Positions 1 through 64,000 of a DNA stretch of 64,000 nt are shown in pieces. A program made the translations under genes and the position numbers. A model generated the notes under the pieces. That model made no database searches. It was not told where the DNA came from and worked only from the letters and a program-made list of their open reading frames with translations. Position 1 is the first letter of the stretch. Each line of letters starts with the position of its first letter. Source of the stretch: Boswellia sacra (lineage: Eukaryota; Streptophyta; Magnoliopsida; Sapindales; Burseraceae); contig SNVD02008113.1 in the NCBI GenBank assembly GCA_013180625.2, positions 1 to 64,000 on the forward strand, in the 5' to 3' direction.

Positions 1-2256
1 AGTCAATAGGGTACCTCATTGTCTCAAAAATATTGAAACGAATCACCTCGCCATCGAATTCCATGTGAGAGTGCCATCATGAACATCAATCTTAGTTCGA
101 GCAGTTTTCAAGAATGGTCTCCCTAAAAGAATTGGTGTTGGATTAGGAGATGTCTCATCCTCCATTTCAAGAACATAGAAGTCTGCTGGGAAAACCAATT
201 GATTCACCTGCACTAGCACATCTTCCACAACTCCCTGGGGATATGCATTAGAACGATCACAAGTTGAATGGTAATACCAGTTTCCGCAAGAGGTCCAAGT
301 TTTAAAAAGAAGCATAAATAGAATAATGGCATGATATTAATAGATGCTCCTAAATCTAACATAGCTCTTTCAAACTTGGTTCTACCAATGGTGCATGGAA
401 TGGTGAACGTACCTGGATCTTTGCATTTCGGAGGACTTTTTCTTTGTAGTACAGCTGAAACATTTTCCCCCACGCTTACTTTCTCATTTCCCTTCAACTT
501 TCTCTTGTTGGTGCATACCTCCTTGAGAAATTTTGCATAACGAGGTACTTGCTTAATAGCATCCAGAAGTGGTATATTTACCTCGATCTTGCGAAAAGTT
601 TCCAGGATTTCCTGTTCTTGTTCCTCCTTCTTTGATTTTGCAAATCTGCTAGGAAAAGGTGGAGGAGTAACATATGAAGGAATTTGAGTTTTAAGGTCTA
701 CCTTAGAAGATGATGTTTTGTTCATGGTGGAAGTGGTGTCATCCCCTTCATTAGTTTGTGACCTTTTTTGTGGAACTTGTAATTGCTTTCCACTTCTCAA
801 AGTGATTGCACTAGCATTCTCTCTTGGATTGATCACTGTCTGAGAAGGTAATTTTTCTAAGCTCTTGCTCTCGAATTTGCTCATGTTAGTAGCCAATTGT
901 CCCATTTGATTTTCCAGGTTTTGGATACTTGCCCTAGTTTCCTGCTGAAATTGCATTGTGTTAGTAGCAAGTATTTTAACAATGTCCTGGAGATCCATAC
1001 CTGAGTTTTGTGGAGCTAGTTGTGGTGCTGGTTGTGGTTCCACTTGAAATGATTGCTGCACTCTTGATTGATTGAAACTTGGTGGCTGATTTGGTATGGC
1101 ATTTGGAGTGATTGGTTGATGATTACTGTAACTTTGGCTTGGTTGTCCTAGAAATCCACCCCTGGCATTGGCTTGTTCCGTATCTCCTTCTTGCAAAGTT
1201 GGACACATGTCGGTTGGATGCTCCGTGGTAGAATTTACTCCACATACATAAGATTGATGCATATGTCCTACAGCCATTTTTTTTACAAGAGAGGTAAGCT
1301 CAGAAAGTTGTTGTTCAATGTTCGGGGCACTTACCTCATTTACTCTCCTTGGTAGTTGTGGCTCAAATTGGTCGCTGATTGTTGGGAGTTTTGCTGCCAT
1401 GTCGCTAATCCAAACGTCTTGCCAATTTCGGTGTTTTATTAACTAGTGCTCCACCACTAGCAGCATCAATGATACTCCTTTCCATTGGTAGGAGACCCTC
1501 ATAGAAATATTGAATTAGGAGTCCATCACTAATTTGGTGGTTTGGACAGCTAGCACATAACCTTTTAAATCTCTCCCAATATTCATGAAGTGATTCTCCA
1601 TTGTGTTGTCGAATGCCACTAATATCTTTTCTAATGTTTATAACTTTCGAAATGTGAAAGTATTTCTCTAAAAAGAGTTTACTTATCTCATTCCCGTGGT
1701 ATGGTACCCGGTGGTAGATAGTATAGCCAATCTTTTCGCCGAATCTGCTAATGAGAATGGGAAAGCTCTCAATTTAATTTGCTCTTCAGAAACGCCGTTG
1801 GCTTCATACTTGAGCATACCACATGAAATTCTTTGAGGTGTTTGTTCGGATCCTCTCCTGCAAAACCATGAAATGTAGGCAAGAGATGAATCAGTCCAGA
1901 TTTAAGTTCAAAATCTATCTCAAAATTGGTGCTTATGCATAGCAGTTGTTGATCAATAATTGGAGCCGCTAACTCCTTAAGAGTCTGATCGTTTTCCATC
2001 GCCATTGCTTCCGATTCAGATTTGATTGAACTGCAAGAAGATGGGAGGGAAGTATGTCGTGCAAGGTCAAATTCTGGAGGTGGAGTTGAAATTGACCGAT
2101 TTAGCCTTAAATTCGAGGATTGGAAGAAACTCCTTAATTCTCTTAAGTCGTTGATCCGCTTCTCCCTCAGACATAAAAGCCTAAACACAAACAATCAGGA
2201 AATAACAATCAAGAATCAGTACTAAAAACAGAATAACAAATTGATTAGAAAATCAA
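1..2256 (-). pseudogene. Gag and protease of an Athila/Tat-like Ty3 element (broken)
   Basis: This is the gag-protease part of an LTR retrotransposon read leftwards from the LTR at 2281; it leaves the window at position 1. The gag N-terminal half (2194-1769) has the capsid-type pattern LLPTFHGFAGEDPNKHLKEF. Near 1810-1790 the frame shifts by one base: the codons for EEQIKLRAFPFSL follow in another frame and several stops lie between 1768 and 1401. A second block (1400-213) holds a Gln-rich linker and a zinc-knuckle relic, CGVNSTTEHPTDMC, in which the second Cys of the usual CX2CX4HX4C is replaced. It then holds the retropepsin motif DLGASINIMP. After another shift, 315-43 continues the protease with ILLGRPFLKTARTKIDV. 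Reverse transcriptase would lie left of the window. At least two frame breaks mean it cannot make its polyprotein. Confidence 0.85.
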
Positions 2257-2274
2257 TCCCCGGCAACGGCGCCA
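2257..2274 (-). other. Primer binding site
   Basis: Read on the minus strand this is TGGCGCCGTTGCCGGGGA, the primer site typical of plant Athila/Tat-type elements. It is separated from the LTR at 2281 by six bases. It fixes the element's orientation (5' LTR on the right). Confidence 0.85.
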
Positions 2275-2280
2275 AAAACT

Positions 2281-3704
2281 TGATGCGTTCGAAACTAGCA
2301 AGTATACTAGTCGCACAAGTAATAAAGTGATAAGTAAGATATCGTTCCCACGAGGATTGATTCTAATTGAATTTGTTATTTTTCAGCAACAATAAACTAA
2401 ATATGGGGGGTTTTGTTGAATGATTAATTAAACTGAATACGAAGGCAAATAAAGAATAACACAACACAATATTAAATGAATTGAAAATTCAATGAGAGAC
2501 ACTTGGTTAAGGGTTCTTTCTCTGCCACAAGATATGAATTTGTGAATTAACATAGAATTGTAATCCAATTACAGCATTGAAGTTATCAACCGTAGATAAC
2601 AACAAGCTCTGTTATCCCAATCTTTCCTTACTTTGTTGTTAAATAAAACAAGCTCTTTATTTAATCTCTATCCATTAAACAACCTAGAACAAGCTCTCTA
2701 AGTTTAATTCAATAGAAGCATTACGATGAGAAAGATAGGTTGATCTAAGCAATAATCACACAAGTTCGGATTATTTAACCTAGGTTGTATTTTCCAATTG
2801 CAATCTCTGATCACAATTTTGCTACTAATGATTGGAAATTCATGACAATTACGGATCAAGATTTCTAATCTAGCAATAGACAACAACAGATTATATTCAG
2901 TTGGCCATTCCAAATACAATCAGTAAGCAATCATAAGCATTAGATATGGGAAAATACAAGCAACTTCAATTAGAGAATTGGATAACAATTTCTTACACAA
3001 TCAACTCACAAAATCCATATCAAGGGCTTTGAAATCACCCTCAACCAATTCAGATTTAGTTACACATATTCAATCAGAATAACAAATACAATACAGAGAA
3101 ATTCCAGAATTGAAAAGGAAAGAAAGAACTTAGCAAATTCTTTGAAAATCTTCTTTGTAGATGAATCTTCTTGGAATTGTAGTTCCTCCTCTTTCAAAAT
3201 CTTCTTTCTCCTTCAAGAACTCCAAGGGATGAGAGAAATCCAGAAATGCAGCCTCCTCCCACGTTTTCCCCTCTTCAAGTTATGAAAATAAAACCCTAAA
3301 ATGTGTTTAAATACTCTGCTACAGTAACGTGCTACAGTGTCCCGTATTATACATGCTACAGTGATTGTGGAATTACATTTCTACACTTCTCACACTGTTT
3401 TGATTACAACTTTTGGTACACTGAATGGATTTATAAACCGTAAATTTCTCCAAAAAGTAGACTTCGAGAGCTTTCCAACGGTATATAATATGTCATCGGG
3501 TTCATTGTATATCAATACAATTAAATCCGAGAAGATGGTTGACTAGCAGAGGTGAAAATGAAGGGTTTTACTCCATTTTTGTGCAAGTTGCTCCAAAACT
3601 CCTACAAACATCAAAACCACACAAAAACATAAAAATACCAAGGAATATAGCAAAGAAACATGGACGAATTGATATGAAAATGATACATAAATAGATACTT
3701 ATCA
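2281..3704 (-). repeat. 5' LTR of the Athila/Tat-like element
   Basis: The repeat starts TGATGCGTTCG and ends TTATCA on the plus strand. A second copy of the whole repeat stands alone at 53904-55317, which confirms both ends. The bases right after it are ATTGC, the probable target duplication; its partner would be outside the window. The LTR interrupts a copia RNase H reading frame that resumes at 3705. Confidence 0.85.
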
Positions 3705-4307
3705 ATTGCACATGCAGTGGGAGTTGTAAGTAAATACATGGCTAATCTGGGTAGAGATTAGTGGGCTATAGTTGAGTGGATTCTTTGTTACTTGAAGGGT
3801 ATTTCAGAGGTTGTGTTATGTTATAGTGGTCAAACTTTGCAGTTGGTTAGGTTTGTGGACTCAGATTTTACAAGAGATTGAGATGGTGGAAAGTCTACCA
3901 CTAATTATGTATTCTCTATGGCAAAAGGAGTTGTTAGTTGGATGTATAAGTTATAATCCAAGGTTGCATTGTATTCTATAGAAGCTGAGTATATGGCAGC
4001 TACAGAAGCATGTAAAGAAGCTAGTTGGCTAAAAAGATTACTTAATAATTTTCAAGTATGACAAAAGGTGATTGTGATCCATTGTGACAATCAGAGTACA
4101 ATATGTTTGGCTAAAAACCCGGTATCTCACTTAAGAACAAAGCACATTGAGAATGATTATCACTTTGTACATGAAGTTTTGGAAGATGGTCAAATCTCAT
4201 TGCATAAGATTCACACTGATGACAATGTAGCAGATATGATGACTAAGCCTATCATAAGAGAGAAGTTCATTCAATGCAAAACTTCTCTTGGGCTTGATGC
4301 TACTTGA
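3705..4307 (+). pseudogene. Ty1/copia Pol C-terminus (reverse transcriptase end and RNase H), broken
   Basis: In the plus strand the frame reads AHAVGVVSKYMANLGRD, then a stop, then the RNase H block with ALYSIEAEYMAATEACKEASWL, another stop, and finally HCDNQSTICLAKNP, TKHIEN and VADMMTKPI. These are the hallmark C-terminal motifs of copia polyproteins (the A-E-Y, D-N-Q-S and D-x-x-T-K-P stretches). At least three in-frame stops precede 4068; the last 79 codons are open. The upstream part of pol is separated or lost because the LTR at 2281-3704 was inserted here in the opposite orientation. It is a relic, not a working element. Confidence 0.85.
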
Positions 4308-4385
4308 TCATTGGTAACAAGAAAATGGATAGCAACTTTAGAATGTTTTCACGATAGAAGAGAAACAAGTTTTCAAGTAGGAGAA

Positions 4386-4800
4386 TGTTGGAATAGGAAA
4401 TCCCTTTCCTATTAGGCTTAGATTAATTAATGGATTCCTATTTAGGATATTAGTTAATTACAAATCCTTTTTACTCTAGTATTACTATTTATCTTAATTT
4501 AGGATTGGATCCGGAATTCGAATTAGCTCTACATCATATGAAACTAAATAAGCTTTGGGGTCTAGAGTTCAATTAGAATGTGCATATGGAATTGGAACCA
4601 AGCTTCCCTATGATCATGATTTGGTCATCATTAGGTAGTCATAAACCACGCCTTGTGAAGAAATGATTTTGGCTTTGAAAAAAAAAAAGTTGTGTAAATT
4701 CTAGACATGTATATACACTAGAAACTTCATTAGTGATTAATAACACGGAACCAAGAAAAAAGAAAAAGAAAAAGAAAATCATCCATCACCAGCTCACAAC
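4386..4800 (+). repeat. Probable 3' LTR of the copia relic (right end uncertain)
   Basis: About 80 bases after the copia stop codon, a purine-rich tract (AAGTAGGAGAA) is followed by TGTTGGAATAGG, a typical copia LTR start. I cannot identify the CA end, so the right border is a guess. No upstream LTR copy is in the window. Confidence 0.45.
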
Positions 4801-5388
4801 TCCACCTTCACTCCACCTACATGCCAATATTTCTACTATCTAGTGTACTTGTCTTTTACGGGCTTGTATTCTTTCTTCCAATTTCTTTTTAATTATAGAT
4901 TGACAAATAAATAAATATCAAAATCGTAGTATGGTTCAAGCAAAAACCTCTTATATCATAATAAATCCTTGATCTCTAAAATAATCTGATTAAATTTCTT
5001 CAACACTTTTTAAAGAATTGATCTCTAAAAACATTGCATATCAAAAGATATCTCCAAGAGGTGATGAAATTTATAAAATAAAAAGAAAAAAGACAATTTG
5101 GGAATAAATTGGGGTTTAATGAGAAAAATGAAGGGTTTTAAAATTTCAAATTAGGTGAATTTAGAATAAGGGATTGAATAGAACAACTCATTAAAAATTA
5201 ATTAATAAAATATTATTTATCCCAATTTAAAAATCTGTTAATGCATGTGAAACTCGATCTGGTTCATATTATAAGCATTTGAGGGCCTTATATTTAGAAT
5301 TAAATTATGTATTAATGTTAAACCCACGTCTAAAAATTTAAACTTAACATTTAACCATAAAAAGCACAATTAAGCAGGTTTAAATTAC
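4801..5388. other. No recognised gene (MATE 3' exons expected but absent)
   Basis: AT-rich sequence. The MATE pseudogene to the right is read leftwards, and its next exon (the family's GVAVGSGWQ region) should lie here, but I find no trace of it in any frame. The 3' end of that gene has been deleted or displaced. Confidence 0.5.
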
Positions 5389-5814
5389 CTGATAAAACTG
5401 GTTGAACGCTGTTAAGGAGAACGTAGATGGCTAAGAGATAGGACAGAATATCAACTTCTTCGAGGAGATCCTCACTAGAAGTAAATAGGGAAAATTAAAA
5501 AAATGGACACAATTAGGAGTCCTTGATGAAATTCGAACACATACTAAAAAAATTTCATGCCATAGACAATTTCTTCGAAAAAAGACTAAAATACCCTTAA
5601 TAATTCAATTTATTCCGAAATGCCCCATTTCATTCTTCCCTGCACTTACCTCTTCATATTTTTATAACCGTCTATTGCAGTAACAATAAAACAAAGAAAA
5701 AATTTTCATCTTCTTCTCTCTTCTTCACTTTTTCTCTCTCTGCAATTCCAATATATCTCTCATCTTCTTCTCATATTTTCCTGCACTTTCTTCTTTTATT
5801 CAAAACTAGCGTCA

Positions 5815-6215
5815 ATTCATGCCATTAAGTGTCGATTTTATGTTGTAGAGTGTCAGATTTTATATCGTCAAGTGTCGGATTTCATGCTTTCAAGTGTCAG
5901 ATTTAATGTTATCAAGTGTCAATTTTATGTTGTAGAGTGTCAGATTTTATATCGTCAAGTGTCGGATTTCATGCTTTCAAGTGTCAGATTTAATGTTGTC
6001 AAGTGTCGGATTATGTCGAGCGTCGGATTTTATATCATCGAGGGTCGGCTTTCATGCCTTCGAGTGTCGGATTTAATGTTGTCAAGTATCGAATTATGTC
6101 AAGTGTCGGATTTTCATACTGTCGAGTGTCAGATTTTCATGCTGTCGAGTGTCAGATTATGTCAAGTGCCAGATTTTTATGCTGTCGAGTGTCAGATTTC
6201 ATGCTATCAGATTCC
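5815..6215. repeat. Minisatellite array A
   Basis: Degenerate tandem units of about 22-25 bases around the core AAGTGTCGGATTT, with variants AGTGTCAGATTT and ATGTTGTC, repeated well over a dozen times inside the transposon. Confidence 0.8.
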
Positions 6216-6761
6216 AAACCGTTGTTTGTTTCTCTCTTGCCTTCTTTCTTCTCCTTTTAAAACTTAAGATGAAGAAAATGTAGTAAAATACAGGAAGAGA
6301 GAAAAATATGAGAGAGATATTAGTATTACAGAGAGAAAGGATGAAGATGAGAGAGAATTATGCAAATTTTTTCTAAATTCAATTACATAAATAAGGGTAA
6401 AGGTAATTGAGTCTTTTTGTCAAGAAAGTGTCTATGGAATGAAAATTTTTGGAAAAATTGAGAAAAATGGACACAATTAGGGGCACTTGATAAAATTTGG
6501 ACACATTCTTTAAAAAAAGACTAAAATACCCTTAATAATTCAATTTATTCCGAATTGCCCCATTTCTCTTTTCCCTTCACTTACCTCTTCATATTTTTAT
6601 ACCCGTCTGTTGAAGTAAAAATAAAACAAAGAAAAAATTTTCATCTTCTTCTCTCTTCTTCACTTTTTCTCTCTGCAATTCCAATATCTCTCTCATCTTC
6701 TTCTCTCTTCTTCTCATATTTTCCTACACTTTCTTCTTTTATTCAAAACTAGCGTCAATTC

Positions 6762-7310
6762 ATGCCATTAAGTGTCGAGTTTATGTTGTAGAGTGTCAGA
6801 TTTTATATCGTCAAGTGTTAGATTTCATGCTTTCAAGTGTTAGATTTAATGTTGTCAAGTGTCGATTTTATGCTGTAGAGTGTCAGATTTTATATCGTCA
6901 AGTGTCGGATTTCATGCTGTCAAGTGTTAGATTTAATGTTGTCAAGTGTCGGATTATGTCGAGCGTCAGATTTTATATCGTCAAGTGTCAACTTTCATGC
7001 CTTCAAGTGTCGCATTTAATGTTGTCAAGTGTCAGATTATGTCGAGTGTCGGATTTAATGCTGTCGAGTGTCGGATTTAATGTTGTCAAGTGTCGAATTA
7101 TGTCGAGTGTCGGATTTTCTTGCTGTCGAGTGTCGGATTTAATGTTGTCAAGTGTCGGATGTCGGATTTTCATTATGTCAAGTGTCAGATTTTTATGCTG
7201 TTGAGTGTCGGCTTTCATATCTTCAAGTGTCGGATTTAATGTTGTCAAGTGTCAGATTATGTCAAGTGTCGGATTTTCATGCTGTCAAGTGTCAAATTTC
7301 ATGCTATCGG
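6762..7310. repeat. Minisatellite array B
   Basis: The same AAGTGTCGGATTT-type units as array A, in the second internal copy of the transposon. The array is longer, so the two have changed unit number since duplication. Confidence 0.8.
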
Positions 7311-9752
7311 ATTCCAAACCGTTGTTTGCTTCTCTCTTGCCTTCTTTCTTCTCCTTTTAAAACTTAAGACGAAGAAAATGCAATAAAATATAGGAAGAAG
7401 AGAGAAAAATATGAGAGAGATATTAGAATTACAGAGAGAGAAAGGATGAGGATGAGAGAAGAAGATGAGAGAGAATTAAACAGAATTTTTTCTAAATTCA
7501 ATTACATAAATAAAGGTAGGGGTAATTGAGTCTTTTTGTCAAGAAAGTGTTTATGGCATGAAAATTTTTTCAGATATGTCCAAATTTCATCAAAGGCCCC
7601 TAGTTGTGTCTATTTTTTCAATTTTCTCAAAATTTTTTAGGATATATCCAAATTTCATTAAGAGTCCCTAATTGTGTCCATTTTTTCAATTTTTCTAAGT
7701 AAATATTAACGCGACTTTATCTATGAGGATTATGATTAGTATGCAAAGGATGAGGCCAATCACTGTCGATTCTGCCGTAGACACAATTGTTGCAAATTTT
7801 GCTCCCTCCCCGTTCCCATATCCAAGCTCATTCGCTACCCTTACTCTGCAACCATTTAAATATTTAATAATTAGTACCTAATTTTACTTATTAATTTAAT
7901 CAAAAGTAGACCCAGCTAGTTTCACATCTTCGTTAGAAGTAATAGAGGAAGGGAATGGATAGTCATCATTGCTCTTAATTACTAGTTATCTAACATCCTT
8001 TTAATCTCCTTTTAGCATACGATTTACTGCTTAACTACATGTCAATTACTCCATTAATCATTGAAGCCAAGTCAAACTATAATTTCTATTTTCTATTTTT
8101 AATTTTCGTCCTATCAATAATTACTTAAATAGTTAAATTACCTAATCTTATTCAACATGCGATTGGTTGGAGCAAATTAGGTTATAGCTTTCATTTTAAT
8201 TTATAGTTAAGAGTAAGTATGATAAATATATTTTAATACATTGCGCCTTTTCCATCTCTTTAGTCTTTGACTTTCCTATATTTGTTTACTTTTTCTTCCT
8301 TTAAAAAAATTATTTTATTAAAGCATATAAAATGTTGGTGAATGAATCTTTAATTATTAGCCATCCATTGATACTTATGCTGCATAATTGAAAAACAAAT
8401 TGAGACATTAAGAAACAGTTAGAAGTGTCCAAAATCGGATTTGTAATAAATTTTTGAAGGAAATATATTTTACAAACCAAATGGGATGAAAAGGAGGGGC
8501 AAAAAAAAAAAAAAAAGAACAGCTGAAAGAAAGTTATATTTACCAAACTGATAAGGCATCCACAGCCATTGTGGCATTCTGTAAATGCCCAGTCATCAAT
8601 ATTAGTATTCTATAATACCAATTTTCCAAGCTGTACAAATATCCAAATAAGAAACAAGACTGTATTAGTAATAAAATTAGCTCAATAAATAATAAAATGA
8701 AAAGAAGTTAACAGCAGGGACCTTATACAACAGAAAAAAAAAATTGAGAATTAACTTATTTACTCTCTCTTCAGAAACCCATTTTACGACTAAAATTATC
8801 TGCTCTGTTGCTGTGGTTTTCAACGGAGGGAAGGAGAGGAACATCATTGATCATACCGTAACATGACCCCAGAATCTACAGAGAGCTTAGTGTCCTCCCA
8901 GAGCCCAGAAAAGGCTTGCATAGAGAACCAGTCCACGTCAATGGGCACCAACCAAATGCCGTACACCCGAAAAGCCCAAAAAACGAGAACCACCACGAGA
9001 CATCCAACGCAATTGCCGCTCCAACAACACCAAAATCTAGAACATCAACGAATAGCCAACTTATCAACACATTCAAAGCCAATGCGGCCGCGGACACGTA
9101 TGCAATCACTTCATTCTTCAGTTGGCTTTGTAGGAACCTCTGCACTGGAAACTGAAACGCAAAACTGAAGTGCAGTGGTATCATCCACACAGCAACCAAC
9201 CCGGACATCTCTGCCACATCATCAGGCTGTCCGAGCCATTTCAGAATCGGAGAAGCGAAAACGTATACTGGTATTAACAAAGAGCTGAGCACGAAAAGAA
9301 CAATCCATGATCTTTGCATGTAAATGCCTAACATGTGATATCTCTTGGCTCCAAAAGCTTGTCCGCAAAGGGTCTCCAATGCGCTCGCCATGCCTAACTA
9401 TTCAATAGTCAAAACCAACAAAAAAAAATGTTAAATACATCATATATTTTTATATATAAAAGGAGGGAGAGTTAATTTGATTAATTACCAGAAGGCCAAA
9501 ATTGAAGCCAGCAATGACAGTGCTGGCGATGGATATGGCAGCGAGCTCAACTTCACCAAGGTGACCGGCGAACGCTTGAGTGACGATGTTCATGGTGTAG
9601 CCAGAAATCTGGCTGAATATTGCTGGCCCAACAATCCGCCATAGCTTCTTTGATTCAATCCAGAGTCTTATTGTTAATGTTTTATTCTCTTGATCAGCTC
9701 CTTCTCTCAACAAGGGCTGACTAGATTCTCCTTCTCTTTCGATACTACCCAT

Positions 9753-10287
9753 GAGAGTATGGTATTTGACTTTGCCTTGGTTTCTCAAAGGCAAAAGGGT
9801 CGGGATTGGTTTTCGAGTCCTGAGTTACGGAGAAGGGCACGTAAGCTTTAAATGGTGGACTCGTCACTAGTTAACAGTTCTATGCAAGCATTAACTGAAG
9901 TTTGTGTCGCCTGGAAGTTGTTGCCGCTTTCGTAGTACGCTTGATCTTTAACGGGTCAATGCTCTGGCCACAAAACTAAATATCTGTCAATTGGTGAGTG
10001 AAGATTATAGGTTCAGAGCCCAAAACTGTTCTCCCCTATAAATTACAAAACTAAATATTATATTGATTATATCATTTACATGTATGTTTTGTTGAACATT
10101 CATGCATGCATCAGCATCAGCGACTGGCATTGTTCACCAATCAACATTAAGAAAAAGGAATTGAAAATTACAAAATATCTAAAAGAAGATTTGCATAATA
10201 GTTTCACAGGAGTCTGAAGTAAGGCAAATTGCTTATTGCTTTACCACATTGAATACTGAGCACTGACTGAACATTGGATTGGGCAGG
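9753..10287. other. Intergenic; nothing recognised
   Basis: This is the stretch upstream of the MATE start codon. I see no exon 1 for the Ole e 1-like fragment on its right and no repeat structure. Confidence 0.5.
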
Positions 10288-10567
10288 TGCTGTTGTAAAA
10301 CTACAATGCAACAACACCTTTCAGACGGAAGAGGTTAAAGCCAGAACCGACAAGAACGGCAGCTTCCACATCGAAGCACCAAAGACAATCACCAACTACG
10401 GTGTTCACAAGTGCAAGATCTCACTGGTCTCATCACCATTGTCTACATGCCAGAATCCATCCACTCTCCATGGTGGAGCCACTGGCGCCATTTTGAAGCC
10501 GGAAGAGCCATTAACCTCCAACAACCATCCATTTGGACCATTTGCCTTTGAACCCAAATGCTATTAA
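10288..10567 (+). pseudogene. Pollen Ole e 1/extensin-like protein, 3' exon only
   Basis: After a plausible splice acceptor (TTGGGCAG) the frame reads GAVVKLQCNN, KARTDKNGSFHIEAP and HKCKISLVSSPLSTC, and ends FEPKCY followed by TAA. This pattern (an 'AVVKLQC' strand, 'TDKNGSF' turn, paired cysteines) is that of the Pollen Ole e 1 allergen/extensin domain of small secreted cell-wall proteins. Such proteins normally have an N-terminal signal peptide and a first Cys-containing strand on an upstream exon; none is visible in the preceding 500 bases. The exon itself is open and ends naturally. It is therefore either the last exon of a gene whose first exon is far away or, more likely, an orphan fragment. 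Confidence 0.65.
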
Positions 10568-13500
10568 GGCATTAATTATTACCCAATTATCATCATATAA
10601 TATTTTGTCTATGAAATTAGACTTGATGCCGAGTATTTTTAAAGATAGAAATATAGAATAGACCAAATGCTACCATACCGTACTCAGATTGGGTTTGGTA
10701 AATCAAGTTTGTTGGATTTCTAAATTTTTGTTTTCTATCTATACTAATAAAAAAAAGGGGTAAGTTATAAAGCTCACAAGCAGACAATCCACAAAATCAA
10801 CATCGTCAAATTACTAACTGTAGTGGTGTTGAAAGAAGTACAAGAAAAGTGAGATGGTTGGATTGTAGATCAATAACAGCATTAGTGGTCCAATAAGGGG
10901 CAATGGTCGGGACCTAATGATAATGCACTTGTCGTTGGGTTGTTGGAGAGGGTGCGAAGAAATGGGATTAGAGAGCAGGGATTAGTTTTCAATTCAAATT
11001 GGTGATAAGGTTTAGCATCAAGGAAATATATGAATTTATATCATCTAAGGTAAATTTAAGTCTATGGTACTAGAACAATAACTAATAAGACGGTTACACA
11101 CAAGTATAACATATAATCAAGTCAGGTCTAATAGGGTTTTAATATATACACCTGATCAAGGCACAGAAATGATCAAGTTTACATATTTAGACCCCACGTC
11201 AAGTCTCTTTGTGAGAGTACCCAATCACCACTCTGATCAAGTTAGAAAAATATGACCATTGTTACGTATGGTGATTAAATTCATGGGTTACTCTTTTTAT
11301 AAATGGAATAAGTCTGATATTAAATTAATTCATGAGTGTTGTTATTCTAATCCCATCAAATCTCTTTTCAAGCCCAATTTCTTTTGTATTTTTCATGGAG
11401 ACATAATTACTAAAAAGGACCTTGTTTTATTTAAGTTCACCAGCATCTTGCTGCAAATATTGCAGCTATCGTACCCAGAAAGCCGAAGACCAATTTTGTC
11501 TCTCAAAAATTTAACCATTGAAACCTTGGTTATTAACGCTCAAACACCTAAAAAGAAAATATTTAAATAAACAAAAAAAAATAGAGAACAAGAATAGTAA
11601 TAACAATAATAATTAAAAAAAACCATATTCTTGAGAGTTTAAAAAAAAAAAAAAAAACATAGACAAATGCATAGCTTTGCCAGGAAAAATAATATTATAA
11701 CCGATAGTAATCCTAGCTTGATTGAGTTAAGGCTTGTCTTTGAATATCATATAATTAATCACTCACGTCATGTCTGCATCATATAGATCAAGGTAAGACC
11801 ATTTTTTTTTTCAAATTGTGAAATTAGTTTTTCAATTAAAAAATATATAAATAAGCAAACATCAACGAGTGATGAGAAACTGCAAATGATTTTTTTTTCT
11901 AAAAAAAAAAGAGAGAGAAAAACCAATTGTAAGACATAAAAAGGGTATTTTAGGAAGTATATAAACTATATTTGTTAACATTTAATTTTTAATAATTTTT
12001 TCTAAAATAGGGCTTAAAAAGAGATATGAGATTTACATAGAACAGTTTTAATTAATAGGCTTAACTTGAGTCTAATTTGAAAGTCTAGACTGCACATGTC
12101 AGAGTTTGGTTTGGGTCTTAATTTCTTTCATAGTTTGGGTGCGAATCTAAGTGGACCCATATACTAGATTTAGCTCTTGCCATCCCTATTCCCTGTCATC
12201 AGTCAGCATTAAAGATTCTTATTCCTGATCAATAACTCTTGCCTACTGTCCCTAATTTGAAAATAATTTGTTCTTTCATCTCTTCTCTTACCATCAATTA
12301 TATTCTTTTTTGATGAATTTATTTATCCTAGTGAAATTCATTGTGCATGATGGCTTTGCCTTTTATTGAAGGGCTTTAAGGTTTTGATTGATAGTGAAAA
12401 TGAGATTGGTTAAGAGGATAAGCAAGACTCAGTGTCTCACCCTAGATTTTAAGAAAGATGAGAGGTAAATGAAAGAAAAATTAGGCAGACAATTCTGGAT
12501 AACACTCTATTCATAATTTAATTGGAACATAGCCGCATTTAGAACTTACAAAAATAAAGGGGTTTTTCACTTAATAAGGAGTAAAAGAAAATTACTTCAA
12601 CGATATGTTCTGATGTACATAATTGCAAATTACCTAATGGATATTTAATTACTTCAATTATTAACCAAAAATATTATTAAAAAAATGAAATGGGTATGTA
12701 GAGGAAAATTTGAAGTGCAAATAAAAAAATTTTCGTCATGTTTGTTTGTTTGCTAGTAATCTTTGAAACTTAGAGTTATAGTTTTTAAATTATAATTGCT
12801 AAATTTATGATTAGAAACTGGAGTTCATGTAAGTTTGTTTATGAATAGCTCTTCTTTATAAATGATGTGCATTGTTAGGATCTCCAAATAATATAATGGG
12901 AAAAATTCAAATATTGATCCAAATTGAAGGGGTTGGTTGAAATATAACCCATCCTATAAATTTTGATACAATAACCTTTTTCTTGAGAAATCACCTCATT
13001 ATCCTTTTTTATTAAATAAAAGCAACAGTCAAATCATACGAGACTCGACAAATGACAACGAGTGTGTTTTCGGTTACATAAAACCTCACACATGACAACC
13101 CTTCAATTGTATTTGTCAGAGTCCGACTCTCTTCATCTTCAACCTCTCTATCGAACAAAAACCGCTGTACAGTCAATCCCATTTTTTATGATTCACATGG
13201 TCTAAGTGAAAAGTATTCAAATTAGAAATTAGAAAACGAAATGAAAGCTAAAGAAAGTTTTTGTCCCAAATCGAGTTTGATTAGAGTTCCTTGTCTGTGT
13301 ATGTCTGTTCCTCAACAAAATTCAAAAACCTAAAAAAAAAAAAACCTTCCACTTTTCATCCTAATTTCCCAACCAAAACCTGTGAATCTTTGATTTTCTG
13401 AACTGGGTTTTGTTGTGTTTGGTCGGATTTCACAAGAAAGTAGATCAAAATTTGAGCTTGATTTTGTTTGCTTAAAGGGTTGTTGGATTTTGTTGACAAT

Positions 13501-15025
13501 GGCAAGCAGAACGGAAGAAGAGAGGAATGAGAAGATTATACGCTGAGGCTTTCTTTGCCAAAAGAGATCAGCGTCGAGCATTGATGTTTTACCCGCAGGG
13601 GGGCCCGCATGAAGCTCCCTCCCAATCCACGTTTTGCAATAGCTTGTGACTACATATATATCTATTGCCTTTTCTTTCCGAAATTTTGTTTCATATTGTA
13701 TAGTTTTTCTTTTTTGGGTGTTTGTAAATGGTAAGGTTGCTGCTTGAGATCAGGATCTTGGGTATTGCGAATGTAGAGAGATGATGATCAGAGCGGCGTT
13801 CCAAATGTTTTGACACGAAAGAGATAAGAGCCTGATGTGTGGTGGATAGAAGGGCGGAAATAATTAAGGGAATGAAGATAATTTCTCAGACAGGGAGTTC
13901 ACCGTATCAAAATTTGTAGTGAATGGATTATATTTAAGAAGACCTTTTAATTTGGGTCAAAATTGTCAATTTTCCTAATATAATCCGCCAAGGGAGAGAT
14001 TAGGTTGCTCAATCTTCTAAGCCCAGTTCACTAAGGTTAAGTGACGGCCTACTTGGACTGTCCAAGTATTGGACAGGTTTCATATTAATTGGTCACACAT
14101 AGACCCAAAACTGTTTACACCTTACCTTATTTAAATGAATAGCAAACGGGCCTCACACTGGGTTTGTCTCAATCCAAATGAAGAATCCTCACAATGCATT
14201 GTCCTAGCTTTGCAAGATTATGTTAGAAAATACTATAAAGGCTAAAATTAATAAAAATGTAAAGACGCACTGCACCTCTGTGTGGTCAGCTATTTGTGTT
14301 TGGGTTATTATCCCCTACCTTTTAGTTTTATTTCATCAATATGAACCGTTTACATTTTTTTCATAAATTTAGCCCCTATGTTTTACAAAAGTCATCACAG
14401 ACATCCATTCTGTTAAATTTATCGTTAGATAACGTCATTTTTCATTCCAAATATCGTGCAATTACTTAAATGCCATTAAAAAAATTCTTAAATTAAATAA
14501 TTTCAATTAAAAATTAAATAAAAAATTTCAAAATAACCCCAAAACGAATGAAACTGTCAAGACCACCCCTAAAAAAAATATCCAATCACTACCACCACAA
14601 ACCTAAAATCCAAGCTCACACCCCAACTTCAACATCCTGCAAGCCAACAAGCCAGTAACCCATAAACAAACACCATCACCTCAAGAACTCAGTCACCAAC
14701 ACCAACAACGGAAGAACAAAAACAACCCATTAATCAAAATAAATAAAATCATAAAGAAATTAAGACCCATTTCATAAAAAAACAATGTTTAAATTAGAGA
14801 GAGAAAGGTGGTGTGATTGTTGGGTTAGAGAGAGAAAGGTGGAGGAGGAGGATGATGAAGAAATTGATTTTTGGTTGTGATATGAGGAGGGAGAATGGTT
14901 CACGATTGGTGAGGGAAGGAGAAAAAAATGGATTGTAGAAGAAGAAGAAGATGGCAGATCGTGTTTTGTAGTGTACTTACAGAAAACCAAATGTTTTATT
15001 TTTGCTTTGTTCATTCAATGTACAA
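10568..15025. other. Long AT-rich intergenic region; no gene recognised
   Basis: Short open frames occur (11259-11570 plus, 13330-13581 minus, 14772-15014 minus), but none shows a recognisable domain or a convincing coding pattern. The segment 14770-14960 is purine-rich GAGA/GGAGGA sequence, and 14570-14760 is CA-rich. Confidence 0.5.
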
Positions 15026-15027
15026 AA

Positions 15028-15100
15028 GTTAGTTTGGCCGAGTGGTTAAGGGCATGTTGGAGCATAGGTCGTGGGTTCAAATTGTCATGCTGCCAGCTTC
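15028..15100 (+). repeat. tRNA-derived SINE-like unit 1
   Basis: It contains a good RNA polymerase III A box (TGGCCGAGTGG) and, about 40 bases later, a degenerate B box (GGGTTCAAATT), in the spacing of a tRNA-Ser/Leu-like molecule. The acceptor stem does not pair, so it is not a functional tRNA. It is followed by an ATT-repeat tail (AATATTATTATTATG), as in SINEs. Confidence 0.6.
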
Positions 15101-15152
15101 CAATTGCTTTTGAGTTTAATATTATTATTATGTTGTTAGTTCAATATCTAAA

Positions 15153-15232
15153 AGTTAGCTTGGTCGGGTGGTTGAGGGCAGATTGGAGTATAAGAAGTCT
15201 TGGGTTCAAATCCTTATGTCACCAGCTTCATA
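15153..15232 (+). repeat. tRNA-derived SINE-like unit 2
   Basis: A second copy of the same sequence 125 bases downstream, with A box TGGTCGGGTGG and a better B box GGTTCAAATCC. Both units are preceded by near-identical sequence (CAATGTACAAAAGTTAG and CAATATCTAAAAGTTAG), giving a dimeric arrangement. It is followed by a duplicated block containing ACTACATTAGGTTAAGTTAA (15235-15280). Confidence 0.6.
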
Positions 15233-15283
15233 CTATATTAGGTTAAGTTAACAACTTCATACTACATTAGGTTAAGTTAACAG

Positions 15284-15540
15284 AAAAAATCCAAACGGTC
15301 TATATTGATGAAATAAACCCAAAAAATTTATGAAAAAATCCAAACGGTCTATATTGATGAAATAAACCCAAAAAATTTATGAAAAAATCCAAACGGTCTA
15401 TATTGATGAAATAAACCAAAAGGTACAGTCTATATTGATGAAATAAAACCCAAAAATTTATGAAAAAATCCAGATGAAATAAAACCAAAAAATTTATGGA
15501 AAAATCCAAACGGTCTATATTGATGAAATAAACAAAAAGG
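15284..15540. repeat. 49-bp tandem repeat, about 5 units
   Basis: The marker CCAAACGGTC recurs at 15291, 15340 and 15389, exactly 49 bases apart, each followed by TATATTGATGAAATAAA. The later units (15425-15540) are rearranged or shortened. The open frames across it on the minus strand simply read the repeat. Confidence 0.85.
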
Positions 15541-16429
15541 TAGGGGAGGTCCATGACAATAACCCATTTGTGTTTCCCATTCAGCCTCAAGTTGTCTTTC
15601 CTTCAGCTGCAAGTAGTAGAGTTTTATTTTGAAAAGAACACAAATTAGGCTTAATAGAAAATCGGATGCAAACACATATCCTCCAAAGTGAACTAAGATA
15701 AAATGTTAATTGTCCTAAACTAACTAGGATAGTGTCCAATAATGAGTTCCTATGAAAATAGGATTCTCCCAAGTTATCTTAATACTATTGAGATTCTCCT
15801 AATTAAAAGTTGTTATATATTAGGCAAGAAAGTGAAGAGGAATATTAATCACATTAGGAATCAAATTAAACCAAACTTTTCATCATAAGATGCCAAAACA
15901 AATTGGTCACATTTACATTTTTTCTTTTTGTAACCGAGGTGTCCGGGCCAGTTTACGCGCACCACAACTAATTCTTGGGGGAGACTAGCACGACCACAAC
16001 CCACTGTCACGATCTTCCACTTACCTCATGGGGAAAGGCCATTGTGAAGAGTCAAATGGTCATATGTACATTGTATGTATGTAAACACAACAAATAGATA
16101 TAATAGTCTTAATTAGATTAAGAATGGGCTTAGTTATTTATTTGGTTTAGTAGAATTGATTTTTATGGTCTAAGAGTCTAGTATATAATTAGTTTTTATA
16201 ATTTGTCAATTTTAATTAAAAAGAAATTAAAAAAATAGTTAAGAAGTTATGAGTTGAGAAATGATGATTTTTTTCTTCTAGTTATTTTATTGTATTTTAG
16301 TGTTGTCTTGACCTGGACTGAAAAAGTTTTGTTTTCCTATAAATTAGAAGAGTTATTTTTCTGCAAAAGTGTTGTTAAAGCAATGTCATATCCAATAAAA
16401 ATATGTATGAATCTATTAACTTACAAAGA
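15541..16429. other. Intergenic; nothing recognised
   Basis: AT-rich sequence with one GC-richer block at 15935-16040 (GTGTCCGGGCCAG, then CTTGGGGGAGACTAGCACG) that looks like part of a dispersed repeat. I could not assign it. Confidence 0.4.
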
Positions 16430-17450
16430 TTAAGAGATCTTCTGCCTCCATCACAAAACCAATTGTTTCTTTGGCCAATTATAATTTCTAAGACCAACAC
16501 CAATGCTAAAAACATCATGATTTAACAGAGAAGTGCCCATGCTTTACTTGCTCTAGAGCCATATACTCACCCAATAACAGATTGCAAATTGATTCAGTTG
16601 CAACGAAACCATCCTATGTATTCGCTATAATAAAATTAATTATGCAGAATAAAGTTACTCTATGTTGTTTCATTGATATGCCAATTCATTGTGATTTTTT
16701 TTCTTTTTTCTTTAAAAAAGAAAGTAGAAGATGGAATTTAAGAAAATAAATGGTTTTGTTGAGATAATTGACCATTTAGTCATTCTGAATATTGTATAAA
16801 TGTCTTAAGATCAGCATTAATTTTTTAATTGAAAAAATGCAGCTCAAAACATCTAAATGACTTGTAGTAGATGCATTAGTATATTATTATAGGAGAGGGA
16901 AAAAAATTGGATCTTATATACTAACCAGGTTCCCACAACTCTACTAGTATAGTCTTGTGTTTGATCCATTTCAAAGTCTTGCTATTACAACGTGTGAAAT
17001 TTTTGCATTCATATTTGCATCTAAAAAGATGTTACTAGCTTTAAGATAATGATGAATTATCGGTATTCTATAATCTTCATGAAGATAAAAAGATCCTGCA
17101 AGCTATGTTTCCTATAATTTGGTAATTTTTTCCCAATCTTATGCTATACGCTTGACGGATCTATAAATTCACGAAAACAATTGAATATAACAACTAAACT
17201 TACTAAAAATAAATACATAAAATAGACTTCCAGGCTTTCACATTTCGTAATAGCATAGGCAACAAAAAAATTAACATCTCGCATTAATACGAATGTTCTT
17301 TCAAACAAAAGCTAAATATTTAAAAAAAAAAAAAAAAGGGATTGCAACCGTACCAAATAGGAAGTTATCTAAGCTTGAATTAAGCAAAAATGCATAGATG
17401 AGAAGTTTTTCATTTCCTTGGCCCATAGCACAACAGAGCCGAGCATGCCA
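16430..17450 (-). pseudogene. Degenerate CRK kinase exons 4-6
   Basis: Three blocks match the exons of the intact CRK to the right, in the same order and strand. 16440-16560 matches exon 6 (kinase subdomains VIII-IX). 16920-17150 matches exon 5 (catalytic loop and activation segment). 17335-17450 matches the end of exon 4. The matches carry many substitutions and small indels, and no frame stays open. It is the remnant of an older tandem copy whose extracellular exons are gone. Two more fragments of the same relic lie at 31709-32040 and 37843-38284. Confidence 0.8.
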
Positions 17451-17732
17451 AAAATGAATCAGGTGTCAGATCAATCATCATGCAAATCCATGCCTTTATC
17501 TGTCAATTATGTGTCCATCACTTGATTTAGTATTTGTCATTCAAGATAAATAAGACTTAAATCTGATTTACAGCCTTTATAGACTTTCTTTTATATTATA
17601 CATGTAAATTGGACAAGTTCATGCATATGAGAGTCCTAAGTATTGTAAAGTCGATAAAACTCAGACCAAGGACAAACATGCTTAAAGACAGCTTTCTTCT
17701 TAAAAAAATCATCGTGGTTCTAGCTCGGTGAC

Positions 17733-20705
<2,973 letters not shown>

Positions 20706-21517
20706 CTCTTGTTGGCTCCCTAGCTATCCTGATTGAATGTTTTCAGGAAGAAGAAAGCGAAACCTTACAATATCCCTGCTTCCTTTTTGTTAATTCAAAG
20801 CGTCAGGAATACCTTTTCGAAAAGAATTAGGATCTTTCTTGATCCACCTTCAGGAGATACGCATGCTACCGCAAAAGTTGAAGGTCACGCACTGAAATGG
20901 CCAGGAGACTTTCCGATATTGTGAAATGAGATTAATTCTGGGTAAACTTCTTATTACTTCCTCTTTCAAAAGTGAATGCATAGTGTTGTTGGTCTCATCG
21001 CGAACCATTATCAGGATTGAAGGTTTGGTATTATGTTTAATCTTCTTTCTTACCCTTTTTTTCCGGTGGACAAAGTGGACCACTACTCCAATGACTTGAG
21101 AGAGTTTTGGTCCATCCCCTACACCACGTGGTCATGCAGCAAGCCAACAGGATGCCATCAGTTTGTTGTACGACGTCAGCAATGCACGAATATTTCTAAT
21201 ACTCTCCATTGACTAATAATATATTCCAAACTAGCTGTTAGTAGTCTTGTAATTAATCAATCGATAGAGGAAGGGCGACAAGTTGAGGGGTCCGTGACAG
21301 GACAAACTATGACCCTTCTTTAGAATAAGCAAAGCAAAAGGACGAAAGGAAATGTGAACCGCGTGTTCCATCACTCAAGCAAATTATTCAACATGAACTT
21401 CAATTATTTATTCCACTGTTGACCCTTCCACCACCTGGCCGCTTTAAAGCTCCCTTATCAAAACTTCAGTGAATCACAACTGCCCATGGCCCGCGCGACC
21501 CCAAAGTAAGCTAGAGC
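20706..21517 (-). promoter_or_regulatory. Upstream region of CRK copy 1
   Basis: This 0.8 kb is conserved upstream of both CRK copies (compare 35730-36534). It contains a palindromic G-box CACGTG at 21125-21130, kept in copy 2 at 36146-36151. It also has a W-box core TTGACC at 21419-21424, which falls in a small deletion in copy 2. The motifs are seen; their use is inferred. Confidence 0.4.
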
Positions 21518-21521
21518 AATA
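21518..21521. other. Target-site duplication (left) of the chromovirus
   Basis: AATA here and at 27221-27224 flank the element. The paralogous empty site at 36531-36540 reads GAGCAATAGG with a single AATA, confirming the insertion point. The base before the left copy is C and the base before the right copy is the LTR's final A, so a 5-bp duplication with one change is also possible. Confidence 0.75.
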
Positions 21522-22039
21522 TATCCCGAGTTTAGAGTTTTGTGCAGCTGCTCGTGCGACACTTAGACAACTTAAACCTGAAAATTGCTAAGTAGACCTT
21601 GTAATTTGCTTCTCGCTCAAGGAGAAGTTAGGACCGTTGAGCTCGAACAGCTTTAGAAGCTAGAAGAAGAATGGAACTTAGAGACAAGTATTGCTAATGC
21701 AAATGAGCTTTATATTACACAAGAGAACTCTTACAATGCTTTGTGTTGTAATTGCTTGTGTCTTACAAATAAGCCATGGAGGGGTATTTATACTAATCCA
21801 CCTCCCAAATGAATGGCTAGGATTTATTACATCCAAGGGCCACAAATGAGTCCTACCTAATTTAGGTGTGGTAGGTGAACTACCATTGACATTATATATT
21901 TACATGTGCTAGTTGTACATATTTGACTTGCTTAGAGTTTCTAGAAAATGGGCTTGGATTGCATGTCTTCTAGAAATCGGGTCAAGCCTTTGTGCACATT
22001 TTGGGCCACTCTAGCAAGCAAATTGGGCGGGCTGTGACA
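21522..22039 (-). repeat. 3' LTR of the chromovirus
   Basis: It matches 26701-27220 along its whole length with scattered substitutions. On the minus strand it begins TGTCACAGCCCGCCC. Its other end is mutated (TATCCCGAG on the plus strand where the partner has TGTCACGAG). Confidence 0.9.
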
Positions 22040-22051
22040 TCCTCCCCCACC
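22040..22051 (-). other. Polypurine tract
   Basis: Read on the minus strand, GGTGGGGGAGGA lies immediately before the 3' LTR, the position of the plus-strand primer. It directly follows the polyprotein stop codon. Confidence 0.85.
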
Positions 22052-25000
22052 TATTTCCGCGACGACCTCGGCGCGCTCTCGTCCTTGTAGCGTTGGATGT
22101 GCTCGCCAAATTGCCACAAGAGATCTTCGCGTTCCCAACTTGCCTTACTGTCCGGAAGATTTTTCCACTTCACCAAGTATTCGGTGTATGGTGGAACTCC
22201 TCTTCTTCGAATCACTCGATCCGCAAGGATGTATTCCATGTCCTTATCGAATGAGGTGACGACGGCTGTGGGTGCTCGTTTGGACTCGCTTCGACTTGGA
22301 TCCTCCTTGTCCTCATGATAGGGCTTGAGGAAGCTCACATGAAAGACCGGATGGATCTTGAGGTTAGGGGGTAAGCGTACCTTGTAAGAGACTTCGCCCA
22401 CTCGTTTGATAATTGGGAATGGACCCTCGTATTTTCGAAACAATCCCTTGTGCACTTTACGAAGTGATTTGAATTTGTTGGGGTAGGAGCTTGACGAGTA
22501 CCAAGTCCCCCTCTTGAAATGTGGGGTTCCGTCTCTTTATATCCGCCCACTTCTTCATCTTTTTGGCGGCCTTGTCTAAGCATGCTCTTGTGATGTCGGC
22601 TTGTTCATGCCACTGCTTTGCAAGCTTGTAGGCCGCTGGGCTCTTTCCTCCATATGTCGAGGCTATGGCATGTGGAGTCATTGGTTGTTGTCCCGTCACA
22701 ATCTCGAAGGGACTCTTGCATGTTGCCTCACTCCTTTGGAGGTTATAAGAGAATTGGGCAACATCAAGCAACTTTGCCCAATCATGTTGGTGAGCGCTCA
22801 CGTAATGCCTCAAGTATAGCTCAAGCAAGGCATTTATGCGCTCGGTTTGTCCATCGGTTTGGGGATGAAAGCTTGTAGAAAAGCTTAAGTCGGTCCCCAA
22901 CAATTTAAAGAGTTCTCCCCAAAATCGACCGGTGAAGCGAGGGTCACGATCACTTACAATATTTTGTGGAACTCCCCATAGCTTCATGATGTGCTTAAGA
23001 AATGCTCGAGCGGCTTCGTCCGCAGTGCAATCCGTAGAGACGGGTATGAAGGTGGCATATTTGCTAAAGCGATCGACTACCACCATGATGCTCCCGTACC
23101 CTTTGGATTTTGGCAAGGCCACAATGAAGTCCATCGACACACTTTGCCATGGCCTTTCCACAATTCGTAGGGGTTCTAGCAAACCCGCTAGACGTTGGTT
23201 CTCAACCTTGTCTTGTTGGCACACAAGACAATTCCTCACGTAGCCTTCCACATCTTCCCGCATTTGGGGCCAATAATAGGAATCTTGCACAAATGCAAGG
23301 GTTCGTGCCATACCTGGGTGACCAGCCCACTTGGAATCATGGCACTCCTTGATGATTTCCTTTCGCAAGTTCCCATGTCTTGGCACAAACAAGCGATTCC
23401 CGGTTGTAAGGAGTAGGCCTTCATCAAGCCAAAAGCGTCGTGTCTTCCCTTCACTTGCCAACTTCAAGAGATTCTTGGCTAAGGGATCGTACTCTAGGCC
23501 TTGTTTGATGCGGTCAATGAGCACACTTTGTGGGCGACTTGCACTTAGGGTGGCAAGTTCCGCCTTGCGACTTAGGGCATCGGCCACAACATTTGCCTTG
23601 CCCGCTTTATACTCGAGCCTATAATCGAACTCGGCCAAGAAATCTTACCATCTTGCTTGCTTGGGGTTGAGCTTCTTTTGAGTTTGGAAGTAGCTTGTTG
23701 CCACGTTGTCGGTTTTGATGATAAAGTGGGAACCAAGCAAGTAATGTCGCCAAACCCGTAGGCAATGGATGATGGCTGTCATCTCCTTTTCTTGGACCGT
23801 ATATCGCCGCTTCGTATCATTGAGCTTGCGGCTCTCATATGCAATAGGGTGCCCTTCTTGCATGAGAACTCCCCCTATGACAAAGTCTGAGGCGTCCGTG
23901 TGTAATTCAAAGGGCTTGGTGTGGTCAGGTAGCACCAATACTAGTTCTTCACATATGGTCTTCTTTAGTTCTTCGAAGGCATGTTGGCACTTTTCGGACC
24001 AGTGCAATGTGCGGTTCTTCTTTAGAAGATCCGTGAGTGGGGCGGCCTTGGCTGAGTAGCCCATGATAAACCGCCGATAATAGTTAACTAACCCAAGAAA
24101 AGATCGTAGCTCCGGTACCTTGGTTGAAGGCTCCCACTCTTGTATGGCCTTCACCTTTGCTTTGTCCATCATGAGCTTTCCATCTCGTATCCGGTGGCCA
24201 AGGAACTCTACCTCTCGTTGGGCAAAAGAACATTTCTCCTTCTTGACATAGAGTTCGTTGTCACGTAGCACTTGGAAGACTTGTTAGAGGTGTTGCACAT
24301 GCTCTTCGAGAGTAGTGCTATAGACCACAATATCATCCAAGTATACTACCACAAACCGATCGAGATATGGATGGAATAACTTATTCATGAGGGTGCAAAA
24401 TGTGGCAGGTGCATTGGTGAGACCAAATGGCATGACTATAAATTCATAAGCACCATACCTTGCTACACATGCGGTCTTTGGCTCGTCGCCTTTGGCAATG
24501 CGTACTTGGTAGTACCCCGATCTCAAGTCAAGCTTTGTGAAGTATCGAGCCTTCCCAAGTTGATCGAACAACTCCGCAATGAGTGGAATCGGGTACTTGT
24601 TCTTGATGGTGATTTTGTTAAGTGCCCGATAGTCGATACACATGCGGAGGGATCCATCCTTCTTCTTTTGGAAGAGGACCGGTGCACCGTATGGAGCTTT
24701 GGAGGGTTGGATGTAACCCGTATTAAGTAAATCTTAGAGTTGCTTCTTCAACTCCCCAAGTTCGGGTGGCCCCATGCGGTAAGGCGCCATGGCTGGAGGT
24801 TTTGCACTGGGCTCCAACTCGATCTCATGATCCACTTCCTGTCGTGGAGGCAACCTTTTTGGAAGTTCTCGGGGCATGACATCCTTGTATTTCTCAAGGA
24901 TGGCTTGGATTTGCCTTGGCGTTGGGTCCTTGGCAATGGCAACGTCCTCTCCATCGTTTAGTTCTCGAACAGTGGCAAGGAAACTTGGATCCTTCTTCAT

Positions 25001-26647
25001 TCCCCGTTTGAATTGTAGTGCGGAGAGCATTTTGCCTTCAACTTTTGTTGCACGCTCCGCCATCACCATGCATGAATGACTCCCGTCGAGTATGTTGAGG
25101 GAGTTGGAAGATGGTATGGGGAAAGCATGGACTTGGTCGAAGAATTTCATGCCAAGCACTACTTGAAAATCATCCATGGGAACAATGGAGAAATCAAGCT
25201 TACTGTTCCATGTGTCAAGTTGTACCGAAGTCGCCTTGGACATTCCCAAGATTGCCTTGGCGGGTGAGTTTACCGCCTTGATGGTGCCACCTCCGTTGGT
25301 GTATTTGAGGCCTAGCCGTTTGGCCTCGTCCTCCGAAATGAAGTTGTGCGTGGCTCCCGTGTCAAGCATCACATGCACGTCTTGGCCATTGATTGTGGTG
25401 CTCACATATATAAGGCCCTTTTGCATAAGTGTGGGCCTTTTTAGTGCGTCAATCGTGCGGAGAGAACCCATCTCTGCTTGTGGCTCTTCATTGTTTGCGC
25501 CCTCATGTTGAGCGGCAAGGGCATTAAGGGTCTTCCTCTTTGGGCAATCCCGAACCCAATGAGGACCATCACATATAAAGCAAGGACTTTTAGGTTTAGG
25601 GGCTTCGAACTTACCTTTGTTAGGCGTATCTCGTTTATCCCCTTCGAAAGCCTTGCGCGCACCACCATCCCTTCGGTCATGTCCTTTCTTGGCGTTCCGC
25701 TCTCCCCCACCTTTGCCATGATTGGGCTTCCTTTCCTTGGATTAGGATGTGTAGTCAACGAGGGATTCGGCTATGGCTATGGCGTCATCAAGGTTTTGCA
25801 CGCCACGCCTCTCAAGCTCAACCCTTGCCCAATCCTTGAGCCCATCAAGAAAGTAGAAGAGGGAGTCTTTTTCAGACATACCTTCAATTTCAAGGATGAT
25901 TGTGGTAAAGTCTTTGATGTACTCGCGAATGGTGCCACTTTGCTTCAAACGGCTGAGGCGACCCCTTACCTCCTTTTCCGCATTGCTTGGAGAGAAGTGC
26001 TTCCGTAACTCTCTCTTAAAGTCCTTCCATGTGCGAAGGACGACGATGCCTTTGCCCGCGTCGCCATGCTTACGACGCCACCATAATTGGGCTGCATCAC
26101 GAAGGAAAGTAGGCGCAATGCCTATTCTCGAAGCATCATCATAGACACCTTTCGCCTCGAAATATTGCTCCAAGCCGAATAAGAAGTTTTCTACTTCCGT
26201 GGCGTTGCGAGTGCCATGGTATTTGGTAGGAGTAGGCACTTGCATGTTGGTTAGCTCGCTTGGACTTGAGTAGGAAGGGCTAGCACGTTCGCAACGGTGC
26301 TTCTCCCATTCCGTGCGTGATTCCTCCACTTACGCACGGATTGCCCGCAACTCACGCTCCACAAAGCTTCGTAAGCTAGCGAGCTCTCGTGTGAGGTTTT
26401 CGCTAAACTCGAGTATTGTGGACTTTGTTGCTTGGGTGATCTCTCCATAATCCGTCTCTAGGCCTTCGAGACGGTCAGAGAGGCCCTCGATAGTATTGTC
26501 CATACTCGAAAGGGATTGCTCAATGCTAGCAATACGAGGCTCCAAGGATTCCGAGGAGAGAGCTTTGGACTTACCTCGTTTTCCTTGTGGGCGTGGTTGA
26601 GGTTGAGGTTGTTCCTCACGTCCGCGGACTTGCTCCTCCACATTCAT
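22051..26647 (-). pseudogene. Ty3/gypsy chromovirus Gag-Pol with chromodomain, five stops and one frameshift
   Basis: From the Met at 26647 a single frame runs through Gag (with a knuckle CFICDGPHWVRDC near 25575), protease (LDTGATHNFIS), reverse transcriptase ([18 protein letters not shown]) and RNase H ([11 protein letters not shown]). It continues into integrase, with an H2C2 finger ending CLVCQQDK and the D-D-E core including MDFIVALPKS, SDRDPRF and HPQTDGQTERIN. It is broken by TAA stops at 26330, 25742, 24734, 24284 and 23645. One extra base near 22480 shifts the last part, which holds the C-terminal chromodomain (EYLVKWKNLPDSKASWERE). The chromodomain marks it as a chromovirus; such domains read histone marks and guide integration. 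Otherwise the domains are well preserved, so the loss is fairly recent. Confidence 0.92.
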
Positions 26648-26680
26648 CTCAATGTCGGATGCCGTTTGCTCTTATGCTTG

Positions 26681-26698
26681 AACCTGGCTCTGATACCA
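26681..26698 (-). other. Primer binding site for initiator tRNA-Met
   Basis: Read on the minus strand, TGGTATCAGAGCCAGGTT begins two bases inside the 5' LTR. This is the classic plant tRNA-iMet primer site. Confidence 0.9.
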
Positions 26699-26700
26699 AC

Positions 26701-27220
26701 TGTCACGAGCTTAGAGTTTTGCGCAGCTGCTCGTGCGACACTTAGGCAACTTGAACCCGAAAGTTGCTAAGTAAGCCTTGTAGTTTGCTTCTCGCTCAAG
26801 GAGAAGTTAGGACCGTTGAGCTCGAAGAGCTTTAGAGGCTAGAAGAAGAGATGGAACTTAGAGGCAAGTATTGCTAATGCAAATGAGCTTTGTATTACAC
26901 AAGAGAACTCTTACAATGCTTTGTATTGTAATTGCTTGGTGTCTTACAAATGAGCCATGGAGGGGTATTTATACTAATCCACCTCCCAAATGAATAGCTA
27001 GGATTTATTACATCCAAGGGTCACAAATGAGTCCTACCTAATTTAGGTGTGGTAGATGAACTACCATTGACATTGTATATTTACATGTGCTAGTTGTACA
27101 TATTTGACTTGCTTAGAGTTTCTAGTAAATGGGCTTGGATTGCATGTCTTCTAGAAATCGGGTCAAGCCTTTGTGCACATTTTGGGCCACTCTAGCAAGC
27201 AAATTGGGCGGGCTGTGACA
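26701..27220 (-). repeat. 5' LTR of the chromovirus
   Basis: 520 bases with intact ends (TGTCACGAG ... GGCTGTGACA on the plus strand), followed by the right target duplication AATA at 27221-27224. Both LTRs are present, so the element spans 21522-27220. Confidence 0.9.
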
Positions 27221-27224
27221 AATA

Positions 27225-29509
27225 GGCCCGTTTCAGATTTTGGAGATTGTGATTGGAGTTGGCGTTTAACTAAAGATAGTATTGTCCTGTACCCAGTATA
27301 GTATGAGATTGTATTTTATTAGTAAACAACAAATTTTTATAAAAATGATTTTTAAATATAAAATAATTTAATTTAATTTTAGTTTAATTTGAATAAAAAT
27401 TAATTTAATATTTAGATTAAAAATATTTAAATACATGCTATTTTTTTAAAAAAATAATAATGTGAAATATTTTTTGTATTAGAAATTAATTGTTAATATA
27501 ATTTTTAAATATATATTTGGGCTATTTTATATTGTTATTACATATTTTTATAATTAATGAACAATATTAATTCCTGATTAGATGTAATTAAATGTTGTAG
27601 TTTATTAAAATGTAGTAATTTTTGGTATAGTATATTGTATGTTATAAGAATTTTTATATATTATACTATTATATTTATATTTTCTTAATAATATTTTATT
27701 GTACTAATTTTTATAATTAGTTTATTATTACATCAATAAATTTTATTTATTTATTTATTTTTATATAACATTTAAGTATTATAATAATTTAATGTCATCA
27801 TTCATAAATGAGTTATATATTATTATATTAATTTTTGTCTAATAATATAATATTTATTATATTAGTTGTACTAATATTTAAATTAAGTATTGTAATAATT
27901 ATTAATAATATATACAATTGTTTATTATTACTACATATAATTTTATTGTAAAATATATAATTATTATTTATTTTGAAATTATCTCATTTTTATAATATGT
28001 ATTAATTTAAATAAAATCAAAAATTAATATTTATTTTTTATTTTTTATTATTCAATTGAGAAATAGTAAATAATTATTTATTTAATGTTTATTATTATAT
28101 AATAGCCCAAGCTTAGGACAAACAATCCCGCGGTATAGCTTGGGACTCTTTGTCCCAAAGATTTGGTACTATTGGGGCTATGATTAGTCCCAATCACAAT
28201 CACTTGGGATGCATCAAACAAAGGATTAGACAATTAGTCCCAAAATCTTGTCCTATCCACACTTAGTCCTACCTCCCAAATGGAATGTACTATTTTTTTT
28301 TCTTGTAATGTTTATTTGATAAAATATTTCCTATGATTCCAACTTTTAGCTTATTATATAAATTTCATCAAATTTGACTCTTCCTCAAACTAAATTGATT
28401 CGCATTTTCTCATCTAAGAAAAGGAAAAAGAAAGAAGGATGCTGCTTTTATTGTATTAAAGTAGTTTGAAATTGACTTTCATTCAATGCTAAACTTTCAG
28501 ATTTTATTGGTGCTTGACCATTATCCTCTTATGCTAATAACAACGGGTTTCACATGAATCACCTATTCCATCACTTTGGATAATACAAGAGAATACGATC
28601 AAGTGGTTGGATAGAAATTGCACTCAAACTTAGTGAATAAATTTGTAATAGTACTATATTATTATATAATAAATTTATGTGAAAATTTCAATAAAGAAAA
28701 TAAAATTGTTTAGATAGTTGTAACATTAATTTCAGTATGTTTATGTAGTATGCTCAGCCAATAAAAGTTAGTTTTATACATATTAGTTTTTTTAAAAGAA
28801 GTATTTTTTTCTAATTATAACCATACTGCCAATTTGACGAAAATACAAACCCACCTAAAATTAAATGACAAAAGAAGAAAGGTGACGACACCCGCATGAC
28901 ACTTGACTTCAGTGAATTAAACGCTTTCATGTACTAAATTACTTTGTAAAAATCTACCTCAGTGCTTCTACCTTTAGTTACCTTTTTAGTGAATTTTCCC
29001 GGTCTTTAAGGCAACCTCCTGGTAACTCTTGAGTACGGACAGCAATTCGCATTTGTATTTCAATCAATTTAATTATTTTATCAAAATATAAAACATAAAA
29101 CGATACGATCATTAAATATACAATTCACGTATTATAATAATATTATATTTAATTCATAATTTAATAAATTATTTAATTTATTTATACATAATTTATTAGA
29201 TTTTATATATTTATATTCATTAAAATTATTATTAAAATATATAAAATAGTTAGTGTAAAAAAATAATTAAACTTATCTTAATTTATTATTATATAAATTA
29301 TATTATTAAATATGTTTATAAGTGAAAAATCAATAAAATATATTTATTTATTAATGTTAAATGAGTTATCCTGTCAAATACTTAACGTCAATTTGACATA
29401 TTTACTAATATTGTAGAAATATCATATCGTGCAACACATTGACACCCTGACTTTTGAGTTTCAAATCGGACTTCGGAGTGAGTGAAAAGAAATTTGGGTG
29501 TGAACACAC
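27225..29509. other. Very AT-rich intergenic DNA with a possible Harbinger-type relic
   Basis: No gene. The left edge (GGCCCGTTTCAG, then GATTGTGATTGG) resembles the inverse of 28175-28225 (CCAATCACAATCAC, then GATGCATCAAAC). This hints at an old PIF/Harbinger-like element across 27225-28240. Most of 27398-28716 is absent from the paralogous stretch at 36690-36720. From about 28717 onward the sequence again matches the duplicate (36715-37500). Confidence 0.35.
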
Positions 29510-31585
29510 TAGGGATGGCAATGGGGCGGGGCGGGTCCGGGGCGGCCGGTACCCATCCCCGCCCCGTTCAACTAATTTTTGCCCCGCCCTGCCCCGTTAC
29601 GGGGCAAAAAAAATTTGAGGAGACCCAGACCCGCCCCGCCCCGCCCCTAAATATTTATATTTTTACAATTACATCCCTATAAAATTTATACTTTTTGCAA
29701 TCTCATCCTCATATAATATTTACATATTTACAAATAACTTCATTCTCAATTTTTCATCATATTATTTATAATTATGGTCATTTTTTAATAATCATAAAAA
29801 TAATATATCTTCAAACTAAAATCAAAATGTTTGTATATTATTATTTAATTTTATTAGTAATAATGTTACATATTCTATTAGAAATGATGTTAAAAGTATA
29901 TTATTGATTATAAACTAATTAATTGACAAATTTTCAAATAGTTGGTAATATAATTAAATAACATGTTGATTTAATTTCAATATAATAATAGTAATAATAA
30001 GATTGGCATATTCATATGTCAATTAGTTAATATTATAAATATTTATAAAACATTAATAATTTAATTAATTAATTTCAATTACGATAAATCATATATTTAA
30101 GGTTATAAGAATATTTTTATCATTTTTTGTTTATATATTTAGAAAATAATATATTGGTTATATTAAAAGTATACATTTTCAAAATAATTTTGATAATATT
30201 GTAATAATTTAATTAGTATTTAGTAATCTGTATCAAGATTGTAATATTGTATATATTACACAAATTTAATTATTATAAAATATAAATATTTAATTACCAT
30301 TTGATTTTTTTATTAGTAATAATGTTACATACTCTATTAGAAATAATATTAAAAGTGTATTATTGATTGTAAACTAGTTAATTAATAATTTTTTAAATAG
30401 TTGATAATACAATTAAATAATTTTTAAATAGCATGTTGATTTAATTTTAATATAGTAATGGTAATAATATGATTGATATATACCAATTAATTAACATTAT
30501 ATATATTTATAAAATATTAACAATTTACTTAATTAATTTAAATTACGATAAATCATATATTAAACGTTCTAAGATTATTTTTATTATATTTTTATTTACA
30601 TATATAGAAAATAATATATTGATTATATTAAAAGTATACATTTTAAAAATAATATTGTTAATATTGTAATAATTTAATTATTACTTAGTAATCTATATCA
30701 AGATTGTATATTTATCCAAATTTAGTTACTATAAAATACAAATATTTAATTATCATTAATTACCATTTGATTTTATTAGTAATAATATTACATACAATAT
30801 TAGAAATAATGTAAAATGCGTATTATTGCTTGTAAATTAATTAATTGACAATTTTTCAAATAATTGATAATACAATTAAATAATTTTTTAATAGCATGTT
30901 GATTTAATTTCAATCTAATAATAGTAAAATATGATTGACATATGCCAATTAATTAACATTATATATATTTGAAATATTAATAATCTAAGTAATTAATTTA
31001 AATTACGATAAATGATATATTTAAGGTTATAAAATTGTTTTCATCATTTTCTATTTACATATTTAAAAAATAATATATTGATTATATGAAAGGTATACAT
31101 TTTGAAAATAATATTGCTAATATTGTAATAATTCAATTAGTACTTAATAATATATATAAAGATTGTATATATTATACAAATTTAATTACCATAAAATACA
31201 AAATATTTTATTTGTCATTATAACATGATCAAATTGATGTTAAAGATGTTAATTATTAAGTAAAATATAACTTTTATTAAAGTATTTTTATTATTTGTAA
31301 AATTATTAAGAATTCATATATATGAAAAATTTAACAAATATAACCTAAAAAATTATTTGACAGTCCTAATAGTTTAAAATATTACAAATGCACCCCTATA
31401 TCTTGCGGGGCGGGGCGGGTCAACGGGTCCAAGAGCCTTGCCCCGGACCCGGACCCGCCCCGGCCGGGGCAAAATTTGTTTGCCCCGGACCCGCCCCAAA
31501 ATACTGTTTTGACGGGTCTTGCCCCGCCCCAGACCCGGCGGGGCACACCGGGACCCCGGACCCGCGGGGCAAATTGCCATCTCTA
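29510..31585. mobile_element. Non-autonomous hAT-like element
   Basis: The ends are TAGGGATGGCAAT and, inverted, TAGAGATGGCAAT, bounded by perfect 8-bp target duplications GAACACAC at 29502-29509 and 31586-31593. Eight bases and this terminal sequence are typical of the hAT superfamily. The paralogous site near 37500 lacks the element. About 130 bases at the left end and 190 at the right are dense in GGGGCGGGG and CGGGTCCGGGGC motifs, probably transposase-binding subterminal repeats, while the interior is extremely AT-rich. No transposase is encoded; the open frames at the ends are GC-rich shadows. Confidence 0.88.
29850..31215. repeat. Three tandem ~460-bp AT-rich repeats inside the hAT element
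   Basis: The marker TAATGTTACATA and its close variants recur near 29861, 30320 and 30783. Each is followed by the same series of motifs (ATTGATTATAAACTA, AATTACGATAAATCATA, AATAATATATTG). The spacing is about 459-463 bases. Confidence 0.75.
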
Positions 31586-31708
31586 GAACACACACCTCGG
31601 TCGGCTGTGACTTGTAAAAAGCCATCACATATTGTACTGTAGAGCCAAAAATTACACATCAAGTCATTGTCAACCACATCACATTAGGTCATTATCATAT
31701 GAAAGCCA

Positions 31709-32040
31709 GAATTTCTATGTTTCCTGTAATTGGGTAACGTGTAAATCCTACACTACATGCTTGAAGGGATCCACAAATTCAGAAAAACAACTAAACATAA
31801 CAAATAAATACTCACTAAAAATAACTTCATAAATTAGAGTTCTAGGCTTTCACATTTCGTAAGCCTATGGGCAACTAAAAAATTAACATCTCAAAATCTT
31901 GCTTTCGAACAAAAGCAAAATACAAAGAAAAAAAATGATAGCAACCTTACCAATTAGGAAGTTATCTAGGCTTGAATTATGCAAAAAACGGTGAGAAGTT
32001 TTTCATTTCATTGTTCATAGCACAACAGGGCCGAGCATGC
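31709..32040 (-). pseudogene. Degenerate kinase fragment (exons 5 and 4 ends)
   Basis: The sequence parallels 17110-17460, including TATGTTTCCTGTAATT and AGGAAGTTATCTAGGCTTGAATTA, but is more damaged. The exon 6 relic present in the other copies is missing: a deletion joins the intergenic DNA directly to exon 5 remains near 31709. Confidence 0.65.
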
Positions 32041-32240
32041 CAAAAATGAATCAGAAGTCACATCAATCATCATGCAAATCCATGCCTTTATCTGTCAACG
32101 GTGTGTCCATCACTGGATTTAATATTTATCATTCAAGACTAGTAGGACTTCAATCTGATTTATAAACAACCAATAGAGAATTTCTTATAAAAACTCACCA
32201 AGGCAAAGATGCTTAAAGACACAACTTTCTTTTTAAAAAA

Positions 32241-35200
32241 TCATCGTGGTTCTAGCTCAGTGACTGAAGCCTCATTGAGTGAAAATTGAACATTATCATC
32301 AGACTCATACAGCACAAGGACTTCTGGATCATCCTGCTCCGTATAAGTGTGGATAAAAAATGCAGGTTTAGAGGGTACTGGAATAGAAAGAGAGCTGCTA
32401 GTAAGCATGAGGACAACTGTAGCCATGGTAGGTCTATTTGCTGCATTTTCTTGAACACATAGTAAACCAATATGGATGCATCTCATAACTTCACTACTGC
32501 TACCAACCCTTAAAGCGGGATCTAATATATTTAAAGCTGTCCCTTTATTCCAGTTTCTCCATGCCTGCAAAAATTTAACAAGGAGAAAGAAAGACGTTAG
32601 GCTCTTTCATTTCTTTTTTTTTCTCTAATTTTCTGCAAATTCATTGTGATATAAGGGAAAACAAAATTTAATTGATTAAAAAAAAAAAAAAAAACTCCTT
32701 ACATAGGTTAATAGATCTTCTATTTCTTCTCCATTATTAAAACGACTATTTTTTTGACCACTGATTATTTCCAAGACTAACACACCAAAGCTGAAAACAT
32801 CCGACTTGACTGAGAAGTTTCCATGTCTCAAGTACTCTGGAGCCATATAGCCACTGGAAAAAGTTACTACTTAGATTCCTTACATGTAATGAAAGCCAAC
32901 CCATCAGTTTATATATGCAAATAAGTAACCATACTCTAAGTTTAATATCTAAGAAATTGGTTCTAATATATACTCACAAGGTACCCACAACTCTACTTGT
33001 ATCGCCTTCACTTTGATCCATTTGAAACAACTTTGCCATTCCAAAATCTGAAATTTTTGGAATCATATCTTCATTTAAAAGTATATTGCTTGCTTTGAGG
33101 TCACGATGAATGATACGAAACCGAGAATCTTGATGAAGATAAAGAAGCCCTCGAGCTATGCCCCCTATAATTTTGTATCGGATTTCCCAATCTAGTAATA
33201 AACGTTTGATTGCATCTGCAGACTCAGAAAAGCCATAACATAAATACATTATCCGATAGCAGTCAAGTAAAAATTACAGAACAAGTTACAACATGGTTCT
33301 GTTATCATGTAGTCATCTATGCAACTCTTTACTATTCGAGTAAATTGCATGTATAAATAGACATGCACTCTACATTGAAAATTAAAAGAAAGCTAAAAAG
33401 AGAAATAAAACCATACCAAATATGAAGTTATCTAGGCTTGAATTAAGCACAAATTCATATATGAGAAGCCTTTCGTTTCCTTCCAAACTGAAACCTAGAA
33501 GCCTAACCAAATTCCGATGCTGAAGTTTGGCTGCTAGGAGGACCTCATTTTTAAATTCTCGTTCTCCTTGTCCGGAATCTCTAGATAGCCTCTTCACAGC
33601 TATATCCCGTCCATCAGGAAGCCTACCCTGCAATCAGATGTTTGAAACATGAGGAATGCAAACAGAATGGAATTGCCTCCGAAGGAAGAAAATTTACAAT
33701 TTAACTCTTTTTGGGCAACAATTGGTATTATTTTACAGACGATGTCATTAATTACTTACCTTGTAAACAGCACCAAATCCTCCTTGTCCAAGCTTATTAT
33801 CAATGGAGAATTCATTTGTTGCAGTTCTGATTGTGCTGAAGTCGAATTGCAAGGACTCCACGGTGTCATCAAATTTATGAACATCTAATTGTAAGAATTT
33901 ATCATATAGATCAACCCGTTAGTAATAAAATTAAAATAAAATGTAAAGAAAACATTTACATTCAAGGAAAAACACACCTAAAAAGAGAAACTCCTAACCC
34001 TTGTATAACGTTTCTCTGTTTCTGTGAGGATTTTTTTTCTATTATTTGCAACTCGACTAAATCTTTATAGTGGCCATAAAGCTACAGAAAAACCAAGCTT
34101 ATATTTGATAGTCATGGTGAACTAAAGATGGGTATAATTAATTTACCTTCCGTTTCTCGCTTGCTTCTGATCCCCTGCTTTGACTTCCTCCGTCTTAAAA
34201 TGACATAAATGTAGGCAACAAGAACAAGTGCTATGAAGACTACTGTAGAAACAACTACGATTATAGCCGTTCTAGATTCGCTGTCCCCTTTGCCTGCAGA
34301 AACCACAAAAGCACATTGGGATATCGTGAAATGGTAGAGGTTAAGCTATTCCACACTCTCTTGTAAGTGTATCATTCAAAATTAACGTTCCATTTTCACA
34401 TTCGCAATAAGGGTAATTTCTTTTTTTTTAAATGAAGTTGAACATTTGATTTTACCTTCTCTGGTTGTCGAATTATTTGAGGGCCAACGAGGAGCGGTAG
34501 GAGGAATCGCAGGAGATTGTTGTAAATCATAAGGAGTAACCTTATAGAAGGGACTTGAATCCCAGATATAAATACAGCTAGGTCTCATAATAAGAGCAGT
34601 AGTCTGCCCATGGTAGTGACCCTGGGTGTAAGCCAAAGATTTATATAGACATTCGTAGCAGTCACTAGGTGAAATATCAGGAGTACACTGCATTAATGCG
34701 TACATGTTCACTGATGTCAAATTTGCTGACCCAGTTGCGAACTTACGCCCAGGAGCGCCAGTAGAAGCTTTTTTCAGCAAGCGAGTCATGAAACTCAGAA
34801 ACTTCGGATCAAACTCTGTAATGTCCGTTGTAATGTTCTCAACAGTTGCACCTCCGGCCATAGGATCACTCTCCATCTTTCCCAAAAAAGAGCTGTTTGA
34901 ATAGTGAGTAATGCATTGAGGATTTGGTCCCCAAGCAACAACTTCTTTATTGTTTGGACACGTATTTACCATATCTTGGGTTGCGATACGGACGCAGCTA
35001 GCACACTCTTGGGCAGAAGCATCCCCTCTGCAATTCACAAGAGCATAGACTTTGTCCGGCTCTTCTCCAATAGTGGCAGTGTAGTAGAAACCGTCACTTA
35101 CAGTCACATTGGAAGCAAGAGATGAGAGGATGATGTCGCGGTTTTTCTGATAGGTGCTGTTAGCTGTGAAGTTTCCTGTTTCTTCGTAACATAGAGCGCC

Positions 35201-35729
35201 AGCAGAAAGACGGATGCTTAGAAGCAGGGACGGAGCTAGGAATTATTTTTAGAGGGGGCGAAGTTGAACAGTAATAAAAGAAGATAAATTAATATAAGTA
35301 AAATATAATTATAAATTTAGAGAAAGTTTATTATACTTTCTTTCAACATTATTTTGAAGGTATATGTTCAAATTTCTTATATCAATTTTAAGTTTTAAAT
35401 GCAAGAGAAATTATAAAATAAAGTAATTAATGATATAATTAAGTAAATTATTAAATATATTAATTCAATAGCATATTATCTTTAAAAATAAAAATAAAAC
35501 AAATCAATTAGTGATGACGGAAAGAATAAAGAATTTTGTTTAATAAACAAAATTTAAACAATAATTTGTATATATAAAACAATGTGCATTCATAATTCAT
35601 TAAAAAGAAATAAAATAATATTTTTTTCTTTGGCCCAGGAGGGGCAATTGCCCCTCCTGGTCCTATGCTGACTCCGTCCTTGCTTAGAAGAACACAGGAG
35701 AGGAAACAAAGCAAATTTGCCAATCTCAT
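32241..35729 (-). pseudogene. CRK: Cysteine-rich receptor-like kinase, copy 2, with a transposon in exon 1
   Basis: Same structure as the copy at 17733. Exons are 35729-34456 (interrupted), 34293-34147, 33884-33760, 33627-33417, 33215-32978, 32853-32703 and 32564-32241. The signal peptide begins MRLANLLCFLSCVLLS and is then broken by the 457-bp element at 35225-35681. Beyond it the DUF26 domains (CRGDASAQECASC, CTPDISPSDCYEC), membrane helix and kinase ([27 protein letters not shown]) are all open, and splice sites and phases are kept. It ends TELEPR, 8 residues beyond copy 1, and has two extra residues in exon 6. As it stands, translation from the normal start runs into stops inside the insert. 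The rest looks recently functional. Confidence 0.9.
35225..35681. mobile_element. Small transposon (MITE-like) in the CRK copy 2 signal-peptide exon
   Basis: It starts CAGGGACGGAGCTAGG and ends GACTCCGTCCTT, so the tips are inverted (GGGACGGAG / AGGACGGAG). It is flanked by GCTTAGAAG at 35216-35224 and 35682-35690, a perfect 9-bp duplication, or 10 if the preceding T is counted. This length suggests a Mutator-like origin; hAT would give 8. It encodes nothing. Confidence 0.8.
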
Positions 35730-36534
35730 CTCTTGTTGGCTACCTAGCTATCCTGATTGAATGTTTTCAGGAAGAAGAAAGCGAAACCTTACAATATCCC
35801 TGCTTCCTTTACGTTAATTCAAAGCGTCAGGAATACCTTTTCGAAAAGAATTAGGATCTTTCTTGATCCAGCTTCAGGAGATACGCATGCTACCTCAAAA
35901 GTTGCAGGTCAGGCACTGAAATGGCCAGGAGACTTTCCGATATTGTGAAATGAGATTAATTCTGGGGAAACTTTTTATTACTTCCTCGTCAAATGTGAAT
36001 GCATGGTGTTGTTGGTCTCATCACGAACCATTATCAGGACTGAAGGTTTGGTACAATGCTTAATATATTAACCCCTTTTTTTTTCAGTGGAGAAAGTGGA
36101 CCACTACTTTAATGACTTGAGAGAGTCCCGGTCCATCCCCTACACCACGTGGTCATGCAGCAAGTCAATAGGATGCCATTAGTTTTTTGTACGACGTCAG
36201 CAGTGCACGAATACTTCTAAGACTCTCCATTGGCTAATAATATATTCCACACTAGCTATTAGTAGTCTTCTAATCAATCAACGGAGGAAGGGCGACAAGT
36301 TGAGGGGTCCGCGACAGGACAAAGTATGACCGTTCTTTAGAATAAGCAAAGCAAAAAGGACAAAAGGAAATGTGAACCGCGCGATCCATCATTAAAGCAA
36401 TTATTCCACATGAACTTCAATTAATTATTCCACTGTTCCACCACCTGGCCGCTTTAAAGCTCCCTCATAAAAACTTCAGTGCATCACAACAGCCAATGGC
36501 CCGCGCGACCCCGGAGTGAGCTTGAGCAATAGGC
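35730..36534 (-). promoter_or_regulatory. Upstream region of CRK copy 2 (duplicate of 20706-21517)
   Basis: Closely similar to the upstream DNA of copy 1, keeping the G-box CACGTG at 36146-36151. It lacks the few bases that hold the W-box in copy 1 (CACTGTTCCACC against CACTGTTGACCC...). Confidence 0.4.
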
Positions 36535-37842
36535 CCGTTTCAGATTTTGGAGATTGTGATTGTGATTGGAGTTGGGGTTGAACTAAAGTTAGTATTGTCT
36601 TATTTTAATATAGTATAAGATTGTATTATACTGATAAATAACAAATTTTTATAAAAATAATTTTTAAATATGAACTAATTTAATTTAATTTTACTATAAT
36701 TTGAATAAAATTAGTTGTAACATTAATTTCAGTATGTTTATGTAGTATGCTCAGCCAATAAAAGTTATTTTTATACTTATTAGTTTTTTTAAAAGAAGTT
36801 TTTTTTTTTAATTATAACCATGCTGTCAATTTGACGAAAATACAAACCCACCTAAATTTAAATGACGAAAGAAGAAGGTGACGACATATTATGTCACCCA
36901 CATGACACTTGACTTCGGTGAATTCAAAGCTTTCATATACTAAATTATTTTGTAAAAATCTGTGCTTCTACACATTAGTTACTTTTTTAGTGAATTTTCT
37001 CGGTCTCGAAGGAAACCTCCTGGTCACTTTTGAGTATAAGAGTAATTCATATTTGTATTAATTCGTTATATTAGTTATATCAAGACATAAAACACAGATT
37101 TAATATGATTATTAAATATATTACTCATGTATTATAATAATATTATATTTAATTCATATAATTTAATTAATTGTTTAATCTATTTATATATAATTTATTG
37201 AATTTTATATATTTATATCCATTAAAATTATTTTTAGAATATACAAAATTGTTAGTATAAAAAATAATCAAACTTATCCTAATTTATTATTATATAAATT
37301 AATTTTATTTTTTAATATAAAATTTTTAATATTATAAAATTTTTAATTTTATAATATATATATCATAAGCATTAATAATTTATAATATTAAATAAATTTA
37401 TAAGTCAAAGATTAATAAAATATACGGTGTTATGAAACATGTTGACACCAGACTTTTGAGTTCCAAGCCGGACTTTTAGTGAGTGAAAAGAAATTTGAGT
37501 GTGAATAAAGACGTCGGTTGTGACTAAAAAAGCCAGAAAAATATTGTAATGTAAAACCAAAAATTACACGTCAATCATTGTCAGCCACATCACATTAGGT
37601 CATTATCGTATAGAAGTCAGAATATTAATGAGGTAAAAATCTGTGCACATAAAGATATTCTCTTTCTTTGATTAAATTATTTTGGACACACAATTTTCTT
37701 TGAAATGAAATTCTAAAAAAGTCACATTGGACAGAGATTATATTAGCTAGTTCCATCACTTAATGTTGTAGACTTCTTGATTTACCCAAATGCTCTTGGT
37801 ATATTTGTTTTCATTGTTTTATTAGTTTCCAAAGAGATTAGA
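36535..37842. repeat. Duplicate of the 27225-31708 intergenic DNA, without its insertions
   Basis: It aligns with the copy 1 flank but has neither the chromovirus (empty site at 36531-36540) nor the hAT element (empty site near 37500). It also lacks about 1.3 kb present at 27398-28716. This fixes the extent and order of the tandem duplication. Confidence 0.8.
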
Positions 37843-38284
37843 AGATCTTTTGTTTCCAAGACCAACACACTAAAGCTAAAAACATCATGGCTTAACAGAG
37901 AAGTGCCCATGCTTAATTTACTTGCTCTTGAGCCATATGCCCAGCCAAATAATAGATTTCAAATTGATTTGATTACAATGAAACCATCCCATTTATCCAT
38001 TATAACAATATTAATTATGTGGACTAAATTTACTCTATGTTTTTTCATTGATATGTAAATTCATTGTGATTTCTTTTTTCTTTTTCTTTTTTTTTAAATA
38101 GAAGATAGAATTCATTTAGAAAATAAATGGTTGTGTTAAGATAATTGACCATTGAGTCATTTTGAATATTACTTCTGGTATAAATGTCTTAAGATCAGCA
38201 TTATTTTTTTTAATTGAAATAAATACTGCTCAAAACATCTAAATGACTTTTAGTAGATACATAATTACCATTTTATTATAGGAG
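37843..38284 (-). pseudogene. Degenerate kinase exon 6 fragment
   Basis: Matches 16440-16893: kinase exon 6 remains (37843-37945) and the following intron. It is cut at 38284 by the LTR of the next element. It marks the start of a third unit of the tandem array. Confidence 0.7.
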
Positions 38285-39674
38285 TGACACATCCGAAAAA
38301 GGATTGTCTCCCAAGTATAGGAGTGTCGAAGTAATAATCTCGGTGAGACCGAGGTCGATCCACGAGGAAGGGAATTTAAGCGTTATAAATTATAAGCTAA
38401 GCAAACGTGATATGGATGATTCGAAGAGATGGCAAGATAATATCAACAAATATGAGTAAAGAACAAGTTCGTAAACAATAAATAAGAATAATTAGAATAC
38501 AAGAGAAATTAACACAATAACAATGAAGGCTAAGGTTAGGGGATCCGCCCTTGATATTTCAAATAAGGATAATTAACCCATTTTAGTTATATGAATTATA
38601 TTTGTTTCATTACCAATATTTATACCACTTCTTGTAAATGGGTTCAAGCATCCAATGTGCCAATCACCATATGTCTACAACAAATCAAGGTTCCTAACTA
38701 GATTCGTGTCGGTAAGGAAGAACCATACATCATCTAGAAAGGATCCAAGCATTTGATGTGCCAAGGATTGTCGACAATGGATCAAGACCTCCACTTTACG
38801 AGTGGTGTCAAGATTGATTAAGAAATTAAATATAAATCATATTGAATAAACATTATAAGATTAAGATTATTAAGCACATATTAAGGGTTAGAGAATCCTT
38901 ATTCTCATATCAAGGGTTTCACCCTTTCACCTTAGCAAAAGAGAAATTAGAAGAACATTATAATAGAAAGAAAATAAAATGCAAGAAAAAGGAAATTCAT
39001 TAATAACATAAACACACAAAACACAATACAAGATCCTAGCCAAAGCCAAAATGTTCCAGCCAAGGCCAAGATGCCCTAATGGGTCACAAGGCACCTCTAT
39101 TTATAGATACATCCAGGGGCAAACTTGTCAAATTACAAGGGCATAATTGTCAAATATTAGTTGTAAATATCTTTGACAATTGGGATCATTAGGCACCGAC
39201 TTTGACCATCAATTTTGACATCGAAATGTTGTGAATTTTAATCACATGTCTTCATGAAAGTTGTAGATATTTCTCTCAGCTTTCTAGAACATATTGATTT
39301 GCACAATTTGGATACGTATTTTGAGAGATACGGTCCAAATACTGAGGCCTGGTCAGACTGGGCCGAGACTGTAGATGGGTTCACTTCAAGCCCAATTTTG
39401 GTCCACTAAGAGCCCGAATTTGATGATGCTTGTGAAATGCAATCTTGTAGAAAATTGAATCAGCTTTCCAAAACATTAAGAATTGCACCATTCTGATCTA
39501 TAAATAGAGAGTTATGCCCATTTTACCGAACCTGTAACAAAACCAAAATTAAGAGAAATTAATTCCAAAGATGCAAATGCTACAAATATGCTTAAGTTGA
39601 GGAATTTAATGACACTATTAATGCAATATGATGAACTAAACTCTTATTAAACATGCATATTTAAGTGTTCATCA
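38285..39674 (-). repeat. 3' LTR of the LOG-carrying element
   Basis: Starts TGACACATCCGAAAAAGG and ends GTGTTCATCA. It is the same repeat as 44813-46196 and 57454-58823, with several percent divergence. No matching target duplication is visible between 38280-38284 (AGGAG) and the bases after 46196 (ATAAC). Confidence 0.9.
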
Positions 39675-39690
39675 CACCCCCCAACTAGCT
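39675..39690 (-). other. Polypurine tract
   Basis: On the minus strand AGTTGGGGGGTG abuts the 3' LTR. Confidence 0.8.
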
Positions 39691-41011
39691 TATTGCTAGT
39701 CCCTAGCAATTAAAGCGTTATTATTTAGAAGTGATTTATAGAATTTTACATCCAAGGTGGTCATTATTGCACTCTCCTTGATTTTATCCAAATAAACAAA
39801 CTCTCAACTGATTTTTTTTTTAAATGACTCATGTACCCTTTAGTCAAGATATCCACAAACCTTCTTTTGTGCTCAGTTGACACATGACTATGGGGCTTAT
39901 TAGAAATAAGCCATATCGGTTCTAGTATTTGTTAAGGCTAACAACCTTAGGTAGGGGATATTCATTCATTTTATACATTTTTTTTCTTTTTTTTTTTGAA
40001 AGAATGCATCTTTAACCCATGTAGCGAGCCTTAGGCTAATGACTCCCAGACCAGTTGGCCTTAAGGTATTAGGTGTTAAGACACCCCTACGAGCTTAACG
40101 ACTCGGGTTGCCGATGCTTTATTTTTGCTTAGAAACTTGTGGATAGTGCAATGTTCAATCCCATTAAGCTTTCTCCTTAATCCATGTAGCGAGCTTTGGG
40201 CCAATAGCTCCCAACCAGTTGGTCTTAGGGTATTAGGTGTTGAGGCACCCCTCGGGCTTAATTGCTCGAATTAAGGAGGCTACAAGACCAAACTTATCCA
40301 CCATTGCTTTCTCTCTTTTTTCTTTTTTCTTTTTTTTTTCTTTCATTTTTCATTTTTTTTATTTTTTTTTTAAAACTTTCCCCTTCCTTTTGTTGTTATC
40401 CTAAACAAAACAAAAGAACTCAAATATTGCAGTATTTCATTTCGCCACCCACAATCATACATCAAGGTGTGTGTGTGTGTGAAGAAAGATTCATAGATAC
40501 TTGCTTAATGAGCACATAAGCACACAATTTATTAAATGATAAGGTTGTGAGAGTTCATAGATTTGAATGATTCAAAGTGAAATGAATAAGACCTCCTTGT
40601 TATAAAATTCAAAAATCAAGACTAAATAATATCAAATAAGTCTTCAAAAATGCAAGAATAAAATGACAAATTGGTTAGAATGGGTTTCAAGAGTTCAAAC
40701 TGGTCCTCCCTACTCTGCCTTTCCTGACCCAGAATGCGTCTCAAGAGGATTTGAACTCCTTACACCGTACTTTGAATCTAATTACTAACTCGCCTTTTTT
40801 TTTTTGCAAAAAAAAATAAATTTCAAGACACACTTATGTCTACTATCCTTCCCCCCCAACCAAATGAAACATTGTCCTCAATGTTTAAATGTAGAGAGAT
40901 AAAGTATAGGAGACATTACCTGAAGCTTCTGTTATTCAAGAAAGATGACCTGAAAGACTCATAAAATAACATGCTAAAAATAAAATAAAATAAAAGACAA
41001 GAAGAAAAAAA
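39691..41011. other. Non-coding region between LOG gene and 3' LTR, with a duplicated hairpin motif
   Basis: No gene. Two related blocks of about 90 bases (40013-40110 and 40181-40270) share ATGTAGCGAGC, CCAGTTGG and TATTAGGTGTT. Each holds a short inverted repeat (GGTGTTAAGACACC at 40072-40085; GGTGTTGAGGCACC in the second). Both blocks are kept in the other element (59170-59425). A long pyrimidine tract follows at 40310-40385 and a short GT repeat near 40466. Confidence 0.6.
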
Positions 41012-41662
41012 TTACAAACGGAGATTCAAATCCAATTTGCACTTTTTGTTTTGCCCTCCTGCCCAATTAATTTGAGTACTATCTGGGTCAGGTTCATACT
41101 CAACTTCTTGTAATTTGTCAAGTAACTCACCAGCAGAAGTGGCAGAAACAAGGATCTTTCTCGCCCAATTTGGGATAAAATTTTGTTCTACAGCTGCATC
41201 AACAAAACTTATTAAAGGATCAAAGAAATTGTTAACATTCAACAAGCCTATGGGTTTTTTATGGAGGTTCAGTTGGGCCCAAGAGGCAATTTGAAAAATT
41301 TCTTCAAAAGTACCAAAGCCACCTGGTAAAGCAATAAAGGCATCTGAATTGATGAGCATATGTGCCATGCGTTCATGCATAGAGGAGACCTGTAACTCCT
41401 TCCCAACCGTTTTTCCAACCATGCTTTCTACAGCCAAAGCTTTAGGAATAACTCCTAACACTTGACTACCTCCTACATTTGCAGCTGTTGATACGCAACC
41501 CATTAACCCGAGGCTACCTCCCCCATAAACCACATGAATCTTTCTTTCAGCCAGTAGCCTACCAAGATAATTCGCTACTTCTACGAGCTCTTCACTTTTA
41601 CCTGGTCGAGATCCACAGAATACACATATCCTTTGGATTCGACGTTTTGAAGTTCCCTCCAT
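41012..41662 (-). CDS. LOG: LOG-type cytokinin riboside 5'-monophosphate phosphoribohydrolase, intronless, carried by a retrotransposon
   Basis: LOG enzymes release active cytokinin bases from their ribotides in the cytosol. This 216-residue open frame runs the full length of the family. It has CVFCGSRPG near residue 12, the Rossmann-type VVYGGGSLGLMG, the MHER arginine region, the signature PGGFGTFEE with its catalytic glutamate, and the C-terminal KILVSATSAGELLDKLQ. Known plant LOG genes have several introns; this has none. It sits between gag and the 3' LTR of the element 38285-46196, in the element's sense. It is visibly divergent from canonical plant LOG (GFGTFEEIFQIASWAQLN where plants have GYGTLEELLEVITWAQL), so capture was not recent. 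The start is the Met opening MEGTSKRR; the same Met is kept in the decayed copy at 60824. A TATA-like sequence lies about 47 bases upstream. Confidence 0.87.
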   Translation of the reverse strand: MEGTSKRRIQRICVFCGSRPGKSEELVEVANYLGRLLAERKIHVVYGGGSLGLMGCVSTAANVGGSQVLGVIPKALAVESMVGKTVGKELQVSSMHERMAHMLINSDAFIALPGGFGTFEEIFQIASWAQLNLHKKPIGLLNVNNFFDPLISFVDAAVEQNFIPNWARKILVSATSAGELLDKLQEVEYEPDPDSTQINWAGGQNKKCKLDLNLRL

Positions 41663-41708
41663 GTCGATGTGACTCTCTAACTATGTGTGAAGAAGAGACC
41701 AAGACATG

Positions 41709-41722
41709 TGATATTTATGGAG
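41709..41722 (-). promoter_or_regulatory. Candidate TATA box of the LOG gene
   Basis: On the minus strand CTCCATAAATATCA lies about 47-60 bases before the LOG start codon and is nearly unchanged in the second element (CTCCATAAATACCA near 60875). The spacing would give a very short leader. A possible splice acceptor (pyrimidine tract and TTTGCAG at about 41792-41803) is an alternative route to a separate LOG mRNA, but it is not kept in the other copy. Confidence 0.3.
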
Positions 41723-41968
41723 TGCAAAAAGGTATGTTAATGATGATATCTATCTAGGTAGCTCGATTGTTTGTTGAAAAAGTTGACAATACTGCAAAAA
41801 AAAGGTCAAAAGATGATGAAATAAGACACCATAAGTCAAACAAAAGATACAAATTCAAAAATGACAGCTATGAGGTATTAAAATTCAAAAATGATGGCAC
41901 ACATGCATATGTACAGGTAGTTGTGACTGTGGCTCACATCTTCCTCTTGTTTTACGTCCAGAAACGGC

Positions 41969-42529
41969 TTAAACACCTTCTATGAGTTGGGGATATGCTT
42001 CCCATCCAGTTTTTCTTATAAACTGGCAAACAGGGTCGTTTTGAGTCAGATTCCCAAGACTATAGCGTTCCTGCTCATCTCGAAATTTTGTCCACAAATT
42101 AAAAATTTCACGCTGCACAAGTCCACAAGAATGCGTCTCAAGAGTCGTTCGGATATCATCCAAAGACTCTTTACTCAGTCCATTCTTGATGAACTGTAGT
42201 TTATCCTCTCGATTGTTAGACAAATATCCCAATGAGCGGCAACGCTGGTTACAAGTCCATCTTGCACATCTGGGACAAACTTGTAACCTTTTCGCTCTTC
42301 GCTTTTTGGCATAAGAGCTTTTTCCCAAACCTGGCATATGGGAAACAAGATTATCTGAAAACTCACAAGAGAATCGAACCTTGGCTTCAATTAACCATCT
42401 TAAATCAGCAGGAATACCCTTACGCATCAACAACCTTAGTCTTTCTGCACGAGCTTTATAATTTTTAAGCAAATCATTTTGAGGAAGAGAGGGAAAATGT
42501 TTGTGCAATTTTGAGAGAATGGTATCCAT
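41969..42529 (-). CDS. Basic zinc-finger protein resembling carlavirus-type cysteine-rich nucleic-acid-binding proteins
   Basis: 186 residues from the Met opening MDTILSKLHK; an upstream in-frame Met at 42577 would add 16. The middle has GKSSYAKKRRAKR, an arginine/lysine-rich nuclear-localisation-like stretch. It is followed at once by a Cys cluster CPRCARWTCNQRC (CX2CX4CX3C). A basic run directly before a four-cysteine finger, preceded by a helical segment, is the layout of the Carla_C4 family. Those proteins bind nucleic acid and in several viruses suppress silencing or act in the nucleus. The protein is longer than the usual viral form (about 100 residues), with about 80 extra C-terminal residues. 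It lies between gag and LOG, 306 bases before LOG, in the element's sense. The motif is seen; the family assignment is inference; another zinc-binding fold is possible. Confidence 0.6.
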   Translation of the reverse strand: MDTILSKLHKHFPSLPQNDLLKNYKARAERLRLLMRKGIPADLRWLIEAKVRFSCEFSDNLVSHMPGLGKSSYAKKRRAKRLQVCPRCARWTCNQRCRSLGYLSNNREDKLQFIKNGLSKESLDDIRTTLETHSCGLVQREIFNLWTKFRDEQERYSLGNLTQNDPVCQFIRKTGWEAYPQLIEGV

Positions 42530-42583
42530 GTGAAGAAAATGAGAGAGAAGAAAAGAAAATGGATGTAAGGTGAGCAACAGTTT

Positions 42584-43205
42584 TTAGGGAACTGAAAAAC
42601 CGACTTTAAAAGCCACGGAGTACCGTATCCGCCACTTGGCCGGGAAATAAAATAAAAACACACAACTAAAAAAAACGCACACAAAATAAAATAAAAACAA
42701 ACTAGAAATGATAGCAAAAATCAAGAATAAAAATAAAAATGATAATATGGCATAGATGGATAAAATTTGATCAATCATTATAAAGAAATGCAAAAAGAGG
42801 AATCTCTTCAAAAGTGATTTACCACGGTAAAAAATATGCCATTGAGGTGGTACCTTTCTTTTTCTTCTATTTGTGAGAATGAAAGAGATTACCACTATCT
42901 GAGTTTGTTTGTCCTTAAAGCATGCATTATTGAGTGTGGATGTTTCTTCCTGCCTTTTTTCGAACCATGGCTCCCAACTCTTAATCTCCTTCACCTGTAC
43001 AAAATCAAGCAATGAAAATTCTTTAGAAGCAATGGGCACTAGTTGCATACTTGGTTCAAAAGAACTAGTTAACCTGATTTCCGAAGGAGTTAAAAAATTC
43101 TCATTTTGGATATAGTCTTCCACGTTAGTTTTTGTCCTATTAGCTTCCTCATTTTCATCATGCTCAAAAAATTCATTAATATCAAAATTTTGGTTTTCTT
43201 TGCAT
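42584..43205 (-). pseudogene. Gag C-terminal extension in another frame, and pol deletion junction
   Basis: After a one-base shift near 43205 the gag frame continues here as NVEDYIQNENFLTPSE and SLLDFVQVKEIKSWEPW. It then runs into low-complexity hydrophobic sequence and ends FPAKWRIRYSVAFKVGFSVP. The last part corresponds to the spacer that follows integrase in the other element (61700-61830). Protease, reverse transcriptase and integrase have therefore been deleted between these two points. Confidence 0.6.
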
Positions 43206-44583
43206 GATGCATAAGTGAGGATTCAGTCTTTTCTTTGTTAGGTGCAAGTTGATTAACCTCTTCCTTACCCTTTAGGATTGATTCATCATCTTTCTCATAA
43301 GGGTTAGGAATATGTTCTTGATCAACCTTACCATCATGAAGAGCACTTACCGAATCTTCGAGAAGAGCACTTACCGAATCTTCATCTAGATGTTGGCTAC
43401 TTGGATTACTCACACGTGGATTGATGAGGTTTGGCTCGAGTTGAGATGGAAACACACATTTCTCATGAGTACTAAATGCAAATGCAAGTTTTTCAAGGGC
43501 ATCATTCAAGTTTGCCATAGTTTGAGCAACTTGACTATTAAAAGCCTCTTGCTTTGCAATGAATGAATTCCATGTTTCTTCAAGATCCTTATAAGATGCA
43601 TGATCATGAGCTTTTTGAAAATTTTGACATGATTGAATAGGAGGTTGGTAAGATTGTGCATGATTATCATTCCTCCAATCAAAATTCAAGTGATTTTTCC
43701 ATCCAAACTTTTGTGAGTAAGGATTAGGATTTAACCTTTGGAAAGTGTTTAAAACATTGGTTTGGTCATGGAGACTTTTCCTAAAGGTAGGCACAATTGG
43801 ACAATCATCCGTAGGATGATCACTAGAATTACAAGTTTGACAGACAATTTCTTGCATAGACCACATTTCTAAGTCCTCGACTTTCCTAGCTAGGGATGTA
43901 AATTTAACATGTAGATCATGATTCTCCCTAAAGTTATATATGCCTCTACTAGACGTTCTTGGTACCTCATAGGTGCCAACATTGTTCCAATTTTGGGCAT
44001 TTTTCGTTAGTAAGTCTAGGAAATCCATGGCTTCATCAGGGTCTTTATTTTCAAATTGGCCATTACACATTAATTCTACCATTTGCCTAGCTTGATGTGT
44101 AAGACCTTCATAGAAAATTAAAACTAGTCTCCATGTTTTCAAACCATGGTGAGGACAAGTATTAAGCAATGCTTTATACCTATCCCAACATTGGTAAAAG
44201 GTATCTCCTTGTTTTTGAGTGAAATTGATGATTTGCCCTTTGAGATAATTTGTTCTATAGGGAGGAAAGAATTTTTTCAAAAATTGTTGTTGCATTTCAT
44301 CCCATGAACTAATAGATCCTGACTTAAGATTTTGTAGCCATGTTTTAGCTTTATCTTTTAAAGAAAAAGGAAAAAGCTTTAATCTAAAGATGTTTATACC
44401 ACAATTTAGGTCACAATAGATATTGCAAAAATCTTTCAATTCTCTCAAATGCAAAAATGGGTTTTCAACATCTAGGCCATGAAAGTGGGGTAAGAATTGA
44501 ATGAAATTCGATTCATGGTTGAAATATTTTGCATCATGAGGGAAGACTATGCATGATTGTGCATGAGTTCTTATGTAATCCAT
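43090..44583 (-). CDS. Gag of the LOG-carrying element, full length
   Basis: A 497-codon open frame starting MDYIRTHAQS. The capsid part has FLPHFHGLDVENPFLHLRE, FRLKLFPFSLKDKAKTWL and FFPPYRTNYLKGQI, the standard retrotransposon gag pattern. A zinc knuckle CQTCNSSDHPTDDC (CX2CX4HX4C) follows. Near 43345-43385 a short direct repeat encodes EDSVSALLEDSVSAL. The Met lies 230 bases after the 5' LTR. The last ~40 codons are probably out of frame relative to the ancestral protein (see 42584-43205). Gag packages element RNA; since the frame is open, this pol-less element could still make its own particle protein and depend on a related element for enzymes. Confidence 0.88.
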   Translation of the reverse strand: MDYIRTHAQSCIVFPHDAKYFNHESNFIQFLPHFHGLDVENPFLHLRELKDFCNIYCDLNCGINIFRLKLFPFSLKDKAKTWLQNLKSGSISSWDEMQQQFLKKFFPPYRTNYLKGQIINFTQKQGDTFYQCWDRYKALLNTCPHHGLKTWRLVLIFYEGLTHQARQMVELMCNGQFENKDPDEAMDFLDLLTKNAQNWNNVGTYEVPRTSSRGIYNFRENHDLHVKFTSLARKVEDLEMWSMQEIVCQTCNSSDHPTDDCPIVPTFRKSLHDQTNVLNTFQRLNPNPYSQKFGWKNHLNFDWRNDNHAQSYQPPIQSCQNFQKAHDHASYKDLEETWNSFIAKQEAFNSQVAQTMANLNDALEKLAFAFSTHEKCVFPSQLEPNLINPRVSNPSSQHLDEDSVSALLEDSVSALHDGKVDQEHIPNPYEKDDESILKGKEEVNQLAPNKEKTESSLMHHAKKTKILILMNFLSMMKMRKLIGQKLTWKTISKMRIF

Positions 44584-44789
44584 TATTGTTCTTGGTTGGG
44601 TATGAGCATGTTTTCCAAAGAAGATGAGTGGCTACAAACAATTCTACCAACTAATGCAAAGAGAAAGAAAAGATGAGCACATGCAAGAAAAATAAAAATA
44701 GAAATGGGGAGAGAAAAGAGAAACACATACAATAAAAATAGAAATGAGAAAAGAGAATACTTACAATTTTGTATGCCAATTTTTACCTT

Positions 44790-44807
44790 CCCCGGCAACA
44801 GCGCCAA
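44790..44807 (-). other. Primer binding site
   Basis: On the minus strand TGGCGCTGTTGCCGGGGA, one base from the usual Athila/Tat-type site, five bases inside the 5' LTR. Confidence 0.85.
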
Positions 44808-44812
44808 AAACT

Positions 44813-46196
44813 TGACATATCCGAAAAAGGATTGTCTCCCAAGTATAGGAGTGTCGAAGTAACAAACCCGGTGAGACCGGGGTCGATCCATGAGGAAGGG
44901 GATTTAAGCGCTACAAATTATAAGTAAACAAATATGATGTGGATGATTCAAAGGGATGGCAAGATAATATCAACAAATATGACTAAAGAACAAGTTCTTA
45001 GACAATAAATGAGAATAATATAAGAGAGATTCACACAATAATAATGAGAGCTAAGGTTAGGGGATCCGCCTTTGATATTTCAAATAAGGATAAACAACCC
45101 GTTTTAGTTATATGAATTATATTTGTTTCGTTGCCAATATTTATACCACTTCTTGTAAATGGGTTCAAGCATCCAATGTGCCAATCACCATATGTCTACA
45201 ACAAATCAAGGTTCCTAACTAGATTCATGTCGGTAAGGAAGAACCATATGACATCTAGAAAGGATCCAAGCATTTGATGTGCCAAGGATTGTCGACAATA
45301 GATCAAGACCTCCACTTTATGAGTGGTGTCAAGATTGATTAAGAAAATAAATATAAATCATCTAAACAACATAAGATAATGATTATTAAGCACATATTAA
45401 GGGTTAGAAAATCCTCACTCTCATATCAAGGGTTTCACCCTTTCACCTTAGCAAGAGAGAAATTAGCAATACATTATAAGAGGAAGAACACAAATTGCAA
45501 GAAAAAGGAAATTCATTAATAACATTAACACACAAGAGAGAATAACAAGAGATACACCATACAAGATCCTAGCCAAGGCCAAGATGATCCAGCCAAGGCC
45601 CAGATGCCCTAATGGGTCACAAGGCACCTCTATTTATAGATACATCCAGGGGCAAATTTGTCAAATTAGAAGGGCACAATTGTCAAATATTAGTTGTAAA
45701 TATCTTTCACAATTGAGATCATTAGGCACCGACTTTGACCACTGATTTTGACATTGAAATATTGATCATTTTAATCACATGTCTTCATGAATTTCTCTCA
45801 GCTTTCTAGAACATATTGATTTGCACAATTTGGATACGTATTTTGAGAGATACGGTCCAAATACTAAGGCCTGGTCAGACTGGGTCGAGACTGTAGATGG
45901 GTTCACTCTAAGCCCAATTTTGGTCCACTAAGAGCCCGAATTTGATGCTGCTTGTGAAATGTAATCTTGTAGACAATTGAATCAGCTTTCCAAAACATTA
46001 AGATTTGTACCATTCTGATCTATAAATAGAAAGTTATACCCATTTTACCGAACCTATAACAAAACCAAAATTAAGAGAAAATTAATTCCAAAGATGCATA
46101 AACTACAAATATGCTAAGTTGAGGAATTTAATGACACTATTAATGCAATATGATGAATTAAGCTCTTATTAAACATACATATTTAAGTGTTCATCA
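44813..46196 (-). repeat. 5' LTR of the LOG-carrying element
   Basis: Starts TGACATATCCG and ends GTGTTCATCA. Compared with the 3' LTR at 38285-39674 there are many scattered differences (for example TAATAATCTCGG against TAACAAACCCGG), so the two are not recent twins. Confidence 0.9.
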
Positions 46197-46254
46197 ATAA
46201 CCCCATTACAACTCCATTGAATCCCTACGTCAACCTGGTTCCAATCGGTATCAA

Positions 46255-47356
46255 GGAGGTCATTTAAGCCTATTTTAGTTTTATGAATTATATTTGTTTC
46301 ATTACCAATATTTATACCACTTCTTGTAAATGAGTTCAAGCATCCAATGTGTTGATCACCATAGGTCTACAACAAATCGAGATTCCTAAATAGACTTATG
46401 TTAGTAAGGAGGAATCATATGACATCTAGAAAGATCCAAGCATTTGATGTGTCAAGGATTACCTACAATGGATCATGACCTCTACTTAACGTGTGGTGTC
46501 AAAATTGATTAAAGAAATAAATATAAAATATATAGATAAAATAAACAACACAAGATTACGATTTTAAGCACATATCAAGGGTTAGAAAATCCTTCTTCTC
46601 ATATAAGGGATTTCACCCTTTTATTTTAGCAAAAGAGAATTTTGTGGAACATTGTGCAAGAAAGAAAATAAATTGCAAGAAGGAAATGATTTATTAATAA
46701 TATTAAGAGAACAATACATGAGAGAGAAAATACAATATTAAGAGATCCTAGCTAAGAGCCAAGCGTTCCAAATGGGTCACAATTCACCTCTATTCATAGA
46801 TACATTTGAGGACAAAATTGCCAAATTACAAAGGGATAATTGTAAAATATCTTTTTGACAATTTAGACCATCATGTGCACTGATTTTGACCATCGATTTT
46901 GACATCGAAATACTTATAATTTTGATCACGTCTTCATAAAATTGTAGATATTTCTCTCAAATTTATAGAACATTTTGAATCATACAATTTGGATTTGTAT
47001 TTCAAGAGATATGGTCGAAATACGGAGACGTGGTCAAGCTAGGTTGAGACTACAGACTAGTTTGTTCAAGCCCATTTTTGGTCCACTAGATGCCCAAATT
47101 TCATGATTTTTCTGATATATCATTTTGTGGACAATTTAATCAGTTTTTTACCAAATCAAGATTTGTACCATTCTGATTTACAAATAGAAAGTTAGACCCA
47201 TTCTACCAAACCTACATAAAAAATTGAAATTATGATGAAGCTAATTGAAAAGATGCAAAAAATACAAAGATGCTTAAGTTTAGGAATTTAATGACACTAT
47301 TAGTGTAATATGATAAATTAAGCTCTTATTAAACATACACATTTAAGTGTCCATCA
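46255..47356 (-). repeat. Truncated, older LTR of the same family
   Basis: From ATTTAAGCCTATTTTAG onward it follows the LTR sequence to GTGTCCATCA, but with more divergence and without the first ~290 bases. It lies in the same orientation right next to the 5' LTR, separated by about 58 bases of unrelated sequence (46197-46254). Confidence 0.75.
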
Positions 47357-47803
47357 TTTTCTTGAAATGCTAATTTAGAATTACTTTAGTTCACATCATC
47401 TTTGAATTGTTGCAACCTAATTCCCCAAATTACCCAAGTTTGATGGCAAGTGTAATTCCCTTCTCCTCCTTTCTTTGGATGGTTATGAATTGTTAAAACC
47501 CCACGTGTAAGAATCAAGATAAAATTGAACTGTGTCTAAAATGAAACTAGGATCAAGATGGATAGTATTAACAATTTAAAATAAAAAACACTTAGAAGAT
47601 CCTTTGTGAGCGAGGGCTTTCATTCTGCCAGAGCGATTGTGATCACAACACTATGTCAAAGTTTTTTTCGAGACTTAAAGGTAATAGAAATAAGCCATAG
47701 AGGCAAGTTTGGGGATGTGATGGAGTTGCCACTCAAGTTTTTCTTGAAAAAAAATGGGGATCATGGCAATTCGATCCCTTGCTTTAGGACCTAAACTTGC
47801 TTC
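47357..47803. other. Intergenic; nothing recognised
   Basis: AT-rich sequence up to a CACTA-type terminus. A short open frame at 47606-47794 has no recognisable domain. Confidence 0.4.
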
Positions 47804-49534
47804 CACTACAAGAAAAACAATTTTCTGCAACAATGATTTTATAGAAAATAACCAAAATTGTTGTTCATAGTTAGTAATGAGAGCATGTTAAATATTTATG
47901 CTATTATTTATAGTTTTCCATAATTAATTATTGCATACTTTTAATAACATGCTAGTAAATCGAGCAATTAATTTTATATTAAAAGCATAGAAACAAAAAT
48001 GCCCTAAATTTGTTTTTAACAGTGTAAAAATATTCGCTATTGACTATAATATATAAAATGACAACAAAATATTAGTTGTTGATGATAAAGTCTTTACCAA
48101 ATTTAAATTATGCCATTAAAACAAAATATTAAATACAAAAGGAAGAGGCAAAATCTTTGTTTTATTCTTATTTTACCAAACAAATTCATAGACTTCCATC
48201 CCGTCTTCTTCAGATATATATCTTTTTTTTTCCTTTCTTTTTACTTAAATCTTTATCTCTCATACTCGGTTTTGAAGATAAAAGCTTGTTAGCTCTTTTA
48301 CATATTGAGTTGATTAATGTTTATGGCTTAATCGAATCACTTGAGTAGTAGAAATTGATAGAGGATTTTGGCCAAATCGATCAAGGTATAAGAATATTCT
48401 TTATGGATGCCTACTATCCTATGATTTTTAATGGATTTTTTTTTTTGGGATTTCCAATGAAGTCAATAATGGATCTAATTAACTTCTAAGAGGTTAATGA
48501 TTTTCTTTGATTTTTGGCTTTTAGGTTTGTTAGATTTTCAATTTTAATTGGAAACTTTCCTAAACGAAGGTTTGGGATTTTAATTCTTATGTTCATATAT
48601 ATATATATATATAGTTTATATGAAGTTTTACGATTTTATTTTTAATCTAATGAGATAATCAAATAGTTTATGTCCTCTATTAAAAAAATTAAGCTAAAAC
48701 AATATGAAAACCATTAGTTTAATGTTTTAGTGATGTAAAAATTCTTAGATTTGATATGCAACTCAAGTTATATGCATAACTTATTAATTGGATTTAATCA
48801 TTTTGTGCATTGCTCATGTCTTGCTATTGGTTTTTGGGTGTAAAGTAATGAAGTTGATAACAAAGAAGAAGATATTTATATTTTTTTTTCTTATATTCAC
48901 AAGTTAGGTTTCAAGACTAATCTTTCTGATTTTTTTTTATTATTATTTCATGAATGATTGAGTTTTGGTAAATGGGTCGTTTACGGTCATCTCTCTTCCA
49001 TATGTTATCATATGGGTTACTTGGTGTTTGTGTAAATGACACAATGAATTTTACCAAGGGGTTGTATTGATAGTATCTACTAAATTTTAGTACTTATACT
49101 ATTGCCAATTAGAAAACATGTCTTATTCACGAGCAAAAAACTTTTATTACGTAACTTATTCTTACTTGCATGTTTGAGTTTTGTTTATCTAATTTGCTGT
49201 AGAGTAAACTATTGCTATTATATTTTCATATGCTTACAAGTGTTGAGTTTGATTTCATATACATAATATGGCGCAAAACAATTTCCATGATAAATTTTAA
49301 TATATTATTTTAGATTATCATGGCAATTAATACATTTCGTGATTTTACAATATAACGGCAAAGATGTAATTGCTTTTAAAGTTACTATTAATAGCTAATA
49401 TTCTTTGCTACTAAATCCTTTTAATGGCATACTTTATAGAATTGTTTTTATGCCATCAAAGACTAGTGACTTTCTATAGCGCTTGGATTAAAGGTAATAT
49501 TGTCTATGCCATTATAACCATTTTCATTGTAGTG
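47804..49534. mobile_element. Possible non-autonomous CACTA-like element
   Basis: The left end CACTACAAGAAAAACAATTTT and the right end ATTTTCATTGTAGTG are inverted matches over about 15 bases (CACTACAAGAAAAAC / CACTACAATGAAAAT). The 3-bp flanks are TTC and CTC, so the expected 3-bp target duplication is imperfect. It has no transposase; the interior is AT-rich with an (AT)n run near 48596-48613. Confidence 0.45.
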
Positions 49535-50292
49535 CTCATCTTTTCAGAGATGGGTTTGGAAAGTTAGAGAAGAGCCTATGACCCTCTCAATGTAAATCTA
49601 GCCTCCACAAAGGGTATACTAAATTAAATGACTTCCATGTGGTTTTAGTCCGTGTAAGTTTGTTCGTTTTAATCACACATTTTCCAATTTTATCTTCTTA
49701 AGCATGTGAGGTGAATTTAACCAAAACAATTTATATTCATGCAAAGAAAGAGGGAGGAGAATGAATTGTGATTCTTTAAAACATGGGGAAAGGGGAATGG
49801 GATTACACCTTTGTTACTAGCAGTAAAGCACATAAAGAAAAAGAATAAATTGGAACCCTAATTCAAGCAATAATGATGAAAAAGAGAAATAAATATAAAA
49901 TAAGCAATATAAAAGAAATAGAGACATTCAAACAACACAAAATCATGGCATTAGATAAGAAAATAATTTAAACAATCAAAGTGAGGTTCAATAAAGCAAC
50001 GAATCCCTAATCATCATTCATGAGCCCATTCGTTACTCAATAGAACTCTCATGCATATCAAAATAGGAGAAGGTAAAGTGCTCATAAAATTGTTCATTTA
50101 AAGAGATTACAAAACAATGTGCAAGCAAGGTTAAAAATTCCTTACCACCAATTGTGAGTCCGTTTGCTACTCTTTCAATCACAAATCAAATTGAAAATAG
50201 AAGATGAAACAATAAAAGAGAATAAAGCCATAATCAAACACAAATAGAACTTTGAATAAATGATGATCCCTTGTCACCAATTGCGAGTCCAT
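49535..50292. other. Intergenic; dispersed-repeat-like sequence
   Basis: Repeated short phrases such as CAATTGTGAGTCCGTTTGCTAC, seen near 50150 and, in variant form, near 50020 and 50280, suggest part of an unassigned repeat. No gene. Confidence 0.35.
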
Positions 50293-50470
50293 CACTACAA
50301 GAAAAAATGCTCATATTTGGCGGTCTTGAAAGCGCTATCAATGGCACTGCCAAATATAGTCAATTTGGCAGTCGGTCAACGTGCCAAATATGCACCTGAC
50401 TATACTTGGCGGTTTTTGGCTGCTAAGTATAATAGTTTTAAAAATTAAAAAAATATATACTCCGCAGTTT
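50293..50470 (+). mobile_element. CACTA-type terminus (left end only)
   Basis: CACTACAAGAAAAAATGC is followed by several copies of TTGGC-type motifs (ATTTGGCGG, TTTGGCAG, CTTGGCGG, CCGCCAAG), as in CACTA subterminal regions. I find no matching inverted end in the window, so it is either truncated or its partner has decayed. Confidence 0.45.
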
Positions 50471-51444
50471 TTAGCCGCCAAGTATTTAAAAAAATTAATA
50501 TATATATAGTAGGTATTTTAAAAAATTTAAGAAATTCATAATCTGTATCACTTGTCACATTAAATAAATTTTTCATAAAACTCCTAAGTTACCAATGATA
50601 AACTCAGTATCGAGGCATACTGGAAATATTTAGCATACTGGAAATAGGTATTGAAATATTTAGCATACTGAAAAAAAGATAAAGCGTAAGTGCCAAGTGG
50701 GTAAAATCATATCAAACTCCTAAGTTCCCAATGATAAACTCAGTATCGAGGTAGCGTCATATGTCTTTCCAGAATGATCAGTCAAGCAATCCACTGTTTA
50801 ACAGATTTAGTTTTTCTAAATAAAAAGTTATAAATAGGCATTGCTTCCAATCCAACCACAAACACCCATCCATTAAACTGCATTAAACTATGGCACAGAA
50901 TTCCATGAGGTTATCCCCTAATAACTGCTTCCAACTGCACTATGTCTTTCATAATGATCAGTCAAGCAATCCACAATTTAATAGATTTAGTTTTTCTAAA
51001 TAAAAAGTTCTAAATAGGTACACCAAGCTCAACAGAGGAAGCTTGCACTGAAATCAACATTACAGATATAGGCAACATGTACTTTCCGAATTCAAACTGA
51101 ACTAAATAAAAGAACTGCTTTTCTGGATTATATACAACTATAACATGCAACGATTGAACAATGTCTAACACTTACAACTATTATCTCATCACATTTTGAA
51201 AGCAGGGAGAGCATACGGAGATTAATTGCTCAAGTTGACAATCTAGTCCAATATAGCTACCACAAAACTAACAGTTCACTTCAATTTTTCCAAATGCTTG
51301 ATCAAATTCATTTCATCAACTAACGATGAAGAGTATACAACAAAAACCAACAAAGAAAGATAAATAGACAAAAATGGACTTAATTAGCCTAACCACTAAA
51401 TTCCAATAACAAAGAAATGGATAAATTTCAAATGACTGTTCACT
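50471..51444. repeat. Two pairs of local direct repeats in non-coding DNA
   Basis: A phrase including CCAATGATAAACTCAGTATC occurs near 50593 and 50729. Another, including TGATCAGTCAAGCAATCCAC followed by AGATTTAGTTTTTCTAAATA, occurs near 50774 and 50957. No gene is recognised. Confidence 0.6.
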
Positions 51445-52200
51445 CACTACAAGAATTTTTTACATATTTGTCACTTCACAAATTTTTTATTTGGCAGTTT
51501 TTTAAAAAAGTGAGAAATTTAATCATGTCTTAAAAGTCAAACCTATAAATTCATCTTATTTGTCACTTTTTGTCTTTATTCAATCACATATATATCACAT
51601 TTTTATAAAAGTTTGACAAGTATGTGAAAATGTAATTTTTTCTTTTCCCTATCAAAATTTTCTTTTTCTTTTTATTTTTTCTTTTAAATATGTGAATATA
51701 ATATTTAAAATTTCAATAAATTTATGTAAATATAATTAAATAATATAATTTTATTTTTAATCTAAAATTAAAAATAATTTTTAAAAATCTTTAAATTAAA
51801 GATAAAATTATTATATGTATGAAAGAATAAATTTTTAAATATTAAATTTTAGAAAAATGAATTTTTAGATGTGAAAATTTTATGAAATAAATAAAATTAA
51901 TTTTTAATTTTAAAGTGATAAAAATCACATTATTTAACTGCTTTGATTAAAATTAAGCAATTAAAAATATCAAAAAAATTATTTTACAGTAATATAACGT
52001 TTTAAATATGCAAAATGTTATTATAATTTATTTTAAAAATTAAATTAAGACATTTAGTACTCCAAAAATTATAAAAAATTAATCTAATGGTGTAAATAAA
52101 AAAAATTAAAATATAGGGATTGAATGTGAGGATGAATTTGATAATTTTTAATAGATATGGATTTTTTTGTAATTTCGTAATACTATATACAGAAAATAAG
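51445..52200 (+). mobile_element. Second CACTA-type terminus (left end) in AT-rich DNA
   Basis: CACTACAAGAATTTTTTAC, with TATTTGTCACTT and TATTTGGCAG nearby, resembles a CACTA end. No right end ending in TAGTG is seen before 53903. The right border given is only where the AT-rich tract ends. Confidence 0.3.
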
Positions 52201-53903
52201 ACAACCCTAGCCGATCTAAATCCCTAATTCCTAAACCTTCCTCCACTCTCCTATACTATGCCACCGTCCATTCCACTGTCCTTGACCACCGTCATTGGCC
52301 TCGGCCTGAGTTCGGGCTCGGCAAGCTCTGAAAGCACTCCACCTTCAGTTTTCGAGCAAGCTTCGGCAAGGGTGGGAACGTGAGATCAAACGCTGATGAA
52401 TCACCATTAGAGTCGATGAAAGTTATGTGCAGCATCATGATAGTAAAGCCACCAGGTTCCTAGAACGGTTCACCTCTCTCCTGCCGGCTCTACTCCTCCG
52501 GTATCTCCCTTCTCTGGTAACAAAGAATCTTTTTGATTCTGAAGAAGGTCTACATCGGATGCATATGAGAAGAAGAACGAGGTTGGACTCAGGAGCCCTA
52601 TGTCTCCTTACAACGTGTGACATATGAGGGATGACAGTGCGGAAATATTTTCAGGTACCAGTGGTGATTGACGCTAAAGCTAGAGCATATGCTATGCTGG
52701 GTGTGTGATGCTCGTATGGGTAGACGTGGCCCCGTTCATTCCGAATCTGAATATGGCATATGTGATATGTGATTCACGGCCACATATAAAGCATTGATCG
52801 CTAGCGCACGGATGGCAAGGCATGTAATCGGTCTGCAACAGTCTTCTTCAAGCTCTTAAATCTTTGGTACAATATTTTCATTTTTGTTTAGTTTTTACAG
52901 GTTTTATGATTTAATAAAAGGTTCTTTTTCATGGATTTGCGTGATTTAGATTGCAATCAATGCTAGATTATATTGGAATTTAGTGTTTTTGTTTCCATTT
53001 CTGAGCGTTATTTGCTTGGAGATATTTGTTTAGTTTGTTAGAATGAATTGACTGCTAAATACTTGTGTTTCGATGGCCGAGAGAGAAAATTTGAATTGTT
53101 GGTGTGATGTGGGGATGGCTGATGGCTTTGTTAGTCTCAGGTTTGGACTTTCAAAGACTTCGATGAAGTGGATAGAAATCGCGAAGAGCCTTGTTTGGGG
53201 ATCTTTTTTAACTTGTTTGGTTACATACTTTACACTTGTTATGAGTTTTGATGAACTCTGGTCTATAGCCAATGGTTCTCTTTGTTTTATATTTACTGAT
53301 CTTTACGAGAAACTGATATTCGCTCACTACTTTTAACTAAGACAGAAATTAAATCAATTATAGAATAAACAAGTGAACTGCAAATAGAGTTTCATAAGAC
53401 ATTCTTCCATGAATTGTTTTATGCTTTTAGGTTTGAAACTTTTGAACTAGAGAACCAACATCAAAAACATTTGCCAGCTCCTCTTAATTGAGATGTATTT
53501 GTGTAGAGTCTCATTGTTTGACCTCAAAAATATGAAAGGGGAGCTGCACGTATGCATTGTGTTTTGTGAGGTTTTCGTTTTTTCTTCTTTTACTTTTTTC
53601 CCCTTAAATTCTATTCAAACGAGAGCTGAGTAAGGTAAATGCATAAATATATGCAATCTTACCTCATTTCATGACACAAATTAAAACCAACATTGCCATA
53701 TGTGATTCACAGCCACTATGCCGATGCTATTATCCATCACTGTAAGGATCCTGTTGGCATTGCTACTGATTCTAAATGATGCGTTTTGATACTTGAACTA
53801 ATTCACATAATTTGTTTTGAAAAGAATAAAAGATTTACCTGGAAATGATTTTGTTTGCTTAGCTTTTGAAAGATGCGTTATGATGTTCTTTTTGACAGTC
53901 TGT
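52201..53903. other. Higher-GC stretch, no gene identified
   Basis: 52201-52860 has gene-like composition, including a CCACCGTCC-rich start with an ATG at 52258. No frame stays open for more than about 65 codons and no family is recognisable. The open frame 53073-53336 also shows no domain. This may be decayed coding sequence upstream of the cellulose synthase relic; I cannot say of what. Confidence 0.35.
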
Positions 53904-55317
53904 TGATGCGTTCGGAACTAGCAAGTATACTAGTCGCACAAGTAATAAACTGATGAGTAAGATATCGTTCCCACGAGGATTGATTCTAATTGAATTTGTT
54001 ATTTTCCAGCGACAATAAACTAAATAAGGGGGGGTTTTGTTGAATGATTAACTAAATGAAATAAGAATGCTAATGAAGAATAACAAAACAGAAAGTTAAT
54101 TTGAGTGAAAAATCAATGAGAAAAACCTGGTTAAGGGATCCTTCTCTACCACAAGATATGGATTTGCGAATTAATTGTAGAATTGTCATCAATTACACCA
54201 TTGAAATTATCAACCGTAGATAACAACAAGCTCTGTTATCCCAATCTTTCCTTACTTTGTTGTTAAACAAAACAGGCTCTTTATTTAATCTCTATCCATT
54301 AAACAACCTAGAACAAGCTCTCTAAATTTAATTCAATGGATGCATTACGATAAGAAAGATAGGTTGATCTAAGCAATAAACACACAAGCTCGGATTATTT
54401 AACTTAGGTTGTATTCTCCAATTGCAATCTCTGATCACAATTTTGCTACTAAGGATTAGAAATTCAAGACAATTACGGATCAAGATTTCTAGTCTAGCAA
54501 TAGACAACAACCAGCTTATATTCAGTTGGCCATTCGAAATACAATCCAGCAAGCAATCATAAGCATTAGATATAGGAAAATACAAGCAAATTCAATTAGA
54601 GAATTGGATAACAAATTCTTGCACAATCAACTTACAAAAACCATATCAGGGGCTTTGAAATCACCCTCAACCAATTCAGATTCAGTTACACATGTTTAAG
54701 AACGTGGTAAATACAATACAACATGGAGACATTCCAGAAAATGAAAGGGAAGGGAAAAACTTAGCAAATTTGATGTAATTCTCTTTGGATTGTAGTTCTT
54801 CCTCTTTCCAAGCTTCCTTTCTCCTTCAAGAACTCCAAGAGATGAAAGAATTCCAGAGTTGCAGCCTCCACCACGTTCTCCCCTCTTCAAGTTTTTAAAA
54901 TAAAACCCTTAAATGTGTTTAAATACTCTGTTACAGTGAATTGCTACAGTGCCCCGTATTATACATGCTACAGTGACTTGTGGAATTATATTTCTATACA
55001 TCTCACACTGTTTTGAATAGAACTTTTGGTATATTGAATGGATTTATAAACCGTAAATTTCTCCAGAAAATAGACTTCGAGAGCTTTCCAACGGTATATA
55101 ACATGTCGTCGGGTTCATTGTATATCAATACAATTAAATCCGAGAAGATCACTGACTAGCAGAGGTGAAAATGAAGGGTTTTACTCCATTTTTGTGCAAG
55201 TTGCTCCAAAACTCCTACAAACATCAAAACCACATAAAAACATAAAAATACCAAGGAATATAGCAAAGAAACATGGACGAATTGATATAAAAGTAATAGA
55301 TAAATAGACACCTATCA
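53904..55317 (-). repeat. Solo LTR, same family as 2281-3704
   Basis: Begins TGATGCGTTCGGAACTAGC and ends CACCTATCA; it matches the LTR at 2281-3704 end to end. It is flanked by perfect 5-bp duplications TCTGT (53899-53903 and 55318-55322) with no internal element sequence. This is the product of LTR-LTR recombination after insertion. Confidence 0.93.
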
Positions 55318-55557
55318 TCTGTGTCATGGATGGTTCTTTTGTAAGATTATAAATTTATTTCTACTTTAAGTTTTTATGTTTTGTGTTGTAGAATGGGTTT
55401 TGTTTCTCAGCGGGGTAAAAGAGAGTTTTTGTAAGATATGATTTAAGCCAATTTACATTTTTGTATAGATATTTCAGTGGAAAAATCAGTTGATGAAGCT
55501 CATTTTCCCAAGAAGACATATGGTCAATTCATAAGTTTGGCGGAACTTGTGTGGGAC

Positions 55558-56212
55558 ACAGTTTTATCAATCTTGGCCTTGGATAATCCAGTTGAAAAAG
55601 TTAGCTGTTATGTATCTGATGATGGTGCTTTTATGCTACTTTTTGATGCACTAGCTGAAACTGCTGAATTTGTGAGGAGATGGGTGCCATTCTATAAGAA
55701 GTTCAACATTGAACCAAGGGCTCCTGAATTCTATTTCTCCTAGAAAATTGACTACCTGAATGATAAAGTGCAACCTACTTTTGTCAAGAAGCGAAGAGCC
55801 ATGAAAGTAAGCAAGTGAACTCACTAAAAATTTTTCTCTTTCATTTTTTTTATGGTCATATTTCATCTGCTCAATGGAGCTTAAGGATTGTTTGCTTGTA
55901 TTGTAGAGGGAGTATAAAGAATTCAAAGTGAGGATTAATGCTTTAGTGGTAAAGGCCCAGAAGAAACCAGACGAAGGATGGGTGATGCAAGATGGTGCTC
56001 CATGGCCTGGGAACAACACTCGCGATCATCCTGGAATGATTTAGTTTCGAAAAAAACATTCCAAATCAGTTTTCCTAGATTTTCTCTTCTTAAAGAGGTT
56101 TACATCAGAATTTTAATGAATTGTTTGCATTGTTCTGCAAGTATATCTGGGAAGTGAACTTGCGCTTGATGTTGAAGGTAAGGAGTTGCCATGCCTTGTG
56201 TACGTATCTATC
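55558..56212 (+). pseudogene. CESA: Cellulose synthase (CesA) fragment, three exons, broken
   Basis: Exon A (55558-55806) reads [40 protein letters not shown], then a TAG in place of the family's Gln before KIDYLNDKVQPTFVKKRRAM, and ends at a GT donor. Exon B (55907 to about 56042) reads [38 protein letters not shown] and then MI followed by TAG, where the donor is also lost. Exon C (about 56139-56212) reads YLGSELALDVEGKELPCLVYV. These lie around the first catalytic Asp region (VSDDG) of plant CesA glycosyltransferases that make cellulose at the plasma membrane. The N-terminal RING-type and C-terminal membrane exons are not found nearby, so this is an isolated broken fragment. A longer frame starting at 55477 joins unrelated sequence to exon A. 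Confidence 0.88.
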
Positions 56213-56432
56213 CTGTATGCTAGCTTACAAGAAAGATACATTATGAGTTCTGAAATAGGACACATTATGAGTTCAACTTCTCTCTTGTATGCTAGCTTAC
56301 CTATGTTTAGATTGTTTTAACGCATGAGCTTGGCCTTTTTTTTGTCTTAAAATCTTCATTTTCCAAAAAAAAAAAAAAGCTGATTTCCTGATAACCTTAA
56401 TGTGGTTTGATGTGTTCAGTCTGACCTGGATA

Positions 56433-57166
56433 ATTTGATAGGCATAATACTAATGGTCTTAGTTCTTTGTCTTCACAACACTTCATTACACATTAATTCT
56501 ACTAGTTGCCTATCTTGGATGTCGAGGTTGGGGCCTTGCTTGGTACCTCATAGGTGCCAGCAGTGTCCCAATTTTGTGCATTTTCTTCTAAGGAATCTAG
56601 GAAGTCAAGTGCTTCCTCAGGGTCTTTTTCTTTAAATTCTCCATTACACATTAATTCTACTAGTTGCCTATCTTGAGGTGTTAACCCTTCATAGAAGTGT
56701 GCAACTATTCTCCAAGTTTCAAAACCATGGTGAGGACAGGTATTAAGTAGTTCCTTATACCTATCCCAACTTTGTTAAAGGGTTTCCACTTGCTTTTGAG
56801 AGAAATCAGAAATTTGTCTTTTAAGAGAATTTGTTCTATAGGTAGGAAAATTTTTTTTTGAAAAATTGTTGTTTCATCTCATCCCATGGACTAATAGAAT
56901 TCGACCTCAAATTTTGTAGTCATGTTCTAGCTTTATCTTTTAAAGAAAAAGGAAAAAAGCTTTAATCTAATGGTGTTTATGCTACAATTTGGGTCATTGT
57001 AGGAGTTACGTACCTCTTCAAAGATTTTCAAGTGCGAATATGGGTTCTCCATGTCAAGGCCATGAAAGGTGGGCAGAAGTCGAACAAAACTTTGCTTGAA
57101 ATTGAAATGGATTGAATCTGGAGGAGAAACTACACAAGATGGTGCACTAGTCCTTACCTGATTCAT
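56433..57166 (-). pseudogene. Gag relic of a neighbouring element of the same family
   Basis: Read leftwards from its Met at 57166, the frame has FVRLLPTFHGLDMENPYSHL and INTIRLKLFSF, closely parallel to the gag at 44583, then shifts frame near 56950. Further gag sequence is recognisable down to about 56433 (for example the region matching CNGQFENKDPDEAMDFLD), with a short internal duplication (CATTACACATTAATTCTAC at 56482 and 56642). The rest of the element to the left is gone. Confidence 0.75.
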
Positions 57167-57431
57167 ATAATCTCTAAGGGTTCTTCGTTGGTTCTAATCA
57201 TTTTGTTGGGAATGGTTGTCCCCTTCATCAGTGAATATTTCCACATGATTGCCGGCCATGTTTTCTAAGGAAGATGATGTTTTTCTAACAAGTCTACCAC
57301 TAGATGTTCGTGACCAAATTTTCATGCAAGGAAGAGAGAAGAAAAGAGAAGAAAGGACGAACACACAAGAAATTAAGATCTAAGATGAGAAAAGAGTACA
57401 CTTACAATTTTGAACGCCAATTTTTACCTTC

Positions 57432-57447
57432 ATCGGCAACGGCGCCA
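57432..57447 (-). other. Primer binding site (mutated)
   Basis: On the minus strand TGGCGCCGTTGCCGAT, the family's primer site with a changed 3' end. It lies left of the LTR at 57454 and so belongs to the gag relic at 56433-57166. Confidence 0.75.
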
Positions 57448-57453
57448 AAAACT

Positions 57454-58823
57454 TGACACATCCGAAAAAGGATTCTCTTCCAAGTATAAGAGTGTCGAAG
57501 TAATAAACTCAGTGAGACCAGGGTCGATCCACGAGGAAGGGGATTTAAGCGCTACAAATTATAAGTAAACAAATATGATGTGGATGATTCAAAGGGATGG
57601 CAAGATAATATCAACAAATAGGACCAAAGAACAAGTTCTTAGACAATAAATGAGAATAATACAAGAGAAATTGAGACAATAATAATGAGAGTTAAGGTTA
57701 GAGGATCCGCCCTTGATATTTCAAATAAGGATAAACAACCCGTTTTAGTTATATGAATTATATTTGTTTCGTTACCAATATTTAAACCACTTCTTGTAAA
57801 TGGGTTCAAGCATCCAATGTGCCAATCTCCATATGTCGACAACAAAGCAAGGTTCCTAACTAGATTCGTATTGGTAAGGAAGAACCATACGACATCTAGA
57901 AATGATCCAAGCATTTGATGTGCCAAGGATTATCTACAATGGATCAAGACCTCCACTTTACGAGTGGTGTCAAGATTGATTAAGAAAATAAATATAAATC
58001 ATATAAACAACATAAGATAATGATTATTAAGCACATATTAAGGGTTAGAGAATCCTTACTCTCATATCAAGGGTTTCACCCTTTTACCTTAGCAAGAGAG
58101 AATTTAGAAAGACATTATAAGAGAAAAAACACAAATTGCAAGAAAAAGGAAATTCATTAATAACACACAAGAGAGAATAACAAGAGATGCACAATAGAAG
58201 ATCCCAGCTAAGGCCAAGATGCCCCCAATGGGTCACAAGACACCTCTATTTATAGATACATTCAAGGACAAACTTGTCAAATTACAAAGGAATAATTGTC
58301 AAATATTAGATACACCAACTTTGACAATTAGGGTAATTAGGTGAACCGACTTTGACCATCGATTTTGACCTTGAATTATTGTGAATTTTAATAACATGTC
58401 TTCATGAAAGTCATAGATATTTCTCTTAGATTTCTAGAACATCTTGATCCATACGATTTGATACGTAGTCTGAGAGATATGGTCAAAATACTGAGGCATG
58501 GTCAGGCAGGGCCGAAACTGCAGATGGGTTCACTTTAGGCCCATTTTTGGTCCACTAAGAGCCCGAATTTGATGATGCTTCTGAATACAATCTTGTAGAT
58601 AATTTAATCAGCTTTCTAAAACATTAAGATTTGCATCATTCTAATCTATAAATAGAGAGTTATGCCCATTTTACCAAACCTGCATCAAAACCGAAATTAA
58701 GAGAAAGTTAATTTAAAAGATGTAAAGACTACAAATATGCTTAAGTTGAGGAATTTAATGACACTGTTAATGCAATATGATGAACTAAGCTCTTATTAAA
58801 TATAAATATCTAAGTGTTCACCA
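57454..58823 (-). repeat. LTR shared by two elements
   Basis: Starts TGACACATCCG and ends GTGTTCACCA; full match to the LTRs at 38285 and 44813. On its left are a primer site and gag (a 5' LTR context). On its right are a polypurine tract and LOG (a 3' LTR context). One LTR therefore serves two internal regions in the same orientation. Confidence 0.88.
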
Positions 58824-60173
58824 CACCCCCCAACCAGCTTATTGTTAGTCCCTAGCAATTAAAGTATTATTATTTAGAAGTAATTTATAGAATTTTACAT
58901 CCAAGGTGGTCATTATTGCACTCTCCTTGATTTTATCCAAATAAACAAACTCTTAACCATTTTTTTTATGACTCATGTACCCTTCAGTCAAGATATCAAT
59001 AAACCTTCTTTTTGTGCTCAGTCAACACATGACTATGGGGCTTATTAGAAAGAAGTCATATCGGTTCTAATATTTGTTAAGGCTAACAACCTTAGGTAGG
59101 GGGCATTTATTCATTTTATATATATACATTTTTTTCTTCTTTTTTTTTTTTTGAAGGAATGCATCTTTAACCCATGTAGCGAGCTTTAGGCTAATGACTC
59201 CCAGACCAGTTGGCCTTAGGGCATTAGGTGTTAAGACACCCCTACGAGCTTAACGACTCGGGATGCCGATGCTTTATTTTTGTTTAGAAACTTGTGGATA
59301 GTGCAATGTTCAATCCCATTAAGCTTGCTCCTTAATCCATGTAGGGAGCTTTGGACCAATAGCTCCCAAACCAGTTGGTCTTAAGGTATTAGGTGTTGAG
59401 GCACCCCTCGGGCTTAATTGCTCGAATTAAAAAGGCTACGGGACAAACTTATCCACAATTACTTTCTCTTTTTTTTTTCATCTTTTCTTTTTACTTTTTT
59501 TTTGCTTTTTTTCTTTTTTTCTTTTTTTTTCTTTTTTTTTAACTTTCCCCTTCCTTTGTGTTGTTATCCTAAACAAAATAAAAGAACTCAAATATTACAA
59601 CATTTCATTTTGCCACCCATAATCATGCATCAAGGTATGTGTGTGTGTGTGAAGAAAGGTTCATGAATACTTGCTTAATGAGTACATAAGAACACAATTT
59701 TTAAATGATAAGGTTGTGAGAGTTCATAGATTTGAATAATTCAAAGTGAAATGAATAAGACCTTCTTGTTATAAAATTCAAAAATCAAGACTAAATAATA
59801 TCAAGTTAGCTAAATGAGTTCACAAGATCAAAATAAAATGACAAATTGGTTAGAATGGGTTTCAAGAGTTCAAACTGGCCCTCCCTACTCTGCCATTCCT
59901 GACCTAGAATGTGTCTCAAGAGGATTTGAACTCCTTACACCGCACTCTGAATCTAATTACTAACTCGATTTTTTTTATAAGAAAAAGGAAATTCAAGACA
60001 CACTTATGTCTACTATCCTTTCCCCCCAACCAAATGAAATATTGTCCTCAATATTTAAATGTAGAGAGATAAAGTATAGGAGACATTACCTGAAGCTTCT
60101 GTTATTCAAGAGAGATGACCTGAAAGACTCATAAAATAAAATGCTAAAAATAAAATAAGGACAAGAAAAAAAA
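58824..60173. other. Polypurine tract and non-coding 3' region of the right-hand element
   Basis: 58824-58838 is the polypurine tract (minus-strand GGTTGGGGGGTG). The rest matches 39691-41011, including both hairpin-bearing blocks (59170-59260 and 59336-59425), the pyrimidine tract (59460-59540) and a GT repeat (59638-59651). Confidence 0.75.
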
Positions 60174-60824
60174 TTACAAACGGAGATTCATATCCAATTT
60201 GCACTTTTTGTTTTGCCCTCCTGACCAATTAATTTGAGTACTAGCTGGGTCAGGTTTGTACTCTACTACTTGTAATTTGTCGAGTAACTCACCAGCAGCA
60301 GTGGCAGAAACAAGGATCTGTCTCGCCGAATTGAGGGATAAAATTTTATTCCACAGCTGCATCAACAAAACTTATTAAAGGATCAAAGAAATTGTTAACA
60401 TTCAACAAACCTATGGGTTTTGATGGAGGTTCAGTTGAGCCCAAGAGGCAATTTGAAAAATTTCTTCAAAAGTACCAAAGCCACCTGGTAAAGCAATAAA
60501 GGCATCTGAATTGATGAGCATATGTGCCATGCGTTCATGCATAGAGGAGACTTGTAACTCATGCCCAACCGTTTTTCCAACGATGCTTTCTGCAGCCAAA
60601 GCTCTAGGAATAACTCCTAAAACTTGGCTACCTCCTACACGTGCAGCTCTTGACACACAACCCATTAACCCGAGGCTACCTCCCACATAAACCACATGAA
60701 TCTTTCTTTCAGCTAGTAGTCTACCAAGATAATTTGCTGCCTCGACAAACTCTTCACTTTAACCCGGTCGAGATCCACAGAATACACATATTTTTTGGAT
60801 TCGACGTTTTGAAGTTCCCTCCAT
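60174..60824 (-). pseudogene. LOG: Second LOG copy, decayed
   Basis: Closely similar to 41012-41662, with the same start and end. Defects: a TAA after CVFCGSRPG (about 60762), a Gly-to-Val change in the glycine-rich loop (VVYVGGSLGLMG), and frame loss around 60410-60330 after NLHQNP. PGGFGTFEE and SATAAGELLDKLQ are kept. The decay contrasts with the intact copy and gives a baseline for testing selection. Confidence 0.87.
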
Positions 60825-61130
60825 GTCTATGCAACTCTCTAACTATGTATGAAGAAGAGAACAAGAGATGTGGTATTTATGGAGTGCAAAAAGGTATGCT
60901 AATGATGACATCCAAATAGGTAGCTCGGCTGCTTGTTGAAAAGTTTGACAATTATGCATAGAAATTCAAAAAAGACGATGAAATAAGACACCATAAGTCA
61001 AACAAAAGATACAAATTCAAAAATGACAGCTATGATGCATTAAAATTAAAAAATGATGGCACGCATGCATATGTACAGGTAGTTGTGACTGTGGCTCACA
61101 TCTTCCTCTGGTTTTACGTCCAGAAACGGC

Positions 61131-61690
61131 TTAAACACCTTCTATGAGTTACGGATATGCTTCCCATCCAGTTTTCTTATAAATTGGCAAACAGAGTCGT
61201 TTTGAGTCAGATTCCCAAGACTATAGCGTTCCTGCTCATCTCGAAATTGTGTCCACAAATTAAAAATTTCACGCTGCACAAGTCCACAAGAATGCGTCTC
61301 ACGAGTCACTCAGATATCATCCAAGGACTCCTTACTCAGTCCATCCTTGATGAACTGTAGTTTATCCTCTAGATTATTAGACAAATATCCCAAGGAGCGG
61401 CAACGCTGGTTACAAGTCCATCTTGCACATTTGGGACAAACTTGTAACCTTTTTGCTCTTCGCTTTTTGGCGTAAGAGCTTTTTCCCATACATGGCATGT
61501 GAGAAACAAGATTATCTGAAAATTTTTAAGAAAATTGAACCTTGGCTTCAATTAACCATCTTACTTCGATAGGCATACCCTTCTACATCAACATCCTTAC
61601 TTTTTCTGCGCGAGCTTTGTAAATTTTAAGCAAATCATTTGGAGGAAGAGAGGGAAAATGTTTGTGTAGATTTGAAAGAATGGTGTCCAT
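61131..61690 (-). pseudogene. Second copy of the zinc-finger accessory gene, decayed
   Basis: Starts MDTILSNLHKHFPS as in the copy at 42529 and keeps the basic stretch and Cys cluster (KKRRAKR, CPKCARWTCNQRC). It has in-frame stops near 61590 (after MLM), 61529 and 61310. It lies between the integrase gene and LOG, which fixes the ancestral gene order as pol, zinc finger, LOG, 3' LTR. Confidence 0.75.
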
Positions 61691-61849
61691 GTGAAAATGC
61701 AAGAAAAGAAAAGAAAATGAATGCAAGGTGAGCAACAGTTTTTAGGGAACTGAAAAACCGACTTTAATAGTCACGGAGTACCGTATCCACCACTTGACCG
61801 GAAAAATCAATCCTTAAAAAGGATCGATTAAAGCAATGGACTCTTCGTT

Positions 61850-64000
61850 TTAGTCAAAATTTTCAAAGAATGGTTTTAACCATTGTCCATTAACTTTAAA
61901 CACATTACCATTCTTTGGGTTCTTAATTTCAACTGCTCCATGAGAGAATACATTTTTAACAATGAAAGGCCCAGTCCAACGAGACCGAAGTTTACCGGGA
62001 AACAAATGCAATCTTGAATCATACAAAAGAACTTTTTGTGAAGGTTCTAAAGATTTTCTAACAATAGATTTGTCATGAAAAACCTTCATTTTTTCTTTGT
62101 AGATTTTAGAATTTCCATAAGCCTCATTCCTGATTTCTTCATGTTCACTCAGTTGGAGTTTACGTAACTTGCAAGCATCATTCAAGTTTGTGTTAAATGT
62201 TTTAATGGCCCAATAAGCTTTATGTTCAATTTTCACAGGCAAGTGAAAAGGTTTTTCATAAACTAATCTATAAGGAGACATTTCCAATGATGTTTTGAAA
62301 GCAGTTCGGTAAGCACAAAGTGCATCATTAAGTCTTAAAGACCAATCTTTACGATTTGGGTTAACCGTTTTTTGTAAGATATGTTTTATCTCCCTATTAG
62401 CTAATTCAACTTGTCCACTTGTTTGTGGGTGATAAGGTGTAGAAATTTTATGGGTTATTCCATATTTCTTTATTAAAGTTTCAAATGGTTTGTTACAAAA
62501 ATGTGTACCCCAATCACTAATAATGGCTCGAGGAATTCCAAATCTACTCAAGATATTCACTTTCAAGAATTTGACAACTGTTTTGTGATCATTATTTCGA
62601 CATGGAATTGCCTCGACCCATTTTGAAACATAGTCTACTGCAACAAGGATGTACACGAAACCAAATGACGGTGGAAAGGGTCCCATAAAATCAATACCCC
62701 AACAATCAAAGATTTCAACACCCAGAATGGGATTCAAAGGCATCATGTTTCTTTTTGAAATGGATCCCAATTTTTGACAATTTTCACACGTTTTGCAAAA
62801 TGCATGTGCATCTTTAAATAAGGTGGGCCAATAAAATCCATATTGTAAGATTTTAGCAACTGTTTTTCTAGATGAAAAATGTCCTCCACATGCTTCAGAA
62901 TGACAAAAGTTAATGACACTACTTACCTCATTGTCGGGTATGCATCTTCTTATTATTTGGTCTGGACAATATTTGAACAGATATGGATCATCCTAATAAA
63001 AATTTTTCACCTCGATCAATAACTTTCTTTTGTCTTGAGCATTCCAATGAGGTGGCATTTTTCCTGTTGCAAGAAAATTTACAATGTTAGCAAACCAAGG
63101 TATAGTAGCAACAGAAAATAAAAATTCATCAGGAAAAGAATCATTGATAGGTGAAGTTTCAATTAATGTCTCTTTCGTTAATCTTGAGAGATAATCTGCA
63201 ACGAAATTTTCGGCTCCTTTTTTATCCTTTATTGTGATGTTGAATTCTTGGAGCAATAAGATCCACCGTATCAATGTAGGTTTTACATCCTGTTTAGACA
63301 TTAAATATCTCACAGCTGCATGGTCAGTGTAAACAATTATTGGAGAACCAATTAAATAGGATCGAAATTTGTCCAATGTAAATACTACTGCAAGTAGTTC
63401 TTTTTCAGTTGTTGTATAATTCATTTGTGCATCATTTAAAGTCCTACTTGTATAGTATATCGCATAAGGCTTACCTTATTTTCTTTGTCCTAAGACAACA
63501 CCAACGGCATAGTCGCTTGCATCACACATCAATTCAAAAGGCAAGGACCAATCAGGAGATTGCATAATTGGAGCAGTTGTTAAAAGTCCAATTAATGTAT
63601 CAAAGGCATTTTGACATTCTTGAGTCCATTCAAAGGAAATATCTTTTATTAAGAGGTTATAAAGAGGTTTAGATATAGCACTGAAATTTCTTATGAACCT
63701 CCTATAAAATCCAGCATGCCCTAAGAATGAACAAACCTCCTTGACTGTTTTTGGTGGAGGCAAATGGGAAATTAATTCCACTTTTGCTTTGTCCACTTCA
63801 ATTCCTTTAGAAGACACTACATGACCTAAGACAACTCTTGAAGTGACCATATAATGACATTTTTCCCAATTCAAACTAAGACCTTTTTCTACACACCTTT
63901 TTAGGACTTTTTCTAAGTTTTCAAGACAATTGTCAAAAGAGTTTCAAAAGACAGTTAAATCATCCATAAAAACTTCTAAACAATGCTCAATCATGTCACT
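61850..64000 (-). pseudogene. Pol of an Athila/Tat-like Ty3 element: RT end, RNase H, integrase (runs off the window)
   Basis: One frame reads from the window edge leftwards. The RT catalytic stretch FMDD lies near 63965. The thumb region FLGHAGFYRRFIRNFSAISK, RNase H (CDASDYAVGVVLGQRK, then [12 protein letters not shown] and [10 protein letters not shown]), the H2C2 finger with [10 protein letters not shown], and the integrase core follow. The integrase core has [18 protein letters not shown] and [13 protein letters not shown], ending [12 protein letters not shown]. Three stops interrupt it: TGA at 63944-63946, TAA at 63476-63478, and TAG at 62993-62995, where neighbouring sequence suggests a former Trp. 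There is no chromodomain, in keeping with Athila/Tat. It is followed by the two accessory genes, not directly by the LTR. Confidence 0.9.

What the first reader, a model, noticed from the sequence alone, without database searches (positions are those of the whole stretch)
41012..42529. LTR retrotransposon carrying an intact LOG cytokinin-activating enzyme and a zinc-finger gene
Seen: two open, full-length, intronless genes in the element's sense lie between gag and the 3' LTR of the element 38285-46196. One has all LOG signatures (GGGSLGLMG, PGGFGTFEE); the other is a small basic Cys-cluster protein. Known: LOG enzymes directly produce active cytokinin, and plant host LOG genes have introns. 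Inferred: a retroelement that makes cytokinin and a nucleic-acid-binding protein could push cells towards division or meristem fate, or dampen silencing, favouring its passage to the germ line. I know of no plant LTR element described with this pair.
Basis: partly seen in the sequence, partly recalled or inferred. Interest (0 to 1): 0.93.

Follow-up and report, generated by a model that had tools for sequence, protein, structure and literature searches.

The report
Retrotransposon carrying hormone and virus genes
A plant jumping gene carries two extra genes, one of the family that activates the plant hormone cytokinin and one related to a zinc-finger protein of plant RNA viruses, both with relatives in other plants; together they would likely make the host cell divide and weaken its silencing of the element.

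Summary
On the minus strand, 46196-38285 is an LTR element (LTRs 93% identical) with a gag, no pol, and two open ORFs in gag sense: 42529-41969 and 41662-41012. The second is a LOG (PF03641). The first is no generic zinc finger: it belongs to Viral_NABP/Carla_C4, the cysteine-rich nucleic-acid-binding proteins of flexiviruses. A second copy at the window's right edge reads RT-RH-integrase-NABP-LOG-LTR; contig L001 reads RH-integrase-NABP without LOG. NABP relatives occur in Populus, Xanthoceras, Acer, Rhamnella and Orobanche. LOG relatives form one clade apart from the sampled host LOGs, and 100 of 120 end in an LxLxL tail (0 of 120 LOG1/3-type host proteins). dN/dS is 0.2-0.3 for both genes. 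LOG domains in Gypsy elements were already in print (Citrus, Populus); the viral-type partner and the tail did not turn up in my searches, which saw listings and passages only. The mechanism is inferred: silencing suppression and/or proliferation by NABP, local cytokinin release by LOG. There are no expression, enzyme or silencing data, and the window's own genome could not be searched.

The parts
44813..46196 (-). 5' LTR of element 1 (element reads on the minus strand)
   Evidence: direct repeat of 38285-39674, 93 differences in 1366 aligned sites; TG...CA ends
44789..44806 (-). primer binding site, TGGCGC...GGGGA type (complement of a tRNA-Asp 3' end; tRNA identity recalled)
   Evidence: sequence just inside the 5' LTR; same motif inside the LTR at 57.4 kb
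43090..44583 (-). gag, 497 aa
   Evidence: PF03732 E=1.6e-19
41969..42529 (-). NABP: Viral_NABP/Carla_C4-family basic Cys-rich protein, 186 aa; last 13 residues frame-changed against relatives
   Evidence: PF05515 and PF01623 above cut-off; 312 of 347 candidates homologous at E up to 0.01; alignment A1
41905..41985 (-). conserved block directly after the NABP family's stop codon
   Evidence: 9 differences in 78 aligned bases to L001, against 123 in 510 in the NABP frame; P0081 continues in frame into it
41712..41719 (-). TATA-like CATAAATA about 50 nt before the LOG ATG, present in both copies
   Evidence: function not tested
41012..41662 (-). LOG-family protein, 216 aa, one open frame, tail CKLDLNLRL
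   Evidence: PF03641; family profile 274 bits to Arabidopsis 2a33; model pLDDT 83.8, tail 202-216 under 50
39675..39685 (-). polypurine-like tract GTTGGGGGGTG before the 3' LTR
38285..39674 (-). 3' LTR of element 1
63476..63943 (-). element 2: end of RT and start of RNase H (runs towards the window edge)
   Evidence: RVT_1 18 bits, below its cut-off of 29.6; RT_RNaseH_2 54.1 bits
62993..63475 (-). element 2: RNase H
   Evidence: PF17917 E=1.6e-25
61850..62992 (-). element 2: integrase (H2C2 + rve), directly after RNase H
   Evidence: PF17921, PF00665
61134..61690 (-). element 2: NABP, interrupted copy, 86% identical protein over 173 residues
   Evidence: tblastn; 3 stop codons among 172 compared codons
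60186..60824 (-). element 2: LOG, interrupted copy
   Evidence: tblastn, 75% over 224 columns with gaps; 2 stops, 4 codons skipped
57454..58823 (-). element 2: 3' LTR of the same family
   Evidence: Kimura distance 0.10-0.11 to element 1's LTRs; start

Best explanation
Element 1 is a pol-less Ty3/Gypsy LTR retrotransposon, likely of the Athila lineage, whose 3' region encodes a Viral_NABP-family Cys-rich protein and a LOG-family protein with a basic tail ending in LxLxL; the pair is predicted to weaken host silencing and release active cytokinin, so that cells expressing the element would likely divide and pass it on. Shown: the module lies downstream of integrase in the sister copy; both genes have homologues in other plants; both evolve with dN/dS below 1; the LOG relatives form a clade apart from the sampled host LOGs and carry the tail. 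Inferred from families: LOG enzymes cut cytokinin ribotides to the free base; carlavirus NABPs are weak silencing suppressors, and one (CVB p12) acts as a transcription factor that causes hyperplasia. Inferred from the motif alone: the basic LxLxL tail may bring LOG to the nucleus or to TOPLESS co-repressors. My estimates: element module 0.95; LOG activity kept 0.8; NABP acting on silencing or transcription 0.55; a division and germ-line benefit 0.3.
For: Anatomy. Second copy pol-NABP-LOG-LTR. L001: integrase then NABP, no LOG. Rhamnella gene models fuse an integrase end to NABP (P0082) and NABP to LOG (P0106). 29 of 32 aligned NABPs match PF05515 and 29 of 32 PF01623 at E up to 0.01. Omega: NABP copy 1 vs L001 0.22 (bootstrap 0.13-0.36); LOG copy 1 vs copy 2 0.28 (0.14-0.53); integrase 0.09. 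LxLxL in the last 15 residues: 100 of 120 listed LOG relatives, 0 of 120 listed LOG1/3-type host proteins, 96 of 6000 shuffles. Two adjacent basic residues in the last 20: 109 of 120 against 5 of 120. Tree: 29 element-type LOGs one clade, support 100/99. 27 of the 120 listed LOG clusters are Reevesia gene models with 16 different chromosome labels. CRP functions: PMC12172455 and PMC8839810, passages.
Against: No transcript, small-RNA, enzyme or silencing data. LOG motifs are less complete than in host LOGs: PGGxGTxEE in 101 of 120 (host 109 of 120), GGGxxGLMG in 101 (host 120), the upstream MxxR...FI pattern in 95 (host 120), so some copies are dead, truncated or changed. NABP Cys spacing (C-x2-C-x4-C-x3-C, 104 of 120) differs from the carlavirus spacing quoted in PMC8839810, and L001's NABP is just below the PF01623 cut-off (20.4 against 20.9). 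L001 shows that such an element can lack LOG. Element 1 lacks pol and its NABP tail is frame-changed; copy 2 has interrupted NABP and LOG. That the genes of other genomes lie inside LTR elements is inferred, not seen. Only host LOG1/3-type proteins and LOG8 were in the tree.
Confidence: 0.5

Rival explanations
1. The two genes are passengers: once captured, they ride along with no function for the element, as in ordinary gene transduction.
For: Gene transduction into LTR elements is described (PMC11963269 passage). Copy 2 has interrupted NABP and LOG. L001 lacks LOG.
Against: Both genes have dN/dS 0.2-0.3, relatives at 55-75% identity in several plant genera, and a tail shared by 100 of 120 LOG relatives and 0 of 120 LOG1/3-type host proteins.
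Confidence: 0.15
2. The module serves the element's RNA or particle rather than the host cell: NABP acts as an extra RNA chaperone or packaging factor, and LOG acts on nucleotides other than cytokinin (nucleotide pools, or nucleotide immune signals made by TIR proteins).
For: NABP sits directly after integrase, where env-like ORFs sit in other elements. LOG belongs to the wider TIGR00730/SLOG group, and scores 111 bits against a cut-off of 300 for NCBI's cytokinin equivalog, a model used for prokaryotes. The pol-less copy kept gag, NABP and LOG.
Against: The best solved-structure matches of the LOG are Arabidopsis proteins 2a33 and 1ydh, known as LOG3 and LOG8 (recalled). The NABP's viral relatives have reported silencing and transcription effects (PMC12172455, PMC8839810, passages).
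Confidence: 0.2
3. The LOG's role is mainly regulatory through its tail: a LOG fold that recruits TOPLESS co-repressors to alter host transcription, with or without catalysis.
For: LxLxL tail in 99 of 106 full-length element-type LOGs, low confidence and so probably disordered in the model, in 0 of 120 LOG1/3-type host proteins.
Against: The catalytic PGGxGTxEE is kept in 101 of 120. EAR function is inferred from a short motif and recalled knowledge; no binding test.
Confidence: 0.15

Closest known systems
Plant Gypsy elements with a YgdH/LOG domain (Citrus sinensis, C. clementina, P. trichocarpa: PMC9289625, section 12 read; Steinbauerova et al. 2011, not held, abstract recalled: two Athila-like elements with similarity to LOGL4)
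   Same: LOG-family domain as an extra part of a Ty3/Gypsy element
   Different: The parts of PMC9289625 that I read mention no NABP partner and no LxLxL tail; its figures and supplementary chart of further domains were not seen. PMC6317226 (passages) counted extra ORFs of 250 codons or more, so NABP (~182 aa) and LOG (~217 aa) fall below that threshold.
Cysteine-rich NABPs of flexiviruses (carla-, viti-, allexi-, mandariviruses; PF05515, PF01623)
   Same: Pfam match over 86 residues including the Cys cluster; basic block just before it
   Different: Cys spacing x2-x4-x3 instead of x2-x12-x4; about 182 aa; encoded by a retrotransposon, after integrase
Phalaenopsis Gypsy elements with a functional AlkB m6A demethylase (PMC9289625, sections 12 and 17)
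   Same: Extra ORF with a domain that also occurs in flexiviruses, kept in one Gypsy lineage
   Different: Enzyme on RNA, not on a hormone precursor; two genes here instead of one
Athila/OTA elements with env-like 3' ORFs (PMC6317226, PMC11728184, passages)
   Same: Sense ORFs after integrase, non-Met PBS, no second RNase H between RNase H and integrase
   Different: The 3' ORFs are NABP and LOG, not a transmembrane or Athila ORF-1 protein

Membership tests
Ty3/Gypsy, OTA superclade, Athila clade | LTR pair with TG...CA ends and a tRNA primer site other than tRNA-Met | tested here: met
   lineage rule from PMC6317226 passages; the tRNA sequences themselves are recalled
Ty3/Gypsy, OTA superclade, Athila clade | Order RT-RH-integrase, no second (archaeal) RNase H between RH and integrase, no chromodomain | tested here: met
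   element 2: RNase H 62993-63475 directly followed by integrase 61850-62992, then NABP; only RVT_1 (weak), RNase H, H2C2 and rve models found. RT is only partly inside the window, and element 1 itself has no pol.
Ty3/Gypsy, OTA superclade, Athila clade | RT/RH/INT phylogeny with reference elements | not tested
   no reference set at hand
Ty3/Gypsy, OTA superclade, Athila clade | 5-bp target duplication | tested here: not met
   flanks of element 1 differ; it lies beside a more diverged LTR of the same family and may be a recombinant
LOG cytokinin-activating enzymes | PF03641 / TIGR00730 domain with PGGxGTxEE | tested here: met
LOG cytokinin-activating enzymes | Fold of solved plant LOGs | tested here: met
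   by sequence: match to 2a33, E=7.4e-81 for the family profile; confident model; a fold search was not accepted
LOG cytokinin-activating enzymes | Phosphoribohydrolase activity on cytokinin ribotides | not testable with these tools
   needs purified protein
Flexivirus NABP / CRP (PF05515, PF01623) | Domain score above the curated cut-off | tested here: met
   window protein 32.1 (cut-off 23) and 29.6 (20.9) bits; 29 of 32 members match each at E up to 0.01. L001's NABP: 34.1 for PF05515, but 20.4 for PF01623, just below
Flexivirus NABP / CRP (PF05515, PF01623) | Carlavirus Cys spacing C-x2-C-x12-C-x4-C | tested here: not met
   C-x2-C-x4-C-x3-C in 104 of 120; carlavirus spacing from a PMC8839810 passage
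Flexivirus NABP / CRP (PF05515, PF01623) | Basic, NLS-like block before the Cys cluster | tested here: met
   109 of 120 by pattern; KKRRAKR in the window copy
Flexivirus NABP / CRP (PF05515, PF01623) | Silencing suppression or transcription-factor activity | not testable with these tools
   needs plant assays

The most novel reading that the evidence does not exclude
A widespread lineage of plant retrotransposons carries its own two-gene programme for reaching the germ line: an RNA-virus-type zinc-finger protein that blocks silencing and switches on cell proliferation, and a cytokinin-activating enzyme retargeted by a nuclear, TOPLESS-binding tail. It would be a transposon that makes a host hormone to turn its host cell into a stem cell.
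Probability: 0.28. Interest if true: 0.95.

Novelty: new variant of a known kind. Interest (0 to 1): 0.74.

Why it matters
Extra genes of plant retrotransposons are common and mostly without known function. This lineage offers two with readable biochemistry, each under purifying selection: a LOG-type enzyme and a relative of viral silencing suppressors. If active, they would show that a retrotransposon can act on host development, would link RNA viruses and retrotransposons by gene exchange, and would give a direct test of how elements reach the plant germ line. It also warns annotators that some plant genes named LOG or LOGL10 may be transposon genes.

Tried and rejected
Recent private retrocopy of a host LOG: rejected as far as host LOGs were sampled. 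The element-type LOGs form one clade apart from 18 host LOG1/3-type proteins and AtLOG8, and a second copy lies in the window. Assembly artefact: unlikely, since the same gene order recurs in copy 2, and integrase-NABP in L001 and P0082. Generic retroviral-type zinc finger: rejected, since the Pfam match covers 86 residues and two viral families. Age from LTRs: distance 0.072, but no target duplication, so it may not date one insertion. With that distance as neutral clock, all three frames stayed open in 0 of 5000 simulations, LOG alone in 586, NABP alone in 694 and gag alone in 28 of 5000; I do not lean on this. NABP structure: pLDDT 55.6, not used. Viral contigs held no NABP relative and only distant LOGs, 25 loci at 25-31% identity. 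Shared contig lengths as a hint that NABP and LOG lie on one contig: of 104 NABP and 70 LOG lengths (contigs of whole genomes left out), 6 were shared against a shift mean of 2.7 (maximum 8), which is not notable; from 2000 bases up, 3 (8723, 4511, 2128) against a mean of 0.14 (maximum 2) (a rerun, in which two lengths had been missed). Suggestive only; the contigs were not seen. Bacterial promoter/terminator scan: not informative for a plant. RNA fold of the block after NABP: z -0.35, -0.88, -1.90, no claim.

Full report
What is there. The element lies on the minus strand between LTRs 46196-44813 and 39674-38285. Its order is 5' LTR, primer site, gag (44583-43090), NABP (42529-41969), LOG (41662-41012), about 1.3 kb without a recognised gene but with an ~80-bp segment repeated twice, a G-rich tract and the 3' LTR. 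There is no pol: about 560 bases separate gag from NABP. The LTRs differ at 93 of 1366 aligned sites. No target duplication is visible; a more diverged LTR-like piece lies just beyond at 46269-47356, so the element may be a recombinant.

The two genes. LOG matches PF03641 (E=3.7e-37), and its family profile matches the solved Arabidopsis proteins 2a33 and 1ydh. Its model has nine helices but is poor (pLDDT 55.6). The Cys spacing, C-x2-C-x4-C-x3-C in 104 of 120 relatives, is tighter than the C-x2-C-x12-C-x4-C quoted for a carlavirus (PMC8839810, passage). I therefore call it a member of the Pfam family, not a carlavirus protein proper.

They are element genes. A second copy in the window reads RT end-RNase H-integrase (63943-61850), NABP (61690-61134), LOG (60824-60186), LTR (58823-57454), all on the minus strand; its NABP and LOG are interrupted. 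L001, a 3330-base contig filed under a bacterial genome but with plant Gypsy sequence, reads RNase H end-integrase-NABP; its NABP scores 34.1 for PF05515 and 20.4 (cut-off 20.9) for PF01623. After NABP it aligns with the window as far as 41907 and resumes at 40924, so the LOG segment of about 1 kb is absent. In this one contig, then, NABP stands without LOG, which suggests that LOG was gained or lost as a block. Rhamnella gene models fuse an integrase end to NABP (P0082) and NABP to LOG (P0106).

How widespread. NABP: 312 of 347 candidates at E up to 0.01; of the 120 listed, 11 bear organism names, from seven species of Populus, Xanthoceras, Rhamnella, Acer and Orobanche. LOG: the 120 best of 7896 include Xanthoceras, Diplodiscus, Reevesia, Pterospermum, Populus, Melia and Parasponia; 27 of the 120 are Reevesia gene models with 16 different chromosome labels. 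By number these look like dispersed repeats, but I could not see their flanks.

Selection. Nei-Gojobori dN/dS: NABP copy 1 against L001 0.22 (bootstrap 0.13-0.36; 170 codons, 2 skipped), copy 2 against L001 0.21 (0.12-0.32), copy 1 against copy 2 0.31 (0.15-0.66); LOG copy 1 against copy 2 0.28 (0.14-0.53; 212 codons, 4 skipped); integrase 0.09 (0.05-0.14) as yardstick. Both genes were kept as proteins, less strictly than integrase. The LOG value rests on one pair of copies.

A tail of their own. 100 of the 120 listed LOG relatives carry LxLxL within the last 15 residues (99 of 106 of full length); 0 of the 120 host proteins nearest to Arabidopsis LOG3 do; shuffled sequences do in 96 of 6000. 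Two adjacent basic residues in the last 20 occur in 109 of 120 against 5 of 120. All hits were counted, truncated and fused ones included. The tail has low model confidence. LxLxL is the EAR repressor motif that binds TOPLESS (recalled); binding was not tested. In a tree of 50 proteins, 29 element-type LOGs form one clade (100/99) and 18 host LOG1/3-type proteins with AtLOG8 another (91/93, not starred); I chose 28 of 120 and 18 of 120 rows. Other host subfamilies were not at hand. PGGxGTxEE is present in 101 of 120 element-type LOGs and 109 of 120 host LOGs; GGGxxGLMG in 101 and 120; the upstream MxxR...FI pattern in 95 and 120.

How it likely works. Shown: gene order, homology, selection, tail. 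From the families: LOG releases active cytokinin from its ribotide (established for LOG enzymes; recalled); carlavirus CRPs are weak silencing suppressors, and CVB p12 acts as a transcription factor that causes hyperplasia (PMC12172455 and PMC8839810, passages). Inferred: both products act on the cell in which the element is expressed, one against silencing and for proliferation, the other by local cytokinin. Plants form germ cells late from dividing meristem cells (recalled), so extra divisions would put more copies into gametes. That the pol-less copy kept gag, NABP and LOG fits a benefit in cis, but it is one copy. How NABP and LOG are translated is open; a TATA-like box about 50 nt before the LOG start occurs in both copies, and T-rich tracts ending in AG precede both genes of copy 1.

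What is known. PMC9289625 (sections 12 and 17 and passages read) lists YgdH/LOG domains in Gypsy consensuses of two Citrus species and, without its filter, in P. trichocarpa, and cites Steinbauerova 2011 (not held; abstract recalled). Its figures and supplementary chart were not seen, so a NABP could be listed there. Term look-ups in PMC7264820, PMC11963269 and PMC6317226 found no cytokinin, lysine decarboxylase or carla terms where I asked for them; the passages of PMC11728184 describe other Athila ORFs. Searches showed no title or start of abstract that reports such a pair; the lists of 27 (25 of 942) and 67 (20 of 33) were partial, and the library lacks most subscription journals. PMC6317226 counted extra ORFs only from 250 codons upward, which would miss both genes.

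Verdict. The LOG half was known; the viral-type partner, the tail, the selection and the recurrence appear to be new. Function is untested.

Noticed in passing
window 41905-41985 (-); 61073-61150 (-); L001:2335-2420: The ~78 bases after the NABP family's stop codon are about 88% identical between window copy 1 and L001, more than the NABP frame (76%); P0081 has a residue in place of the stop and continues in frame (FKPLLDVKPEEDVSHNHNY). Possible stop-codon readthrough or RNA signal.
   Followed up: partly
window 46269-47356: Third, more diverged LTR-like piece of the same family next to element 1.
   Followed up: no
window 57454-58823 and 56505-57449: The 3' LTR of element 2 is followed by a primer site and a broken gag, as in a tandem or recombined element.
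   Followed up: no
window 213-2276: Another gag-like ORF and a primer-site motif of the same TTTGGCGC type near the left edge.
   Followed up: no
window 19830-20705 and 34382-35107: Two similar ORFs that look like DUF26 cysteine-rich secreted proteins, perhaps duplicates (family recalled, not searched).
   Followed up: no
L001: A plant Gypsy fragment is filed as part of a Candidatus Nomurabacteria genome, an apparent contamination.
   Followed up: partly
P0167, P0182, P0223 (Populus), P0179 (Melia), P0240 (Parasponia): Plant gene models named LOG/LOGL10 are among the nearest relatives of the element LOG; four of these five carry the LxLxL tail (P0240 not) and P0167, P0179, P0240 fall in the element-type clade. 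Databases may name transposon genes as host hormone genes.
   Followed up: partly
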